Position numbers and translations under genes: made by a program. Below are positions 1-64,000 of a stretch of 64,000 nt of DNA, piece after piece. The notes beneath the pieces were generated by a model. That model was not told where the DNA came from. It made no database searches and saw only the letters and a list, made by a program, of their open reading frames with translations. Where the stretch lies: positions 10,736,175 to 10,800,174 of the forward strand of contig NC_087078.1 of the NCBI RefSeq assembly GCF_026151205.1, written 5' to 3'. Each line of letters starts with the position of its first letter. The stretch's first letter is position 1. Source of the DNA: Bolinopsis microptera (taxonomy: Eukaryota > Ctenophora > Tentaculata > Lobata > Bolinopsidae).

Positions 1-242
1 AGTAGGACTAATATTCTGTAAGATGTGACGGGCAAACGCTAGTTTACAAAAAAAAATGCAATATGTAAGTGAGTGCTAAGTTCGGGGTTTCATATTGTGT
101 GAAAACTCCTGCCCATGATCATGATTCCATTCTATAATGCTGGAGTTTAACTTGACATTTTCCTGGGGAAAAATTGAGAATAATCTTGTGAGGATAGGGA
201 CCCAGATATCGTTTCTAACCTAAATAAACTTTAAGAAGGCGT
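1..242. repeat. Flank of the Copia insertion; half of an older dispersed repeat
   Basis: I see no gene here. Bases about 172-242 closely match 7755-7822: both run through GGGACCCAGAT, GTCGTTTCTAAC-like text and AAATAAACTTTAAG. This copy was split by two transposons, so its continuation is found at 5638-5651 and again from 7416. The first 170 bases show nothing recognisable. Confidence 0.6.
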
Positions 243-375
243 TGTTAATCTTATATACCATTTACAGGATGGCAGAAACTCCAGGAGGCTTTGTCTGACT
301 TGATTTGTATTCCTCGTTTGAAGTTTATGTTTCTATCATCCACTAGTGTTACTGTCTCACTTTATTGAATTAAAA
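243..375 (+). repeat. 5' LTR of the Copia element
   Basis: This 133-bp segment recurs at 5505-5637 with a constant offset of 5262 bases and no difference seen by eye. It is short for an LTR but within the range of animal Copia elements. It begins TG but ends in an A-run rather than CA. Confidence 0.9.
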
Positions 376-376
376 G

Positions 377-385
377 TGATAGCAG
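377..385 (+). other. Candidate primer binding site
   Basis: Directly after the 5' LTR lies TGATAGCAG, eight of nine bases matching TGGTAGCAG, the expected complement of the 3' end of initiator methionine tRNA. This is a tentative call based on position and similarity only. Confidence 0.4.
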
Positions 386-388
386 GAA

Positions 389-3300
389 ATGTCGGAAAAT
401 CAAGTGAACAGTAGTGGACCACCTATCCCTAAGTTAGGAGATTCTTATCTTTTGTTCAAGAAAGAAGTGAAATTGTGGTCGGCAACCACATTGATCGAAG
501 AAAAGCGTCAAGCAGGATGTATTGTTTTTATGTTACCTCAGAAGGCTAAGTCTGAGGCAGTGGAAGTTCCACTTGAAGTATTACAAAATGGCAGAACAGA
601 CACAGTAGAAGGTGCTGAAGTAAAGACATCGGGATTAGACTGCCTCCTGGAGGTCCTTGATGGAATTTATCTTGAAGATTTGGCTAAGGAAAAGTTCAAG
701 ACTTATGACATGTTCAGAAAGTTAAGTCGGGAAGGAAGCCAAGATGTCAAGGAGTTTATTTCGTCATTCGAAAAAGTTGTAAAACGAATGGAAGAGCATG
801 ATATTAAGCTTCCACAACCTGTTCTAGCGTATGAATTACTTAGAAGTTGTAATGTTAGTGATTACAAGTATTCTGTTGCCATTACTATGTGTGGCGACTT
901 AACATACACTAACATGAAAGAAACGATAAAGAAGATCACAACTATGAAAGATCCAGAAAGTTCACACCAGAGAATGATTGGTGTAGTTAAAGAAGACTCT
1001 ACATTTTATACTGGTAACTCCTGTATTGAAAATCAGTTTAATATGTATGATGAATACGAAAATGAAAATGAAGTACTGAATGCTCAGGAAATGGAGCAGC
1101 ATGCATATTACAGCCAAGGAAGAAGTGGCTATTCGGGAAGAGGATACCGGGGATATGGCTTTAGAAGAGGAAATGGTAGAGGAGCCAGAGGATACCGACA
1201 ACAGAATCAACAGCAGGAAAGTCAACATCAGGTAGCTGCGGGTGTCAGAAGTGACAGAAAAATGAACCCAACCGACAAATATGGGCGGCATTTTACTTGT
1301 AATGTTTGCAAGTCGATTTACCACTTTTCTAGAGATTGTCCAGAACGCCGCAGAATAAACAAAAGTGGAAATCAGGTAACGAGTGAGAATGTAAATCTCT
1401 TTATGAATGCTCCTGCCCAAGAAGAGAACTCAAATGTTATGGACCAATTTACCAGTGACAACTTTGGGTTAGCAGTTCTTGACAGTGGATGCAACAAAAC
1501 GGTTTGTGGAAAGGAATGGTTGAAAGTCTATCTTCAGTCGCTGTCTCCAGAAGATTTCATTAAGGTGTGCTATGAAGAGAAACATGTATCGTTTAAATTT
1601 GGAGATAATGCACCATCAAAGTCAAGGACATGCTGCACATTCCCAGCCGTTGTATGTGACAAACAGGTGAACATTGTGGCACAAGTTGTTGATGATCAGA
1701 TTCCATTACTGATTAGCAAACAGTCAATGAAAGATGCTAGAATGGTATTGGACTTTGGAGATGACACAGTGAAGGCTTTTGGTGTAAAGCAGAAAATCAT
1801 CTTCAATGAATCAGGACACTGTAGCATCCCTCTGAGCAAGAATACTATCCATCAACAAGTCTGCTTATGTAAATCAGGAGAGGAAATTGTAAACCTGACC
1901 ATGGAAAGTACTGACAAAAGAAAGATAGCGATTAAGCTACATAAGCAATTCGCCCATCCCCCACCTGAAAAGTTAAAGTCACTCTTAAGAACAGCAGGAC
2001 AGCTTACCAAGGAAATTGCTCGAGAGATTGACACAGTATCGTCTAACTGTGATGTGTGCAAGAGATACAAGCGACCGAATAATCGTCCAGTAGTCTGTAT
2101 GCCTTTAGCCAAAGACTTCAATGATACCGTTGCCATGGATATTAAGGTGTACGACAAGAATAAAAACATTTACATCCAGCACATGATTGACCATAAAACC
2201 AGATTCTCTGCTGCAAAAGTTATCAGGTCAAAAGACAAGGAAACCATTGTGGAAAGTGTCTTTACACACTGGATCAACACTTTTGGACCACCGAAGAAGT
2301 TCATGAGTGACAATGGAGGGGAATATGTTAACAAAAGTTTTGTTGACCTCTGTGAGAAATTCAACGTTCATATCATCACTACTGGAGCTGAAGCACCTTG
2401 GAGCAATGCCCTTGTAGAACGGCACCATGCCCTTTTGTCTAACAGTATGATAAAGATCATGGAAGATACTAAATGCTCAGTTGAAGTTGCTTTAGCATGG
2501 GCCTGTCATGCCAAGAACACTTTGGCAAATGTAAATGGTTTCTCGCCATATCAGTTAATCTTTGGCAAAAATCCATCTCTCACTTCTATTGATGATCCCT
2601 ATGCTAGTCCAACGATTGTTGAAGATGAGAGTCCAAGTGAAACTGTTGCCAAGAACATCTCTGCCATCTACAGTGCTCGAAAAAGAATGATGGAAAGCGA
2701 AGCTAGTGAGATGATCAGACGAGCCATTAGATCAAAAACTAGAGAAGTGTACACTGATGAGATACAGTCGGGTGATATGGTATACTACAAAAGAAATGAT
2801 GATAAGCGATGGCGAGGACCAGGAACAGTTATAGGTGTGGACAAGAAAGTTGTAGTTGTAAGACATGGTGGGTATATTGTTCGATGCCACCGGATTCATG
2901 TTGTCAATGTAAATGAACTGTACTCAAAAGATGTTTCCGAAGTAAGTGGGACCGATCCACCAGATGAGCCTAATCCCACTGTTGAAGAATTTTACAATGC
3001 AACTCAAATGCTGAAAAATGATGTTCTGTTGAACGCTTTCGATATTGCTCCTGCTGAAGAGGATGATAATAATACTGTAAGCACAGATAATATACCACAA
3101 AGCAACGAAACTAATGTAGAGGAATCAATGTCTACAAAGGAGCAGAAGTTCTGCAAAGCTAAGTCAAAGTATGAGAAGAAGAAGGTCAGTATCGAAGTGT
3201 TAAACACTGACCCCTATAAGTCACAGAAGACTGACGAAATCGAAAAATGGAAGCAAAACAATGTGTATGAAGAGGTTGAGGCTCACGAAGTAGATGATCA

Positions 3301-4681
3301 GTTTGTCCCCATTTCGACAAGGTGGGTCACAAATGACAATGGTCATAAGAAAAAGGCCCGTTTGGTAGCTCGAGGTTTTGAGGAAATTCCTCTTGATAGT
3401 ACCGAAAGAGTCAGTCCTACTTGTCGAAAAGAATCTCTAAGACTTCTATTCACAGTAGCAGCATCAATGAAGTGGCCTATTCATTCTCTTGATATAACCT
3501 CAGCATTTCTACAAGGTAAACCAATTGAGCGACTAGTTTATCTTACCCCTCCAAAGGAATGCTATAAACCAGGAATACTGTGGAAGCTGAACAAATGTGT
3601 TTATGGACTGTCAGATGCTGCAAAGATGTGGTACAGAAATGTAAAAGACCACAGTGAACAAGCTGGTTTAAGGAAATGTTTATATGATGATGCTCTGTTC
3701 TTTTCAAGAGTTGACAAAGAAGATCTTGCAGGAATAATGACTGTACATGTAGATGACTTCATCTATGCAGGGACCAAAGGTTTTGAGTCTAATATTCACA
3801 AAGATGTGCTGCATGGATTTGAGATTAAGTCACAGGAAGCATCGCGATTCACATATCTTGGACTTGAGGTGGAACAAGATCCAATCTCATATGAAATCAC
3901 TGTTGGACAGTCAGATTATATCAGTGCTTTAAAGACCATAGGACTATCAAGTAACAGAAGAAGCCAGAAAACACATGCTCTGACTCACGAAGAGTATGTA
4001 CAGTACAGATCAGGTGTTGGACAACTTATCTGGTTATCTGTCCAAACCAGACCAGATATTTCGTTTGATGCTTGTCAGTTGAGCAATAATCTGAAAGATC
4101 CCAACGTCTCAGACATAATGCTTCACAACAAGATAGTCAAAAAGCTTAAAACTGATGAAGATGCCCCACTGACCTTCAGAGAACTGCCTAACATAAAGAA
4201 TGGAGTAAGACTACTTACATACAGTGATGCATCGTTTGGAAATCTTAGTAACAATGGTAGTCAGTGTGGGTATCTGATACTTATTTCGGATAAAGATGGT
4301 AGAGTCAAAAACCCTGTCTGTTGGAAATCTGTAAAGTTGGACAGAGTCTGTTACAGTACTTTAGCCGCTGAAAGCCTTGCACTCCTGAAAGCGGCTGATC
4401 ACACCATTTTTATTCAGCAAACACTACAACAAATACTGGGAGATTCTTTAAATGTGACCATAGACTGTTTTATTGACAATAAAGGACTTCTAGAGCTTGT
4501 ACAGAAGACAAAGGACCCCATTGAAAAAAGACTGATAGTTACCATGGCATCACTAAGGGAAATGGTTGAGAAGGGTGAAATAACTGTTAACTTTATGCCC
4601 TCAAGGACGATGCCTGCTGATGTTTTGACTAAGAGAGGGCCTAGTTCTCAAAGTCTGCGTATGTGTTTTGAGAGGGACTAG
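389..4681 (+). CDS. Copia Gag-Pol polyprotein (1,430 aa), intact
   Basis: A single uninterrupted frame encodes the whole Copia polyprotein in the diagnostic order gag, protease, integrase, reverse transcriptase, RNase H. Gag ends with a CX2CX4HX4C zinc knuckle starting at Cys304, after an R/G/Y/Q-rich stretch. The aspartic protease motif DSG is at 365-367. An HHCC zinc-binding region (HKQFAH, CDVCKRY) precedes the integrase core, whose DDE residues are Asp584, Asp641 and Glu677 with the classic 35-residue gap. The reverse transcriptase has the Copia-type VDDF active site (Asp1122, Asp1123), and RNase H has a YSDAS motif with Asp1280. The protein would copy element RNA into DNA and integrate it. 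The ATG at 389 is 13 bases past the 5' LTR. No stop or frameshift is present, so it could be functional. Confidence 0.96.
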   Translation: MSENQVNSSGPPIPKLGDSYLLFKKEVKLWSATTLIEEKRQAGCIVFMLPQKAKSEAVEVPLEVLQNGRTDTVEGAEVKTSGLDCLLEVLDGIYLEDLAKEKFKTYDMFRKLSREGSQDVKEFISSFEKVVKRMEEHDIKLPQPVLAYELLRSCNVSDYKYSVAITMCGDLTYTNMKETIKKITTMKDPESSHQRMIGVVKEDSTFYTGNSCIENQFNMYDEYENENEVLNAQEMEQHAYYSQGRSGYSGRGYRGYGFRRGNGRGARGYRQQNQQQESQHQVAAGVRSDRKMNPTDKYGRHFTCNVCKSIYHFSRDCPERRRINKSGNQVTSENVNLFMNAPAQEENSNVMDQFTSDNFGLAVLDSGCNKTVCGKEWLKVYLQSLSPEDFIKVCYEEKHVSFKFGDNAPSKSRTCCTFPAVVCDKQVNIVAQVVDDQIPLLISKQSMKDARMVLDFGDDTVKAFGVKQKIIFNESGHCSIPLSKNTIHQQVCLCKSGEEIVNLTMESTDKRKIAIKLHKQFAHPPPEKLKSLLRTAGQLTKEIAREIDTVSSNCDVCKRYKRPNNRPVVCMPLAKDFNDTVAMDIKVYDKNKNIYIQHMIDHKTRFSAAKVIRSKDKETIVESVFTHWINTFGPPKKFMSDNGGEYVNKSFVDLCEKFNVHIITTGAEAPWSNALVERHHALLSNSMIKIMEDTKCSVEVALAWACHAKNTLANVNGFSPYQLIFGKNPSLTSIDDPYASPTIVEDESPSETVAKNISAIYSARKRMMESEASEMIRRAIRSKTREVYTDEIQSGDMVYYKRNDDKRWRGPGTVIGVDKKVVVVRHGGYIVRCHRIHVVNVNELYSKDVSEVSGTDPPDEPNPTVEEFYNATQMLKNDVLLNAFDIAPAEEDDNNTVSTDNIPQSNETNVEESMSTKEQKFCKAKSKYEKKKVSIEVLNTDPYKSQKTDEIEKWKQNNVYEEVEAHEVDDQFVPISTRWVTNDNGHKKKARLVARGFEEIPLDSTERVSPTCRKESLRLLFTVAASMKWPIHSLDITSAFLQGKPIERLVYLTPPKECYKPGILWKLNKCVYGLSDAAKMWYRNVKDHSEQAGLRKCLYDDALFFSRVDKEDLAGIMTVHVDDFIYAGTKGFESNIHKDVLHGFEIKSQEASRFTYLGLEVEQDPISYEITVGQSDYISALKTIGLSSNRRSQKTHALTHEEYVQYRSGVGQLIWLSVQTRPDISFDACQLSNNLKDPNVSDIMLHNKIVKKLKTDEDAPLTFRELPNIKNGVRLLTYSDASFGNLSNNGSQCGYLILISDKDGRVKNPVCWKSVKLDRVCYSTLAAESLALLKAADHTIFIQQTLQQILGDSLNVTIDCFIDNKGLLELVQKTKDPIEKRLIVTMASLREMVEKGEITVNFMPSRTMPADVLTKRGPSSQSLRMCFERD

Positions 4682-4904
4682 TATTTTTAAAGAATGAACA
4701 TCGAATTTATTTTTTATTTATGGATTTATCATTTATATTTTTAGCTTTTTCATACATTTTAATGTCATTTTTGTTTTGAGTCAGAATCTTTATTTTTTAC
4801 TTTTGCAGATTAGTTTTTAAAATCAGTGCGTGTGAGTTTCATGGGATTTTTAAAGTGCAAACTAAGTTATTTGATTAGTTTTGCTATGTTTATAAAAATG
4901 TTTA

Positions 4905-4956
<52 letters not shown>

Positions 4957-5083
4957 ATAATAATAATAATAATTTAAAGACCGAAGTCCCGGCCAATAGC
5001 CTGGTTCCCCTGGGTTGTTGTAAAATGATAATATATAAATCCGAAGTCCCGGTCAGTAACCTGAACTGTGTTTAGGATAACTG

Positions 5084-5115
<32 letters not shown>

Positions 5116-5504
5116 AAAAGGGGATATATATTAGTCAGTTGAGACACCTGTTTAACCTCCCTCTGAAGTCCTCCTTTATGAGGCAGCCTTTTAGCCTGCA
5201 TAACTCTTTGTGAAGCTGGTATTGATTTGTTTGTTTTGGTTCATTACCACTGGCTTTTAAGTTAGTTGAGAGGATTGCATAATCTATCCTCATATCACAC
5301 CCATCTCATTTAATCATCATTCACATATGGCCATTTATACACAGAAGAAAGAAGATTTATAAAGATCTACAGAAGAAGCATTTCTAAACAGCTGCCAACG
5401 CCTAACGAATAAGTTCTCCTGCTACATGTTCTGGTATCCGTGAAGATCGCCTAATAAAGCCGGATACCGTGAAGAAACAGAAAGAAAAACTAAAAGAGGA
5501 CTGA
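4682..5504 (+). repeat. Copia 3' untranslated region with two internal poly(A) tracts
   Basis: Between the end of pol and the 3' LTR are a 47-base A run (4908-4954), a TAA microsatellite (4955-4973), two 23-bp near-copies of CCGAAGTCCCGG-type sequence exactly 60 bp apart (4981-5003, 5041-5063), and a second A run of 30 (5084-5113). Internal A tails suggest that one or two short retroposed sequences landed in the element or were carried with it. The purine-rich AACTAAAAGAGGA just before 5501 is a possible polypurine tract. Confidence 0.5.
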
Positions 5505-5637
5505 TGTTAATCTTATATACCATTTACAGGATGGCAGAAACTCCAGGAGGCTTTGTCTGACTTGATTTGTATTCCTCGTTTGAAGTTTATGTTTCTATCA
5601 TCCACTAGTGTTACTGTCTCACTTTATTGAATTAAAA
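5505..5637 (+). repeat. 3' LTR of the Copia element
   Basis: Second copy of the 133-bp terminal repeat. It is followed immediately by the target duplication GGCGT (5638-5642). Confidence 0.9.
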
Positions 5638-5651
5638 GGCGTCTCATCTTA

Positions 5652-7415
5652 GGGGTGATGCAACGACCATTAATGACCATTAATGACCATTAATGACCAT
5701 TAATGACAATGTCAGTTTTGCCAAAATTTCAAATACTGACATTAATGGTCATGTTTTTTTCCGCACTTCCTGGAACAAGAAGGACGGACACGAGGACCAC
5801 TTAGAACCTACCTAAAGTTAACTAACAATAAGTAGACGGTACTTTACGTCTTGGAAGGGGATGAAAAGTTAATTTTACAACTTTCTCAAACACTGATATT
5901 ACCACATATTACAACTAACCCAATTATACCATAACAATTAATGAAGATCGCTATTTGAGCCCTATTTAAGAAAGAGAATTATACCAATGATAACATCAAG
6001 CATCAAGGTACCGAGCAAGATTTAATTCCGATGAATGTTCTCCCAATCTAAACTTATTATTTAACCATCCTGGGTCTTCACCCAACACTGGGACATATCA
6101 TGCTCAATACAGATCGCCACCGCAGGTCTTCTCTCTCCCGATCGAGCATTTCCTTTTCTTTGTGATGCTTTAGATGTCTTAACAGATATAGAAAGCACTT
6201 TGCCCTGCACAACCGTGCGCTTTCTTTTTTCATCCTTGCCTGTTATGAGTATACCAGTTATTGTTCCACCAACTTGCACCTCTTGAGCGTTGCATAGCTC
6301 TGGTTCTGCTAAACCTTTACAGACTGGGCCCAATACTTGTATCCAAGGCAAGACCAAAAAATCTTTTCCTTCGGCTTTTCGCACCATAGTTGGTCTTGCC
6401 TTGGTTATAATATTTGGTCACGGCAGACCGATAGTCTATCTCCTTCCCCCGAATTCTGACCTTAGTGGAGCTATCAACCAGCTCTTCGTCCTCATAATCA
6501 GAAAAATTGTCTTCACTCTCATGGTCTGATTCATCATCTGATTGTTGTTCACTACCATATGAGAGTGGAAATTGGAGACTCCGCCGTCTTTCAGAAATAA
6601 CATTTCCATTATCACCTGAAAGATACGAACTTCCATAACTAGAAGAGGAAACAAAGAGTTCCTCTCCAATCTTGGATCCTCTTTTTAAGCTTTGGATAAG
6701 GTTACTCATCTTGACCGAACCTCCAAAATCAACAGCAATCTTTTTCTCTGGATGTTTGCTTCACTCAGAACGAAAGAGTGTCTTCCCCCGGGTATGAGCG
6801 GTTTTATGAACACTTGTACCACATTCAACATCAAGCGTATTCTCCACCTCTAATAGTCGGTTGTAACGACCCATGGCTTCAGGGACTCTTGTAGAGTCGA
6901 TTTGTGTGCGTCTACCGGAGTGCCGTCCAACCCTGATTCGAGCGAAGAGTTGTTCATTATGATCAGACGATAAAAACCACGGTTCTACTGGTAAATAAAT
7001 AAATAAATAAATAAAGTCAATTTTTACAGCACAGCAATATATATCTAAATATCTGGTGCTTTGGGGTGATTACAAATCAAGTCGACAAAATACAAGACAA
7101 GTCCGTTAGCTGCGGTTATTTAAGTCTAAAAAGCCCCACTTTCTGGGGTCCTTTGGGACTTCAAAAAAGTGATCCGAAAAAAAAGTGATCCGAAAAAATA
7201 GGGAACCATACACGTACAAAAAAGTACGAAACAAGATTTCTCCCCTCAATTAGTCAAGGCTACTGCCAGATATTTCAAAATTTGAGATATCTTATGACCA
7301 TTAATGACCATTAATGACCATTAATGACCATTAATGACCATTAATGACCATTAATGACAATGTCTGTTTCGGAAAAATCTCAAATACTGACATTAATGGT
7401 CGTTGCATCACCCCC
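5652..7415. mobile_element. TIR DNA transposon (1,764 bp) with 9-bp target duplication
   Basis: The left end reads GGGGTGATGCAACGACC and the right end is its reverse complement; the inverted match runs about 24 bp, through CATTAATG. The flanks repeat CTCATCTTA at 5643-5651 and 7416-7424. A 9-bp duplication fits Mutator-like (or Merlin-like) transposases. Just inside each end, a 10-bp unit (GACCATTAAT) is repeated in tandem in the same direction, about four times on the left and six on the right. Each end closes with CTGACATTAATGGTC, so each end can also fold on itself. No transposase was recognised. Confidence 0.82.
6061..6709 (-). pseudogene. Broken coding remnant inside the TIR element, unknown product
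   Basis: Two overlapping minus-strand frames, 6709-6317 (130 codons) and 6387-6061 (108 codons), look like one coding region shifted in frame near 6317-6387. The first part is rich in Ser, Asp and Glu (an acidic stretch around residues 55-80) followed by a basic SRRKR motif. The second is rich in Lys, Gly and Val. I recognise no transposase domain or catalytic motif. It may be the cargo or degraded protein of the surrounding element, or a chance pair of frames. Confidence 0.3.
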
Positions 7416-8370
7416 CTCATCTTATCGGTAGCCGCACATCCTTACTCTGTTTCTGAACTGGATTTCTTTGGGCTTCCGGACGGCCAGACCGAGTAATACC
7501 ATCCCATCCTTCTAGATTATTATTATTAAATCTAAAATAGCTAATAGAGTTCATCACAAGTAGCACCCATCTTGAAGACACACCCCGTTGGCAAACAAAC
7601 TTCGGATATAATCTTACATGCTCCCTATACTAAGGAATCCCTGGTTTATGGTCCTTCTAATCGTCACCAGCAATTTCACTAGGTCACCAGTCCTTTCACT
7701 GAAGTCATCAGATTTGACTTAGATCAACGATATAGTTGTGGAAAGCAACAAGAAAATTGAATAAAATTGTGCGAGGGTAGGGACCCAGATGTCGTTTCTA
7801 ACCCAAATAAACTTTAAGGAGGCTTCTCATCAGTAGCCGCACCTCCTTAAACGGTGTTACAATGCAAGGGTCCTGGAAGTAGATAGGAAGTAGATAAGAG
7901 AAAGGAAGCATCACGTTAGTTTTCTCGACGTCTGGTGGAATGGGTGGTGAAATAATAATAATAATTCTATACTGTTACATAATTTAAAAATTATGGCCCC
8001 TTATTGTGGGCAGAGTATGTGTCTTTGTTTATGTGTCGTGATTTAAAAATCATCTGAGTGACTGCATTAGAATAATTTAAGGTGAGTACCATAAAAACGT
8101 TAAAACAAAAGGAGTAAAAACTAGAACATACTAGTATCAATACCAACATTAGAACAAAATACAGTCACCTAATTCTCTTCTCCTACGGTTGAGTATAGAG
8201 GAACCGTTTTTGGCGTGTATTAGGGACTTAGACCATTACAAATACTCTGCTGTAAGCTTGCAAGGCATGTGGACTAAGTGGGTCGAGAGTACTCGACTTG
8301 GAAGTGGGTGATGAGAATTCTCAACTAAACTCGAAGATAATGACGTCCAGAAGATGAGGCAGTAGATGGA
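7416..8370. repeat. Intergenic DNA with second copy of the flank repeat
   Basis: Bases 7755-7849 repeat the interrupted copy found at 172-242, 5638-5651 and 7425-7444, ending in TAGCCGCACCTCCTTA-like sequence. The rest shows no gene, only AT-rich text and short ATA runs. Confidence 0.6.
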
Positions 8371-8629
8371 GTAGCTTAGAGGAATAGTAGAGGCTGAAAG
8401 ACTAGTTAAGAAGCTGGCTAGTAAGATGGAATACCACTCAGGGCAGAGGTACTCAGATGCTGTGGGATACATCAGGAAGCGCCTTCGTTTCGAAGTCTTA
8501 AGAACGACGGTAATTTCTCTCCGGGGAGACAGAGGGGCGAGAAAGAACTTTGTCAATATAGACAGTTTAGATTTGAACTTGGAGCCGCAAGGCCGGCCAA
8601 GGGTGATTTTCAAAATATTGAGTTTTTGA
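8371..8629 (+). pseudogene. Probable C-terminal remnant of a retrotransposon ORF
   Basis: The frame ending at 8629 reads, after an upstream stop, through LVKKLASKM, EYHSGQRYSDAVGYIR and RLRFEVLRTTVISLRG. The basic, Arg/Leu-rich pattern resembles the end of reverse-transcriptase ORFs of non-LTR or related retroelements that I have seen in invertebrates. Nothing upstream extends it, so it is a 5'-truncated relic at most. The match is from memory of the pattern, not from a search. Confidence 0.35.
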
Positions 8630-9768
8630 AGGGTTATTATTTATATATAATAGGGTCATTGTGACATTATGTGTATACTATTTGAAACATTTTAAATTTT
8701 TTTAAACTCAATTATAGTAGCTGCTATTTGTGCACTTTAGTATCCTTCTTTTTTAAAATATTTAAAAATATTTTTAAAAAATATTCTGCACTTGGTTTAC
8801 CTCGCTTGCTGTTAACTGTTGTAACAGATTTGCGAGAATCTCGAAAATAAAAAAGCACCGGGCTGCGTACAAGGCCGGATCGAAGTTTATGCCAGGTAAC
8901 ACTTCATATAATAAGCAATACGATTTAATTTAATCGTATCATGTGCATACTGGATAAGTAAAGACTTGTCATACGTGGTATGACCCGCCGCGCACGAGTG
9001 CGCGGCTCCCCTGTATCTTAGAAACTCTACAGGGGTAGTGAAACGACCGTGGGGTCACAACGTGATACAAGTAAAGACATGTGTGTGAATGTATAGCGAT
9101 TTCAGATTTCGGATTATTAACTATTAACTATTAACAATTATTAACAACACCTAGCTGTTTTAGAGCGATACACTGGGCCGAGCCGCGCATAAAATAAAGT
9201 ATCTTTTCGTAAACTCGTACATTGTAGATTGCTTTGCTCTATCCAGAGCCCTTGCGCTTGCAGTGGCGCGCGTCCGGCGGTAAACTTTACTTATACATTA
9301 TAGTTGTAGCGCGATGCACTACTGGGCCGCGCCGCGCATCTTCTCGTATGCAGATCGGCGAGATGCGAAGGATTGAAATCGTGAATCAAACATTATAGTT
9401 AAAATTTTAAATCTTTACTTGTGAAACAAGCGCGCCCGCAGTGGCGCAAAAGCACATGATGGTCAGGTGAACATTGTAGCAGAAAATTAACATTATTATG
9501 TATTCACAATAAAATTAAATTGGAGAGCAGAGTTAATTGAAAACGATTAGTTAAATTGTACATAAATTCAAATCTGCAACGGTCCGACCCCCAAAATATT
9601 CTTTAAAAACTACGAGCATGCTAAATCATAAATCACTCTAAAGTCACTCTTCGAGATTGTTTTAAAAGTAAAGGGTCCCCCGACGCGGTTGTAACCAACT
9701 TCAATCGATGTATTTTCGGACGCTGATTCCGAATCACCCCCACGACATAAGGTTAAAATGCTCCCCTG

Positions 9769-10499
9769 TTACCTGGGGACCCCAAGCTATTATGTTCATT
9801 AACTAATAGAGATTAGGCGGAATGACAGGCTGAGTGCGGCCCAGTAACAACAATGCTGAACCATTATCAGAAATGGTGGCCCGTGGCCGTAGTCGGTGGA
9901 AAATGTTACAACATATTTTGCGGGGTCCTGTTGACGTGACGGACCAACCTTTTCTTTATTCATTTTTACTATGTTAATTATACACTTGACTTATACCAGG
10001 AAGAAAACTCCAAATCAACCAACTTATTATCGTTGATTCACGATGTCAATCCTTTGCATCTCGCCGATCTGCATACGTGGTTGCAATAAGATGCGCGGCG
10101 CGGCCCAGTAGTGCCCAGGAAACCTTACCTGGGGACCCCAGGCTATTATGTTCATTAACATAGAGATTAGGCGGAATAGAGATTAGGCGGAATGACAGGC
10201 TGAGCGCGGCCCAGTAACAACAATGCTGAACCATTATCAGAAATGGTGGCCCGTGGCCGTAGTCGGTGGAAAATGTTACAACATATTTTGCGGGGTCCTG
10301 TTGACGTGACGGACCAACCTTTTCTTTATTCATTTTTACTATGTTAATTATACACTGGACTTATACTAGGAAGAAAACTCCAAATCAACCAACTTATTAT
10401 CGTTGATTCACGATGTCAATCCTTCGCATCTCGCCGATCTGCATACGTGGTTGCAATAAGATGCGCGGCGCGGCCCAGTAGTGCCCCAGGAAACCTTAC
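9769..10499. repeat. Tandem duplication of a ~356-bp segment
   Basis: Copy 1 (9769-10124) begins TTACCTGGGGACC and copy 2 (10125-10499) repeats it nearly base for base. The second copy has an extra AGAGATTAGGCGGAAT. A third, shorter relative lies far away at 30348-30432, inside an intron of the giant gene, so the family is dispersed. Confidence 0.85.
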
Positions 10500-11096
10500 T
10501 GGTAGGGGCCTAACTTCGAAAATAAAAGAAATAGAAACGTCTAGTTTACAACAAAATGTTCGCCTTGTAAAAATAACGTTACCTCCCCAGGAAGAAAATT
10601 AGGGACATTATAGATTTTGAATTATCGCGAAAAGTCTTATTTTGGGCCTTATAAAAGTGCGTAGCTGATCGTGCATAATATCATTATTGATTATATGTAA
10701 ATGAAATGAATTTTATTTTTAACATGTATTTATATCTTCGTCATTTAGCTTCAAGCGTATGACAAGATTTTCATTGTATCAACTGTATCGTAAAAACTCT
10801 ACAGTGAAACTATAATGCAACAACAATGTTGTATCACGTTGTCATACGTTGTATGACCCGCCGCGCACGAGTGCGCGGCTACAACGTATAAAAACAACAA
10901 TGGTAGTAGAAGCTTTTACGGGCATTTTCTGCTTGATACGCTAGTGACTTCAAACTCATTTTTCTAGACTCCTGGGGAGGAAACGTTATTTTTACATGAA
11001 GGCGATCATTTTGCTAAAAACCGGAATTCGCTATACCAAAAAATCTTACTGGCCAGGGCCTAACTTCAAAAGTAAAAAAGATATCGACTTCCGGGA

Positions 11097-11758
11097 GTGC
11101 ACGATAAAAATAAACTTGCTCGGATTTTCAAAATTTTTGTACCATTGTTTTCTAGAGACTGTGAGAATTTTCACAGTACCAAATTTGTCAAACCTTTTCG
11201 GAATGATCAGTGAGTTTCGCCTAGGTGCCATATTTGATGGTGCGCGGCTTTAGCAAGTGGCAAGCAAAATTAGTTGTTAAAGTCGCGTAATTTGGCGAAA
11301 TTCGTTGATTTTTGTCGTATTATTCTGTCATATCTTCGGTTCCTGAACATGAATCATGCTGAAAATTTGTCAGAACCTTTTAATCATACTTAACTACCGA
11401 ACCTAATTTATGATTTAGTTTTAATTGACGATGTCAATTCACGGCAGCTCGGCGCGGCACAGTAGCGCATTTCGCCGATGTCGCTGTGAGAAGCCTTATT
11501 AAGTGCGCGGCGCGGCACAGTAACGCATCGCGCTACAAGATTTAGTTTGGTAGGAGGTGCACGATAAAAATAAACTTGCTCGGATTTTAAAAATTTTTGT
11601 ACCACTGTTTTCTAGAGACTGTGAGAATTATCACAATACCAAATTTGTTATACCTTTTTGGAAAGATCAGTGAGTTTCGCCTAGGTGCCATATTTGATGG
11701 TGCGCGGCTTTTGGAGCAAAATTAGCTGTAAAAGTCGCGTAATTTGACCAAATTCGTC
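11097..11758. repeat. Direct repeat of ~200 bp, 460 bp apart
   Basis: Segment 11097-11300 (GTGCACGATAAAAATAAAC onward to the GTCGCGTAATTTG stretch) recurs at 11557-11758 with scattered changes. It belongs to the same mosaic as its surroundings. Confidence 0.75.
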
Positions 11759-12620
11759 CAAATTTGACCATTTTTGTCGTATTATTCGGATTTATCTTCA
11801 GTTCCTTAAATGAGATCATTCTGGAAATTGGCGACGACCTTTCAATAGGGCTTTCACAACTGTCCGAAAAATTTGGTGGATATCGGAGTTGATATAGTGA
11901 TCAAAATGGGGCAAAATACACTGCTTTTAGCTGTAACATAATGTTTGATGGTTGGATATGCTTTAAATTTTTCGGACACTTTCCTTGTAAGTCTATGAGT
12001 AAGCTTACCAATTTTTGTTGCAATTGAAGGTCGGGAAGGATACTCAATATCTATTTGTTTGAAGAAAATTGTGCTGGCCGAAATTAGTGCTAAAAAACCA
12101 TCCTACAGTCGGCACGCGCGGCTCACTGTCGATGGCGCACTACCTAAGTTTGGAGAGATTGGCCTTCATTAAGAGGTCTAAAAATGATAAAATAGGTATA
12201 AATTCGTTGATAACTCAAATTCTGACCATCGAAATTGCTCAAACTAATTTAGGTTACTCTATCCAGAGCCCTTGCGCTTGCAGTAGCGCGCGCCCGCCTC
12301 ACGGCGGTAAAAAGGTGCTTCAAAGCGTTCAAAGTGTGCTTTTCTTGACTTATGAAACAAGCGCGCCCGAAGTGGCGCGAAAGCACATGGTTAGGTGAAA
12401 ATTTAGGTTCAGTAGAACATAAGTGTTTACGTAAGCTGACCAAATTTCAACAAAATTGTTATATGGGAAGTATTATAAGTATAACTTTTTGATTGTTTCC
12501 GAAATAATGTGCTGGCCGAAATACGAGCTAAAAAACCATTCAATGGTCAGTGCGCGCGTTTTACGGTCGATGGCGCACTGCCTACTTCCGGTTTTTTGCG
12601 AAATGTTCGTCTTGTAAAAT

Positions 12621-13197
12621 AAGTTTGGAGGATTAATACGGCTACTTTTAATTCTTAAAAGTCTTAAGTTTGAATCAAAATACCCTACTCCGCATCAGCT
12701 ACATGCACTACATTTCCATGGGTGATATGGCAACGTTGACACCCTGAGGGGTCCGTTTCGTGTAATGTATTGAGAACGGCCGCAGGCCGCTATCAGGTAT
12801 TATTGAATGTTAATGTTATCTTGTATGTATTGGATTTATCAAAGATTGTAGTGCTACGATATAACTGCGATAGAATATAAAATGATAAATAGTCAACTTG
12901 GAGTTGGACAATGACAAATAAGCAAATGCATTCGATTTCTGAATGTCGAAGAATATTTTAAATTGAACCAGTGTGTTTAAAAATAAAAAAGAACAACTTT
13001 CTTTTTGACAACTTTTAGAGAACATTTTCAAAATTTTCAAAAAATATTTGTTGATCAAAATTGTTCATAATCACGTAAAACGTATAATTAACTACGTTTT
13101 ATTAAATTTGTTGGGAAATTAAAGCTGTAATTTCTACAGCTGTATCTTTAAAATATTTGTTTCAACTGTTTAAACTACTTATGAGTCCTCAACTGGC
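12621..13197. other. AT-rich intergenic stretch
   Basis: No gene, repeat or structured element was recognised here. The short minus-strand frame at 12816-13058 lacks coding character. Confidence 0.5.
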
Positions 13198-13985
13198 ACT
13201 ATAAGACATGTCTGCTGAGTACTGGAGAGTGGGAACTATAAGATATGACTGCTGAGTGCTGAAGGCTGGGACTATAAGACATGACTGCTGATTACTGGAG
13301 AGTGGGGACTATAAGACATGACTGCTGAGTACTGGAGAGTGGGGACTATAAGACATGACTGCTCTGTGCTGGAGAGTTGGGACTATAAGACATGACTGCT
13401 GAGTGCTGAAGAGTGAGGACTATAAGACATGACTGCTGAGTACTGAAGAGTGGGACTATAAGACATGACTGCTGAGTACTGAAGAGTGAGGACTATAAGA
13501 CATGACTGCTGAGTGATGGAGAGTTGGGACTATAAGTGATAAGACATGACTGCTGAGTGCTGAAGAGCGAGGACTATATGAGTATAAGGCATGACTGCTT
13601 AGTACTGGAGATCAGAGTGGGGACTATAAGACATGACTGCTGAGTGCTGGAGAGTTGGGACTATAAGACATGACTGCTGAGTACTGGAGAGTGGGGACTA
13701 TATGAGTATAAGGCATGACTGCTTAGTACTGGAGATCAGAGTGGGGACTATAAGACATGACTGCTGAGTGCTGGAGAGTTGGGACTATAAGACATGACTG
13801 CTGAGTACTGGAGAGTGGAGACTATTAGACATGACTGCCGAGTGCTGGTGGGGGACTATTATAGTCCCCCACCAGCACTCAGCAGTCATGTATTATAATA
13901 ATACATGACTGCTGAGTGCTGGAGCGGGGGGGGGGGGGGCTATAATAAGACATGACTGCTGAGTACTGGAGAGTGGAGAGTGAGA
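13198..13985. repeat. Minisatellite, ~36-37 bp units
   Basis: About twenty copies of a unit built on GACTATAAGACATGACTGCT plus GAGTACTGGAGAGTGG, with small length changes. Near the end (13830-13891) part of the array is inverted, giving arms of about 30 bp with one mismatch around position 13860. This is followed by a second small inversion and a run of 14 G (13926-13939). Confidence 0.9.
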
Positions 13986-14735
13986 GATTCAAGGAAATCG
14001 AGGACGTTCAAAGTGTGCAAGATTTTCAGCTCGAAAAAAATACCGGTGGAAATTATTTTGTGGGCCGTAAAATGACTCGTCCAGATCTTGTCCATGGTTA
14101 ATGGACTAACCCGGCGCGCAATACTTCGTAGCACTTGTCTCGCGCTACTTCGAAGAAATTTAGACGATTAACATCCGTCAAGTCCAGATACAGCCTTAAC
14201 CTTAAATTGGACATAACTCACTAGCTAAAGTTGCTTTGATTCGTTTGATGAGAACCTGTAAGACTGGCCTCCAGCTCGCCATTTTCGAGATTCAAGCATA
14301 TCGAGGATGTTCAAAAGGTGCAGGATATTCACGTCGACGAAATACCGGCGGAAATTATTTCGTGGGCCCTAAAATGACTCGTCTAGATCAAGTCTTAACC
14401 TTAAATTGGACATAATACCTCAATATGTTCATTATATGCAAGCCTCTTGATTTATAACTCACTAAATCGTACTATATCTCCACAGTCCACAACAATTATA
14501 AGCCCTAAAAGTAAAATGACTCCTCCACAAAATATCCGTGGAAATTATTTTATAGGCCCTAAAATGGCTCTCCAGCTTGAGGAACCAAACTTATAGCTGT
14601 AATAAAATTGGACATAACTAACTAGCTGAAATAGCGCTGATATGGTGTGAGTGGAATCTGTGAACTTAATCTCCAGCTCTTGTCATTTTTGAGATTTTAG
14701 AAAATTGAGGATATCCAGAGGTGTAATCATAATGA
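13986..14735. repeat. Diverged satellite-like repeat, ~280-300 bp units
   Basis: Segments starting near 13990, 14285 and 14515 share ATCGAGGA(C/T)GTTCAAA, GGAAATTATTT(T/C)GTGGGCC and CTTAAATTGGACATAA blocks in the same order. They look like about two and a half degraded tandem units. No gene. Confidence 0.6.
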
Positions 14736-14999
14736 TTAATGATCAGTTCTGACCCACCATGTAGTGAATATATAATAATTCTGCATCATACAAGTAGGTA
14801 ATATTTATATAGTACGTCGTATTATTTACCCTGTTGAGGAAGATCTGCCTTACCTCCGACGCTGTTTCTTCCCCACCAAAGTGTACCGGTACGGTACCTA
14901 ATGTAGAAAGTAATATTTCTAATGGAAACAAAGAATCTTTGAGTTTATCACACAGGCAAACTATAAAACTTTTAAGTTGAGCATGTTTATTTCTTTGTA

Positions 15000-15766
15000 C
15001 AGGGTGGGCCAAAAGTCAGTGTGCAAACGTTGGCCTTAATAGCTCAGTCACTGAGTGCCCAATCGAAATACTTCCTTCTGGTATGACTTAGTACCACCAC
15101 TGGTTCGAGGAATTTGTCAACTCGAAAAATATTCGCGTTCATTTTTTTCAAATGGAGGTTCATTTTCACATTTATTTGATAGTTAGGATAGTCGGATCAA
15201 GCTAAATGTTATTGAATTGTGTTTGGCCATTCGAATTACGTTTGTCCTGAAAGAATTAGAACTGTAGCTTCTCAGATGACCGAGATATGAAGCATAACGA
15301 GTTTATTCATTACGTGCGATCAGGTGATTGGTTTACTTAATCACGTGATAAGGTGACCCCGTTAACTACCACGTTAAACATTATGGGAATTGTTAAGGGT
15401 GCCCAATTAAGGTGTCGTGTCACGGTGTCACATAATCACCCAGTCAATTTTGTTAATGAGATACACAAAATGCTTGATAACTTCGTCATTTCTAATCCGT
15501 TTTGCCTCATGTTTTTAGATCATATGCAACATTTGATAATCTACCGTCTCTGAAAAAATTAGGCGTTCAGCATGTTCAGAGAAAACAATATAGATGTTTT
15601 AATATTGAATGGGCGTGGTCTAAAATATTAGAATTTTCAAATTTTGACGACGGAATCCTCGAACCAGTAAGTACAGTATGCCATCTGCAAAGCAACAGCT
15701 TTCAAATATAAAACACGGCGGAGGTATAAGACCCAACGTTTGCACACTGACTTTTGGCCCACCCTG
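15000..15766. mobile_element. Tc1/mariner-type MITE with perfect 34-bp TIRs
   Basis: The left end CAGGGTGGGCCAAAAGTC (15000-15033 in full) is exactly the reverse complement of 15733-15766. Both ends are flanked by TA (14998-14999 and 15767-15768), the duplicated target of IS630-Tc1-mariner elements. The 767-bp body has no transposase frame, so the element is non-autonomous. Perfect TIRs suggest a fairly recent insertion. Confidence 0.9.
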
Positions 15767-15811
15767 TATAAATTCCTTAAGATTACATATCCAAAACCTG
15801 AAGGTTTTGTG

Positions 15812-16596
15812 TTTTAAAATAGTAACCGCCGCAAATCATTATGGCTGAGGTATCTACATTGCAGCTCTGTTTGTAATTAATTGTGACGCGGCCATAGTTC
15901 AGTGACAGTTGCGTAACGTCAAGATGCTGCAGCATCTTGCAGACAATTACTCAAAGCTTTGACCAAGCGGTACAAGGTACAGCGTTTCTAAATAATGAAC
16001 CGAAAAAAATACAGGAAATAAGTGAGATAGCAAGTGAAAATTTCCTGAGTAAAATAACACCTCTTCTACCGGAAATAAGAGGTGGTAAAAAAAGGTGGCT
16101 GACAATTGACCCGCCGACAATTGAATCAGCTTTATGCTCCTGTCTAATCTTCTCTAATTTTTTTGTTGTTATTTTCAATTATAGACACTGGTTGGCATGT
16201 ACATTGTACTGTTTAAAGGAGGCGGGATTATCCAATAACATGACTCAGATGATGCGGGACAGCAGGACAATTATAGATCAGTAAATAATAATTCGTATTT
16301 TAAAATAGTAACAACCGCAAATCATTAGGGCTGAGGTATCTACATTGCAGCTCTGTTTGTAATTAATTGTGACGCGGCCATAGTTCAGTGACAGTGGTGT
16401 AACGTCAAGATGACGTCAAGATGACGTTGTCTGCATCTTGCAGACAATTATTCAAAGCTTTGACCAAGCGGTACAAGGTACATAACTGAAAAAAAATGCA
16501 GGAAATAAGTGAGATAGCAAGTAAAAATTTCCTGAGTAAAATAACACCTCTTCTACCCGAAATAAGAGGTGGTAAAAAGGGGTGGGCGACAATTGA
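15812..16596. repeat. Direct duplication of a ~300-bp segment
   Basis: Bases 15812-16112 recur at 16299-16596 with small indels: shared blocks include TTTTAAAATAGTAAC, GCTCTGTTTGTAATTAATTG and ACCTCTTCTACC. The short frames inside are not convincingly coding. The second copy runs straight into the CAATTGTCG palindrome cluster. Confidence 0.8.
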
Positions 16597-16835
16597 CCCC
16601 CCGACAATTGTCGGGGGGTCAATTGTCGTACTAAACCCTAGATGTCGCGACAATTGACCCCGGTGTAATTACATAGGGGGTTAATTGTCGGAGGGGGGGG
16701 GGGGGGGGGGGGGGTCAATTGTCGTACTAAACCCTAGATTTCGCGACAATTGACCCCAGTGTAATTACATAAGGGTAAATTGTCGGGGGGTAAATTGTCG
16801 GGGGGTCAATTTTCGGGGGTCAATTGTCGCGGTAC
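16587..16835. repeat. CAATTGTCG / CGACAATTG palindrome cluster
   Basis: A perfect 42-bp palindrome (16587-16628) is made of CGACAATTG, CCCCCC, GACAATTGTC and their mirror. The 9-mer continues about ten more times in both orientations to 16830. A block with GTACTAAACCCTAGAT and GTAATTACATA is repeated twice, and a 22-base G run lies at 16693-16714. Confidence 0.85.
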
Positions 16836-17356
16836 CCTCTTTTCAAGGAATGCAAATTGGGCAGCTATAGTTATTAGTTACCGAAGTCACAAAAATGTGA
16901 CATTTTTACTATTATAGTACCTAACAACAATACATTTTCTTTCTGAGCAGTGTATATGGGAGTGTGGGACGTGGGTCCCGTGGCTAATGTTCAGAACTTC
17001 TGAACATGCTAGATTAATAAATGCTACAATTAAGCCACTATCTTCGAAAACGCTATTTTTTGTTTGTTCACCGATATCCTCAAACTTCAATGAACGTGTC
17101 CATAAATGATACGATAGTTTGTTAGTCAGAAATGCTTTCAAAAATACGTGTTGACAATAACTGTCGCAGCTATTCAGGAGTTATTCAGCTTTGTGCTCCT
17201 GTCTAATTCCCTGCGGGTTGGTCAACGCCCCAGCAATCTTGTCTAAGAGTCTGGAACTTTAGAATCAAAAGTTACTACTTTCGCATTCTCGATGGGAATA
17301 AATCACATATTCTGATACTTTAATATGTATGAACTCGGATAATATATATATTATAT
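16836..17356. other. Intergenic stretch without recognised content
   Basis: No gene or structured repeat was seen. The phrase TGCTCCTGTCTAAT near 17194 also occurs near 16134, the only echo of neighbouring repeats. Confidence 0.45.
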
Positions 17357-17358
17357 TA

Positions 17359-17937
17359 CCTTACAAGACATTTTTATAACGTACGAAATGCGACGGTTTT
17401 CCCGAAATTTCGCCATATTTTCGGACCGCCAAAATTTCGGTCGTCGTAATAGAATCCGTCGCATTATTTTTAGCTTATTCCAATAATTGTGGCTTCATCG
17501 ATTCATTTTGTTCTTGAAAAGTTAGTGATATGATGGTGGGACAAATAAACACAATATTCCATGATGAATTTAATGTCAAGTTGTACGTTTTAAATTTACA
17601 ATAAATTACATTTATGTGCTAACATAAACGTCTTATAGACTAAGTCAAGATAAACAATTTAATACCAAACTCAATAAGTGAAACTGAAAGATTCGAGCCG
17701 GACCCCTTAGAGGAAGATGAAGAAATCGATTTATAAGTTTCATTTTGTTTCAACATGATTTTACCGATTTTTAGAAAATTTTGAATTTCCTTTGTGTCAG
17801 AAAACAAAATGATGAAAAATACCCTTATTTTCTGTGACGTCCGAAATGTGACGGTTTTTGTTCAATTTCGCCATATTTTCGGACCGCCAAAATTTCGGTC
17901 GTCGCACATTGGTCCGCCACAAAAATGTCTTGTAAGG
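17359..17937. mobile_element. Short TIR element (579 bp)
   Basis: CCTTACAAGACATTTTT at 17359-17375 is the exact reverse complement of 17921-17937, and both ends abut TA. Just inside each end lies a shared direct block with CGCCATATTTTCGGACCGCC and AAATTTCGGTCGTCG. No protein is encoded. A TA-target mariner-like MITE is likely, but the AT-rich flanks leave the duplication length uncertain. Confidence 0.7.
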
Positions 17938-19180
17938 TATATTATATAAGGCATATCAAATGATGGAGTACTTCGCTGTTTATTAGTCTCGTGATTGATA
18001 TACTGATAGTTAATATCTTAATATTAACTTCCTGTTTTATTTGTCCTTGTCTCTATCCAACTATCAGTATATAAGGCGTTCAATAAATGTTTATTTAGTG
18101 TTATAATTTCTATTTTTATCTAAAACTTGACTCCGTGCCAAACGAGAAGCCCCACGATCTGCAAACAAACTCACCACTTGCTTTCATTACGTGACGTAAT
18201 ACGTCGTCATATCTATAGCGTTCGCGTCATATCTGCGTCATATATCAATATGTGCATTTTATAAAAGCACCCTTTTTTTAATAACCTTAAGTTTTAAGCT
18301 CACTGTTCAGTTGTTCAATTACCGCTTAATTGAACAACTGAGTCCCCTAATAAGTTTATAGTATTACATGACAGTGAATATTGCTGCTGGTACACTGCCA
18401 AATAACCTACTTTATCGGACCTTATTTGAACGGACATTAATTGATCGCTGGATTGTTGTGTTTGCACAGACTGCGTAGTGAATTGCGTACCTAAATATTT
18501 GTGTAGAAAAGTAGTGTAAGTGTAACATCATTAACAAAATATTTTATTTTTACTGCACTAACTTTTAAAGTAAACTTGGTGTTTGTTTGCAGGTCGTAAA
18601 GTTCTTTATGGTTCATGAAACTTTTTCAGCGTAAAGTTTTTGTTTTTCGAGTAAACATCGTAGGTACAACGTTGTCCTTATATTAAACGAATTAATAAAC
18701 TTATTTTGTAACTAAGGTAAGTTAAAGGGAAATTCGTTATTTATTTCGTTCATCGTGTTCATGTTGGTATATAATCATGGCCGGGCCATGGTCCTATGTT
18801 AAACAGGCTACCGGTGATACTGGATGCATAATCTGTTAAACTTAATTTCAAAATACTGTGGATTTCTTCTTCCTTCATGCAATTTGTCTTAGTGGCGCTA
18901 TCTTTCAAATATATTATTATTACCGATGTTTGACGGTGCCTATATCACATATAAACCTTGTGCATCAAAATGAAGTAACACAGCTTTTAGCAATAATTTC
19001 AATTCCTATCATTTATCATCGGACTAAATTATACCTTGTCACACGTTGTAGACCTGCCACGCAACCAACAGCAGCTCCTAAGGACTGGTCATTGCTGCTA
19101 TATAAGTGAAAGTACTTAATTGTTATTAACCTTAAGGATGTAATATAAACTAATATATCATCATTAACATTTTATTCTAG
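17938..19180 (+). promoter_or_regulatory. Putative promoter and 5' untranslated region of the giant Ig gene
   Basis: No coding region is seen. TATAAAAG at 18260-18267 is a good TATA-box candidate. A strong donor, CTAAG/GTAAGTT, at 18716/18717 and an acceptor, TTTTATTCTAG, ending at 19180 suggest a 5' non-coding exon followed by a 464-bp intron before the start codon. A 15-bp hairpin with a 5-base loop lies at 18307-18341. The TATA and exon assignments are inference from motifs. Confidence 0.4.
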
Positions 19181-19245
19181 CAGTGATGACTGTTCGATCA
19201 TTGACAGAGCTAATTTTCCTCCTTGTGTTCGTCACAGTGAATACT
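19181..19245 (+). CDS. Exon: start codon and signal peptide
   Basis: ATG at 19186 opens 20 codons with a hydrophobic core (ELIFLLVFVTV), a typical secretory signal sequence. The exon follows the acceptor ending at 19180 and stops in phase 0 at AAT ACT/GTAAGT. Confidence 0.75.
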
Positions 19246-22200
19246 GTAAGTAATGTTTGTTCGGTATACGCTATCGGACATTATTTTGGCAGACATTTAT
19301 TTATTGCGGCTCGCAGTTAAAATAAACTAAAATTTACAAACATTATCAACCTCCAGGAATTACCCTCTGAATCCTACGGCAAATGCAAGGTTCTCCCAGA
19401 CCCCATAGCTTTACATCCCAGGTAATTCAAAGTGTTAGTTGTGACTTTACCACAGCTCACTTATCTATTGCGGCTTTGTAAATAAACCATTATGACAGGT
19501 TCAGATACTTGGATAATTGTATCTGAAAAAAATGAAAGCTTGATACAATTAGCTTAATAAAATTATTTAATAATATCATTAAGCTAATTAATTGTGGGTA
19601 TCCCAGGTTTGGTCACAATGTAAAAGCAGGGAAATTGTCATTATCACGTGAAGGAAACAAAATTGTTGTACGAACGATCTGCGACAACGAACAAGGATTC
19701 GTTCTTTTTGATAACCGCTTTAAAGAAATGAGGTCAGTTTAAAATCTTAAAGCCGTGTTTAATTTACCGAGTTTCCCGTGATTAAATTCTCAAGTTACTG
19801 AACGACAGAATCCCAAGTTTCATAAGATATCACCAACGTTTCAGACACATTCCAAACGTAATCAGTATTTTAAAAATATCTTTAAAGTCCTTGTAATCAT
19901 TCGTATAGTACAAAATAACTCTACAGGTGTTTCTATGATGATTTGAGTGGAAGGTGGACCTGGGACCACTATCACCAAGACAAAACATCTCCTCCGACCA
20001 TCAGATGTGCCCGTAAGAACATGATACCTGCTTCAAATTACTTTGGTTTAATCTCCAGAACATTGTGATCATAATTGTATGTTCTTCTGACATTCTGACA
20101 AAAATTCAGTCTACAATATTTGCAGATGTGTCTCCGAAGCCTCTACTTCAACGGTTCAGACTTGGTCCTGAATTCAATGGTTGTGCGGACCAGCACTCTA
20201 AAGAGAAGGTGCTCTCTACCTTTAAAGAGAAACTCTCCATATCCCTGCCCTGTGTACTAGCTGACGAGTGTATAATCAGTGATCTGTCTTGTGAAGCTAC
20301 GGAGACAAACACGGTGTTGTCGGTTAAATTGACATCCAGATCCATGCAACATGTTATGAAACAGAGGCTCATTCTGGAGACAGCAGTCGATTATCTCAAC
20401 TCTTACCCACTTCATGCGATGCTTAATGGTCCATCGGTATGTTAATATTACTAATCTGTTGTCGTATTTCATATTCGCGAGGGTATCCACGTTTGATAAT
20501 TTGTTTCAATTCGAATTTATCTCAATTCTAATATAAGTACTCATTTTGAGCCAGTTTGTTGAATGCACGTCTTACAATATTTCATTTCAGGAGGGACACA
20601 GTCGTAAGAAGCGTTTTGACGCGGGAGATTTCGCAAATGCTGAGACTGAATACATTGTGCAGACAGGTTGTGCAAGTGGTCAGGTCCAAAACCCTGACGA
20701 CACCTGTACCTCGTGCACAGCAGGAACCTACGCTAACACGGCAGATGAAGATGCCCAAGTTTGTACTTCTTGCGCCCTTGACACATACAGTGCTGATGAA
20801 GCAACAGAATGTACAGCATGCGGAACAGGACTGGGTACCTTGGAAATAGGGTCGGACACTGCCGAGGATTGTATTGGTATGTACTCATCTTCTTCTCATT
20901 ATGTTGCCTTGTTGCATATCAGAATAACAGGGGTGTCTGAAAATTATCTCTACAAACTTGACTTTGTAACACACCGACACGTTATTTGGTGTGACTAGAC
21001 AGTGGTACACGCAATATTTGTAAAGTTATAACACGAAATATTTGTTGAGTTATAACACGACATATTTCAGCTGTCTGCACGGTGCCTAGTATGGAGTTTG
21101 TATTTGAAACCTCTCCTGAGCATCGAGTAAGAGAAGAAGGGGGTGTTATAATAGTTTGTGATGAAGGATATCTATACGGAAATTCTGCCATGACAACTGT
21201 AACTTGCTCAAGTTCAACCAACAACTTCCCTGCTTCCTGTCGAAGTGAGTTTGAGTTACGTTTCCGGCAATTCAGTAGTGTGGCAAAGCACGGTTAACGC
21301 ACGGTTAAGGCACGGTTAAAGCACAGTTAAGGCACGGTTAAGGCACGGTTAAGGCACGGTTAAGGCACAAGGGTTACATAAGGCACGGTTCTTAAGGCAC
21401 GGTTAACGCACAGTTAACGCACGGTTAAGGCACGGTTAAGACACAAACTGCCCAAAAGCAACCATTATGGTCGCTTAAGGCACGGTTAACGCACGGTTGG
21501 GGAAATATAACCTATAACTTAGGCACATGATCTGAATGTGACGATCTGTAAATTGTTCAGTGCGATTCCCGCTATGAGTAAAGTTTCTAATTCTAAAGCA
21601 ACAGCCCTGCTTCGTTTGACCGTCCTATATTTGAAATCCTTATCTCGATTAACGATCTCTTCATGTAACCAGGCTCTTCAAATTAAGTGAACATCTCCTA
21701 GATCTCACACCTGTGATCCAGCACTCAGTCATGGAATTAAACTGGAATTAAACTGGAATTAAACTTGAAATTACCAAGGAGAACACTAACGGACTCGTTT
21801 TGGCTATACATCAATTCATAAATAAGTTCATATATAAAACAAAAGCCGAATAAAAGTATGAAAATAAAATCTTAAAATTTAACCGCGTTACAATATCACG
21901 AAGTGGAAATAAAATCAAATATAATAATTTAAATGCTAATAGAAATTCTGGATGTGTGCATAAAAGCAAGTCCAAGGAGATATGTTAAACTACATAAGGT
22001 GATGGGACGTTGAAGGAGATGAGTAGGGGACGTGAAGCGAGGATTAGGACTTAATCATAGGATTTCGAAGGTTTGAAGAGTCTGTTAGGTGGTGATTGCT
22101 AGGACTTCATAGGAGGTGATAACTAGGACTTCTTTTCAGGAGGATGTCGAAGGTGAAAGGATTCTGTGAGGTACTTTCCAAATTCAGTAGCATGGAAAGA

Positions 22201-25200
22201 GTTCATGATGGCCCCATATTCTTTGAGCATTATGAGGCTTTTAAGGTTGTCTGAGAGGTTGGACCGGAGGGAGTTGTAGCTGGGGCATTCATTTATAACG
22301 TGGTCCTCGGTTTCAAGGATAGGTGTTTCAAAGAATGGTAAATCTTCGAAGAACCGCATGACGTCGGTGTCTGAGGAGCAGCAAAAGCGACATGTTTTCA
22401 GTGCTGTGTTGTAGCGATCTCCAGTGTAGCGACCTTTCTCAATCCTCAGATCGTGACTGCTAGATCGAAGTTTTGCAATGTTAGCTCTTTTGACCCTGCA
22501 TGGGAGCTGTAAGTACAGTTCTTCACCAAACTCAGCTTTGACCGCAGTGTAGAATGACATTTTAGGCTGGTTGTGAAGATCCTTCTTCCAGTGGTTGACA
22601 AATGTTTCGTGTATGTGTTCACGAGCCGCAAGGGTGTGGGGTAGGTGTGGCTTAGCGACAGTGCTCGTCTTGATGATAGTAGACCATGCATCATACCAGG
22701 TAAGGTTCAGTTGTTTCTGTTCCTGAAATGTATGGTGCAAGAGGGTGTTCACGTTACCTACAACCGCTTGTGATGCTCTACAGAAGTAGGCAATACATTG
22801 AGGGAGGACGGTTACTGTCCAGGGGGTTCTACCTGTATCTCCGTAGCAGAAGTTGTTATTTGCCTTTTTGTGGACACCCAATATCCATTTAAGAATTTTC
22901 AAGTGAGTAGTTTCAAGAGCATCTTTTGCTGCTGCTTTGGGAAGACTCGCTTCTTGATTTTTTGAGAGGATGGCTTTCACGATGTTGGTTGATGGCAGCC
23001 AAATAGGGCATCCATATGTGGCCACTGGCTTGACTAAGCTATCAATGAGTTTTAGCATCGTGCTAGTGGTAAGGGCTCTCGTGTCAATAGTTCGTCTCAG
23101 AGAGAAGAATGAGCGAAGAGCTTTCTTCCTAAGTTCATCGATTGCTTGCTTGAAGGAACCGTTCAGGGAGAACTGGATTCCTAGATAGCAGTATTTTCTG
23201 ACGGGTGCGATGTCCAAGTTGCCTAGTTTGAAGCCGTAAGCACATTTCAGTATTCGTGAGCTTGTGTTAAAGACCATCACGCTGGTTTTGTTGATATTCA
23301 CAGACAGCTCCCACTTTTCAGCATAGTCATGCAAGCAATTGAGCAGTTTCTGTAAGCTGCCCGCATCCAGCGCTAAGAGTACCAGGTCATCTGCCCATAG
23401 GAGGTGACTTACTTTTACACCGTTTAATAAAGGTACATCCAATTCCTCGATTTGTTCAAGTCTGATCGAGAGCTCGTGGATATAGAGTTTGAAGAGCTCG
23501 GGAGACATTGGGTGTCCTTGTTCTGTGCCGATGGTGACGTCAATGGCTGCGGATAGCTTTTGAATCAGCTTGACTCGGGTTGAAGAGTTCTTGTACATGT
23601 GGCTGATGCAGTCGAAGAATTTGCCTGTTATGCCCATGTTTCCCAGCTTGAACAGGAGTGCTTCCCTGCATACGCTATCGAAAGCCTTGCGGTAGTCGAC
23701 AAAGCAGGCGAAAAGTCGCTTCTTCTCTTTCTTGGTGTATTTCTCAATAATGGTATTCAAGGTGAGTAAGTGGTCGTTACATTGGGCTCCCCTCCTGAAT
23801 CCAAGTTGATACGGTCGGTCCGGACAGGCTGTTTCTCTAAATTCGATCAGCCGTTTAAGGAGAAGGTTCGAGAAGAGTTTGCCGAGACAGCTTCCAATAG
23901 TAATAGCCCGATAGTTATCGGGGTTTTTGCCGGTCACCCTTTTCAGGCTTGTCCGCCGCCGCCGAACGCCGCCGCCGCCGGGTGATTTTGCCACGCCGAA
24001 CGCCGCCGATACACCCCGGCGTACATCGGCGTACGGCGTGCATTTTCTGACTTCAAAATAATTCTGTCTTCATTTGAAGATATCAGTGTTACTGATAGCA
24101 ATTAGTGGCTAGGGGCAACACACACATGATACACACCTTTAGCTAACTTAACAATATTGATTATCAGAAGAACTGAGCAGATACCTACTCATAAGTTTGA
24201 CTGAAGAAGAAATTTTACAATTCGAACTTTTAAGATTTTGGGCCGATAGGCAAAAAACTTTCCCAATACTCTCAAACATAGTAAGAATAGTGCATTGTAT
24301 ACCTGCCAGTAGTGCGGAAATTGAAAGAACCTGGTCGGCTGCAGGTTTAATTCTTTCTAGTCAGCGATCTAGGATGAATGTTAAGAATTTCAATTAATAT
24401 ACACTGTTTAATTTTGTTCTAAAAACTATGATTTTGTTTCCAACAAAAAAGATTGAGAGATCCATTGAGTTCAGCAAAAATTTATTGTTTATGTATTTTA
24501 CCTTAAATAAAATAATTGTATCAATTTGTCTCAACTTTTATTTGATAGCAGATAATACCATAACAATATAAGTTAAGTCTAAATTACCCAAATTAAGTAC
24601 ATGATCATATTCATATCTCATAGACCTCAATTTAGTTGGCCTTGATTTCACGGCTCACGCCGGCGTACGCCGCCGCCGCCGGTGTAATTTTAGTGAAACG
24701 CCGCCGCCGATCCATTTAGCCACGGCGGACAAGCCTGACCCTTTTTATGGAGGGGAGTTGTGATCGAGTTGTTCCAGGGGTAAGTTCCATGCTGGAGGCA
24801 GGCATTAAAGAGTTTTACCACGACGAGTTGAAGTGTCTCATTGGAGTTTTTCAACATCTCGTTCGATATCAGGTCATCGGACACACTCTTATTGTTTTGG
24901 AGTTTTTTAGTCGCATCTTTGATCTCCTGTAAGGTAAAGTCGCGATTCAGTTCATTGACCAATTCCTTGATAGGCTGCGAATCGTTGGACGTAGGAGTAG
25001 AAGTGCCATCATCCTTGGAGTGATTGTTCACGCCACACTTTCGATTGTAGAGATCATTGAAGAATTTGTGAAAGAGGAGAAGATCGTAGATGTCAAAGGG
25101 TTCCTCATCTTTGTACTGATCAGATAGCCGTTTGAGCGCTGCCCAGTTAACCTCACCACATTCGTTTATCTTCTGGTTCATCTCGTACAGAAATTTCCCC

Positions 25201-28200
25201 TTTTTCGTCCTCTTGATTTTTCGGTACTCCTTTTTTCTGAGAAAGTGCTGGTCACGAAGGAAGTTGCTGTGTGGGTTACTGTTGGCATTTCTGTCAGCTC
25301 TGTTGGCTTCCCTTTTAGCATGTTTGCAGCTTTGGTCAAACCATTTTTTCTTGCTGGTGCGTTTGCCGCTTTTGGTCGTAGTAACCGAATTCGCAAGATT
25401 GTGGTATGTTGCGACTACGTCTTCATTAAGCTGTGCAGCTTCGTTTGCCGTATTCACTGGTTGATTAAGGAGGCAGTCCATTTTGTCTTTGAATGGCTGA
25501 TCACTCTATGCTAGCCGGAATTTAGTTGCTGTATCGGCAGAGAGGTTCTCTGATCTGTTCCATTTAAAAGATTTAGGAGCATCTTGGATATCTGGTGATT
25601 CAAGACTGGTAGAAATCCTTCTTGAAGGATTTGTGGATATTGACATAGATAGCGCCCTGTGATCGGAGTATTGAGAGATGCTCTCAATTTTCAGGTGGCG
25701 GACTCTGTCGTGAAGACTCGTTGAGACGCAGATGTAATCAACTGTGCTGACGCCATGGCGCTGAATACAAGTGGGTTCACCGAATATATCACCGAGAGTT
25801 CTACCATTGAGGATGACTAGGCCTGTCGTTTGGAGGAGTTCAATGAAGGGTCGCCCATTCGTGTTTAGCTTAGGGTCTGAGTTATTGCGTTTAGCCAACT
25901 GTTTAAAGAAATGGGGGTCGATCTCGGTGTCTTTCATTTGACTATGGTCAGACAACATGTCGTCCAGGGTGCCAGTTCTAGCATTGAAATCCCCGAGAAG
26001 GATGACATCCTCGTTGAGCGGTACACCCGCCAAGAATTCTTGAAGATACTCTAGAGTTGTCATACTGTCTTCAGTTTCTAGACCTTTTCTTCGCTTCTTG
26101 AAGGATCCATTAGTGGGTGAGTCATAGACGTTGATAAGATAGGTGTTTCGGTCTAGGTCGAAGTAGTTAGCTTTCAGTTTAACTACAACGATATCTTCCG
26201 TGGAGTTCATACGAACATTGGTTACACCGGCTTTTAAGCTTTTGTGTACTCCTATACATACCCCTCCTGAATTTGATCCCTTCCTGTTAGAATTAAAGCA
26301 ACAGTAGTTACTTATGTTGATCTCCCCTTTTGTTTCTTGCAGAGCAAAAATATCGTGGTTGTCGAAGAGCTCACGAATTTCGGGAATGTCAACCTTGGCT
26401 CCTTCAACTTTGTCCCGAGAGTGGTTGATATTCCAGCACAGGAACTTAAGGGAGTGGCGGGACCTCGTTTGTGTGGGTTTAGTCATTGCTAAACCTGTTG
26501 GTGCTGCGTCTTGTAGTTGTTTCATCATTGTCGTGGTAGCTTATTCGGGGGAGGCGCAGGGTCTTCCTCAGGCCCTCCCGGAGGCGAAGCCAGAGCATGT
26601 TTTGACCTCTCTGTCTTAGTTCGAATCCTGTGTTGAACGAATAAAAGTTTTGATCGCCAATTTTGTCGTTGGTAAAGGTGAAGATCCTATCTTTGACATC
26701 CGGCCTGTGTTCGCGGAGCCAACTAACATGGTTTCTAGTCTCCTCGTTGACGACACGTATTCTTTCATTAATGCTAAAATCATTGGAGGAGGGTATCAGC
26801 GCTGAGAACCATATTTGGGCCTTTGTGGTTTTTAGTAGATGTTCGTAGAGTTCCTTCACATTACCCACAAGGCTTGATTTCTTCTTGAGGAAATCATTGC
26901 TCCCTGTGTGGATATAAATGCACTCCGGTCTGAGTCGCTTTATAGTATTGTTAAGCTGCTTTGTTTTTTTCAGCATGTCTGAATAACTATTTGCTTTAAA
27001 GCAGTGAACATTGAACTGACTGTTAAAGCGCCTTGGATCAAATTTGTCAAAGCTCTCGTCATGGACCAGAAGAACTGTGTGTCGCCTGTAGCTTTCCGTA
27101 GCTTTAGCGGCAGAGTTTGCTTCATTAAGACCCCGATCGGGGGTGTTGGTTTGCTCTACTTGGTGTCCAGGATCATTTGTTCGGCTTCTACTGTTGAGGC
27201 TCCCTTGATTTAGCCTCATTTCTTTAGTAGGTCGATCATCTTTGGGGCCCCTTTCATTGTGGTTTTTCATGTTCTGCTTGTTTGCCACTGTGAATCGTTT
27301 GTTGTTGCTTTGTTCGACCACCTTTACCCAGGAAGTCACTGATTGGTTGGGCTCGTTTTCTCCTAGACGTGCTGTGGCATTACTGGAACTGTTACTGAGT
27401 GCACTGGGTTTATCGCGATTGGATGTTGACTTAGAGTTCACTGTGAGAGGACTGTTGGGTGCCACGGTTATGTTGGTCGCTGCAGGTTGGTCAGCAGTAT
27501 TTAGTGCTTGTATAGTGTCCTCTAAGTTGATCTCCAGGGCTTCTATTCTCGTCCTGTTAGAAGCGCTTGTGGTATCAATTGCATCGACGATGGGGCGAAG
27601 CTCGTGTTTGAGTTCTTGGGTTAAGGCATGAGATTGGTTGAGTGCAGACTTGGCAATTCCCTTCGTGGCCTTCGTCAAGTTTTCTTGGCCGATCTCGAGG
27701 GTCTCAATCCGCTTTTTGTGAGCGGAATTGGCAGATGTTGAATTGATCAGTTTTTCGAGAATTATGTTCTGCTCATCTACTGCTGCTCTGAGTTGATCGA
27801 GGTCAGCCCGTATTCCATTCAGCTTGGTGTCAATTGGGCCAACCTTGTTTTTAAACAGGGATGACATGCTTTTTTCAGATGTGGTTGGGGACGACAGGAT
27901 AAGGTCAGAGATTGCTTTTTGTTGGAGCATCTCTTCCTTGAGTTCGAGCAAACTGTCCTGAAGTATAGACATTGAATGTTTTAGCTCTGAACAGTTATTG
28001 CAACTGGTCTGGGTCAGGTGATCATCAGGGTTATTATCACGAGTTGATTGGTTTTCAACGCTGGTTCCAGTACTAGGGTCATTGGTGGTGATCCTAGCAT
28101 CATGTTTACCAGAAGCATTATTTGCATCAGAAGTAATTCGCTGAGATTCCTGATCACATCACCCAACCTTGCTGCGTGCTGACACCACCCGCACACTTAT

Positions 28201-31200
28201 CAATACATGCAAACTTTTGATCTCGTTGATCAGCTGACATGAATCATATCCCGAAATAAACAAGCTCTGTCACTCTATTACGCCATCCAACTAGCGCTGG
28301 ATGGCGACAACTAGCGCTATCCAGCGCTAGTTGCCGCCATCCAGCGCTAGTTGTCGCTATCCAGCGCTGGATAACGCTATACAGCGCAAAATATATATGT
28401 TCGATAATTGTCGCTATCCAGCGCTAGTTGTCGCCATCCAGCGCTAGTTGCCGCCATCCAGCGCTAGTTGTCGCTATCCAGCGCTAGTTATCGAACTGTT
28501 TTCTGCGATGGCCAGTTGCGCTGGCCATCGCAAACTATCGGGTGCAACAGTGTCGCATAGCCAGCGACAACTAGCGCTGGCCAGCAAAGTTGGCCAGCGC
28601 AAAATTTTTGCCAGTTGCAAAATGTTTGCGATATTACTCGTCAGCTAGCGCTGTAACCCTTGTTCCCTAGCCGTGCCTTAACCGTGCCTTAGTTAACCAC
28701 TTGTTTGTTTATATGAGTATTGCTGAAAGCACAGTGTAAGGCCTACACGGACCGCCTCTAACTAGCCAATCCCTGTTTACATGCCGTGTAGCAGGGGACT
28801 AGAAATATGTTATATTTCCCCAACCGTGCGTTAACCGTGCGTTAACTGTGCCTTAAGCGACCATAATGGTTGCTTTTGGGCAGTTTGTGCCTTAACCGTG
28901 CCTTAACCGTGCGTTAACCGTGCGTTAACCGTGCCTTAAGAACCGTGCCTTATGTAACCCTTGTGCCTTAACCGTGCCTTAACCGTGCGTTAACCGTGCC
29001 TTAACTGTGCTTTAACCGTGCCTTACCGTGCGTTAACCGTGTTATGCCACACTACTGAATTGCCTTTCGTTTCCTTGTTAGCTTGTTACTTGTTAGAGAG
29101 TGAGAACCGTGTCTTCGAAGGAATTTGTTACGAGAACTTTACAGATCAACGATATAATTTAAGCTTCCTCTTATTTTTGTATTTCAGAGTTGACGATATC
29201 CTCAAGTGCACCGTCGGTAAAGTCCGGTGAGGCTGGACATATCACTTGTACTGTTGAATCTAGGGACGTCGGAGTTGCTATCCAGTGGTTTAAAGGCGAC
29301 TTAGATACCCCTCTAACAAGTGACGATACCACTTACACCATATCAACTACACTGGCCACCTCCTTTGAAGTCGATGGGATAACAAAAATTTCGGAGTCCG
29401 ATCTGATTGTTTACAGTTTTGATGCTACTGACGTTGGGTCCTACTCATGTAGAGTTGATTATGCTGATCCGATTCTAGATGATTCTTCTACTGAAATTAC
29501 CTTGAATATCCTTGGTAAAACGTTTTATTGAATACATTCTGATTCATTAAGTCATTTGGCAGATAAATATCCGTCATGACTCATGAGCTAAAATCAATAC
29601 TAAACAACAAAATTTGAAAGTTGTATTACTACTAAATTGTTATGATCAAGGACATATTCTTACCAAATAATGTTAATTACAAAATATTGTCGTCATGTCG
29701 TCATTGTCGTCATGTTAATCTCAGCTCCGTTCAGATCTATTGGTGACCCCTACAGAAGCCCAAATCGTATCTGTCACTGAAACTCTTCAGATGTCTTGTT
29801 CGTTGAATTTAGATCCAACTTACACTTCCAGGACCTTGAGATGGAAACTAAATGATGCCGATGTTCGTACTGCTTTATTTCTTTGATTATGTTAATGTAG
29901 TGAGTATTAGGAACCGACCGATTAGGCTTTTGGCTGCCGGACTGGATTGGCTTTTCGGTCTTCCAAATTCTTTAAACTTTTTTCCCACGTTTCATGCTAC
30001 CCTGTTCATTAATAGCAAAAAATATTTGTTCGGTTTTCCGAAGTCTGCATCTACCCCTCGATACACAATTTTGGACTCGAGTCTTCCCCTTGTAATGTGA
30101 TCTCAAAAGGCAGGCCGCCCCTTTGCAACACGAGCTCGGAAGCGGGAGCTTTGCCCTCAGAGGTACGTATCGAATTCGAGAATGACTCGGGCATTATGGA
30201 AAATTAATTCAAAAAAATCGTTATGTTTTTTCGAATTAGTTTTCCATAATTTATATAATTACATAAGCATAAAATAAAATATTTACAGCAAATACTTGGA
30301 ATGCTAAAAACGAGACATTTTACGGTTCAACTTATATCACGATTTTCCATTACCTGGGGACCTCAGGCTATCATGTTCACAATCTTATAGCATGAGATTC
30401 GGCGGAATGACAGGCTGAGCGCGGCCCAGTAAGATTTTCCAGAGCTTCAGTCACATTAGCAAATATTTTCTTATCGTTAAAACGTGACATCATGATTACT
30501 ACCTGCCGGCTAGAACACTTACCAAACGTAAACAACAAATCGGTCATCTTGCCTTTAATTGATCTGTTCGCGGAATTCAAGAATTTCCGGAACTTTAGCA
30601 ACCTAAAACTAAGCAGTTTTGGCTCCGAATCTGCTCGGTAACCAGAGATCTGTGAATCTCAGTCATAATGTCATAATGTGAGGTACGGGAAATAAAATAC
30701 TTTAAAGCTGACTTAAGAAACCAGGAAATTAATTTTACTTTCCTAAAATTAAATCGTTGATTTTATTTCAATATCACTTTTTTTTTCAAACATTAATCCA
30801 ATACATGTGCAGAAAGTTGGAGATTTAAATTTTGGAAGCATGTAGGGATCGAGATATGATATTGATCGTAAATACAAAAAATACTCTAGCACAATTGTAA
30901 CTGCAGTTTTACAGAACTCTAAATGCTTAATGAACACACTTGCAGGTACTTCTCGTATTCACACTCAGAATTGAGTTTAGTTATTTTCCAATACGAGATT
31001 GGGGACGGGTTCTATAAACAAACATACAAAGTCACAAATTTAAAACATGTTTTTCTCCACGTTTCATACTACCCTGTTCATTATTAGCCGAAAATATTTT
31101 TTGGTTTTCCGAACACCTGCCCCTTGATACACAATTTTGGACTCGAGGCCTCCTCCTTTACTTGCAATGCGATCTCGGAAGGCAGGCATCCCTTTTCCAA

Positions 31201-34200
31201 AACGAGCTCGGAAGTGGGAGCTTTGCCCTCAGAGGTACGTATGTTATAATTTTTTAAGGATTCGAGTCAAAATTTGACGAAAACTATGCATTTCAAGATT
31301 TTAGAAATATATTTTTTTGAAGAAATATCCGGCAAAATTTTCGGAAACCGGACCGGAACCGGAACCGGATATTGAAGCCGGATTCAGCCGAATATCCGGT
31401 CGGTTCCTAGTGAGTATAATGTACAATTATCCGTGGTTACCGTAACTCGTTAAAGTGTAAAAACTAGGTTTATAGCCTCCAGTATGTTATTCATAACAAT
31501 TATCCTGCACTAGGTTAACTCTGGTATCAGCACCTCTACCTCCAGCACATTCTACACTAACATAACATTTATCCTGCACTAGGTTAACTCTGGTATCAGC
31601 ACCTCTACCTCCAGCACATTCTACACTAGCATAACATTTATCCTGCACTAGGTTAACTCTGGTATCAGCACCTCTACCTCCAGCACATTCTACACTAGCA
31701 TAACATTTATCCTGCACTAGGTTAACTCTGGTATCAGCACCTCTACCTCCAGCACATTCTACACTAGCACCCTCTCCATCTCAACTGTAACTCTGTCTGA
31801 TATTGGAACTTACAGCTGCATCGCCACATACACACACAGTGATGGATCCAACCCTGTTGTTTTGAGTGGAACTGTTGTGGTGACTGTGAGAGGATTTGAG
31901 ACCCATCCTGCTGATCAGACAGCAGATCAAGGGTCGGATGTGGTGATGAGTTGTGTGGTTGTCGGGGATCAGAGGGCCAGCATCTCTTGGTGAGTACATC
32001 ACGACACTTCCATGCGTGTTTCTCATTATCACACCGGCTAGTTTACCCAGGAAACTAACTTAACCTCTACTCATGACACATGTTTACCCAGGAAACTAAC
32101 TTTACCTCTACACAGGACACATGATTACCCACGAAACTAACTTTACCTCTACTCAGGACACAAGATTCGGAGGACTTATCAGGTGACGAGGATGTATACG
32201 ATGAGCCCAACAAGAAGACCACAAGCACACTGACTATCAGATCAGCAGTAGCAGATAATACGGGGGTGTATAAGTGTAGGGCTGACTTTGGGGGGACTGT
32301 TGTTGAGAGCGACACTGCTACTCTCACTGTCATTGGTAAGGACGCAGTTGAGAAACAATAATATGTTCTACGATAGTAACTCGCAGTTGAAATAGCTAAA
32401 GTATCTTCTTTTATTTTGTGGTCACCGGTTTCTTATGCCAGGTTGGCCCCCTTAGAGGAACTATTAAATATTTAACCCCATTAGCTTCCCTTAAAGGGCT
32501 ACCACATATTCTCCTTATTTCTTCTTTTCATTCTCTTTTCTTACCCATCAAAATCTTTAACCTTTTCCACATAATAATAAATACCTTTCAGATATTGGCA
32601 TTATTGGAGACCCCACCAACGCAGCGTACCTAGTAGGAGAGGATGCTGTTCTATCCTGTACAATAAGGAACCCAGCCAGCTCCACCCTTACAGTTACCTG
32701 GTACAGGGCTGTTGGTCAGACTGACACTCCCCTGGATCTGACCCTCTTCAACTTTGATTATTCTAACCCTGCAACTTCAACCCTCACGTTTTCTTCGTGA
32801 GTTTTATAATTCTTTTTTTCCCCGTAAGTTTAATGATAAATGACATGATGGTTGATTTCATATCGATTTGATTGATTTCATATCGATTTCATTCAAATTG
32901 CTCCGGAATTTATTTTTCCTCGAGAAAGTACATTCGTTTAGCCATTAAACCACTGTATTTTCTTAACTGATCGGATAGAGACTAAATTTGAACACTCCTT
33001 GTACTCAACAGAGCGACAATGGATAAATCAGGTGTTTACAAATGTGAGGCTGATTATGTGATTAGTGGTCAGACTTTCACCAAAACAAGTGGAACTGCTA
33101 ATCTATATATCAGAGGTTCGTTTAGGGTGCCAGTAGGTTATGAGCTTTGATACTCCGTCAAAAGATGTTACAAAATTGCATATCATTATCCACCATTTTT
33201 ATTTGGATATACACATAAATTATACATTATTATCATACACATGAGATCAGCTCCACAATCATACCATATTATACTTTACAGAGCTGTCGAAAACACTAAA
33301 CGAGTACACGGCTGCTAATTCCTTGGGTGGATCACAAAGATTTACTTGTGAGTATCATGGAGACGATAATGTGGAGGGCGTCACGTGGGTTTACAATGAG
33401 GGAGCTCTGCCGGCTGGTTACTCTGTTACTCAGGTAGAGTTATGGTTGTTATCTTCAGAATCTGAAGTAGTCGTTTTCATAAGATCTGACAATTTGTATG
33501 AATATTTGTTATCTTCATGGCCCACTTCTTGATCAAATACGAAACCTCTGAATTAAATTTATTTGTGTAATAAAAAGAGTACATTTTTAGTTCAATTTCA
33601 ATGTCTTAGGGCAGTTACGGAGGAAATACGGAGAAATGGGAAACAGTTTTAACAGTAGACCCGATTTTAAAGTCCAGTGGGGGAGCGATTAAATGTGCTT
33701 TCTCATTCTCCGGAACCGGCCAGGACATAACATCAACCACAACCTTTAGGGTTCGATGTGAGTTAAATTAATGATTAGTTGTAATTTAGTTTTAACAAAT
33801 TGATTGACCATGTCAATCCCTCACACATTAACGTCAACTCATCTTAAGAAGGCTTGACAGCTCCGGAGGGGCTTTTGAACAGTAAAATTAGTGTTAGTTT
33901 GTAAGGAACAATAACAGTAGCTTTTAAAACAACACGTGTTATCCGTCTTCAGCTTAGAAGCTCCTTATTATTTCAGCTGTGGATCCTCTGGACGCGGAGG
34001 TTTTATCTAGTTTAGAATCGTACACTGTTACCTGTACCTACAAGGGAAATGATGAGCCCTCTGTGTTGTGGGTGGTAGCTGGGTCAATCGTATCTGAATC
34101 TGATGAGGGAATATCTATAAATACCGGATCTGTGAACCACGACACGAATGAAAGGTATGATTTTCAATTGAACGTGATTCGTGAGTCACTTACTTTGTTA

Positions 34201-37200
34201 CTTTGTAGGGTTTCATAGAATCCTCTATCGGGCCATCGAAAAAGTCGACCCCCCGGACAGTGTAGAAACTGTTTTATCACCACTCCAATCAAGCAAGGAG
34301 TTTCCATTCCGACGGCTGTATCCTGGAGCTGGAGGCTCGTCCGGAAATGACTTCACAAAGTTCGTTAAAGCTGCTTTGAATTGCATAGGATCCTCGATGG
34401 TGTGCATATGTGTTGAGATTACATTCCATAATCGAGGTCCAGTGACTGCAAATGAGTTGTCATGTAGTGCTTGATTACGTTGACTGCTGGACTTAGCTAT
34501 ACTGGGCACAACTGCTTTTTGTCCATGTCTGAGAGTCACCGAGAACTGGATACCAATATCATTAGGGCACTTGCAATGCAGAACTTTCCACATGTTGATG
34601 ATTAAATACCGTTCTCTTCTTCTTTGCAATGACATCAGATCTAGGGCCTTTAATCTCTGCCAGTAGTTGAGGTGCTGGGTGCCATCTATTTTCGATGTAA
34701 ACGTACGCTGAATCCCTTCTAGCTGTTGGATGTCCTTGTTCTTAGAGCAATTCCACAGAGGACAGCAATACTCCAGATGGCTTCTAACGAGAAACTTGTA
34801 CAGAGTCATCATGGTGGCTTTGACTCTCGTTTTGAACGCACTTAGCACCCAAGAAGCAACTTTTCCTGCGCGTTCAGCTATCCTGTTGACGTGTGGGGTC
34901 CAGGACAAATCAGCGGAAACTGTCACTCCTAGATCTTTCACCGTTTGAGTGGGGTACAGCATGTTTCCGTTAGACACTTCATATGTTTGAGCTTGGATGG
35001 CGAATGGATGATCAAACAAGGAATTCTTGGACAATGCTTGTGAACAAGAAGCTCGAACTTATCCTCATGAAGGGCCATGTTGTTGCACTTAGCTCAATTA
35101 ACAACAGAGTTGAGATCATCCTGCAGGACATCTTTGTCGGCCAAAATGTAGATATGCTTAAGAATCCTAGTGTCATCAGCAAAGAATCTGATGACAGACC
35201 CTTTAACACATAGCTTTATATCATTTATGAACAGAATGAATAACAGTGGCCCAAGAACGGTGCCTTGTGGAACTCCACTGAGGATTGCGGCAGCAAACGA
35301 TGATACACCATCTAACACAACACATTGCTTCCTTTCAGTCAGGAAGGATCGGATCCAGTTTACCACCTTCTCATGAAACCCCAATCTCTTCATTTTCAGA
35401 AGCAGTAACCGATGATCGACCTTATCAAAGGCTTTGGCAAAATCCTGATATATAGCGTCAGTGTCTGCATTTCTAGTAAGACCTTGAACTATATCGTCTA
35501 CGTGACTTAACAGCTGGGTAAGGCAGCTTCTTCCTGAGCGGAACCCGTGCTGGTTGTTGCAGAGTAACTGATTTTTCTCAATAAAGTCAACCATAACACC
35601 GTCACCACGGAGGATACGTTCGTACACTTTGATGATGTGCGAAGTGAGAGCAACTGGTCTGTAGTTGACTGCCTTGGCCCTGTCACCCTTTTTAAATAGT
35701 GGTGTAATGTAGGTGTCTTTGTAGAACGATGGCACTGTACCGTTTTCAAATGATTCCTCCCAAATAATTCGTATAGGAGAACACAACTCCTTAGCACAGT
35801 TTTTCAAGAGAGTTGTAGGTATTCCGTCTGGTCCACAAGCAGAATCTGTAGAGATACTTTTTATAGCTGAAATGATATCTTCGTCACTAATTCTAAAGTC
35901 CTCTAGTTCTTGTGGGTGCTGGATAGAGGGAGGGGAGAAAACCGGATCCTTAACATCAGGAGAGGTCGGATCGCTAAACACAGAGCTGAACTGTTCCTGC
36001 AGCAGATCGGCCATTTTCTTGGGGTCTGTGGTTATCTCCTGGTTGCTATCAAAGAGCATGTTAATACTGGATTTGATCTTCGACAGAGACTCAGCATAAC
36101 TGAACAAGAACTTGGGATTTGTTTTGATCTTTTCTACTGCCCTGGATTCCTTTTCATCAAGTCTCTTGGTATGGGCACATCGAATATCATACTGTAGGAG
36201 TGCAACCTTGTTCCTAACATTTCTGATGTGATCGTCAGGTGCACCATTGTTGACTAAGGCATTCATCCTTGCCTTGAGTCGGTTCCTTTTACGCCGCAAA
36301 GCATTGGTATGTTTTGGGCGCCCAGAAGGTTTAACCTTTCGGGGAACATGAGACGAAAATATCTGAAAGAGGGTCTCAGTAAACAAGGCTGGGAAGTCTT
36401 CAAAAGAGCATGAAGAACGAAGTTGAGACCAGTTAGTGTCTTCTATCTCGTCTCTGAGCGAGCTGAAGTCTGCTTGGAGAAAATCAAGGCATCTGTACGA
36501 GTTTTCATCAAACTTCGGCACTGCTGATTTCTCCTGTTCAAGTGGATTATATGCTAGCATAACATCTACCACGTGATGGTCTGACATTGTTGTGGTTTTG
36601 CAGTCAACATTTCTAACAACCCGGTTGTTGTTAGTAATAAACAGGTCCAAAACATTGTTTCCTCTCGTTGGACACATTACGTACTGACTCAGCAGATGAT
36701 CAGACATGAAAGTTAAAAAATGCTGTGCTGACTGCTGAATTTCTTGCGTGCCTCCAGATTGAACACAATTTGTCTGCCAGTCAATTGAGGGTAAGTTAAA
36801 GTCTCCAGTCATCATGATATCGTAGCTGTCGTCATTAATACTACTGATACACACGGAGAAAAAACTGAGGAGTGCTTTAAAGCTTGACAAGGATGCATTA
36901 GGCGGACGATAAGCCACAGCAACACATGTCTTTATAGTGCTGAAACTACAGAAAAGTCCCTCACACGTGCCGTCATCAAACGTGTTACACTCACTGACCG
37001 GTAAGTTGACATGAGAGTAGAGTAGAACACCCCCTCCCACTCTTGCATCAAGGTCGCTGCGAGATACCGTTGTGCGTCTGACATATAGGACTTGAGCCAC
37101 GTTTCCGTAAGTGCTATGAACGGTAACGAGTGGTTTCTGGATTTCTTATCCTGAATAAGAGCTGAGATTTCTGGCACTTTCCATCTACTCGTACTTGATG

Positions 37201-40200
37201 CACTAGGATTCATGGACTGGACATTTAAGACGAGGCATGAGGAATAAGGGGCACGTGTGTCCTCTGAGGCGGTAGGAACTGCGGGTACTGGTAGTGCTAT
37301 AGTGGGAGCGCTGTTCCTGGCTGAAGAGGTGGAGGTGGTCTGGGGTAGTGGTAGGGCATTTGAGTTTGAGAGAGTCACACAATATTTTAATTATCCAGCT
37401 GTTATTTGTCGAGTGAGAACTTGATACTGTTGACAAATATTTCTTTTAAAATGTATCAAACATAATATCCAGGAACGATCAGCTGATTGTCTCGGGACGA
37501 ATTTATTCAGATGCCAGCAAACCAATCACCTGCAAATACATGTTCACGGACCCCGCGGCAGAACTAACAGCTTACACTGTGTTGAAGTTCAGAGGTTTGT
37601 TCGAAATGTTGGATGTAAATTCGTCCAGACAAATAATCAACAATTTTTGAAATAGTCACTGATACAATTTTAATATCAAATGGTTGTCGGCCGCTTAAAA
37701 AAGCAGAGTTGTTTACAATTGAAATAACAGACAAAAATACAGAACTAAAATGTACCTCATCATGTGACACTGCAGTCTCAATAGACACCTCCATAACATC
37801 TACAAATCGAACACTAGTGTGTACTGCATGTCCTATATGCGGCGGCGAAGAGGAGGCTGTCCCTAGTAACTTCGTCGGACAGTGTCCAGCTGTAGCACAG
37901 CTGAGGGGGCAGCACTTTCAGGACTACAACCTCTCCGTCAACGACATATTCGACAACCAACACATTACCACTATTGTAAATTTCGCTAACCACACCAGAC
38001 GCTTATTAGTGCCAGAGGAACAAGATCAAACAGGAGTGACTTAAAGCTATCACAAACGCGGTCCAAGTCACCCTCTCTGGTCATCACATTAATAAACACT
38101 AATACATCTTCACACCATCACCACCTTAACACATCCACCCATTTTACCCCGGTAATCGGTATCCATCAGGGATACTACACCCAGACGCAGACAAAGCATC
38201 TTTATGTTATCCTCTCGTCGGCCAAGAGGTCCAGCCTCTCTTTAAAAAAATTGAAATGCAGGTGATTTTAAGATAGTTATTTTCAGGTTTGACGAGCGGA
38301 TTGAACTCAAAATACTACTCGAGTGGAGCAGCCGTCATAATGCAGTGTGGACTTGGAGTTGGTTCAGAAGGTGCAGATCTAGGTGAAGATCTACCTGCAG
38401 GTGCAGATCTACCTTCTTCAGAAGGTGCTGCACCTAGATCTACCTTCTGGTACGTACAAAGTTGTTATTGAAAAATGGTTCATCATGAAGGTGAATCATA
38501 AATAAAAACTATCGGGAAAATTATGAGTAACAATATAATCCATATCATTTATCATCAATCCATAATTCCTTCTACCTCAGGTACAATATCGACGTAGATG
38601 CCAATGACCCCCTAGTTACGGGCTCTACTTACAAGGTAACAACAGATACCGAGGTAAACAACGGACTCTTCAAGACCACACTGACCATCAAAGAAGAGGG
38701 AATCACCACAACAAATGCTGGGGTCTACATGTGTATGTTCTCTGTATCTGATAGTGAGAGTTATGCATCTAAAGGCAGACTTATAGTGGGGCTTGTTCGC
38801 ACACTTCCTTCCGAAGACAGGGTATATAGTTACGCTAATGCAGGGTTGCAGCTCAGTTGTATTCTTGATGCGAGTGATGAGGTGTCTGCTATTACATGGT
38901 CAGGTCCCGATGGGAAGATAGACCCTTCGCAGTATAGTAGTGACCAGGACGACCCCAACACTCACATTCTGACCCTAACAAGCCGAGCTTCCAGTGGTGA
39001 ATACAGGTGCTCGTTTGTTTTATCTGAGGGAAATGTACCTGAGGGTATTTTCCCTGATGTGAACTTGAACCTGGTAGAGATGGTAAGCTCAGCTGCTATT
39101 TACAGCACCTACGGAGCTGGAATTTCTGTCACACTCACCTGCCAAGTTACCTCTCCCAGAGAAGTTGATCTCTACTTCCACGATGGTTCCCAAGACATTA
39201 GTTCAACAAATTCATACTATAGTGGTCCAACAAATTCATATTATGAAGATGGTAGGACAGTCGCAGAGTATGTCATCACAATTGACTCCTCAAACAAAGA
39301 AGGTATTTTTCAGTGCAATAAAAGCGCAACAGAGTTCAGTCCGACCTCAAGTACCCTTACAGTGTTCTCGATAACAGAGCCACTGACTTCACCAACTCGG
39401 GGTAACATTGGAACAACTGTAACCTTTACTTGTACCGCTCAGTTCCATGCAGATCTGACTGTTCCTGAAGTATCATGGCTGAATGGAGACATTGCAACTC
39501 AAGAGACACCTGAGGCTTTGGTGGTAGCAGAAGATAGCTCTACCATTCAGAGCAAATTGCCCATTACCATATCCCTGGAAAACGACAACAGTGTTTACAA
39601 ATGTGTCATTACTTACAGCGGGCTTGCTACTCATGCTGGGAACTCCCTGGAAAATTCAACAACCGTCATAATGAACAGTAGGTTAATTACAGCTTTATAG
39701 ACAGAGCATATTTCCTCAAAAACTTCAGTTTTATAAAGCCAGTTTAATTGTAAACATTCTTTTAAACAGAAACTTGTATCGTTCATTACTGTGATGTTAC
39801 CAGCACCACATTTCCCTAGAGATTGTAACCAGCTCCCTCGACGCCCCTGTCCAAGTGTTCGCCGGAGACTCAACCACACTCTTCTGTCTTGCCACGGCAG
39901 CACCAGGTGTAGATATTAAGTGGAGGAAGAAAGCGGCAGATTACACCGGACAAAACCAGAACTACATCACTCTGATAGCTGAGCAAGAAGATTATGACAT
40001 CCAGACTGGCACTAGGAAAAGTATTTTGACTCTGTCTTCGCTGATGGGAACTGATGCTAGTGACTCTATTGAGTGTTATGATGATACTGTTGGGATTTCT
40101 GAAGTAATCACTTTAGAAGTTATCGGTGGGTAAAATCTTTGTAATTATTTACATAATTTACATAATATTATATTTTAATTAAAAAAACATTTACTTAATA

Positions 40201-43200
40201 CAGTTTTTTTATAAACGTAACATTATAGTCCTCACAATACGCAGACTCCGAGCAGTCTTATTAACCCAAAGATCTCACTGTCACTTTATTTACTTAAGGT
40301 TTGTTCTTTAGATCGGTATGTATGGAAATTGAAAAGAAACCTTGATAAACAGTGCATAACGTTTAAAATTTAAAATCTTTATTTTCATGGCTACAGGTTA
40401 TTTTGAAATCATATTGATAGGAAAATTCGTAACTTCAGAGGTAGTCGCAAAAGATAGCGAAGTTCTCAAGGACACAGCGGCAACAATATCTTGTGTAGTG
40501 AACGGCCTGACAAAGCAATTGGACGCAGTAACATGGGAGAAACCTAGTTCGGGTGGTGTTATAACTCACGGTACTGCTGCTGAGGACTATCAGATTGCCG
40601 TTGGAACTTACGATTCTGGTTCAAACAGTCAAACTACAGTTCTGACAATTCCTGCCTCTGCAAACGGGGCTGATGCTGGTTACACATGTGTCATTCAATG
40701 TGACGAGCATGGAAAAGACATCAGGGGGGTCTGAAGAGAAAACTAATGTTAACTCGAACGTGTTCAGTGAGTATCTTACTAATATTAACTTTATACGGAT
40801 GTTCAGAAGTTTAATTTTGTTGATTGTGAAGGCACTAACCATACTACACCAATGCAGTTTGTCTAACAGCCGGTTTAGCTAATGATATTAAATGATCTTG
40901 AAACCATTTATCTCATATTATTTCAGCTATCACTCCTGTTGACATGTCAGCAACCACCGCTGTGGATCAGACATTGGTCTGCAATATCGGAGACGTAACT
41001 ACAGCTGTTACTGTATCATGGACGAGTGGAGATAACACCCAAATAACAGACGGTCAGGGAGGATACACTATCACGCAAGGGACAGTTAGCAGCAATATCC
41101 AGGAATCTAGTCTGACCATCACAGCTGCTACGCTACAAGCACAGGACTACAAGTTCAGCTCCGTGATATGGAAGTGTGCAGCTAAGTCCTCACAATACGC
41201 AGACTCAGAGCAGTCTGAATACCAAGATCTCACTGTCACTTTCCTTACTTTAGGTTTGTTCTTTAGATCGGTTTGTATGGAAATTGAAAAGAAACCTAGA
41301 TAAACAGTGCATAACGTTTAAAATTTAAAATCTTTATTTTTATGGCTACAGGTTATTTTGAAATCATATTGGTAAGAAAATTCGTAACTTCAGAGGTAGT
41401 CGCAAAAGACAGCGAAGTTCTCAAGGACACAGCGGCAACAATATCTTGTGTAGTGAACGGCCTGACAAAGCAATTGGACGCGGTAACATGGGAGAAACCT
41501 AGTTCGGGTGGTGTTATAACTCACGGTACTGCTGCTGAGGACTATCAGATTGCCGTTGGAACTTACGATTCTGGTTCAAACAGTCAAACTACAGTTCTGA
41601 CAATTCCTGCCTCTGCAAACGGGGCTGATGCTGGTTACACATGTGTCATTCAATGTGACGAGCATGGAAAGACATCAGGGGGGTCTGAAGAGAAAACTAA
41701 TGTTAACTCGAACGTGTTCAGTGAGTATCTTACTAATATTAACTTTATACGGATGTTCAGAAGTTTAATTTTGTTGATTGTGAAGGCACTAACCATACTA
41801 CACCAATGCAGTTTGTCTAACAGCCGGTTTAGCTAATGATATTAAATGATCTTGAAACCATTTATCTCATATTATTTCAGCTATCACTCCTGTTGACATG
41901 TCAGCAACCACCGCTGTGGATCAGACATTGGTCTGCAATATCGGAGACGTAACTACAGCTGTTACTGTATCATGGACGAGTGGAGATAACACCCAAATAA
42001 CAGACGGTCAGGGAGGATACACTATCACGCAAGGGACAGTTAGCAGCAATATCCAGGAATCTAGTCTGACCATCACAGCTGCTACGCTACAAGGATTGAC
42101 TACAACTTCAGCCCGTGATATGGAAGTGTGCAGCTAAGTCCTCACAATACCCAGACTCAGAGAAGTCTGAATACCAAGATCTCACTGTCACTTTCCTTAC
42201 TTTAGGTTTGTTCTTTAGATCGGTTTGTATGGAAATTGAAAAGAAACCTAGATAAACAGTGCATAACGTTTAAAATTTAAAATCTTTATTTTATGGCTAC
42301 AGGTTATTTTGAAATCATATTGGTAAGAAAATTCGTAACTTCAGAGGTAGTCGCAAAAGACAGCGAAGTTCTCAAGGACACAGCGGCAACAATATCTTGT
42401 GTAGTGAACGGCCTGACAAAGCAATTGGACGCGGTAACATGGGAGAAACCTAGTTCGGGTGGTGTTATAACTCACGGTACTGCTGCTGAGGACTATCAGA
42501 TTGCCGTTGGAACTTACGATTCTGGTTCAAAGAGTCAAACTACAGTTCTGACAATTCCTGCCTCTGCAAACGGGGCTGATGCTGGTTACACATGTGTCAT
42601 TCAATGTGACGAGCATGGAAAGACATCAGGGGGGTCTGAAGAGAAAACTAATGTTAACTCGAACGTGTTCAGTGAGTATCTTACTAATATTAACTTTATA
42701 CGGATGTTCAGAAGTTTAATTTTGTTGATTGTGAAGGCACTAACCATACTACACCAATGCAGTTTGTCTAACAGCCGGTTTAGCTAATGATATTAAATGA
42801 TCTTGAAACCATTTATCTCATATTATTTCAGCTATCACTCCTGTTGACATGTCAGCAACCACCGCTGTGGATCAGACATTGGTCTGCAATATCGGAGACG
42901 TAACTACAGCTGTTACTGTATCATGGACGAGTGGAGATAACACCCAAATAACAGACAGTCAGGGAGGATACACTATCACGCAAGGGACAGTTAGCAGCAA
43001 TATCCAGGAATCTAGTCTGACCATCACAGCTGCTACGCTACAAGGATTGACTACAACTTCAGCTCCGTGATATGGAAGTGTGCAGCTAAGTCCTCACAAT
43101 ACCCAGACTCAGAGAAGTCTGAATACCAAGATCTCACTGTCACTTTCCTTACTTTAGGTTTGTTCTTTAGATCGGTTTGTATGGAAATTGAAAAGAAACC

Positions 43201-46200
43201 TAGATAAACAGTGCATAACGTTTAAAATTTAAAATCTTTATTTTTATGGCTACAGGTTATTTTGAAATCATATTGGTAAGAAAATTCGTAACTTCAGAGG
43301 TAGTCGCAAAAGACAGCGAAGTTCTCAAGGACACAGCGGCAACAATATCTTGTGTAGTGAACGGCCTGACAAAGCAATTGGACGCGGTAACATGGGAGAA
43401 ACCTAGTTCGGGTGGTGTTATAACTCACGGTACTGCTGCTGAGGACTATCAGATTGCCGTTGGAACTTACGATTCTGGTTCAAAGAGTCAAACTACAGTT
43501 CTGACAATTCCTGCCTCTGCAAACGGGGCTGATGCTGGTTACACATGTGTCATTCAATGTGACGAGCATGGAAAGACATCAGGGGGGTCTGAAGAGAAAA
43601 CTAATGTTAACTCGAACGTGTTCAGTGAGTATCTTACTAATATTAACTTTATACGGATGTTCAGAAGTTTAATTTTGTTGATTGTGAAGGCACTAACCAT
43701 ACTACACCAATGCAGTTTGTCTAACAGCCGGTTTAGCTAATGATATTAAATGATCTTGAAACCATTTATCTCATATTATTTCAGCTATCACTCCTGTTGA
43801 CATGTCAGCAACCACCGCTGTGGATCAGACATTGGTCTGCAATATCGGAGACGTAACTACAGCTGTTACTGTATCATGGACGAGTGGAGATAACACCCAA
43901 ATAACAGACGGTCAGGGAGGATACACTATCACGCAAGGGACAGTTAGCAGCAATATCCAGGAATCTAGTCTGACCATCACAGCTGCTACGCTACAAGCAC
44001 AGGAAACAAGTTCAGCTCCGTGATATGGAAGTGTGCAGCTAAGTCCTCACAATACGCAGACTCCGAGCAGTCTGAATACCAAGATCTCACTGTCACTTTC
44101 CTCACTTTAGGTTTGTTCTTTAGATCGGTTTGTATGGAAATTGAAAAGAAACCTAGATAAACAGTGCATAACGTTTAAAATTTAAAATCTTTATTTTCAT
44201 GGCTACAGGTTATTTTGAAATCATATTGGTAAGAAAATTCGTAACTTCAGAGGTAGTCGCAAAAGACAGCGAAGTTCTCAAGGACACAGCGGCAACAATA
44301 TCTTGTGTAGTGAACGGCCTGACAAAGCAATTGGACGCGGTAACATGGGAGAAACCTAGTTCGGGTGGTGTTATAACTCACGGTACTGCTGCTGAGGACT
44401 ATCAGATTGCCGTTGGAACTTACGATTCTGGTTCAAAGAGTCAAACTACAGTTCTGACAATTCCTGCCTCTGCAAACGGGGCTGATGCTGGTTACACATG
44501 TGTCATTCAATGTGACGAGCATGGAAAGACATCAGGGGGGTCTGAAGAGAAAACTAATGTTAACTCGAACGTGTTCAGTGAGTATCTTACTAATATTAAC
44601 TTTATACGGATGTTCAGAAGTTTAATTTTGTTGATTGTGAAGGCACTAACCATACTACACCAATGCAGTTTGTCTAACAGCCGGTTTAGCTAATGATATT
44701 AAATGATCTTGAAACCATTTATCTCATATTATTTCAGCTATCACTCCTGTTGACATGTCAGCAACCACCGCTGTGGATCAGACATTGGTCTGCAATATCG
44801 GAGACGTAACTACAGCTGTTACTGTATCATGGACGAGTGGAGATAACACCCAAATAACAGACAGTCAGGGAGGATACACTATCACGCAAGGGACAGTTAG
44901 CAGCAATATCCAGGAATCTAGTCTGACCATCACAGCTGCTACGCTACAAGCACTGGACTACAACTTCAGCTCCGTGATATGGAAGTGTGCAGCTAAGTCC
45001 TCACAATACCCAGACTCAGAGCAGTCTGAATACCAAGATCTCACTGTCACTTTCCTTACTTTAGGTTTGTTCTTTAGATCGGTTTGTATGGAAATTGAAA
45101 AGAAACCTAGATAAACAGTGCATAACGTTTAAAATTTAAAATCTTTATTTTTATGGCTACAGGTTATTTTGAAATCATATTGGTAAGAAAATTCGTAACT
45201 TCAGAGGTAGTCGCAAAAGACAGCGAAGTTCTCAAGGACACAGCGGCAACAATATCTTGTGTAGTGAACGGCCTGACAAAGCAATTGGACGCGGTAACAT
45301 GGGAGAAACCTAGTTCGGGTGGTGTTATAACTCACGGTACTGCTGCTGAGGACTATCAGATTGCCGTTGGAACTTACGATTCTGGTTCAAAGAGTCAAAC
45401 TACAGTTCTGACAATTCCTGCCTCTGCAAACGGGGCTGATGCTGGTTACACATGTGTCATTCAATGTGACGAGCATGGAAAGACATCAGGGGGGTCTGAA
45501 GAGAAAACTAATGTTAACTCGAACGTGTTCAGTGAGTATCTTACTAATATTAACTTTATACGGATGTTCAGAAGTTTAATTTTGTTGATTGTGAAGGCAC
45601 TAACCATACTACACCAATGCAGTTTGTCTAACAGCCGGTTTAGCTAATGATATTAAATGATCTTGAAACCATTTATCTCATATTATTTCAGCTATCACTC
45701 CTGTTGACATGTCAGCAACCACCGCTGTGGATCAGACATTGGTCTGCAATATCGGAGACGTAACTACAGCTGTTACTGTATCATGGACGAGTGGAGATAA
45801 CACCCAAATAACAGACAGTCAGGGAGGATACACTATCACGCAAGGGACAGTTAGCAGCAATATCCAGGAATCTAGTCTGACCATCACAGCTGCTACGCTA
45901 CAAGGATTGACTACAACTTCACCCGTGATATGGAAGTGTGCAGCTAAGTCCTCACAATACCCAGACTCAGAGAAGTCTGAATACCAAGATCTCACTGTCA
46001 CTTTCCTTACTTTAGGTTTGTTCTTTAGATCGGTTTGTATGGAAATTGAAAAGAAACCTAGATAAACAGTGCATAACGTTTAAAATTTAAAATCTTTATT
46101 TTTATGGCTACAGGTTATTTTGAAATCATATTGGTAAGAAAATTCGTAACTTCAGAGGTAGTCGCAAAAGACAGCGAAGTTCTCAAGGACACAGCGGCAA

Positions 46201-49200
46201 CAATATCTTGTGTAGTGAACGGCCTGACAAAGCAATTGGACGCGGTAACATGGGAGAAACCTAGTTCGGGTGGTGTTATAACTCACGGTACTGCTGCTGA
46301 GGACTATCAGATTGCCGTTGGAACTTACGATTCTGGTTCAAAGAGTCAAACTACAGTTCTGACAATTCCTGCCTCTGCAAACGGGGCTGATGCTGGTTAC
46401 ACATGTGTCATTCAATGTGACGAGCATGGAAAGACATCAGGGGGGTCTGAAGAGAAAACTAATGTTAACTCGAACGTGTTCAGTGAGTATCTTACTAATA
46501 TTAACTTTATACGGATGTTCAGAAGTTTAATTTTGTTGATTGTGAAGGCACTAACCATACTACACCAATGCAGTTTGTCTAACAGCCGGTTTAGCTAATG
46601 ATATTAAATGATCTTGAAACCATTTATCTCATATTATTTCAGCTATCACTCCTGTTGACATGTCAGCAACCACCGCTGTGGATCAGACATTGGTCTGCAA
46701 TATCGGAGACGTAACTACAGCTGTTACTGTATCATGGACGAGTGGAGATAACACCCAAATAACAGACAGTCAGGGAGGATACACTATCACGCAAGGGACA
46801 GTTAGCAGCAATATCCAGGAATCTAGTCTGACCATCACAGCTGCTACGCTACAAGGATTGACTACAACTTCACCCGTGATATGGAAGTGTGCAGCTAAGT
46901 CCTCACAATACCCAGACTCAGAGAAGTCTGAATACCAAGATCTCACTGTCACTTTCCTTACTTTAGGTTTGTTCTTTAGATCGGTTTGTATGGAAATTGA
47001 AAAGAAACCTAGATAAACAGTGCATAACGTTTAAAATTTAAAATCTTTATTTTTATGGCTACAGGTTATTTTGAAATCATATTGGTAAGAAAATTCGTAA
47101 CTTCAGAGGTAGTCGCAAAAGACAGCGAAGTTCTCAAGGACACAGCGGCAACAATATCTTGTGTAGTGAACGGCCTGACAAAGCAATTGGACGCGGTAAC
47201 ATGGGAGAAACCTAGTTCGGGTGGTGTTATAACTCACGGTACTGCTGCTGAGGACTATCAGATTGCCGTTGGAACTTACGATTCTGGTTCAAAGAGTCAA
47301 ACTACAGTTCTGACAATTCCTGCCTCTGCAAACGGGGCTGATGCTGGTTACACATGTGTCATTCAATGTGACGAGCATGGAAAGACATCAGGGGGGTCTG
47401 AAGAGAAAACTAATGTTAACTCGAACGTGTTCAGTGAGTATCTTACTAATATTAACTTTATACGGATGTTCAGAAGTTTAATTTTGTTGATTGTGAAGGC
47501 ACTAACCATACTACACCAATGCAGTTTGTCTAACAGCCGGTTTAGCTAATGATATTAAATGATCTTGAAACCATTTATCTCATATTATTTCAGCTATCAC
47601 TCCTGTTGACATGTCAGCAACCACCGCTGTGGATCAGACATTGGTCTGCAATATCGGAGACGTAACTACAGCTGTTACTGTATCATGGACGAGTGGAGAT
47701 AACACCCAAATAACAGACAGTCAGGGAGGATACACTATCACGCAAGGGACAGTTAGCAGCAATATCCAGGAATCTAGTCTGACCATCACAGCTGCTACGC
47801 TACAAGGATTGACTACAACTTCACCCGTGATATGGAAGTGTGCAGCTAAGTCCTCACAATACCCAGACTCAGAGAAGTCTGAATACCAAGATCTCACTGT
47901 CACTTTCCTTACTTTAGGTTTGTTCTTTAGATCGGTTTGTATGGAAATTGAAAAGAAACCTAGATAAACAGTGCATAACGTTTAAAATTTAAAATCTTTA
48001 TTTTTATGGCTACAGGTTATTTTGAAATCATATTGGTAAGAAAATTCGTAACTTCAGAGGTAGTCGCAAAAGACAGCGAAGTTCTCAAGGACACAGCGGC
48101 AACAATATCTTGTGTAGTGAACGGCCTGACAAAGCAATTGGACGCGGTAACATGGGAGAAACCTAGTTCGGGTGGTGTTATAACTCACGGTACTGCTGCT
48201 GAGGACTATCAGATTGCCGTTGGAACTTACGATTCTGGTTCAAAGAGTCAAACTACAGTTCTGACAATTCCTGCCTCTGCAAACGGGGCTGATGCTGGTT
48301 ACACATGTGTCATTCAATGTGACGAGCATGGAAAGACATCAGGGGGGTCTGAAGAGAAAACTAATGTTAACTCGAACGTGTTCAGTGAGTATCTTACTAA
48401 TATTAACTTTATACGGATGTTCAGAAGTTTAATTTTGTTGATTGTGAAGGCACTAACCATACTACACCAATGCAGTTTGTCTAACAGCCGGTTTAGCTAA
48501 TGATATTAAATGATCTTGAAACCATTTATCTCATATTATTTCAGCTATCACTCCTGTTGACATGTCAGCAACCACCGCTGTGGATCAGACATTGGTCTGC
48601 AATATCGGAGACGTAACTACAGCTGTTACTGTATCATGGACGAGTGGAGATAACACCCAAATAACAGACAGTCAGGGAGGATACACTATCACGCAAGGGA
48701 CAGTTAGCAGCAATATCCAGGAATCTAGTCTGACCATCACAGCTGCTACGCTACAAGGATTGACTACAACTTCAGCCCGTGATATGGAAGTGTGCAGCTA
48801 AGTCCTCACAATACCCAGACTCAGAGAAGTCTGAATACCAAGATCTCACTGTCACTTTCCTTACTTTAGGTTTGTTCTTTAGATCGGTTTGTATGGAAAT
48901 TGAAAAGAAACCTAGATAAACAGTGCATAACGTTTAAAATTTAAAATCTTTATTTTTATGGCTACAGGTTATTTTGAAATCATATTGGTAAGAAAATTCG
49001 TAACTTCAGAGGTAGTCGCAAAAGACAGCGAAGTTCTCAAGGACACAGCGGCAACAATATCTTGTGTAGTGAACGGCCTGACAAAGCAATTGGACGCGGT
49101 AACATGGGAGAAACCTAGTTCGGGTGGTGTTATAACTCACGGTACTGCTGCTGAGGACTATCAGATTGCCGTTGGAACTTACGATTCTGGTTCAAAGAGT

Positions 49201-52200
49201 CAAACTACAGTTCTGACAATTCCTGCCTCTGCAAACGGGGCTGATGCTGGTTACACATGTGTCATTCAATGTGACGAGCATGGAAAGACATCAGGGGGGT
49301 CTGAAGAGAAAACTAATGTTAACTCGAACGTGTTCAGTGAGTATCTTACTAATATTAACTTTATACGGATGTTCAGAAGTTTAATTTTGTTGATTGTGAA
49401 GGCACTAACCATACTACACCAATGCAGTTTGTCTAACAGCCGGTTTAGCTAATGATATTAAATGATCTTGAAACCATTTATCTCATATTATTTCAGCTAT
49501 CACTCCTGTTGACATGTCAGCAACCACCGCTGTGGATCAGACATTGGTCTGCAATATCGGAGACGTAACTACAGCTGTTACTGTATCATGGACGAGTGGA
49601 GATAACACCCAAATAACAGACAGTCAGGGAGGATACACTATCACGCAAGGGACAGTTAGCAGCAATATCCAGGAATCTAGTCTGACCATCACAGCTGCTA
49701 CGCTACAAGGATTGACTACAACTTCACCCGTGATATGGAAGTGTGCAGCTAAGTCCTCACAATACCCAGACTCAGAGAAGTCTGAATACCAAGATCTCAC
49801 TGTCACTTTCCTTACTTTAGGTTTGTTCTTTAGATCGGTTTGTATGGAAATTGAAAAGAAACCTAGATAAACAGTGCATAACGTTTAAAATTTAAAATCT
49901 TTATTTTTATGGCTACAGGTTATTTTGAAATCATATTGGTAAGAAAATTCGTAACTTCAGAGGTAGTCGCAAAAGACAGCGAAGTTCTCAAGGACACAGC
50001 GGCAACAATATCTTGTGTAGTGAACGGCCTGACAAAGCAATTGGACGCGGTAACATGGGAGAAACCTAGTTCGGGTGGTGTTATAACTCACGGTACTGCT
50101 GCTGAGGACTATCAGATTGCCGTTGGAACTTACGATTCTGGTTCAAAGAGTCAAACTACAGTTCTGACAATTCCTGCCTCTGCAAACGGGGCTGATGCTG
50201 GTTACACATGTGTCATTCAATGTGACGAGCATGGAAAGACATCAGGGGGGTCTGAAGAGAAAACTAATGTTAACTCGAACGTGTTCAGTGAGTATCTTAC
50301 TAATATTAACTTTATACGGATGTTCAGAAGTTTAATTTTGTTGATTGTGAAGGCACTAACCATACTACACCAATGCAGTTTGTCTAACAGCCGGTTTAGC
50401 TAATGATATTAAATGATCTTGAAACCATTTATCTCATATTATTTCAGCTATCACTCCTGTTGACATGTCAGCAACCACCGCTGTGGATCAGACATTGGTC
50501 TGCAATATCGGAGACGTAACTACAGCTGTTACTGTATCATGGACGAGTGGAGATAACACCCAAATAACAGACAGTCAGGGAGGATACACTATCACGCAAG
50601 GGACAGTTAGCAGCAATATCCAGGAATCTAGTCTGACCATCACAGCTGCTACGCTACAAGGATTGACTACAACTTCACCCGTGATATGGAAGTGTGCAGC
50701 TAAGTCCTCACAATACCCAGACTCAGAGAAGTCTGAATACCAAGATCTCACTGTCACTTTCCTTACTTTAGGTTTGTTCTTTAGATCGGTTTGTATGGAA
50801 ATTGAAAAGAAACCTAGATAAACAGTGCATAACGTTTAAAATTTAAAATCTTTATTTTTATGGCTACAGGTTATTTTGAAATCATATTGGTAAGAAAATT
50901 CGTAACTTCAGAGGTAGTCGCAAAAGACAGCGAAGTTCTCAAGGACACAGCGGCAACAATATCTTGTGTAGTGAACGGCCTGACAAAGCAATTGGACGCG
51001 GTAACATGGGAGAAACCTAGTTCGGGTGGTGTTATAACTCACGGTACTGCTGCTGAGGACTATCAGATTGCCGTTGGAACTTACGATTCTGGTTCAAAGA
51101 GTCAAACTACAGTTCTGACAATTCCTGCCTCTGCAAACGGGGCTGATGCTGGTTACACATGTGTCATTCAATGTGACGAGCATGGAAAGACATCAGGGGG
51201 GTCTGAAGAGAAAACTAATGTTAACTCGAACGTGTTCAGTGAGTATCTTACTAATATTAACTTTATACGGATGTTCAGAAGTTTAATTTTGTTGATTGTG
51301 AAGGCACTAACCATACTACACCAATGCAGTTTGTCTAACAGCCGGTTTAGCTAATGATATTAAATGATCTTGAAACCATTTATCTCATATTATTTCAGCT
51401 ATCACTCCTGTTGACATGTCAGCAACCACCGCTGTGGATCAGACATTGGTCTGCAATATCGGAGACGTAACTACAGCTGTTACTGTATCATGGACGAGTG
51501 GAGATAACACCCAAATAACAGACAGTCAGGGAGGATACACTATCACGCAAGGGACAGTTAGCAGCAATATCCAGGAATCTAGTCTGACCATCACAGCTGC
51601 TACGCTACAAGGATTGACTACAACTTCACCCGTGATATGGAAGTGTGCAGCTAAGTCCTCACAATACCCAGACTCAGAGAAGTCTGAATACCAAGATCTC
51701 ACTGTCACTTTCCTTACTTTAGGTTTGTTCTTTAGATCGGTTTGTATGGAAATTGAAAAGAAACCTAGATAAACAGTGCATAACGTTTAAAATTTAAAAT
51801 CTTTATTTTTATGGCTACAGGTTATTTTGAAATCATATTGGTAAGAAAATTCGTAACTTCAGAGGTAGTCGCAAAAGACAGCGAAGTTCTCAAGGACACA
51901 GCGGCAACAATATCTTGTGTAGTGAACGGCCTGACAAAGCAATTGGACGCGGTAACATGGGAGAAACCTAGTTCGGGTGGTGTTATAACTCACGGTACTG
52001 CTGCTGAGGACTATCAGATTGCCGTTGGAACTTACGATTCTGGTTCAAAGAGTCAAACTACAGTTCTGACAATTCCTGCCTCTGCAAACGGGGCTGATGC
52101 TGGTTACACATGTGTCATTCAATGTGACGAGCATGGAAAGACATCAGGGGGGTCTGAAGAGAAAACTAATGTTAACTCGAACGTGTTCAGTGAGTATCTT

Positions 52201-55200
52201 ACTAATATTAACTTTATACGGATGTTCAGAAGTTTAATTTTGTTGATTGTGAAGGCACTAACCATACTACACCAATGCAGTTTGTCTAACAGCCGGTTTA
52301 GCTAATGATATTAAATGATCTTGAAACCATTTATCTCATATTATTTCAGCTATCACTCCTGTTGACATGTCAGCAACCACCGCTGTGGATCAGACATTGG
52401 TCTGCAATATCGGAGACGTAACTACAGCTGTTACTGTATCATGGACGAGTGGAGATAACACCCAAATAACAGACAGTCAGGGAGGATACACTATCACGCA
52501 AGGGACAGTTAGCAGCAATATCCAGGAATCTAGTCTGACCATCACAGCTGCTACGCTACAAGGATTGACTACAACTTCACCCGTGATATGGAAGTGTGCA
52601 GCTAAGTCCTCACAATACCCAGACTCAGAGAAGTCTGAATACCAAGATCTCACTGTCACTTTCCTTACTTTAGGTTTGTTCTTTAGATCGGTTTGTATGG
52701 AAATTGAAAAGAAACCTAGATAAACAGTGCATAACGTTTAAAATTTAAAATCTTTATTTTTATGGCTACAGGTTATTTTGAAATCATATTGGTAAGAAAA
52801 TTCGTAACTTCAGAGGTAGTCGCAAAAGACAGCGAAGTTCTCAAGGACACAGCGGCAACAATATCTTGTGTAGTGAACGGCCTGACAAAGCAATTGGACG
52901 CGGTAACATGGGAGAAACCTAGTTCGGGTGGTGTTATAACTCACGGTACTGCTGCTGAGGACTATCAGATTGCCGTTGGAACTTACGATTCTGGTTCAAA
53001 GAGTCAAACTACAGTTCTGACAATTCCTGCCTCTGCAAACGGGGCTGATGCTGGTTACACATGTGTCATTCAATGTGACGAGCATGGAAAGACATCAGGG
53101 GGGTCTGAAGAGAAAACTAATGTTAACTCGAACGTGTTCAGTGAGTATCTTACTAATATTAACTTTATACGGATGTTCAGAAGTTTAATTTTGTTGATTG
53201 TGAAGGCACTAACCATACTACACCAATGCAGTTTGTCTAACAGCCGGTTTAGCTAATGATATTAAATGATCTTGAAACCATTTATCTCATATTATTTCAG
53301 CTATCACTCCTGTTGACATGTCAGCAACCACCGCTGTGGATCAGACATTGGTCTGCAATATCGGAGACGTAACTACAGCTGTTACTGTATCATGGACGAG
53401 TGGAGATAACACCCAAATAACAGACAGTCAGGGAGGATACACTATCACGCAAGGGACAGTTAGCAGCAATATCCAGGAATCTAGTCTGACCATCACAGCT
53501 GCTACGCTACAAGGATTGACTACAACTTCACCCGTGATATGGAAGTGTGCAGCTAAGTCCTCACAATACCCAGACTCAGAGAAGTCTGAATACCAAGATC
53601 TCACTGTCACTTTCCTTACTTTAGGTTTGTTCTTTAGATCGGTTTGTATGGAAATTGAAAAGAAACCTAGATAAACAGTGCATAACGTTTAAAATTTAAA
53701 ATCTTTATTTTTATGGCTACAGGTTATTTTGAAATCATATTGGTAAGAAAATTCGTAACTTCAGAGGTAGTCGCAAAAGACAGCGAAGTTCTCAAGGACA
53801 CAGCGGCAACAATATCTTGTGTAGTGAACGGCCTGACAAAGCAATTGGACGCGGTAACATGGGAGAAACCTAGTTCGGGTGGTGTTATAACTCACGGTAC
53901 TGCTGCTGAGGACTATCAGATTGCCGTTGGAACTTACGATTCTGGTTCAAAGAGTCAAACTACAGTTCTGACAATTCCTGCCTCTGCAAACGGGGCTGAT
54001 GCTGGTTACACATGTGTCATTCAATGTGACGAGCATGGAAAGACATCAGGGGGGTCTGAAGAGAAAACTAATGTTAACTCGAACGTGTTCAGTGAGTATC
54101 TTACTAATATTAACTTTATACGGATGTTCAGAAGTTTAATTTTGTTGATTGTGAAGGCACTAACCATACTACACCAATGCAGTTTGTCTAACAGCCGGTT
54201 TAGCTAATGATATTAAATGATCTTGAAACCATTTATCTCATATTATTTCAGCTATCACTCCTGTTGACATGTCAGCAACCACCGCTGTGGATCAGACATT
54301 GGTCTGCAATATCGGAGACGTAACTACAGCTGTTACTGTATCATGGACGAGTGGAGATAACACCCAAATAACAGACAGTCAGGGAGGATACACTATCACG
54401 CAAGGGACAGTTAGCAGCAATATCCAGGAATCTAGTCTGACCATCACAGCTGCTACGCTACAAGGATTGACTACAACTTCACCCGTGATATGGAAGTGTG
54501 CAGCTAAGTCCTCACAATACCCAGACTCAGAGAAGTCTGAATACCAAGATCTCACTGTCACTTTCCTTACTTTAGGTTTGTTCTTTAGATCGGTTTGTAT
54601 GGAAATTGAAAAGAAACCTAGATAAACAGTGCATAACGTTTAAAATTTAAAATCTTTATTTTTATGGCTACAGGTTATTTTGAAATCATATTGGTAAGAA
54701 AATTCGTAACTTCAGAGGTAGTCGCAAAAGACAGCGAAGTTCTCAAGGACACAGCGGCAACAATATCTTGTGTAGTGAACGGCCTGACAAAGCAATTGGA
54801 CGCGGTAACATGGGAGAAACCTAGTTCGGGTGGTGTTATAACTCACGGTACTGCTGCTGAGGACTATCAGATTGCCGTTGGAACTTACGATTCTGGTTCA
54901 AAGAGTCAAACTACAGTTCTGACAATTCCTGCCTCTGCAAACGGGGCTGATGCTGGTTACACATGTGTCATTCAATGTGACGAGCATGGAAAGACATCAG
55001 GGGGGTCTGAAGAGAAAACTAATGTTAACTCGAACGTGTTCAGTGAGTATCTTACTAATATTAACTTTATACGGATGTTCAGAAGTTTAATTTTGTTGAT
55101 TGTGAAGGCACTAACCATACTACACCAATGCAGTTTGTCTAACAGCCGGTTTAGCTAATGATATTAAATGATCTTGAAACCATTTATCTCATATTATTTC

Positions 55201-58200
55201 AGCTATCACTCCTGTTGACATGTCAGCAACCACCGCTGTGGATCAGACATTGGTCTGCAATATCGGAGACGTAACTACAGCTGTTACTGTATCATGGACG
55301 AGTGGAGATAACACCCAAATAACAGACAGTCAGGGAGGATACACTATCACGCAAGGGACAGTTAGCAGCAATATCCAGGAATCTAGTCTGACCATCACAG
55401 CTGCTACGCTACAAGGATTGACTACAACTTCACCCGTGATATGGAAGTGTGCAGCTAAGTCCTCACAATACCCAGACTCAGAGAAGTCTGAATACCAAGA
55501 TCTCACTGTCACTTTCCTTACTTTAGGTTTGTTCTTTAGATCGGTTTGTATGGAAATTGAAAAGAAACCTAGATAAACAGTGCATAACGTTTAAAATTTA
55601 AAATCTTTATTTTTATGGCTACAGGTTATTTTGAAATCATATTGGTAAGAAAATTCGTAACTTCAGAGGTAGTCGCAAAAGACAGCGAAGTTCTCAAGGA
55701 CACAGCGGCAACAATATCTTGTGTAGTGAACGGCCTGACAAAGCAATTGGACGCGGTAACATGGGAGAAACCTAGTTCGGGTGGTGTTATAACTCACGGT
55801 ACTGCTGCTGAGGACTATCAGATTGCCGTTGGAACTTACGATTCTGGTTCAAAGAGTCAAACTACAGTTCTGACAATTCCTGCCTCTGCAAACGGGGCTG
55901 ATGCTGGTTACACATGTGTCATTCAATGTGACGAGCATGGAAAGACATCAGGGGGGTCTGAAGAGAAAACTAATGTTAACTCGAACGTGTTCAGTGAGTA
56001 TCTTACTAATATTAACTTTATACGGATGTTCAGAAGTTTAATTTTGTTGATTGTGAAGGCACTAACCATACTACACCAATGCAGTTTGTCTAACAGCCGG
56101 TTTAGCTAATGATATTAAATGATCTTGAAACCATTTATCTCATATTATTTCAGCTATCACTCCTGTTGACATGTCAGCAACCACCGCTGTGGATCAGACA
56201 TTGGTCTGCAATATCGGAGACGTAACTACAGCTGTTACTGTATCATGGACGAGTGGAGATAACACCCAAATAACAGACGGTCAGGGAGGATACACTATTA
56301 CGCAAGGGACAGTTAGCAGCAATATCCAGGAATCTAGTCTGACCATCACAGCTGCTACGCTACAAGCACAGGAAACAAGTTCAGGCTCCGTGATATGGAA
56401 GTGTGCAGCTAAGTCCTCACAATACGCAGACTCCGAGCAGTCTGAATACCAAGATCTCACTGTCACTTTCCTCACTTTAGGTTTGTTCTTTAGATCGGTT
56501 TGTATGGAAATTGAAAAGAAACCTAGATAAACAGTGCATAACGTTTAAAATTTAAAATCTTTATTTTCATGGCTACAGGTTATTTTGAAATCATATTGGT
56601 AAGAAAATTCGTAACTTCAGAGGTAGTCGCAAAAGACAGCGAAGTTCTCAAGGACACAGCGGCAACAATATCTTGTGTAGTGTACGGCCTGACAAAGCAA
56701 TTGGACGCGGTAACATGGGAGAAACCTAGTTCGGGTGGTGTTATAACTCACGGTACTGCTGCTGAGGACTATCAGATTGCCGTTGGAACTTACGATTCTG
56801 GTTCAAAGAGTCAAACTACAGTTCTGACAATTCCTGCCTCTGCAAACGGGGCTGATGCTGGTTACACATGTGTCATTCAATGTGACGAGCATGGAAAGAC
56901 ATCAGGGGGGTCTGAAGAGAAAACTAATGTTAACTCGAACGTGTTCAGTGAGTATCTTACTAATATTAACTTTATACGGATGTTCAGAAGTTTAATTTTG
57001 TTGATTGTGAAGGCACTAACCATACTACACCAATGCAGTTTGTCTAACAGCCGGTTTAGCTAATGATATTAAATGATCTTGAAACCATTTATCTCATATT
57101 ATTTCAGCTATCACTCCTGTTGACATGTCAGCAACCACCGCTGTGGATCAGACATTGGTCTGCAATATCGGAGACGTAACTACAGCTGTTACTGTATCAT
57201 GGACGAGTGGAGATAACACCCAAATAACAGACGGTCAGGGAGGATACACTATTACGCAAGGGACAGTTAGCAGCAATATCCAGGAATCTAGTCTGACCAT
57301 CACAGCTGCTACGCTACAAGCACAGGAAACAAGTTCAGGCTCCGTGATATGGAAGTGTGCAGCTAAGTCCTCACAATACGCAGACTCCGAGCAGTCTGAA
57401 TACCAAGATCTCACTGTCACTTTCCTCACTTTAGGTTTGTTCTTTAGATCGGTTTGTATGGAAATTGAAAAGAAACCTAGATAAACAGTGCATAACGTTT
57501 AAAATTTAAAATCTTTATTTTCATGGCTACAGGTTATTTTGAAATCATATTGGTAAGAAAATTCGTAACTTCAGAGGTAGTCGCAAAAGACAGCGAAGTT
57601 CTCAAGGACACAGCGGCAACAATATCTTGTGTAGTGAACGGCCTGACAAAGCAATTGGACGCGGTAACATGGGAGAAACCTAGTTCGGGTGGTGTTATAA
57701 CTCACGGTACTGCTGCTGAGGACTATCAGATTGCCGTTGGAACTTACGATTCTGGTTCAAAGAGTCAAACTACAGTTCTGACAATTCCTGCCTCTGCAAA
57801 CGGGGCTGATGCTGGTTACACATGTGTCATTCAATGTGACGAGCATGGAAAGACATCAGGGGGGTCTGAAGAGAAAACTAATGTTAACTCGAACGTGTTC
57901 AGTGAGTATCTTACTAATATTAACTTTATACGGATGTTCAGAAGTTTAATTTTGTTGATTGTGAAGGCACTAACCATACTACACCAATGCAGTTTGTCTA
58001 ACAGCCGGTTTAGCTAATGATATTAAATGATCTTGAAACCATTTATCTCATATTATTTCAGCTATCACTCCTGTTGACATGTCAGCAACCACCGCTGTGG
58101 ATCAGACATTGGTCTGCAATATCGGAGACGTAACTACAGCTGTTACTGTATCATGGACGAGTGGAGATAACACCCAAATAACAGACGGTCAGGGAGGATA

Positions 58201-61200
58201 CACTATTACGCAAGGGACAGTTAGCAGCAATATCCAGGAATCTAGTCTGACCATCACAGCTGCTACGCTACAAGCACAGGAAACAAGTTCAGGCTCCGTG
58301 ATATGGAAGTGTGCAGCTAAGTCCTCACAATACGCAGACTCCGAGCAGTCTGAATACCAAGATCTCACTGTCACTTTCCTCACTTTAGGTTTGTTCTTTA
58401 GATCGGTTTGTATGGAAATTGAAAAGAAACCTAGATAAACAGTGCATAACGTTTAAAATTTAAAATCTTTATTTTCATGGCTACAGGTTATTTTGAAATC
58501 ATATTGGTAAGAAAATTCGTAACTTCAGAGGTAGTCGCAAAAGACAGCGAAGTTCTCAAGGACACAGCGGCAACAATATCTTGTGTAGTGTACGGCCTGA
58601 CAAAGCAATTGGACGCGGTAACATGGGAGAAACCTAGTTCGGGTGGTGTTATAACTCACGGTACTGCTGCTGAGGACTATCAGATTGCCGTTGGAACTTA
58701 CGATTCTGGTTCAAAGAGTCAAACTACAGTTCTGACAATTCCTGCCTCTGCAAACGGGGCTGATGCTGGTTACACATGTGTCATTCAATGTGACGAGCAT
58801 GGAAAGACATCAGGGGGGTCTGAAGAGAAAACTAATGAACTCGAACGTGTTCAGTGAGTATCTTACTAATATTAACTTTATACGGATGTTCAGAAGTTTA
58901 ATTTTGTTGATTGTGAAGGCACTAACCATACTACACCAATGCAGTTTGTCTAACAGCCGGTTTAGCTAATGATATTAAATGATCTTTAAACAATTTTATC
59001 TAGTAAATTTTATTTTACAAAAGCCCAAAGGTCTTTCGTATTTGGTCGTTTCATTATTTCTAAATGAAATGTTTGTCCAAATTTTATTTTATATAGCCCT
59101 TGAGAAATCCTGCTCCTATGTAATTATGTAAGATAGCAGATTCCCAATACCACTATTACTAATAGTAATATTAATGAGACAGTACAGCTTTGTTTGTTAA
59201 TATTGTACAATGCTTGTAATTTACGGACCGAAAATCGTCTTTTATTTTTATGACTACAGTTTATTTTAAAATCATATTGGTAAGAAAATTCGCAATTTCA
59301 GCGGTAGAAGCAAAGGACAGCGAAGTTCTCAAAGACACAGCGGCAACAATATCTTGTGTAGTGACAGGCCTGACAAAGCAATTGGGGGCAGTAACATGGG
59401 AGAAACCTAGTCCGGGTGCTGTTATAACTGATGATACTGAAGGTTATCAGATTGACATTGGAACTTACGATCCTGCCACCAACATTCAAACTACAATTCT
59501 GACTGTACCTGCTGGTGAAAACACGGCTGATGCTGTTTACACATGTGTCATACAACCTGACGAGCATGGAAAATCATCAGCGTCTCCACAAAAGACTGAT
59601 GTCAACTCTAATGTTTTCAGTGAGTAATATTGATACATTTTGAGAACCACAATGTGTATAACGAGCTGTCTTATTCGAATTTTGCAGCAGTAATCTTTCT
59701 TGATTTAGGCTATTTTAGTTACAACTACATGTAATGATATTTTAACACATTTAAGTGTGCGTTAACCGTGTGTTAACCGTGTGTTAACCGTGTGTTATTT
59801 GACCACCGATAGTTTACCAATTTCCTGGCTATTGCAGTTGGAGGGGGTGTTTTAATCCAATCTTACTATATATAAAGCGAGACGATATATATTTATCCGT
59901 GCCATTTTACTGACACCACGGCATCAACTTTAACGCAAATTTCCGCAAAACCCGTAAAATATATACAACTGAAACTTTTTTGACTGGGTCAAATGCTTTA
60001 CTGGCCTCCAAATCAGCATGAAAAAATAAAAAATAGGCCAAGAAATAGGAGTTTTAGAGCCCAAAATGTGGTACCCCAAGTGGTGTCAAAAACGCGAATT
60101 AAATAGGTAATAATTATTTTGGTTTCTTGAGTCTTGACACCATTTTAGGGTTATACGGGTTCCTGCTAGTAATACGAAACAGCCAAGGTTTTATTTGTTA
60201 TAACTATTGACGGTGGCTCGATGAACGCATTTGGTTTCTTTGTGGACACAATCGAATGATTTTGCTGCTGCTGATATAGTAGAAGATATTTAATTAATTT
60301 CAATACACTCACTCGACAGAGAGCAAGTATAAAAGGGCATAGAAAGTTTTAGCTTCGTAAAGTTGCCCCTTGATGTCAGTTATTTCAGTTATGAGCTCCA
60401 ATAGAACAAATGTGATTCTGTCTATGAAAGGAACGTCGTTGAATTCACTAGGAATGTTTTCCAAGGGGGCCGCACTTCATTGTGGCACATTGCCCAGGCT
60501 TTGTATCTGTTTTTCGACCAGTTATTTTGATTATTTGACCCCTGACCCTCCGAATCAGCTGCCAGTAGCTGCAATTGATCTTCACTCAGTGGTCGCATGT
60601 TCATGAATAAAAAAGGATCAACAAAGGATCTAGCAACTGACTAGCGACTGACAAGTTTGGAAATGTTCAGATTTGGGATCGTGCCAAAGTGTGCAGCACG
60701 TGTCGACGAGATTTAGTGCATATAATTCCCCGAAATAGTTCCAAAATCCAAGCCTAAGTCATGCACGATCCTCTTATGAGAGATGTAGTAATCTGGTGGA
60801 TTCGTGAAGTGTTATTGAGTCTCATGATTTGATAGTTCTTTCATTCAAATTTCTGATCGTTTCTGAATAAACTCAATCAGAAATTTGAATGAAAGAGATG
60901 TAGTAGCTACATTTCAATCATTGTGGATATAGTAAAACCATAGAATACCCTTGTTAACTCGATGTTTACATTTATTTTAAAGGTATCTAAATCTTTGTTT
61001 TTATAAAATCTAATTGCAGCGCTATCTACAATGGATACTGTGTACTACAGCCCCACGAGTATAGAGGTGACAGTGGAAGGACGTTATGAGCCACAAATAA
61101 TTTGGTTCATTGGAGGACAGGCGTACAGCTCTCAAGATAATCCCAATTTGACCCCAACAATTTCATCGGTATGGTCTGGGTCCAAAAAGACCTTTAATCT

Positions 61201-64000
61201 AGCGTTCGATATGAGTGGGTTTGAAATATCTATGTCGCCGTTCACAGTTCGAGGAACTGTGTCTTTCGGAGACACCACTGATTCAACCTTCGACACGGTT
61301 ACAACCAACATCTACAAGAGAGGTTTTCTATTTGTTTTCTTCTCTTATTCATTGTCTCATTTAAGTTTATGATTCGATATTGCTGAAGCTTGAGTGATAT
61401 CTAACTCTCATTTAACCTTAAGATTTTAATCTTAAATATGAATTTATTTTCATAGCTGTATTGTACCTAATTAATGCCCATCCCAGAGTTTGTTGAGAGC
61501 CTTCCAGCCTCAACAACATTCCGCAACGCTGACATCCCGAAAGAATTCTTATGCTCTGCTTTGGGCGAAGTCAAGGAATTACTTACGTTGTCTTGGAAAA
61601 TAGGTTTGTTTCTAACGATCTCCTGTTGCTCACATTCAATGTAATGTACACATTGTAACTCGTCCCTTTGTAATATACACCTTGCAACTCGCTCCTTTGA
61701 CTGTGATACGTACGATACATAAATTTTATGACCGGTCAGTTTTGTCAACACTGAAATGCAAGTATCCTTTTTCTCGTGCTAATTAAAATTACACACTAAA
61801 GAACGATACCACCACTCAACAGGAGATGTACTAGTAGATGATGAGGTAGAGCACGTGACCCTAACAGATGAGTCAGACAGCAGCTCCACCACCACCAAGA
61901 TCAGCAAGTTGACAATAACAACCAACAAACCAACTTTCAACGCTCAGTTCAAATGTATCGCTACCTGGAGTGGCGTAAATGGAAAGTCGATCGAGTCGAC
62001 GACTGACGTTAACGCTGTCGGAGTAGCCGTAGATGAGTACACGTTCAGCACCGGTTCCTCTGGAGACGGAGTGATAAGTTGTGTGGTGTGGGGTGATTCA
62101 CCCCCACACTCTGTCACGTGGTCTAACGAAAGGGGTGATGCTATCACCAACCAACCTGATGAGGTAACTGCCATAGATAGCCGAGAATTAATAGTCTCAA
62201 TGTACGATTTTTGAGCATGATTTTGATTATATGTTTTGATGTCTTCCAACTTTTAGTTCCCAAATGACCCAACTTTCAGACAGAAATCGCAGAGAGTATA
62301 ACAGAAGGCATTACTTACACCCACACGCTCACTGTTAAGAAGATGACGTTTGGGGATCAAGGAAAGTACACCTGCTCAGTTGTGTTTGTGGAAAACGAAA
62401 CCCCCGTTAATGTCGTCACAACTCTTAACAAGCTTTGTAAGTTGATTATCAGTGATATTCAAACATCTATCCATCATGTTGCCAAAATTATATTTACATA
62501 TTGGTATTGTTTTATGCATGTAAAACGGATCGTTTGCCCGCCAATTTGATTGTTTTCAATTGTTCGAAATATATATGTATATATATAATATATATATTCA
62601 ATAAATTCACTGCTAAGTGATTAATTTTCAGCTGCAAGTTTCGAACCAGCAACACCATATTTCGTCCACGAGAAAACTGTCCAGTTCTCCTGCGTGTACA
62701 ACGGTTTGGATGACCCGCAGAAGATCGAATGGTTCAGGGTAAATGAATACGCCGATATTAATTAATAATTAAACCGAAATAAACTGAAAATCTAAAATAT
62801 CTTAAAAAGATGTCTTGTGAAAAACTACGTTTTCTTTTGTTTTTGTTTCATTGACTCGTTAAAACCATCACCATAAAGAGCTACGATCTCAGAGTTCAAC
62901 AGACGATGCTGAAAACCTAATCAGCAACAGTGATGCTAAGTACACCATTACCACTGGCAACTTCAAAGAGGCCTTCAGTACGAAGACTAGCGTTATCACT
63001 GTAGAGAATGTTGAAGTTACTGACAGTGGCGACTACACCTGCAAATGGACCACCGAAACCTTCAATCCTAAGTCAACAATGGTAGTCTCTGTTCGATGTA
63101 AGTGATTCTGTATTTAGCACGGTGTTCCTCAAGAGTTGTGAGCCTTGTCATGATTTTTTATAATTTCTATATTGTTCCAGAATTTTCTGCTTTACAAAAT
63201 TCAATCATATTACAAACAGAAACAATTTCAGTGCTGACCACTCTCTACAACGGCATACAGCACTCTACAACGGTATACAGCACTGACGGGTCAATAAAGA
63301 TCACGTGCAACTATGAGGGTACAACGAGTGGCACCATGGAGTGGTACTATAATAGCCAGAAACTGGAAGATGCTGCTGATGATGCCATCACCATCAACCC
63401 TGGTTCCCTGCAGAGCAATGCTCAGCAGTACACTTTGACAATTACTGACGTTACTCCTCCTGAAAATACGGGGTCTTACAGCTGTGTTCTCTCGTTCACA
63501 GACGGGGACAGTCTGCGAGCAAGCACGGAGGTTGTGGTGCGAAAATCATCCTCAGTCGACAGAGCGGGCACTGCTGAATCCACCATAGTTGTAACTGGTG
63601 ATGACCTTTCTGCCAGATGCCTTATGGAAGGTGACAAGGTTCCCTCTGGAGTGACATGGACTAAAGGTGGCGATAATATCGTGTTCGATGGATCCGTTAA
63701 GATAGAAAACACGAATACCAAACAACTGGAAAGCAGCATAAAGTTTTTCAGCAACATAACTATAAAAAGCTTCAATTTTGCTGACGAGGATAGTTACATC
63801 TGTAGCTTCATTTTTGAGGACGGTATTAATGTGCAATCAACAATAGAGGTCGTGTCTGCTAAAATTACCAACAATGAATGTGAGTTTGTAGACATCCGAA
63901 CCGACACCAGCAATACCTTAACCTGTGCTTACCATGGTAGTAGTGCTGCCACTGCTGTTTCCTTTACTCTACCAGACGACTCAGTTGTTGCTGGAGTATT
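19186..64000 (+). CDS. Giant multi-exon extracellular Ig-superfamily gene (3' end beyond window)
   Basis: From the ATG at 19186 I could chain about 28 exons outside the array and 39 array exons, all with GT/AG borders and compatible codon phase. The predicted product begins with a signal peptide, then CCP-like, unknown, GCC2/GCC3 and CCP domains, followed by Ig domains to the right edge; no transmembrane segment is reached. If every exon were used, the protein would exceed 6,000 residues. Domain-border junctions are phase 1, the classic rule for shuffled extracellular modules, whereas introns within Ig domains are mostly phase 0 or 2, with phase 1 at 61603. Its role is unknown; adhesion, allorecognition or immune recognition are possible. 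That 7.8 kb of transposons separates the CCP exon from the first Ig exon leaves some chance that two genes are being joined. Confidence 0.75.
19357..20012 (+). CDS. Exons for a first CCP/Sushi-like domain
   Basis: Three exons (19357-19421, 19607-19732, 19927-20012) join in phases 2, 2 and 1. The product has four cysteines in CCP-like order: CKVLP..., TICDNEQGF, RCFYDDLSGRWTW and IRCA. The G-F after the second cysteine and the W near the end fit the Sushi fold, which binds complement-type or other extracellular ligands. It follows the signal peptide directly. The match is by pattern only. Confidence 0.65.
20126..20436 (+). CDS. Exon: extracellular domain of unknown type
   Basis: A single 311-bp exon, entered in phase 1 and left in phase 0, encodes about 104 residues with four cysteines (FNGCAD, LPCVLADEC, LSCEA). 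A predicted helical stretch (MQHVMKQRLILETAVDYL) lies near its end. I do not recognise the family. Together with the RKKR site at the start of the next exon it looks like a proteolytically processed propiece or a SEA-like module, but neither is shown. Confidence 0.6.
20591..20876 (+). CDS. Exon: furin-like site and GCC2/GCC3 (ephrin-receptor-like) repeats
   Basis: The exon begins EGHSRKKRFDAG, a strong dibasic furin-type cleavage site. It continues with cysteine-rich repeats: CASG, CTSCTAGTYA, CTSCALDTYS, CTACGTGLG. The CxxCxxGTY spacing is characteristic of GCC2/GCC3 domains in extracellular animal proteins. It ends in phase 1 (GAT TGT ATT G/GTATGT). Cleavage before this point would release the N-terminal CCP part or hold it by disulphides. 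Confidence 0.8.
21071..21244 (+). CDS. Exon: second CCP/Sushi domain
   Basis: This phase 1-1 exon encodes AVCTVPSM, VIIVCDEGYLYG, TVTCSSS and ASCR, the four-cysteine pattern of a Sushi domain with the usual GY after the second cysteine. The donor at 21245 (GTGAGT) opens the 7.9-kb intron filled by nested transposons. Confidence 0.75.
22123..23994 (-). pseudogene. LINE ORF2, reverse-transcriptase and C-terminal part
   Basis: The frame holds reverse-transcriptase blocks NPDNYRAITIGS, FVDYRKAFDSV, TEQGHPMSPELF and the active site LLWADDLVLLA near residue 200. A C-terminal zinc-type region follows (CRFCC ... EDHVINECPSY). The first 17 codons come from the inserted hAT element and are not part of the LINE. 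Relative to the upstream part at 24738-25481 it is one base out of frame after removing the insertion, so the copy cannot make ORF2 protein. Confidence 0.85.
23944..24737 (+). mobile_element. Non-autonomous hAT element inserted in the LINE
   Basis: The ends CAGGCTTGTCCGCCG (23944) and its reverse complement (ending 24737) are flanked by an exact 8-bp duplication ACCCTTTT (23936-23943 and 24738-24745), the hAT hallmark. The subterminal regions are rich in CCG/CGG triplets. It cut ORF2 between the HKKG motif and NPDNYRAI. Confidence 0.92.
24197..24397 (+). pseudogene. Tail of a hAT transposase (C-terminal dimerisation region)
   Basis: About 66 codons read FELLRFWADRQKTFPILS and IPASSAEIERTWSAAG, then SSQRSRM. 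These are the conserved end of hAT transposases (FW..., FP.L, IPASSA..ER.FS..G). The catalytic domain is absent, so this is a deletion derivative that would depend on a full-length relative. Confidence 0.85.
24690..25481 (-). pseudogene. LINE ORF2, middle part
   Basis: It lies in the same frame as the endonuclease part upstream, separated from it only by a TAG at 25506-25508. It carries the linker and the first reverse-transcriptase blocks, ending SITTPLHKKG. The last 16 codons (QACPPWLNG...) belong to the hAT insertion. Confidence 0.8.
25506..26528 (-). pseudogene. LINE ORF2, apurinic/apyrimidinic-type endonuclease part
   Basis: The 340-codon frame contains LKFLCWNINHSRDKV, FALQETKGE, LLGDFNARTG, GVSTVDYICVS and YSDHRALS, the ordered motifs of the EEP endonuclease that nicks target DNA. 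It starts with ATG at 26528 and overlaps the end of ORF1 by 50 bases in another frame. It ends at a TAG that looks like a single nonsense change because the frame continues open downstream. Confidence 0.88.
26479..27972 (-). CDS. LINE ORF1: coiled coil plus SGNH/GDSL-like esterase domain (497 aa)
   Basis: The first half has heptad-type coiled-coil stretches (LLELKEEMLQQKAISDLI, LDQLRAAVDEQNIILEKL) and a Ser/Thr/Asn-rich linker. The second half begins TVLLVHDESFDKF and contains YIHTGSNDF, equivalent to blocks I and III of the SGNH hydrolase fold seen in ORF1 of CR1/L2-type elements. The usual GDS is HDES here, so catalysis is doubtful. It is the only uninterrupted protein of this LINE. ORF1 proteins bind element RNA. 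Confidence 0.75.
   Translation of the reverse strand: MSILQDSLLELKEEMLQQKAISDLILSSPTTSEKSMSSLFKNKVGPIDTKLNGIRADLDQLRAAVDEQNIILEKLINSTSANSAHKKRIETLEIGQENLTKATKGIAKSALNQSHALTQELKHELRPIVDAIDTTSASNRTRIEALEINLEDTIQALNTADQPAATNITVAPNSPLTVNSKSTSNRDKPSALSNSSSNATARLGENEPNQSVTSWVKVVEQSNNKRFTVANKQNMKNHNERGPKDDRPTKEMRLNQGSLNSRSRTNDPGHQVEQTNTPDRGLNEANSAAKATESYRRHTVLLVHDESFDKFDPRRFNSQFNVHCFKANSYSDMLKKTKQLNNTIKRLRPECIYIHTGSNDFLKKKSSLVGNVKELYEHLLKTTKAQIWFSALIPSSNDFSINERIRVVNEETRNHVSWLREHRPDVKDRIFTFTNDKIGDQNFYSFNTGFELRQRGQNMLWLRLREGLRKTLRLPRISYHDNDETTTRRSTNRFSND
28255..28660. repeat. AGCGCT-rich palindromic tandem repeats
   Basis: About a dozen copies of CCAGCGCTAGTTG(T/C)CGC(T/C)AT and related words follow one another in alternating orientation. 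AGCGCT is itself a palindrome. Further inverted pieces (GGCCAGTTGCGCTGGCC) lie to 28610. It sits between the LINE start and the right TIR of the 7.8-kb element, so may be another nested non-autonomous element. Confidence 0.7.
29188..29514 (+). CDS. Exon: Ig domain 1
   Basis: A phase 1-1 exon encodes a complete Ig domain: HITCTVESR for the B strand, VAIQWFKG for the C strand, SESDLIVYS for E and DVGSYSCRV for F, with the cysteine pair and tryptophan in place. It follows the phase-1 donor at 21244, supporting membership in the same gene. Confidence 0.85.
29735..31989 (+). CDS. Exons for Ig domain 2 and the first half of Ig 3
   Basis: Exon 29735-29862 gives TLQMSCSLNL and TLRWKLNDAD, and stops in phase 0 at a weak donor (GAT/GTTCGT). 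Exon 31721-31989 resumes with VNSGIS and gives SISTVTLSD and GTYSCIA. It then starts the next Ig (VVMSCVVVG ... ASISW), ending in phase 2 at TG/GTGAGT. The intron contains a hAT MITE, and four tandem copies of the acceptor and exon start precede the last acceptor. In the exon frame each earlier copy carries a TAG, so only the last acceptor gives a clean exon. Confidence 0.7.
29908..31409. mobile_element. hAT-type MITE (1,502 bp) inside the Ig 2 intron
   Basis: TAGGAACCGACCG at the left is perfectly inverted at the right end, and both sides carry GTGAGTAT (29900-29907, 31410-31417), an 8-bp duplication typical of hAT. Inside, a block of about 190 bp at 29984-30175 is repeated directly at 31047-31236. 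No transposase is present. A piece of the 9769-type dispersed repeat lies at 30348-30432. Confidence 0.85.
31495..31768 (+). repeat. Tandem duplication of an intron-exon junction (~59-60 bp units)
   Basis: The unit joins a splice acceptor (AACATTTATCCTGCACTAG) to the first coding bases of the following exon (GTTAACTCTGGTATCAGC...). Four copies are followed by the real exon. The minus-strand frame across it is only a by-product. Confidence 0.85.
32037..32170 (+). repeat. Second tandemly duplicated splice acceptor (~46 bp units)
   Basis: Three units of TTACCCAGGAAACTAACTT plus ACCTCTACTCAGGACACA precede or include the start of the exon at 32157. The first copy has lost its AG (CATG instead of CAGG); the second and third keep it. 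Confidence 0.8.
32157..32335 (+). CDS. Exon: second half of Ig domain 3
   Basis: It continues the phase-2 codon TG/G (Trp-Thr) and encodes TSTLTIRSAV, NTGVYKCRA and TLTVIG, i.e. strands E to G with the second cysteine. It leaves in phase 1 at GTAAGG. Confidence 0.8.
32592..33115 (+). CDS. Exons for Ig domain 4
   Basis: Exon 32592-32796 supplies AVLSCTIRN, TVTWYRAV and STLTFSS and ends in phase 2. Exon 33012-33115 completes the Ser codon and gives KSGVYKCEAD through NLYIRG. Entry and exit are phase 1. Confidence 0.8.
33282..33757 (+). CDS. Exons for Ig domain 5
   Basis: Exon 33282-33433 gives QRFTCEYHG and GVTWVYNE and ends in phase 0 (CAG/GTAGAG). Exon 33610-33757 gives ETVLTVDP and GGAIKCAFS. 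The outer junctions are phase 1. Confidence 0.8.
33977..37594 (+). CDS. Exons for Ig domain 6, split by a LINE-bearing intron
   Basis: Exon 33977-34154 encodes SYTVTCTYKG, SVLWVVAG and ends GAA AG/GTATGA in phase 2. Exon 37473-37594 completes the Arg codon and gives NDQLIVSGRI and PITCKYMFTD with the second cysteine. Between them a minus-strand CR1-like LINE occupies most of the 3.3-kb intron. Confidence 0.75.
34225..35034 (-). pseudogene. CR1-like ORF2, C-terminal part
   Basis: This 269-codon frame contains DLGVTVSADLSWTPHVN, LVRSHLEYCCPLWNC and VTGPRLWNVIS, the conserved thumb and C-terminal region of CR1-type proteins. It is out of frame with the preceding reverse-transcriptase part, which ends at a TGA where tryptophan is expected. 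Confidence 0.8.
35094..37378 (-). pseudogene. CR1-like ORF2, endonuclease and reverse-transcriptase part
   Basis: The beginning (37378-36932, FIALTETWLK) is in a different frame from the main 668-codon frame (37100-35094). The main frame holds endonuclease motifs GDFNLPSIDW and MSDHHVVDV. Its reverse-transcriptase motifs are ACGPDGIP, NYRPVALTS, DFAKAFDKVDH, SGVPQGTVLGPLLF and the active site FFADDT near residue 638. The frame shift and the terminal TGA show a dead copy. Confidence 0.88.
37640..38270 (+). pseudogene. 5'-truncated LINE tail, plus strand
   Basis: The frame to 38044 reads CTACPICGGEEEAV, GQCPAVAQLRGQHF and ends VPEEQDQTGVT. A CxxCxxC, then C plus R-rich pattern followed by a short 3' region is the usual end of non-LTR reverse-transcriptase proteins. 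It lies in the intron between 37594 and 38287. The family is not resolved. Confidence 0.55.
38287..39677 (+). CDS. Exons for Ig domains 7-10
   Basis: Exon 38287-38449 encodes AVIMQCGLGV, then an unusual acidic low-complexity stretch, and ends at the Trp codon in phase 2. The 1.1-kb exon 38581-39677 completes Ig 7 (TTLTIKEEG, NAGVYMCMF) and holds three more Ig domains without introns: LQLSCILDAS/GEYRCSF, VTLTCQVTS/GIFQCNK and VTFTCTAQF/SVYKCVI. It leaves in phase 1 (AAC A/GTAGGT). The fusion of three domains in one exon differs from the rest of the gene. Confidence 0.82.
39820..40125 (+). CDS. Exon: Ig domain 11
   Basis: This phase 1-1 exon gives TTLFCLATAAP, VDIKWRKK, KSILTLSS and DSIECYDD, ending LEVIG. 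Its donor (GTGGGT at 40126) leads into the repeat array. Confidence 0.8.
40439..41253 (+). CDS. Array unit 1 (A frame-shifted, B intact)
   Basis: Exon A 40439-40766 has one extra A (GGAAAAGAC instead of GGAAAGAC), so its frame closes early. Exon B 40927-41253 is intact with the loop QAQDYKFSSVIW, probably the ancestral form. Confidence 0.8.
41394..42205 (+). CDS. Array unit 2 (A intact, B broken)
   Basis: Exon A 41394-41720 is intact and still has Asn (TCAAACAGT) as in unit 1. Exon B 41881-42205 is 325 bp, two bases short of 327 in the variable loop, and loses frame. Confidence 0.8.
42345..43157 (+). CDS. Array unit 3 (A intact, B broken)
   Basis: Exon A 42345-42671 shows the Lys variant (TCAAAGAGT) found in all later units. 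Exon B 42832-43157 is one base short in the loop and stops at GLTTTSAP. Confidence 0.8.
43298..44110 (+). CDS. Array unit 4 (A intact, B broken)
   Basis: Exon A 43298-43624. Exon B 43785-44110 has the AQETSS loop with one base missing, the uncompensated form of units 17-19. Confidence 0.8.
44251..45064 (+). CDS. Array unit 5 (both intact)
   Basis: Exon A 44251-44577; exon B 44738-45064, full 327 bp, loop QALDYNFSSVIW. Confidence 0.85.
45205..46015 (+). CDS. Array unit 6 (both intact)
   Basis: Exon A 45205-45531; exon B 45692-46015, 324 bp, with the frame-restored loop QGLTTTSPVIW. First of the 951-bp class. Confidence 0.85.
46156..46966 (+). CDS. Array unit 7 (both intact)
   Basis: Exon A 46156-46482; exon B 46643-46966. 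Identical to unit 6 as far as I can see. Confidence 0.85.
47107..47917 (+). CDS. Array unit 8 (both intact)
   Basis: Exon A 47107-47433; exon B 47594-47917, loop QGLTTTSPVIW. Confidence 0.85.
48058..48869 (+). CDS. Array unit 9 (A intact, B broken)
   Basis: Exon A 48058-48384. Exon B 48545-48869 has the same 325-bp broken loop as unit 2, although its neighbours on both sides are intact. Confidence 0.8.
49010..49820 (+). CDS. Array unit 10 (both intact)
   Basis: Exon A 49010-49336; exon B 49497-49820. Opens a run of seven units that look identical. Confidence 0.85.
49961..50771 (+). CDS. Array unit 11 (both intact)
   Basis: Exon A 49961-50287; exon B 50448-50771. Confidence 0.85.
50912..51722 (+). 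CDS. Array unit 12 (both intact)
   Basis: Exon A 50912-51238; exon B 51399-51722. Confidence 0.85.
51863..52673 (+). CDS. Array unit 13 (both intact)
   Basis: Exon A 51863-52189; exon B 52350-52673. Confidence 0.85.
52814..53624 (+). CDS. Array unit 14 (both intact)
   Basis: Exon A 52814-53140; exon B 53301-53624. Confidence 0.85.
53765..54575 (+). CDS. Array unit 15 (both intact)
   Basis: Exon A 53765-54091; exon B 54252-54575. Confidence 0.85.
54716..55526 (+). CDS. Array unit 16 (both intact)
   Basis: Exon A 54716-55042; exon B 55203-55526. Last of the 951-bp class. Confidence 0.85.
55667..56480 (+). CDS. Array unit 17 (both intact, second B type)
   Basis: Exon A 55667-55993; exon B 56154-56480, 327 bp, loop QAQETSSGSVIW, Gly in DGQGG and the silent change ACTATTACG. 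Confidence 0.85.
56621..57434 (+). CDS. Array unit 18 (both intact)
   Basis: Exon A 56621-56947 has Tyr in place of Asn (CVVYG); exon B 57108-57434 is of the unit-17 type. Confidence 0.85.
57575..58388 (+). CDS. Array unit 19 (both intact)
   Basis: Exon A 57575-57901 has Asn again; exon B 58062-58388 is of the unit-17 type. Confidence 0.85.
58529..58853 (+). pseudogene. Array unit 20: A exon only, frame-shifted
   Basis: The exon shares the Tyr variant (CVVYG) with unit 18 but lost two T near its end (AATGAACTCG for AATGTTAACTCG), so the donor is reached in the wrong phase. The unit's intron continues to about 58,985 and then departs from the repeat; no B exon follows. Confidence 0.8.
59302..59619 (+). 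CDS. Exon: diverged A-type Ig domain after the array
   Basis: The phase 1-1 exon shares DSEVLKDTAATISCVV and the overall plan of exon A, but differs at many sites elsewhere (TVPAGENTADAVYTCVIQ). It is intact and probably close to the founder of the array or an early split. Confidence 0.85.
59620..61019. other. Intron with repeat fragments
   Basis: Bases 59756-59800 carry four GTTAACCGTGTG-type units related to the ends of the 7.8-kb element. TATAAAAGG occurs at about 60327 with a short frame at 60370-60606 of unclear meaning. A perfect 21-bp inverted repeat lies at 60837-60857 and 60876-60896. No exon was recognised. Confidence 0.5.
61020..61322 (+). CDS. Exon: Ig-like domain without the usual cysteines
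   Basis: The phase 1-1 exon has the C-strand motif PQIIWFIGG and E/F strand-like sequence (KTFNLAFDM, FTVRGTVSF). It lacks both canonical cysteines. Either a degenerate Ig or a related beta-sandwich. Confidence 0.7.
61487..62436 (+). CDS. Exons for two Ig domains
   Basis: Exon 61487-61603 (FLCSALGEV, LTLSWKIG) ends in phase 1. Exon 61823-62163 completes that domain (SKLTITTN, AQFKCIATW) and starts the next (GVISCVVWG, HSVTWSNE), ending in phase 0. Exon 62280-62436 finishes it (YTHTLTVK, GKYTCSVVF) and leaves in phase 1. Confidence 0.78.
62632..63097 (+). CDS. Exons for one Ig domain
   Basis: Exon 62632-62738 gives TVQFSCVYNG and KIEWFR, ending in phase 0. Exon 62881-63097 (acceptor AAAGAG/CTACGA) gives TSVITVENV and SGDYTCKWT and ends in phase 1. 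The acceptor one AG earlier would put a stop in frame, which decides the choice. Confidence 0.75.
63232..64000 (+). CDS. Long exon with two Ig domains and part of a third, open at the edge
   Basis: Entered in phase 1, the frame stays open to the window end. It contains SIKITCNYEG/TMEWYYN/GSYSCVLS, then DDLSARCLME/GVTWTKG/DSYICSF, and the start of another (NTLTCAYHG). As at 38581-39677, several domains share one exon. Confidence 0.82.

Follow-up and report, generated by a model that had tools for sequence, protein, structure and literature searches.

A homogenised tandem cassette of two Ig exons in a predicted membrane receptor gene of the ctenophore Bolinopsis microptera, with sister arrays at other loci

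The array and the predicted gene around it

The window, the whole stretch of DNA analysed here, comprises 64,000 nucleotides of the Bolinopsis microptera genome (contig NC_087078.1, positions 10,736,175 to 10,800,174 of the forward strand). It contains a head-to-tail array with a period of 951 bp, in which the units are 98-100% identical; chance or low complexity as the origin of the array was rejected on the basis of this unit length and identity. The array lies inside a gene that we predicted from the sequence, with the signal peptide and the membrane helix located by eye and by hydropathy. The predicted order is: a signal peptide; a cysteine-containing N-terminal part with GCC2/GCC3; Ig domains; the array of paired A and B exons; further Ig domains; a cysteine-containing part close to the membrane; a single transmembrane helix, chosen by eye from eight hydrophobic stretches; and a 12-residue tail. 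The features of the gene outside the array are as follows.

19186..19245, plus strand: first coding exon, with a signal-peptide-like sequence (by eye)
19357..20438, plus strand: four N-terminal exons, an unnamed cysteine-containing region (boundaries by eye)
20592..20879, plus strand: GCC2/GCC3 (Ephrin_rec_like) exon (boundaries by eye; Pfam PF07699)
21072..21243, plus strand: cysteine-bearing exon, probably the one called CCP in an earlier, sequence-only reading (no Pfam match)
22126..28158, minus strand: LINE-type reverse-transcriptase element that separates exons of the gene but does not belong to the receptor
29189..34157, plus strand: Ig-domain exons upstream of the array (boundaries by eye)
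34228..37145, minus strand: another LINE-type reverse-transcriptase element separating exons of the gene
38531..40127, plus strand: open frame and exon with Ig domains, directly upstream of the array
59260..59619, plus strand: diverged A-type Ig exon 3' of the array
61020..64000, plus strand: further Ig exons; beyond the window the series goes on to the membrane helix, and the stop lies at about C7:10806486-10806488

The sequence-only reading had placed a signal peptide, CCP and GCC2/GCC3 domains in the same gene. The signal-peptide-like exon does lie upstream on the same strand, and so does GCC2/GCC3, for which the joined exons scored 29.1 bits with PF07699 against a cut-off of 23.1. The CCP (sushi) domain was not borne out, as the N-terminal exons gave no Pfam match to it at E values up to 0.1, nor up to 1. 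Two observations go beyond that reading: the predicted gene extends beyond the window, where it reaches a membrane helix and a stop codon, and sister arrays exist. The fourth of the N-terminal exons at 19357..20438 also has paralogues in the genome.

The array itself is made up of the following parts.

40227..40359, plus strand: 3' piece of an exon B and the following intron at the array head, 133 bp at 90% identity
40360..59001, plus strand: tandem array of 19 complete A-B units (951-955 bp each, 40360-58449) and a partial 20th
45126..55587, plus strand: units 6-16, ten of them identical; in unit 9, exon B is longer by one base
46114..46482, plus strand: exon A of unit 7, 369 bp, phase 1, an Ig domain, the template for the other A exons
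46483..46642, plus strand: intron 1 of unit 7 (A to B), 160 bp
46643..46966, plus strand: exon B of unit 7, 324 bp, phase 1, an Ig domain of type 1
46967..47064, plus strand: intron 2 of unit 7 (B to A), 98 bp
56154..56480, plus strand: exon B of unit 17, 327 bp, of type 2 (units 17-19)
58450..59001, plus strand: partial unit 20, 552 bp, with exon A and without exon B

Twenty units of 951-955 bp had been proposed. The period holds and 19 units are complete, while the 20th is cut short; by length the copy number is about 19.7, making "20" a fair figure with an incomplete last unit. The near identity claimed for exons and introns alike was confirmed, in that ten of the 20 units (6-8 and 10-16) are identical to the letter, introns included. 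Every complete unit has two phase-1 Ig exons, as had been read; six exons of the array carry frameshifts (1A, 2B, 3B, 4B, 9B and 20A). Where they are open, A exons measure 369 bp and B exons 324 or 327 bp; open exons number 18 of 20 for A and 15 of 19 for B, leaving 14 of the 19 complete pairs open. Both exons are in phase 1, and whole units can therefore be gained or lost in frame; in the sequence-only reading, allele length, protein reach and avidity could for that reason vary between individuals. The description of a symmetric, frame-safe, homogenised two-Ig cassette in one predicted receptor gene is thus supported by the sequence.

In structure models, exons A and B show the two-sheet fold, paired cysteines and core tryptophan of the Ig superfamily, and the high matches of the modelled folds include Ig domains of NCAM, titin and twitchin as well as antigen receptors. 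A profile of exon A picks up antibody light chains with a best E value of 9.2e-5, for the most part in the second domain of those chains. The C1-set family (PF07654) was found at E 0.01 or better in 17 of 34 A-type members, although not in the window exon A itself, and it was absent among the families listed for 20 B-type members.

The frameshifts of the window bear on how far the array can be taken at face value. Those in 2B, 3B, 4B and 9B alter the exon length at alignment columns 799-801, the three bases that separate the two open types of exon B. Four of the five broken complete pairs are disrupted at the very site that distinguishes two real exon-B types, and these failures look like a blending into a consensus. 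As true null mutations they are thought unlikely, because their positions coincide with the indel between type 1 and type 2. The frameshifts in 1A and 20A have no explanation from the exon-B types.

Sister arrays and homogenisation

The sequence-only reading had suggested a search for relatives of exons A and B, and this search was productive: related exons occur at at least 13 loci on seven contigs of the B. microptera genome, the window gene included. The array at C4:3.53 Mb (C4a) has 27 complete units of 950 bp, of which 24 are identical; of the others, unit 1 departs from them at three positions on its outer edge, and two neighbouring units have indels of 1-2 bases. All 27 of its B exons and all but two of its A exons are open. 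Its flanks gave no clear Ig or membrane exons beyond the array; a 100-N gap is present upstream, and simple repeats also occur. Further sister arrays lie on C9, C4, C1 and C10. Most units are identical in the window array, C4a and C9c, while other loci carry arrays of 2-7 visibly different units, and C9d has seven different parsed A-B pairs. C9c also repeats the module order on one strand, with an N-terminal module, the array and a C-terminal module (the last a weak match).

Seven loci of a second subfamily were analysed. Among units with recognisable splice sites, which alone were parsed (for C9b, nine of 11 listed A exons), 37 of 38 A-B pairs have open frames, and their exon lengths (A 306-318, B 333-345) are divisible by three; intron lengths follow no such restriction. 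In the window subfamily, too, open exons differ in length by multiples of three.

It is quite possible, if somewhat short of probable, that the array is real but that the assembly process produced its unit count and perfect identity, wtdbg2 having merged or miscounted units and pilon, given ambiguous short reads, having forced them to one consensus. The assembly was made with wtdbg2, TGS-Gapcloser, Purge Haplotigs and pilon (PMC10232365), a pipeline whose assembly, gap-closing and polishing steps can distort both unit count and identity; the same study states that it also produced Iso-Seq libraries. Consistent with this are the placement of four of the six window frameshifts (2B, 3B, 4B and 9B) at the exon-B type difference, and the 24 of 27 identical units of C4a, the remainder being its first unit and two neighbours with small indels. 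However, assemblers more often collapse arrays than invent copies, and the same assembly retains arrays of 2-7 visibly different units at other loci. Metagenome proteins also bear the exon A types of four loci (judged by eye); seven such proteins, four A-type and three B-type, each come from a contig of 151,037 bases.

A dead or non-coding satellite with decayed Ig exons would account for the six frameshifts and for a last unit without exon B, yet we give this reading almost no credence. Open frames persist in 14 of 19 window pairs, in C4a and in 37 of 38 sister pairs, and indels between loci within open exons are multiples of three. As the main reading it was rejected on these open frames, in the window and in the sister arrays.

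In a tree of 95 A exons (one exon A of C9a, wrongly cut at its start, was left out), the locus labels require 12 changes, the minimum being 10; shuffled labels required a mean of 44.3, and none of 200 shuffles was as low. The 20 window units form one clade, and the flanking A exon (59260..59619) pairs with one A exon of C9a, apart from the array units. For C9d, C9a and the left part of C4b, clustering by locus was no better than in shuffles. When unit 7 was compared with units of C4a, C4b and C9a, intron 1 differed at 11-13 of 158 positions, and intron 2 was almost invariant across the four loci (0-3 of 98 positions). The tree supports concerted evolution; in most arrays the units of a locus are nearly identical and differ from those of other loci.

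Divergence between loci

Exons and introns were compared in 25 distinct pairs of the 38 parsed, identical pairs and the frameshifted one being dropped. Among five loci of the second subfamily, amino-acid sites had changed more than introns in nine of ten between-locus pairs (pN 0.12-0.16 versus 0.015-0.059; Fisher p 1.9e-4 to 5.6e-11); these ten pairs leave out C9d and C10a, the full set of seven loci giving 21. Two pairs without a shared branch, as read from the paths in the A-exon tree, were both significant (C9c-C1a, 5.6e-11; C9b-C4b, 1.9e-4). pN significantly exceeded pS in only three of the ten pairs. In the six of 21 pairs that involve C10a, introns were about as diverged as exons or more, and intron 2 of the C9d representative is strongly diverged (0.34). 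Within loci, with C9b and C10a left out, amino-acid sites exceeded introns at p<0.05 in seven of 21 comparisons for C9d, two of three for the left part of C4b and none of 15 for C1a. The contrast between exons and introns could partly reflect gene conversion favouring introns. When the variable residues of six loci were mapped to strands versus other residues, exon A showed no difference (p 0.27) and exon B a weak excess outside strands (p 0.03).

In the window subfamily, pN was not above the divergence of intron 1, and dN/dS was mostly 0.4-1.2, with values of 3.7 and 5.5 for the window compared with C9a units. Residues 47-97 of exon A gave a local pN/pS of 2.0-2.7, a figure obtained from pairwise sums over four sequences and carrying no significance value; positive selection within this subfamily was accordingly not relied on.

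These values bear on a structural or adhesive stalk, in which the Ig pairs would serve as a spacer or elastic element, with a sequence of minor importance and an array drifting under weak constraint. We regard such a stalk as somewhat unlikely. The dN/dS range of the window subfamily would fit it, as would the very short tail and the fold matches to NCAM, titin and twitchin (found alongside antigen receptors). However, relaxed constraint alone should at most bring amino-acid sites level with introns, and among the five loci they exceed them; frames are moreover kept in 37 of 38 parsed pairs.

Known systems and a proposed explanation

The array had been called unusual and was not recognised in the sequence-only reading, a view that has to be amended: it is one of several in its own genome, and a comparable design is known. 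In humans, as described in PMC6314250, LPA kringle IV type 2 is a two-exon coding cassette with a 5.6 kb unit, repeated head-to-tail in one gene. An allele holds from 1 to >40 copies, the units fall into a few subtypes, and the protein has more than 40 isoforms. Judged by this likeness of design, LPA kringle IV-2 is the closest known kind: the window array is likewise a multi-exon coding unit in tandem within one predicted gene, with frame-keeping phases. They differ in that: two exons make one kringle in LPA, whereas each exon here is a whole Ig domain; units are 5.6 kb in LPA and less than 1.1 kb here, where several loci bear arrays; and variation between people is shown for LPA, whereas the present array is known from one assembly.

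VERL, the abalone egg receptor for lysin, is a fast-evolving recognition protein whose tandem ZP domains undergo concerted evolution. Homogenisation of tandem domains is the shared trait, although the domain is ZP, the taxon is another and the present gene is not known to have a link to gametes. The Alr genes of Hydractinia form an invertebrate cluster of transmembrane Ig-superfamily allorecognition genes with strong diversity, and are likened to the present gene by that description alone; they are not known to contain near-identical arrays of about twenty Ig pairs such as the one in the present gene. Hemicentin, titin and other long Ig-array proteins likewise have many tandem Ig domains in one giant protein. 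Those domains are mostly old and mutually diverged, whereas in the window array the DNA is homogenised, introns included.

Arthropod Dscam has arrays of interchangeable Ig exons in one gene, the alternatives being different and mutually exclusive. A similar choice, with one or a few A-B pairs spliced into each mRNA, would be allowed by symmetric phase-1 exons, which are freely skippable, and the seven different C9d pairs would supply a repertoire. Such a choice is nevertheless very unlikely, because most units are identical in the window (ten of 20), in C4a and in C9c, and choosing among them would yield no diversity.

We consider it reasonably probable that the window gene belongs to a multi-locus family of very large single-pass membrane receptors for recognition or adhesion in the ctenophore, with cassettes that homogenise within a locus and diversify between loci. 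Such a family could work as follows: unequal crossing-over and gene conversion would maintain the uniformity of each array while allowing drift in its length; selection would favour different surfaces at different loci; each protein would display one binding surface many times over on a long stalk, giving avidity and reach; and it may bind other cells, gametes or microbes as candidate partners. Signalling, if any, would pass through a partner, as the tail of 12 residues is very short. Further still, and with more doubt than belief on our part, coding copy-number repeats might make up a whole recognition system in ctenophores. At least a dozen giant membrane receptors would then be involved, many of them bearing a homogenised Ig-pair array of their own that varies in length; selection would have diversified them between loci, and each animal would possess personal receptor lengths and surfaces for discriminating cells, gametes or microbes.

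A genome paper counts I-set, V-set and similar domains in hundreds of genes and then turns to four other domains (PMC11797021). The family described here, uniform inside most loci and with surfaces differing between them, is a concrete candidate for the recognition of self, mate or microbe, and the excess of amino-acid over intron change in some arrays is as expected of recognition molecules. Variation in the length of the arrays is in principle directly testable with long reads, and the family offers a multi-locus case for how coding tandem cassettes spread, homogenise and diversify.

Unit structure and reading frames of the array

The interval 40227-59001 is a direct repeat with a period of 951 bp, as determined by autocorrelation and BLAST. 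The sequence-only reading had counted 20 head-to-tail units of 951-955 bp. When the array was cut at one point, 19 complete units of this size were obtained (in order, 955, 952, 952, 953 and 954 bp, eleven of 951 or 952 bp, and three of 954 bp), the twentieth being a partial unit of 552 bp that terminates within intron 1; a 133 bp stub, consisting of a piece of exon B plus intron, precedes them. Each unit carries exon A (369 bp), intron 1 (160 bp), exon B (324 or 327 bp) and intron 2 (98 bp). Both Ig exons start and end in phase 1, as had been proposed, an anatomy that is frame-safe at the level of the assembled sequence. Ten units (6-8 and 10-16) agree in all 951 letters, introns included; variation is confined to units 1-5 and 17-20, plus one base in unit 9.

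An open frame is present in 18 of the 20 A exons and in 15 of the 19 B exons, and both exons are open in 14 of the 19 complete pairs. Exon B comes in two main types: units 6-8 and 10-16 carry type 1 (324 bp) and units 17-19 carry type 2 (327 bp), the difference being the three bases at alignment columns 799-801. It is at these columns that the faulty B exons (units 2, 3, 4 and 9) have their length changes, and the units of C4a, a related array on contig C4, match type 1 at this critical place. The published assembly (PMC10232365) combined wtdbg2 with gap closing, purging of haplotigs and polishing by pilon with short reads, which makes a blended consensus the simplest reading of the faulty exons; for the same reason, neither the perfect identity of the units nor their precise count is proven, both being assembly-dependent. 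The predicted exon-B splice donor is weak in the window (gtttgt); at its position, most of the sister arrays that were compared have gtaagt.

The predicted gene and its relatives in the genome

The array appears to belong to a gene with the following features, whose exon boundaries were placed by eye:

19186-19245, upstream of the array, same strand: signal-peptide-like exon
Upstream, same strand: four exons of an unnamed part
Upstream, same strand: GCC2/GCC3 exon (PF07699, 29.1 bits against a cut-off of 23.1)
Upstream, same strand: cysteine-bearing exon
29189-34157 and 38531-40127, between the N-terminal exons and the array: Ig exons
Between exons of the predicted gene, opposite strand: two reverse-transcriptase elements
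59260-59619, 3' of the array: diverged A-type exon
About C7:10806032-10806103, beyond the window: hydrophobic stretch of membrane-helix length

The signal peptide and GCC2/GCC3 domain claimed for this gene find support here, but Pfam did not recognise the cysteine-bearing exon as the CCP domain also claimed. Further Ig exons continue 3' of the array past the window end, where cysteine-bearing exons are also found. The putative membrane helix was picked by eye among eight hydrophobic stretches, by its place and splice sites, and the predicted stop codon follows LIKRRSEDVSTP. The 12-residue tail suggests adhesion, or signalling via a partner. Four 69 bp tandem copies (99%) at 31492-31769 lead into one of the predicted gene's Ig exons. 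Elsewhere in the window are a copia-type retrotransposon with a single long open frame (383-4678) and a minisatellite whose 37 bp unit is present in about 17 copies with 80% matches (13198-13848).

A search of the full genome with both exons placed exon A relatives at a minimum of 13 loci, window included, on contigs C1, C3, C4, C5, C7, C9 and C10, and exon B relatives additionally on C2 and C6; these are lower bounds, as 150 of 737 exon A and 150 of 372 exon B candidates were scored. Nine regions were taken for closer study, with C3 and C5 left out. C4a has 27 complete units of 950 bp, 24 of them identical, with exon B open in 27 of 27. The period is 1040 bp across 11.4 kb in C9c, 1057-1060 bp in C9b and 1034-1041 bp in C1a, and C9a carries two differing arrays (899/1056 bp and 940 bp). 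The N-terminal module of the predicted gene is found again elsewhere in the genome, and its C-terminal module on C9 and C11. In C9c, the N-terminal module (70-75%), the array and C-terminal pieces (47-59%) follow one another on one strand in the window's order, which supports the prediction that these modules form one gene.

Several observations concern single loci. At C9:9729210-9789679, the + strand carries a window-like N-terminal module (95% in the first exon piece) and Ig exons; beyond them, a C-terminal module and an array lie on the - strand. One gene may here have been split by an inversion, whether genuine or a product of assembly. The sole two complete indel-bearing units of C4a adjoin each other (C4:3541972-3543869), as at a junction of two consensus stretches. 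One C-terminal-module piece forms five tandem copies spaced about 810-860 bp apart at C11:17958511-17962029. A 53 kb run at C5:15992019-16045274 contains 33 listed diverged Ig exons (41-50% identity to exon A) and is apparently not homogenised. The C1-set Ig family was matched at E 0.01 or better by 17 of 34 A-type alignment members; this subtype is usually associated with vertebrate antigen receptors.

Uniformity within loci and divergence between them

A tree was built from 95 A exons of ten regions (39 different sequences, 11 locus labels). The labels require 12 changes, against a possible minimum of 10 and a mean of 44.3 in shuffles, and none of 200 shuffles was as low, a clustering score that near-copies alone inflate. 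The 20 window units form a single clade (97/91), as do C1a (100/99), C4b-right (100/96) and, with weaker support, C4a (85/75); A exons are identical within C9b and within C9c. Most arrays are, in sequence, uniform within their locus, a pattern of concerted evolution. For C9d, C9a and C4b-left, clustering by locus was no better than in shuffles. The C9d array (C9:3664741-3677649), unlike the uniform arrays, has seven different parsed A-B pairs, which resemble mosaics of one another. The A-type exon directly 3' of the window array groups with a C9a exon (99/89), so the flank retains a shared ancestry that the arrays do not.

In a second subfamily, sister arrays at seven loci, 38 A-B pairs were parsed, 37 of them open with lengths divisible by three; intron lengths, unlike those of exons, are not restricted to multiples of three. 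The first open units of five of these loci (C9b, C9c, C1a, C4b-left and C10b) were compared in ten pairs, which are not independent. Nine showed 12-16% nonsynonymous, 3-13% synonymous and 1.5-5.9% intron change, the nonsynonymous excess over introns being significant (p 1.9e-4 or less); the tenth involves nearly identical sequences (p 0.065). Nonsynonymous exceeded synonymous change (p<0.05) in only three of the ten. The intron contrast appears in both C9c-C1a and C9b-C4b, on separate branches of the exon A tree. It was not seen for C10a and C9d, which were left out of the ten pairs, and is not general in the window subfamily. There, among units of the window, C4a, C4b and C9a, exon A positions 151-300 differ by 6-15% between loci and intron 1 by about 7-9% between most loci (1-2% for C4a vs C4b). 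Intron 2 (46967-47064 and sister units) is nearly invariant, with 0-3 of 98 bases differing between arrays on C7, C4 and C9; the loci could have exchanged sequence recently, or the intron could contain a functional element.

Comparison with known systems and proposed mechanism

VERL, Alr, Dscam and hemicentin are further comparison systems. Among described systems, LPA kringle IV-2 comes closest: its coding repeat of two exons is 5.6 kb long, and an allele has 1 to >40 copies of it (PMC6314250). Set against that description, the ctenophore arrays have another domain, occur as separate arrays at several loci and, unlike kringle IV-2, bear a sign of diversification between loci.

The symmetric exons allow whole Ig pairs to be gained or lost without breaking the frame. 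We propose that unequal exchange together with conversion would keep an array uniform while allowing drift in its length, and that different surfaces are probably favoured by selection at different loci. Such a protein, if spliced and anchored in the membrane as predicted, would present to its presumed ligand many copies of a single binding surface on a long stalk.
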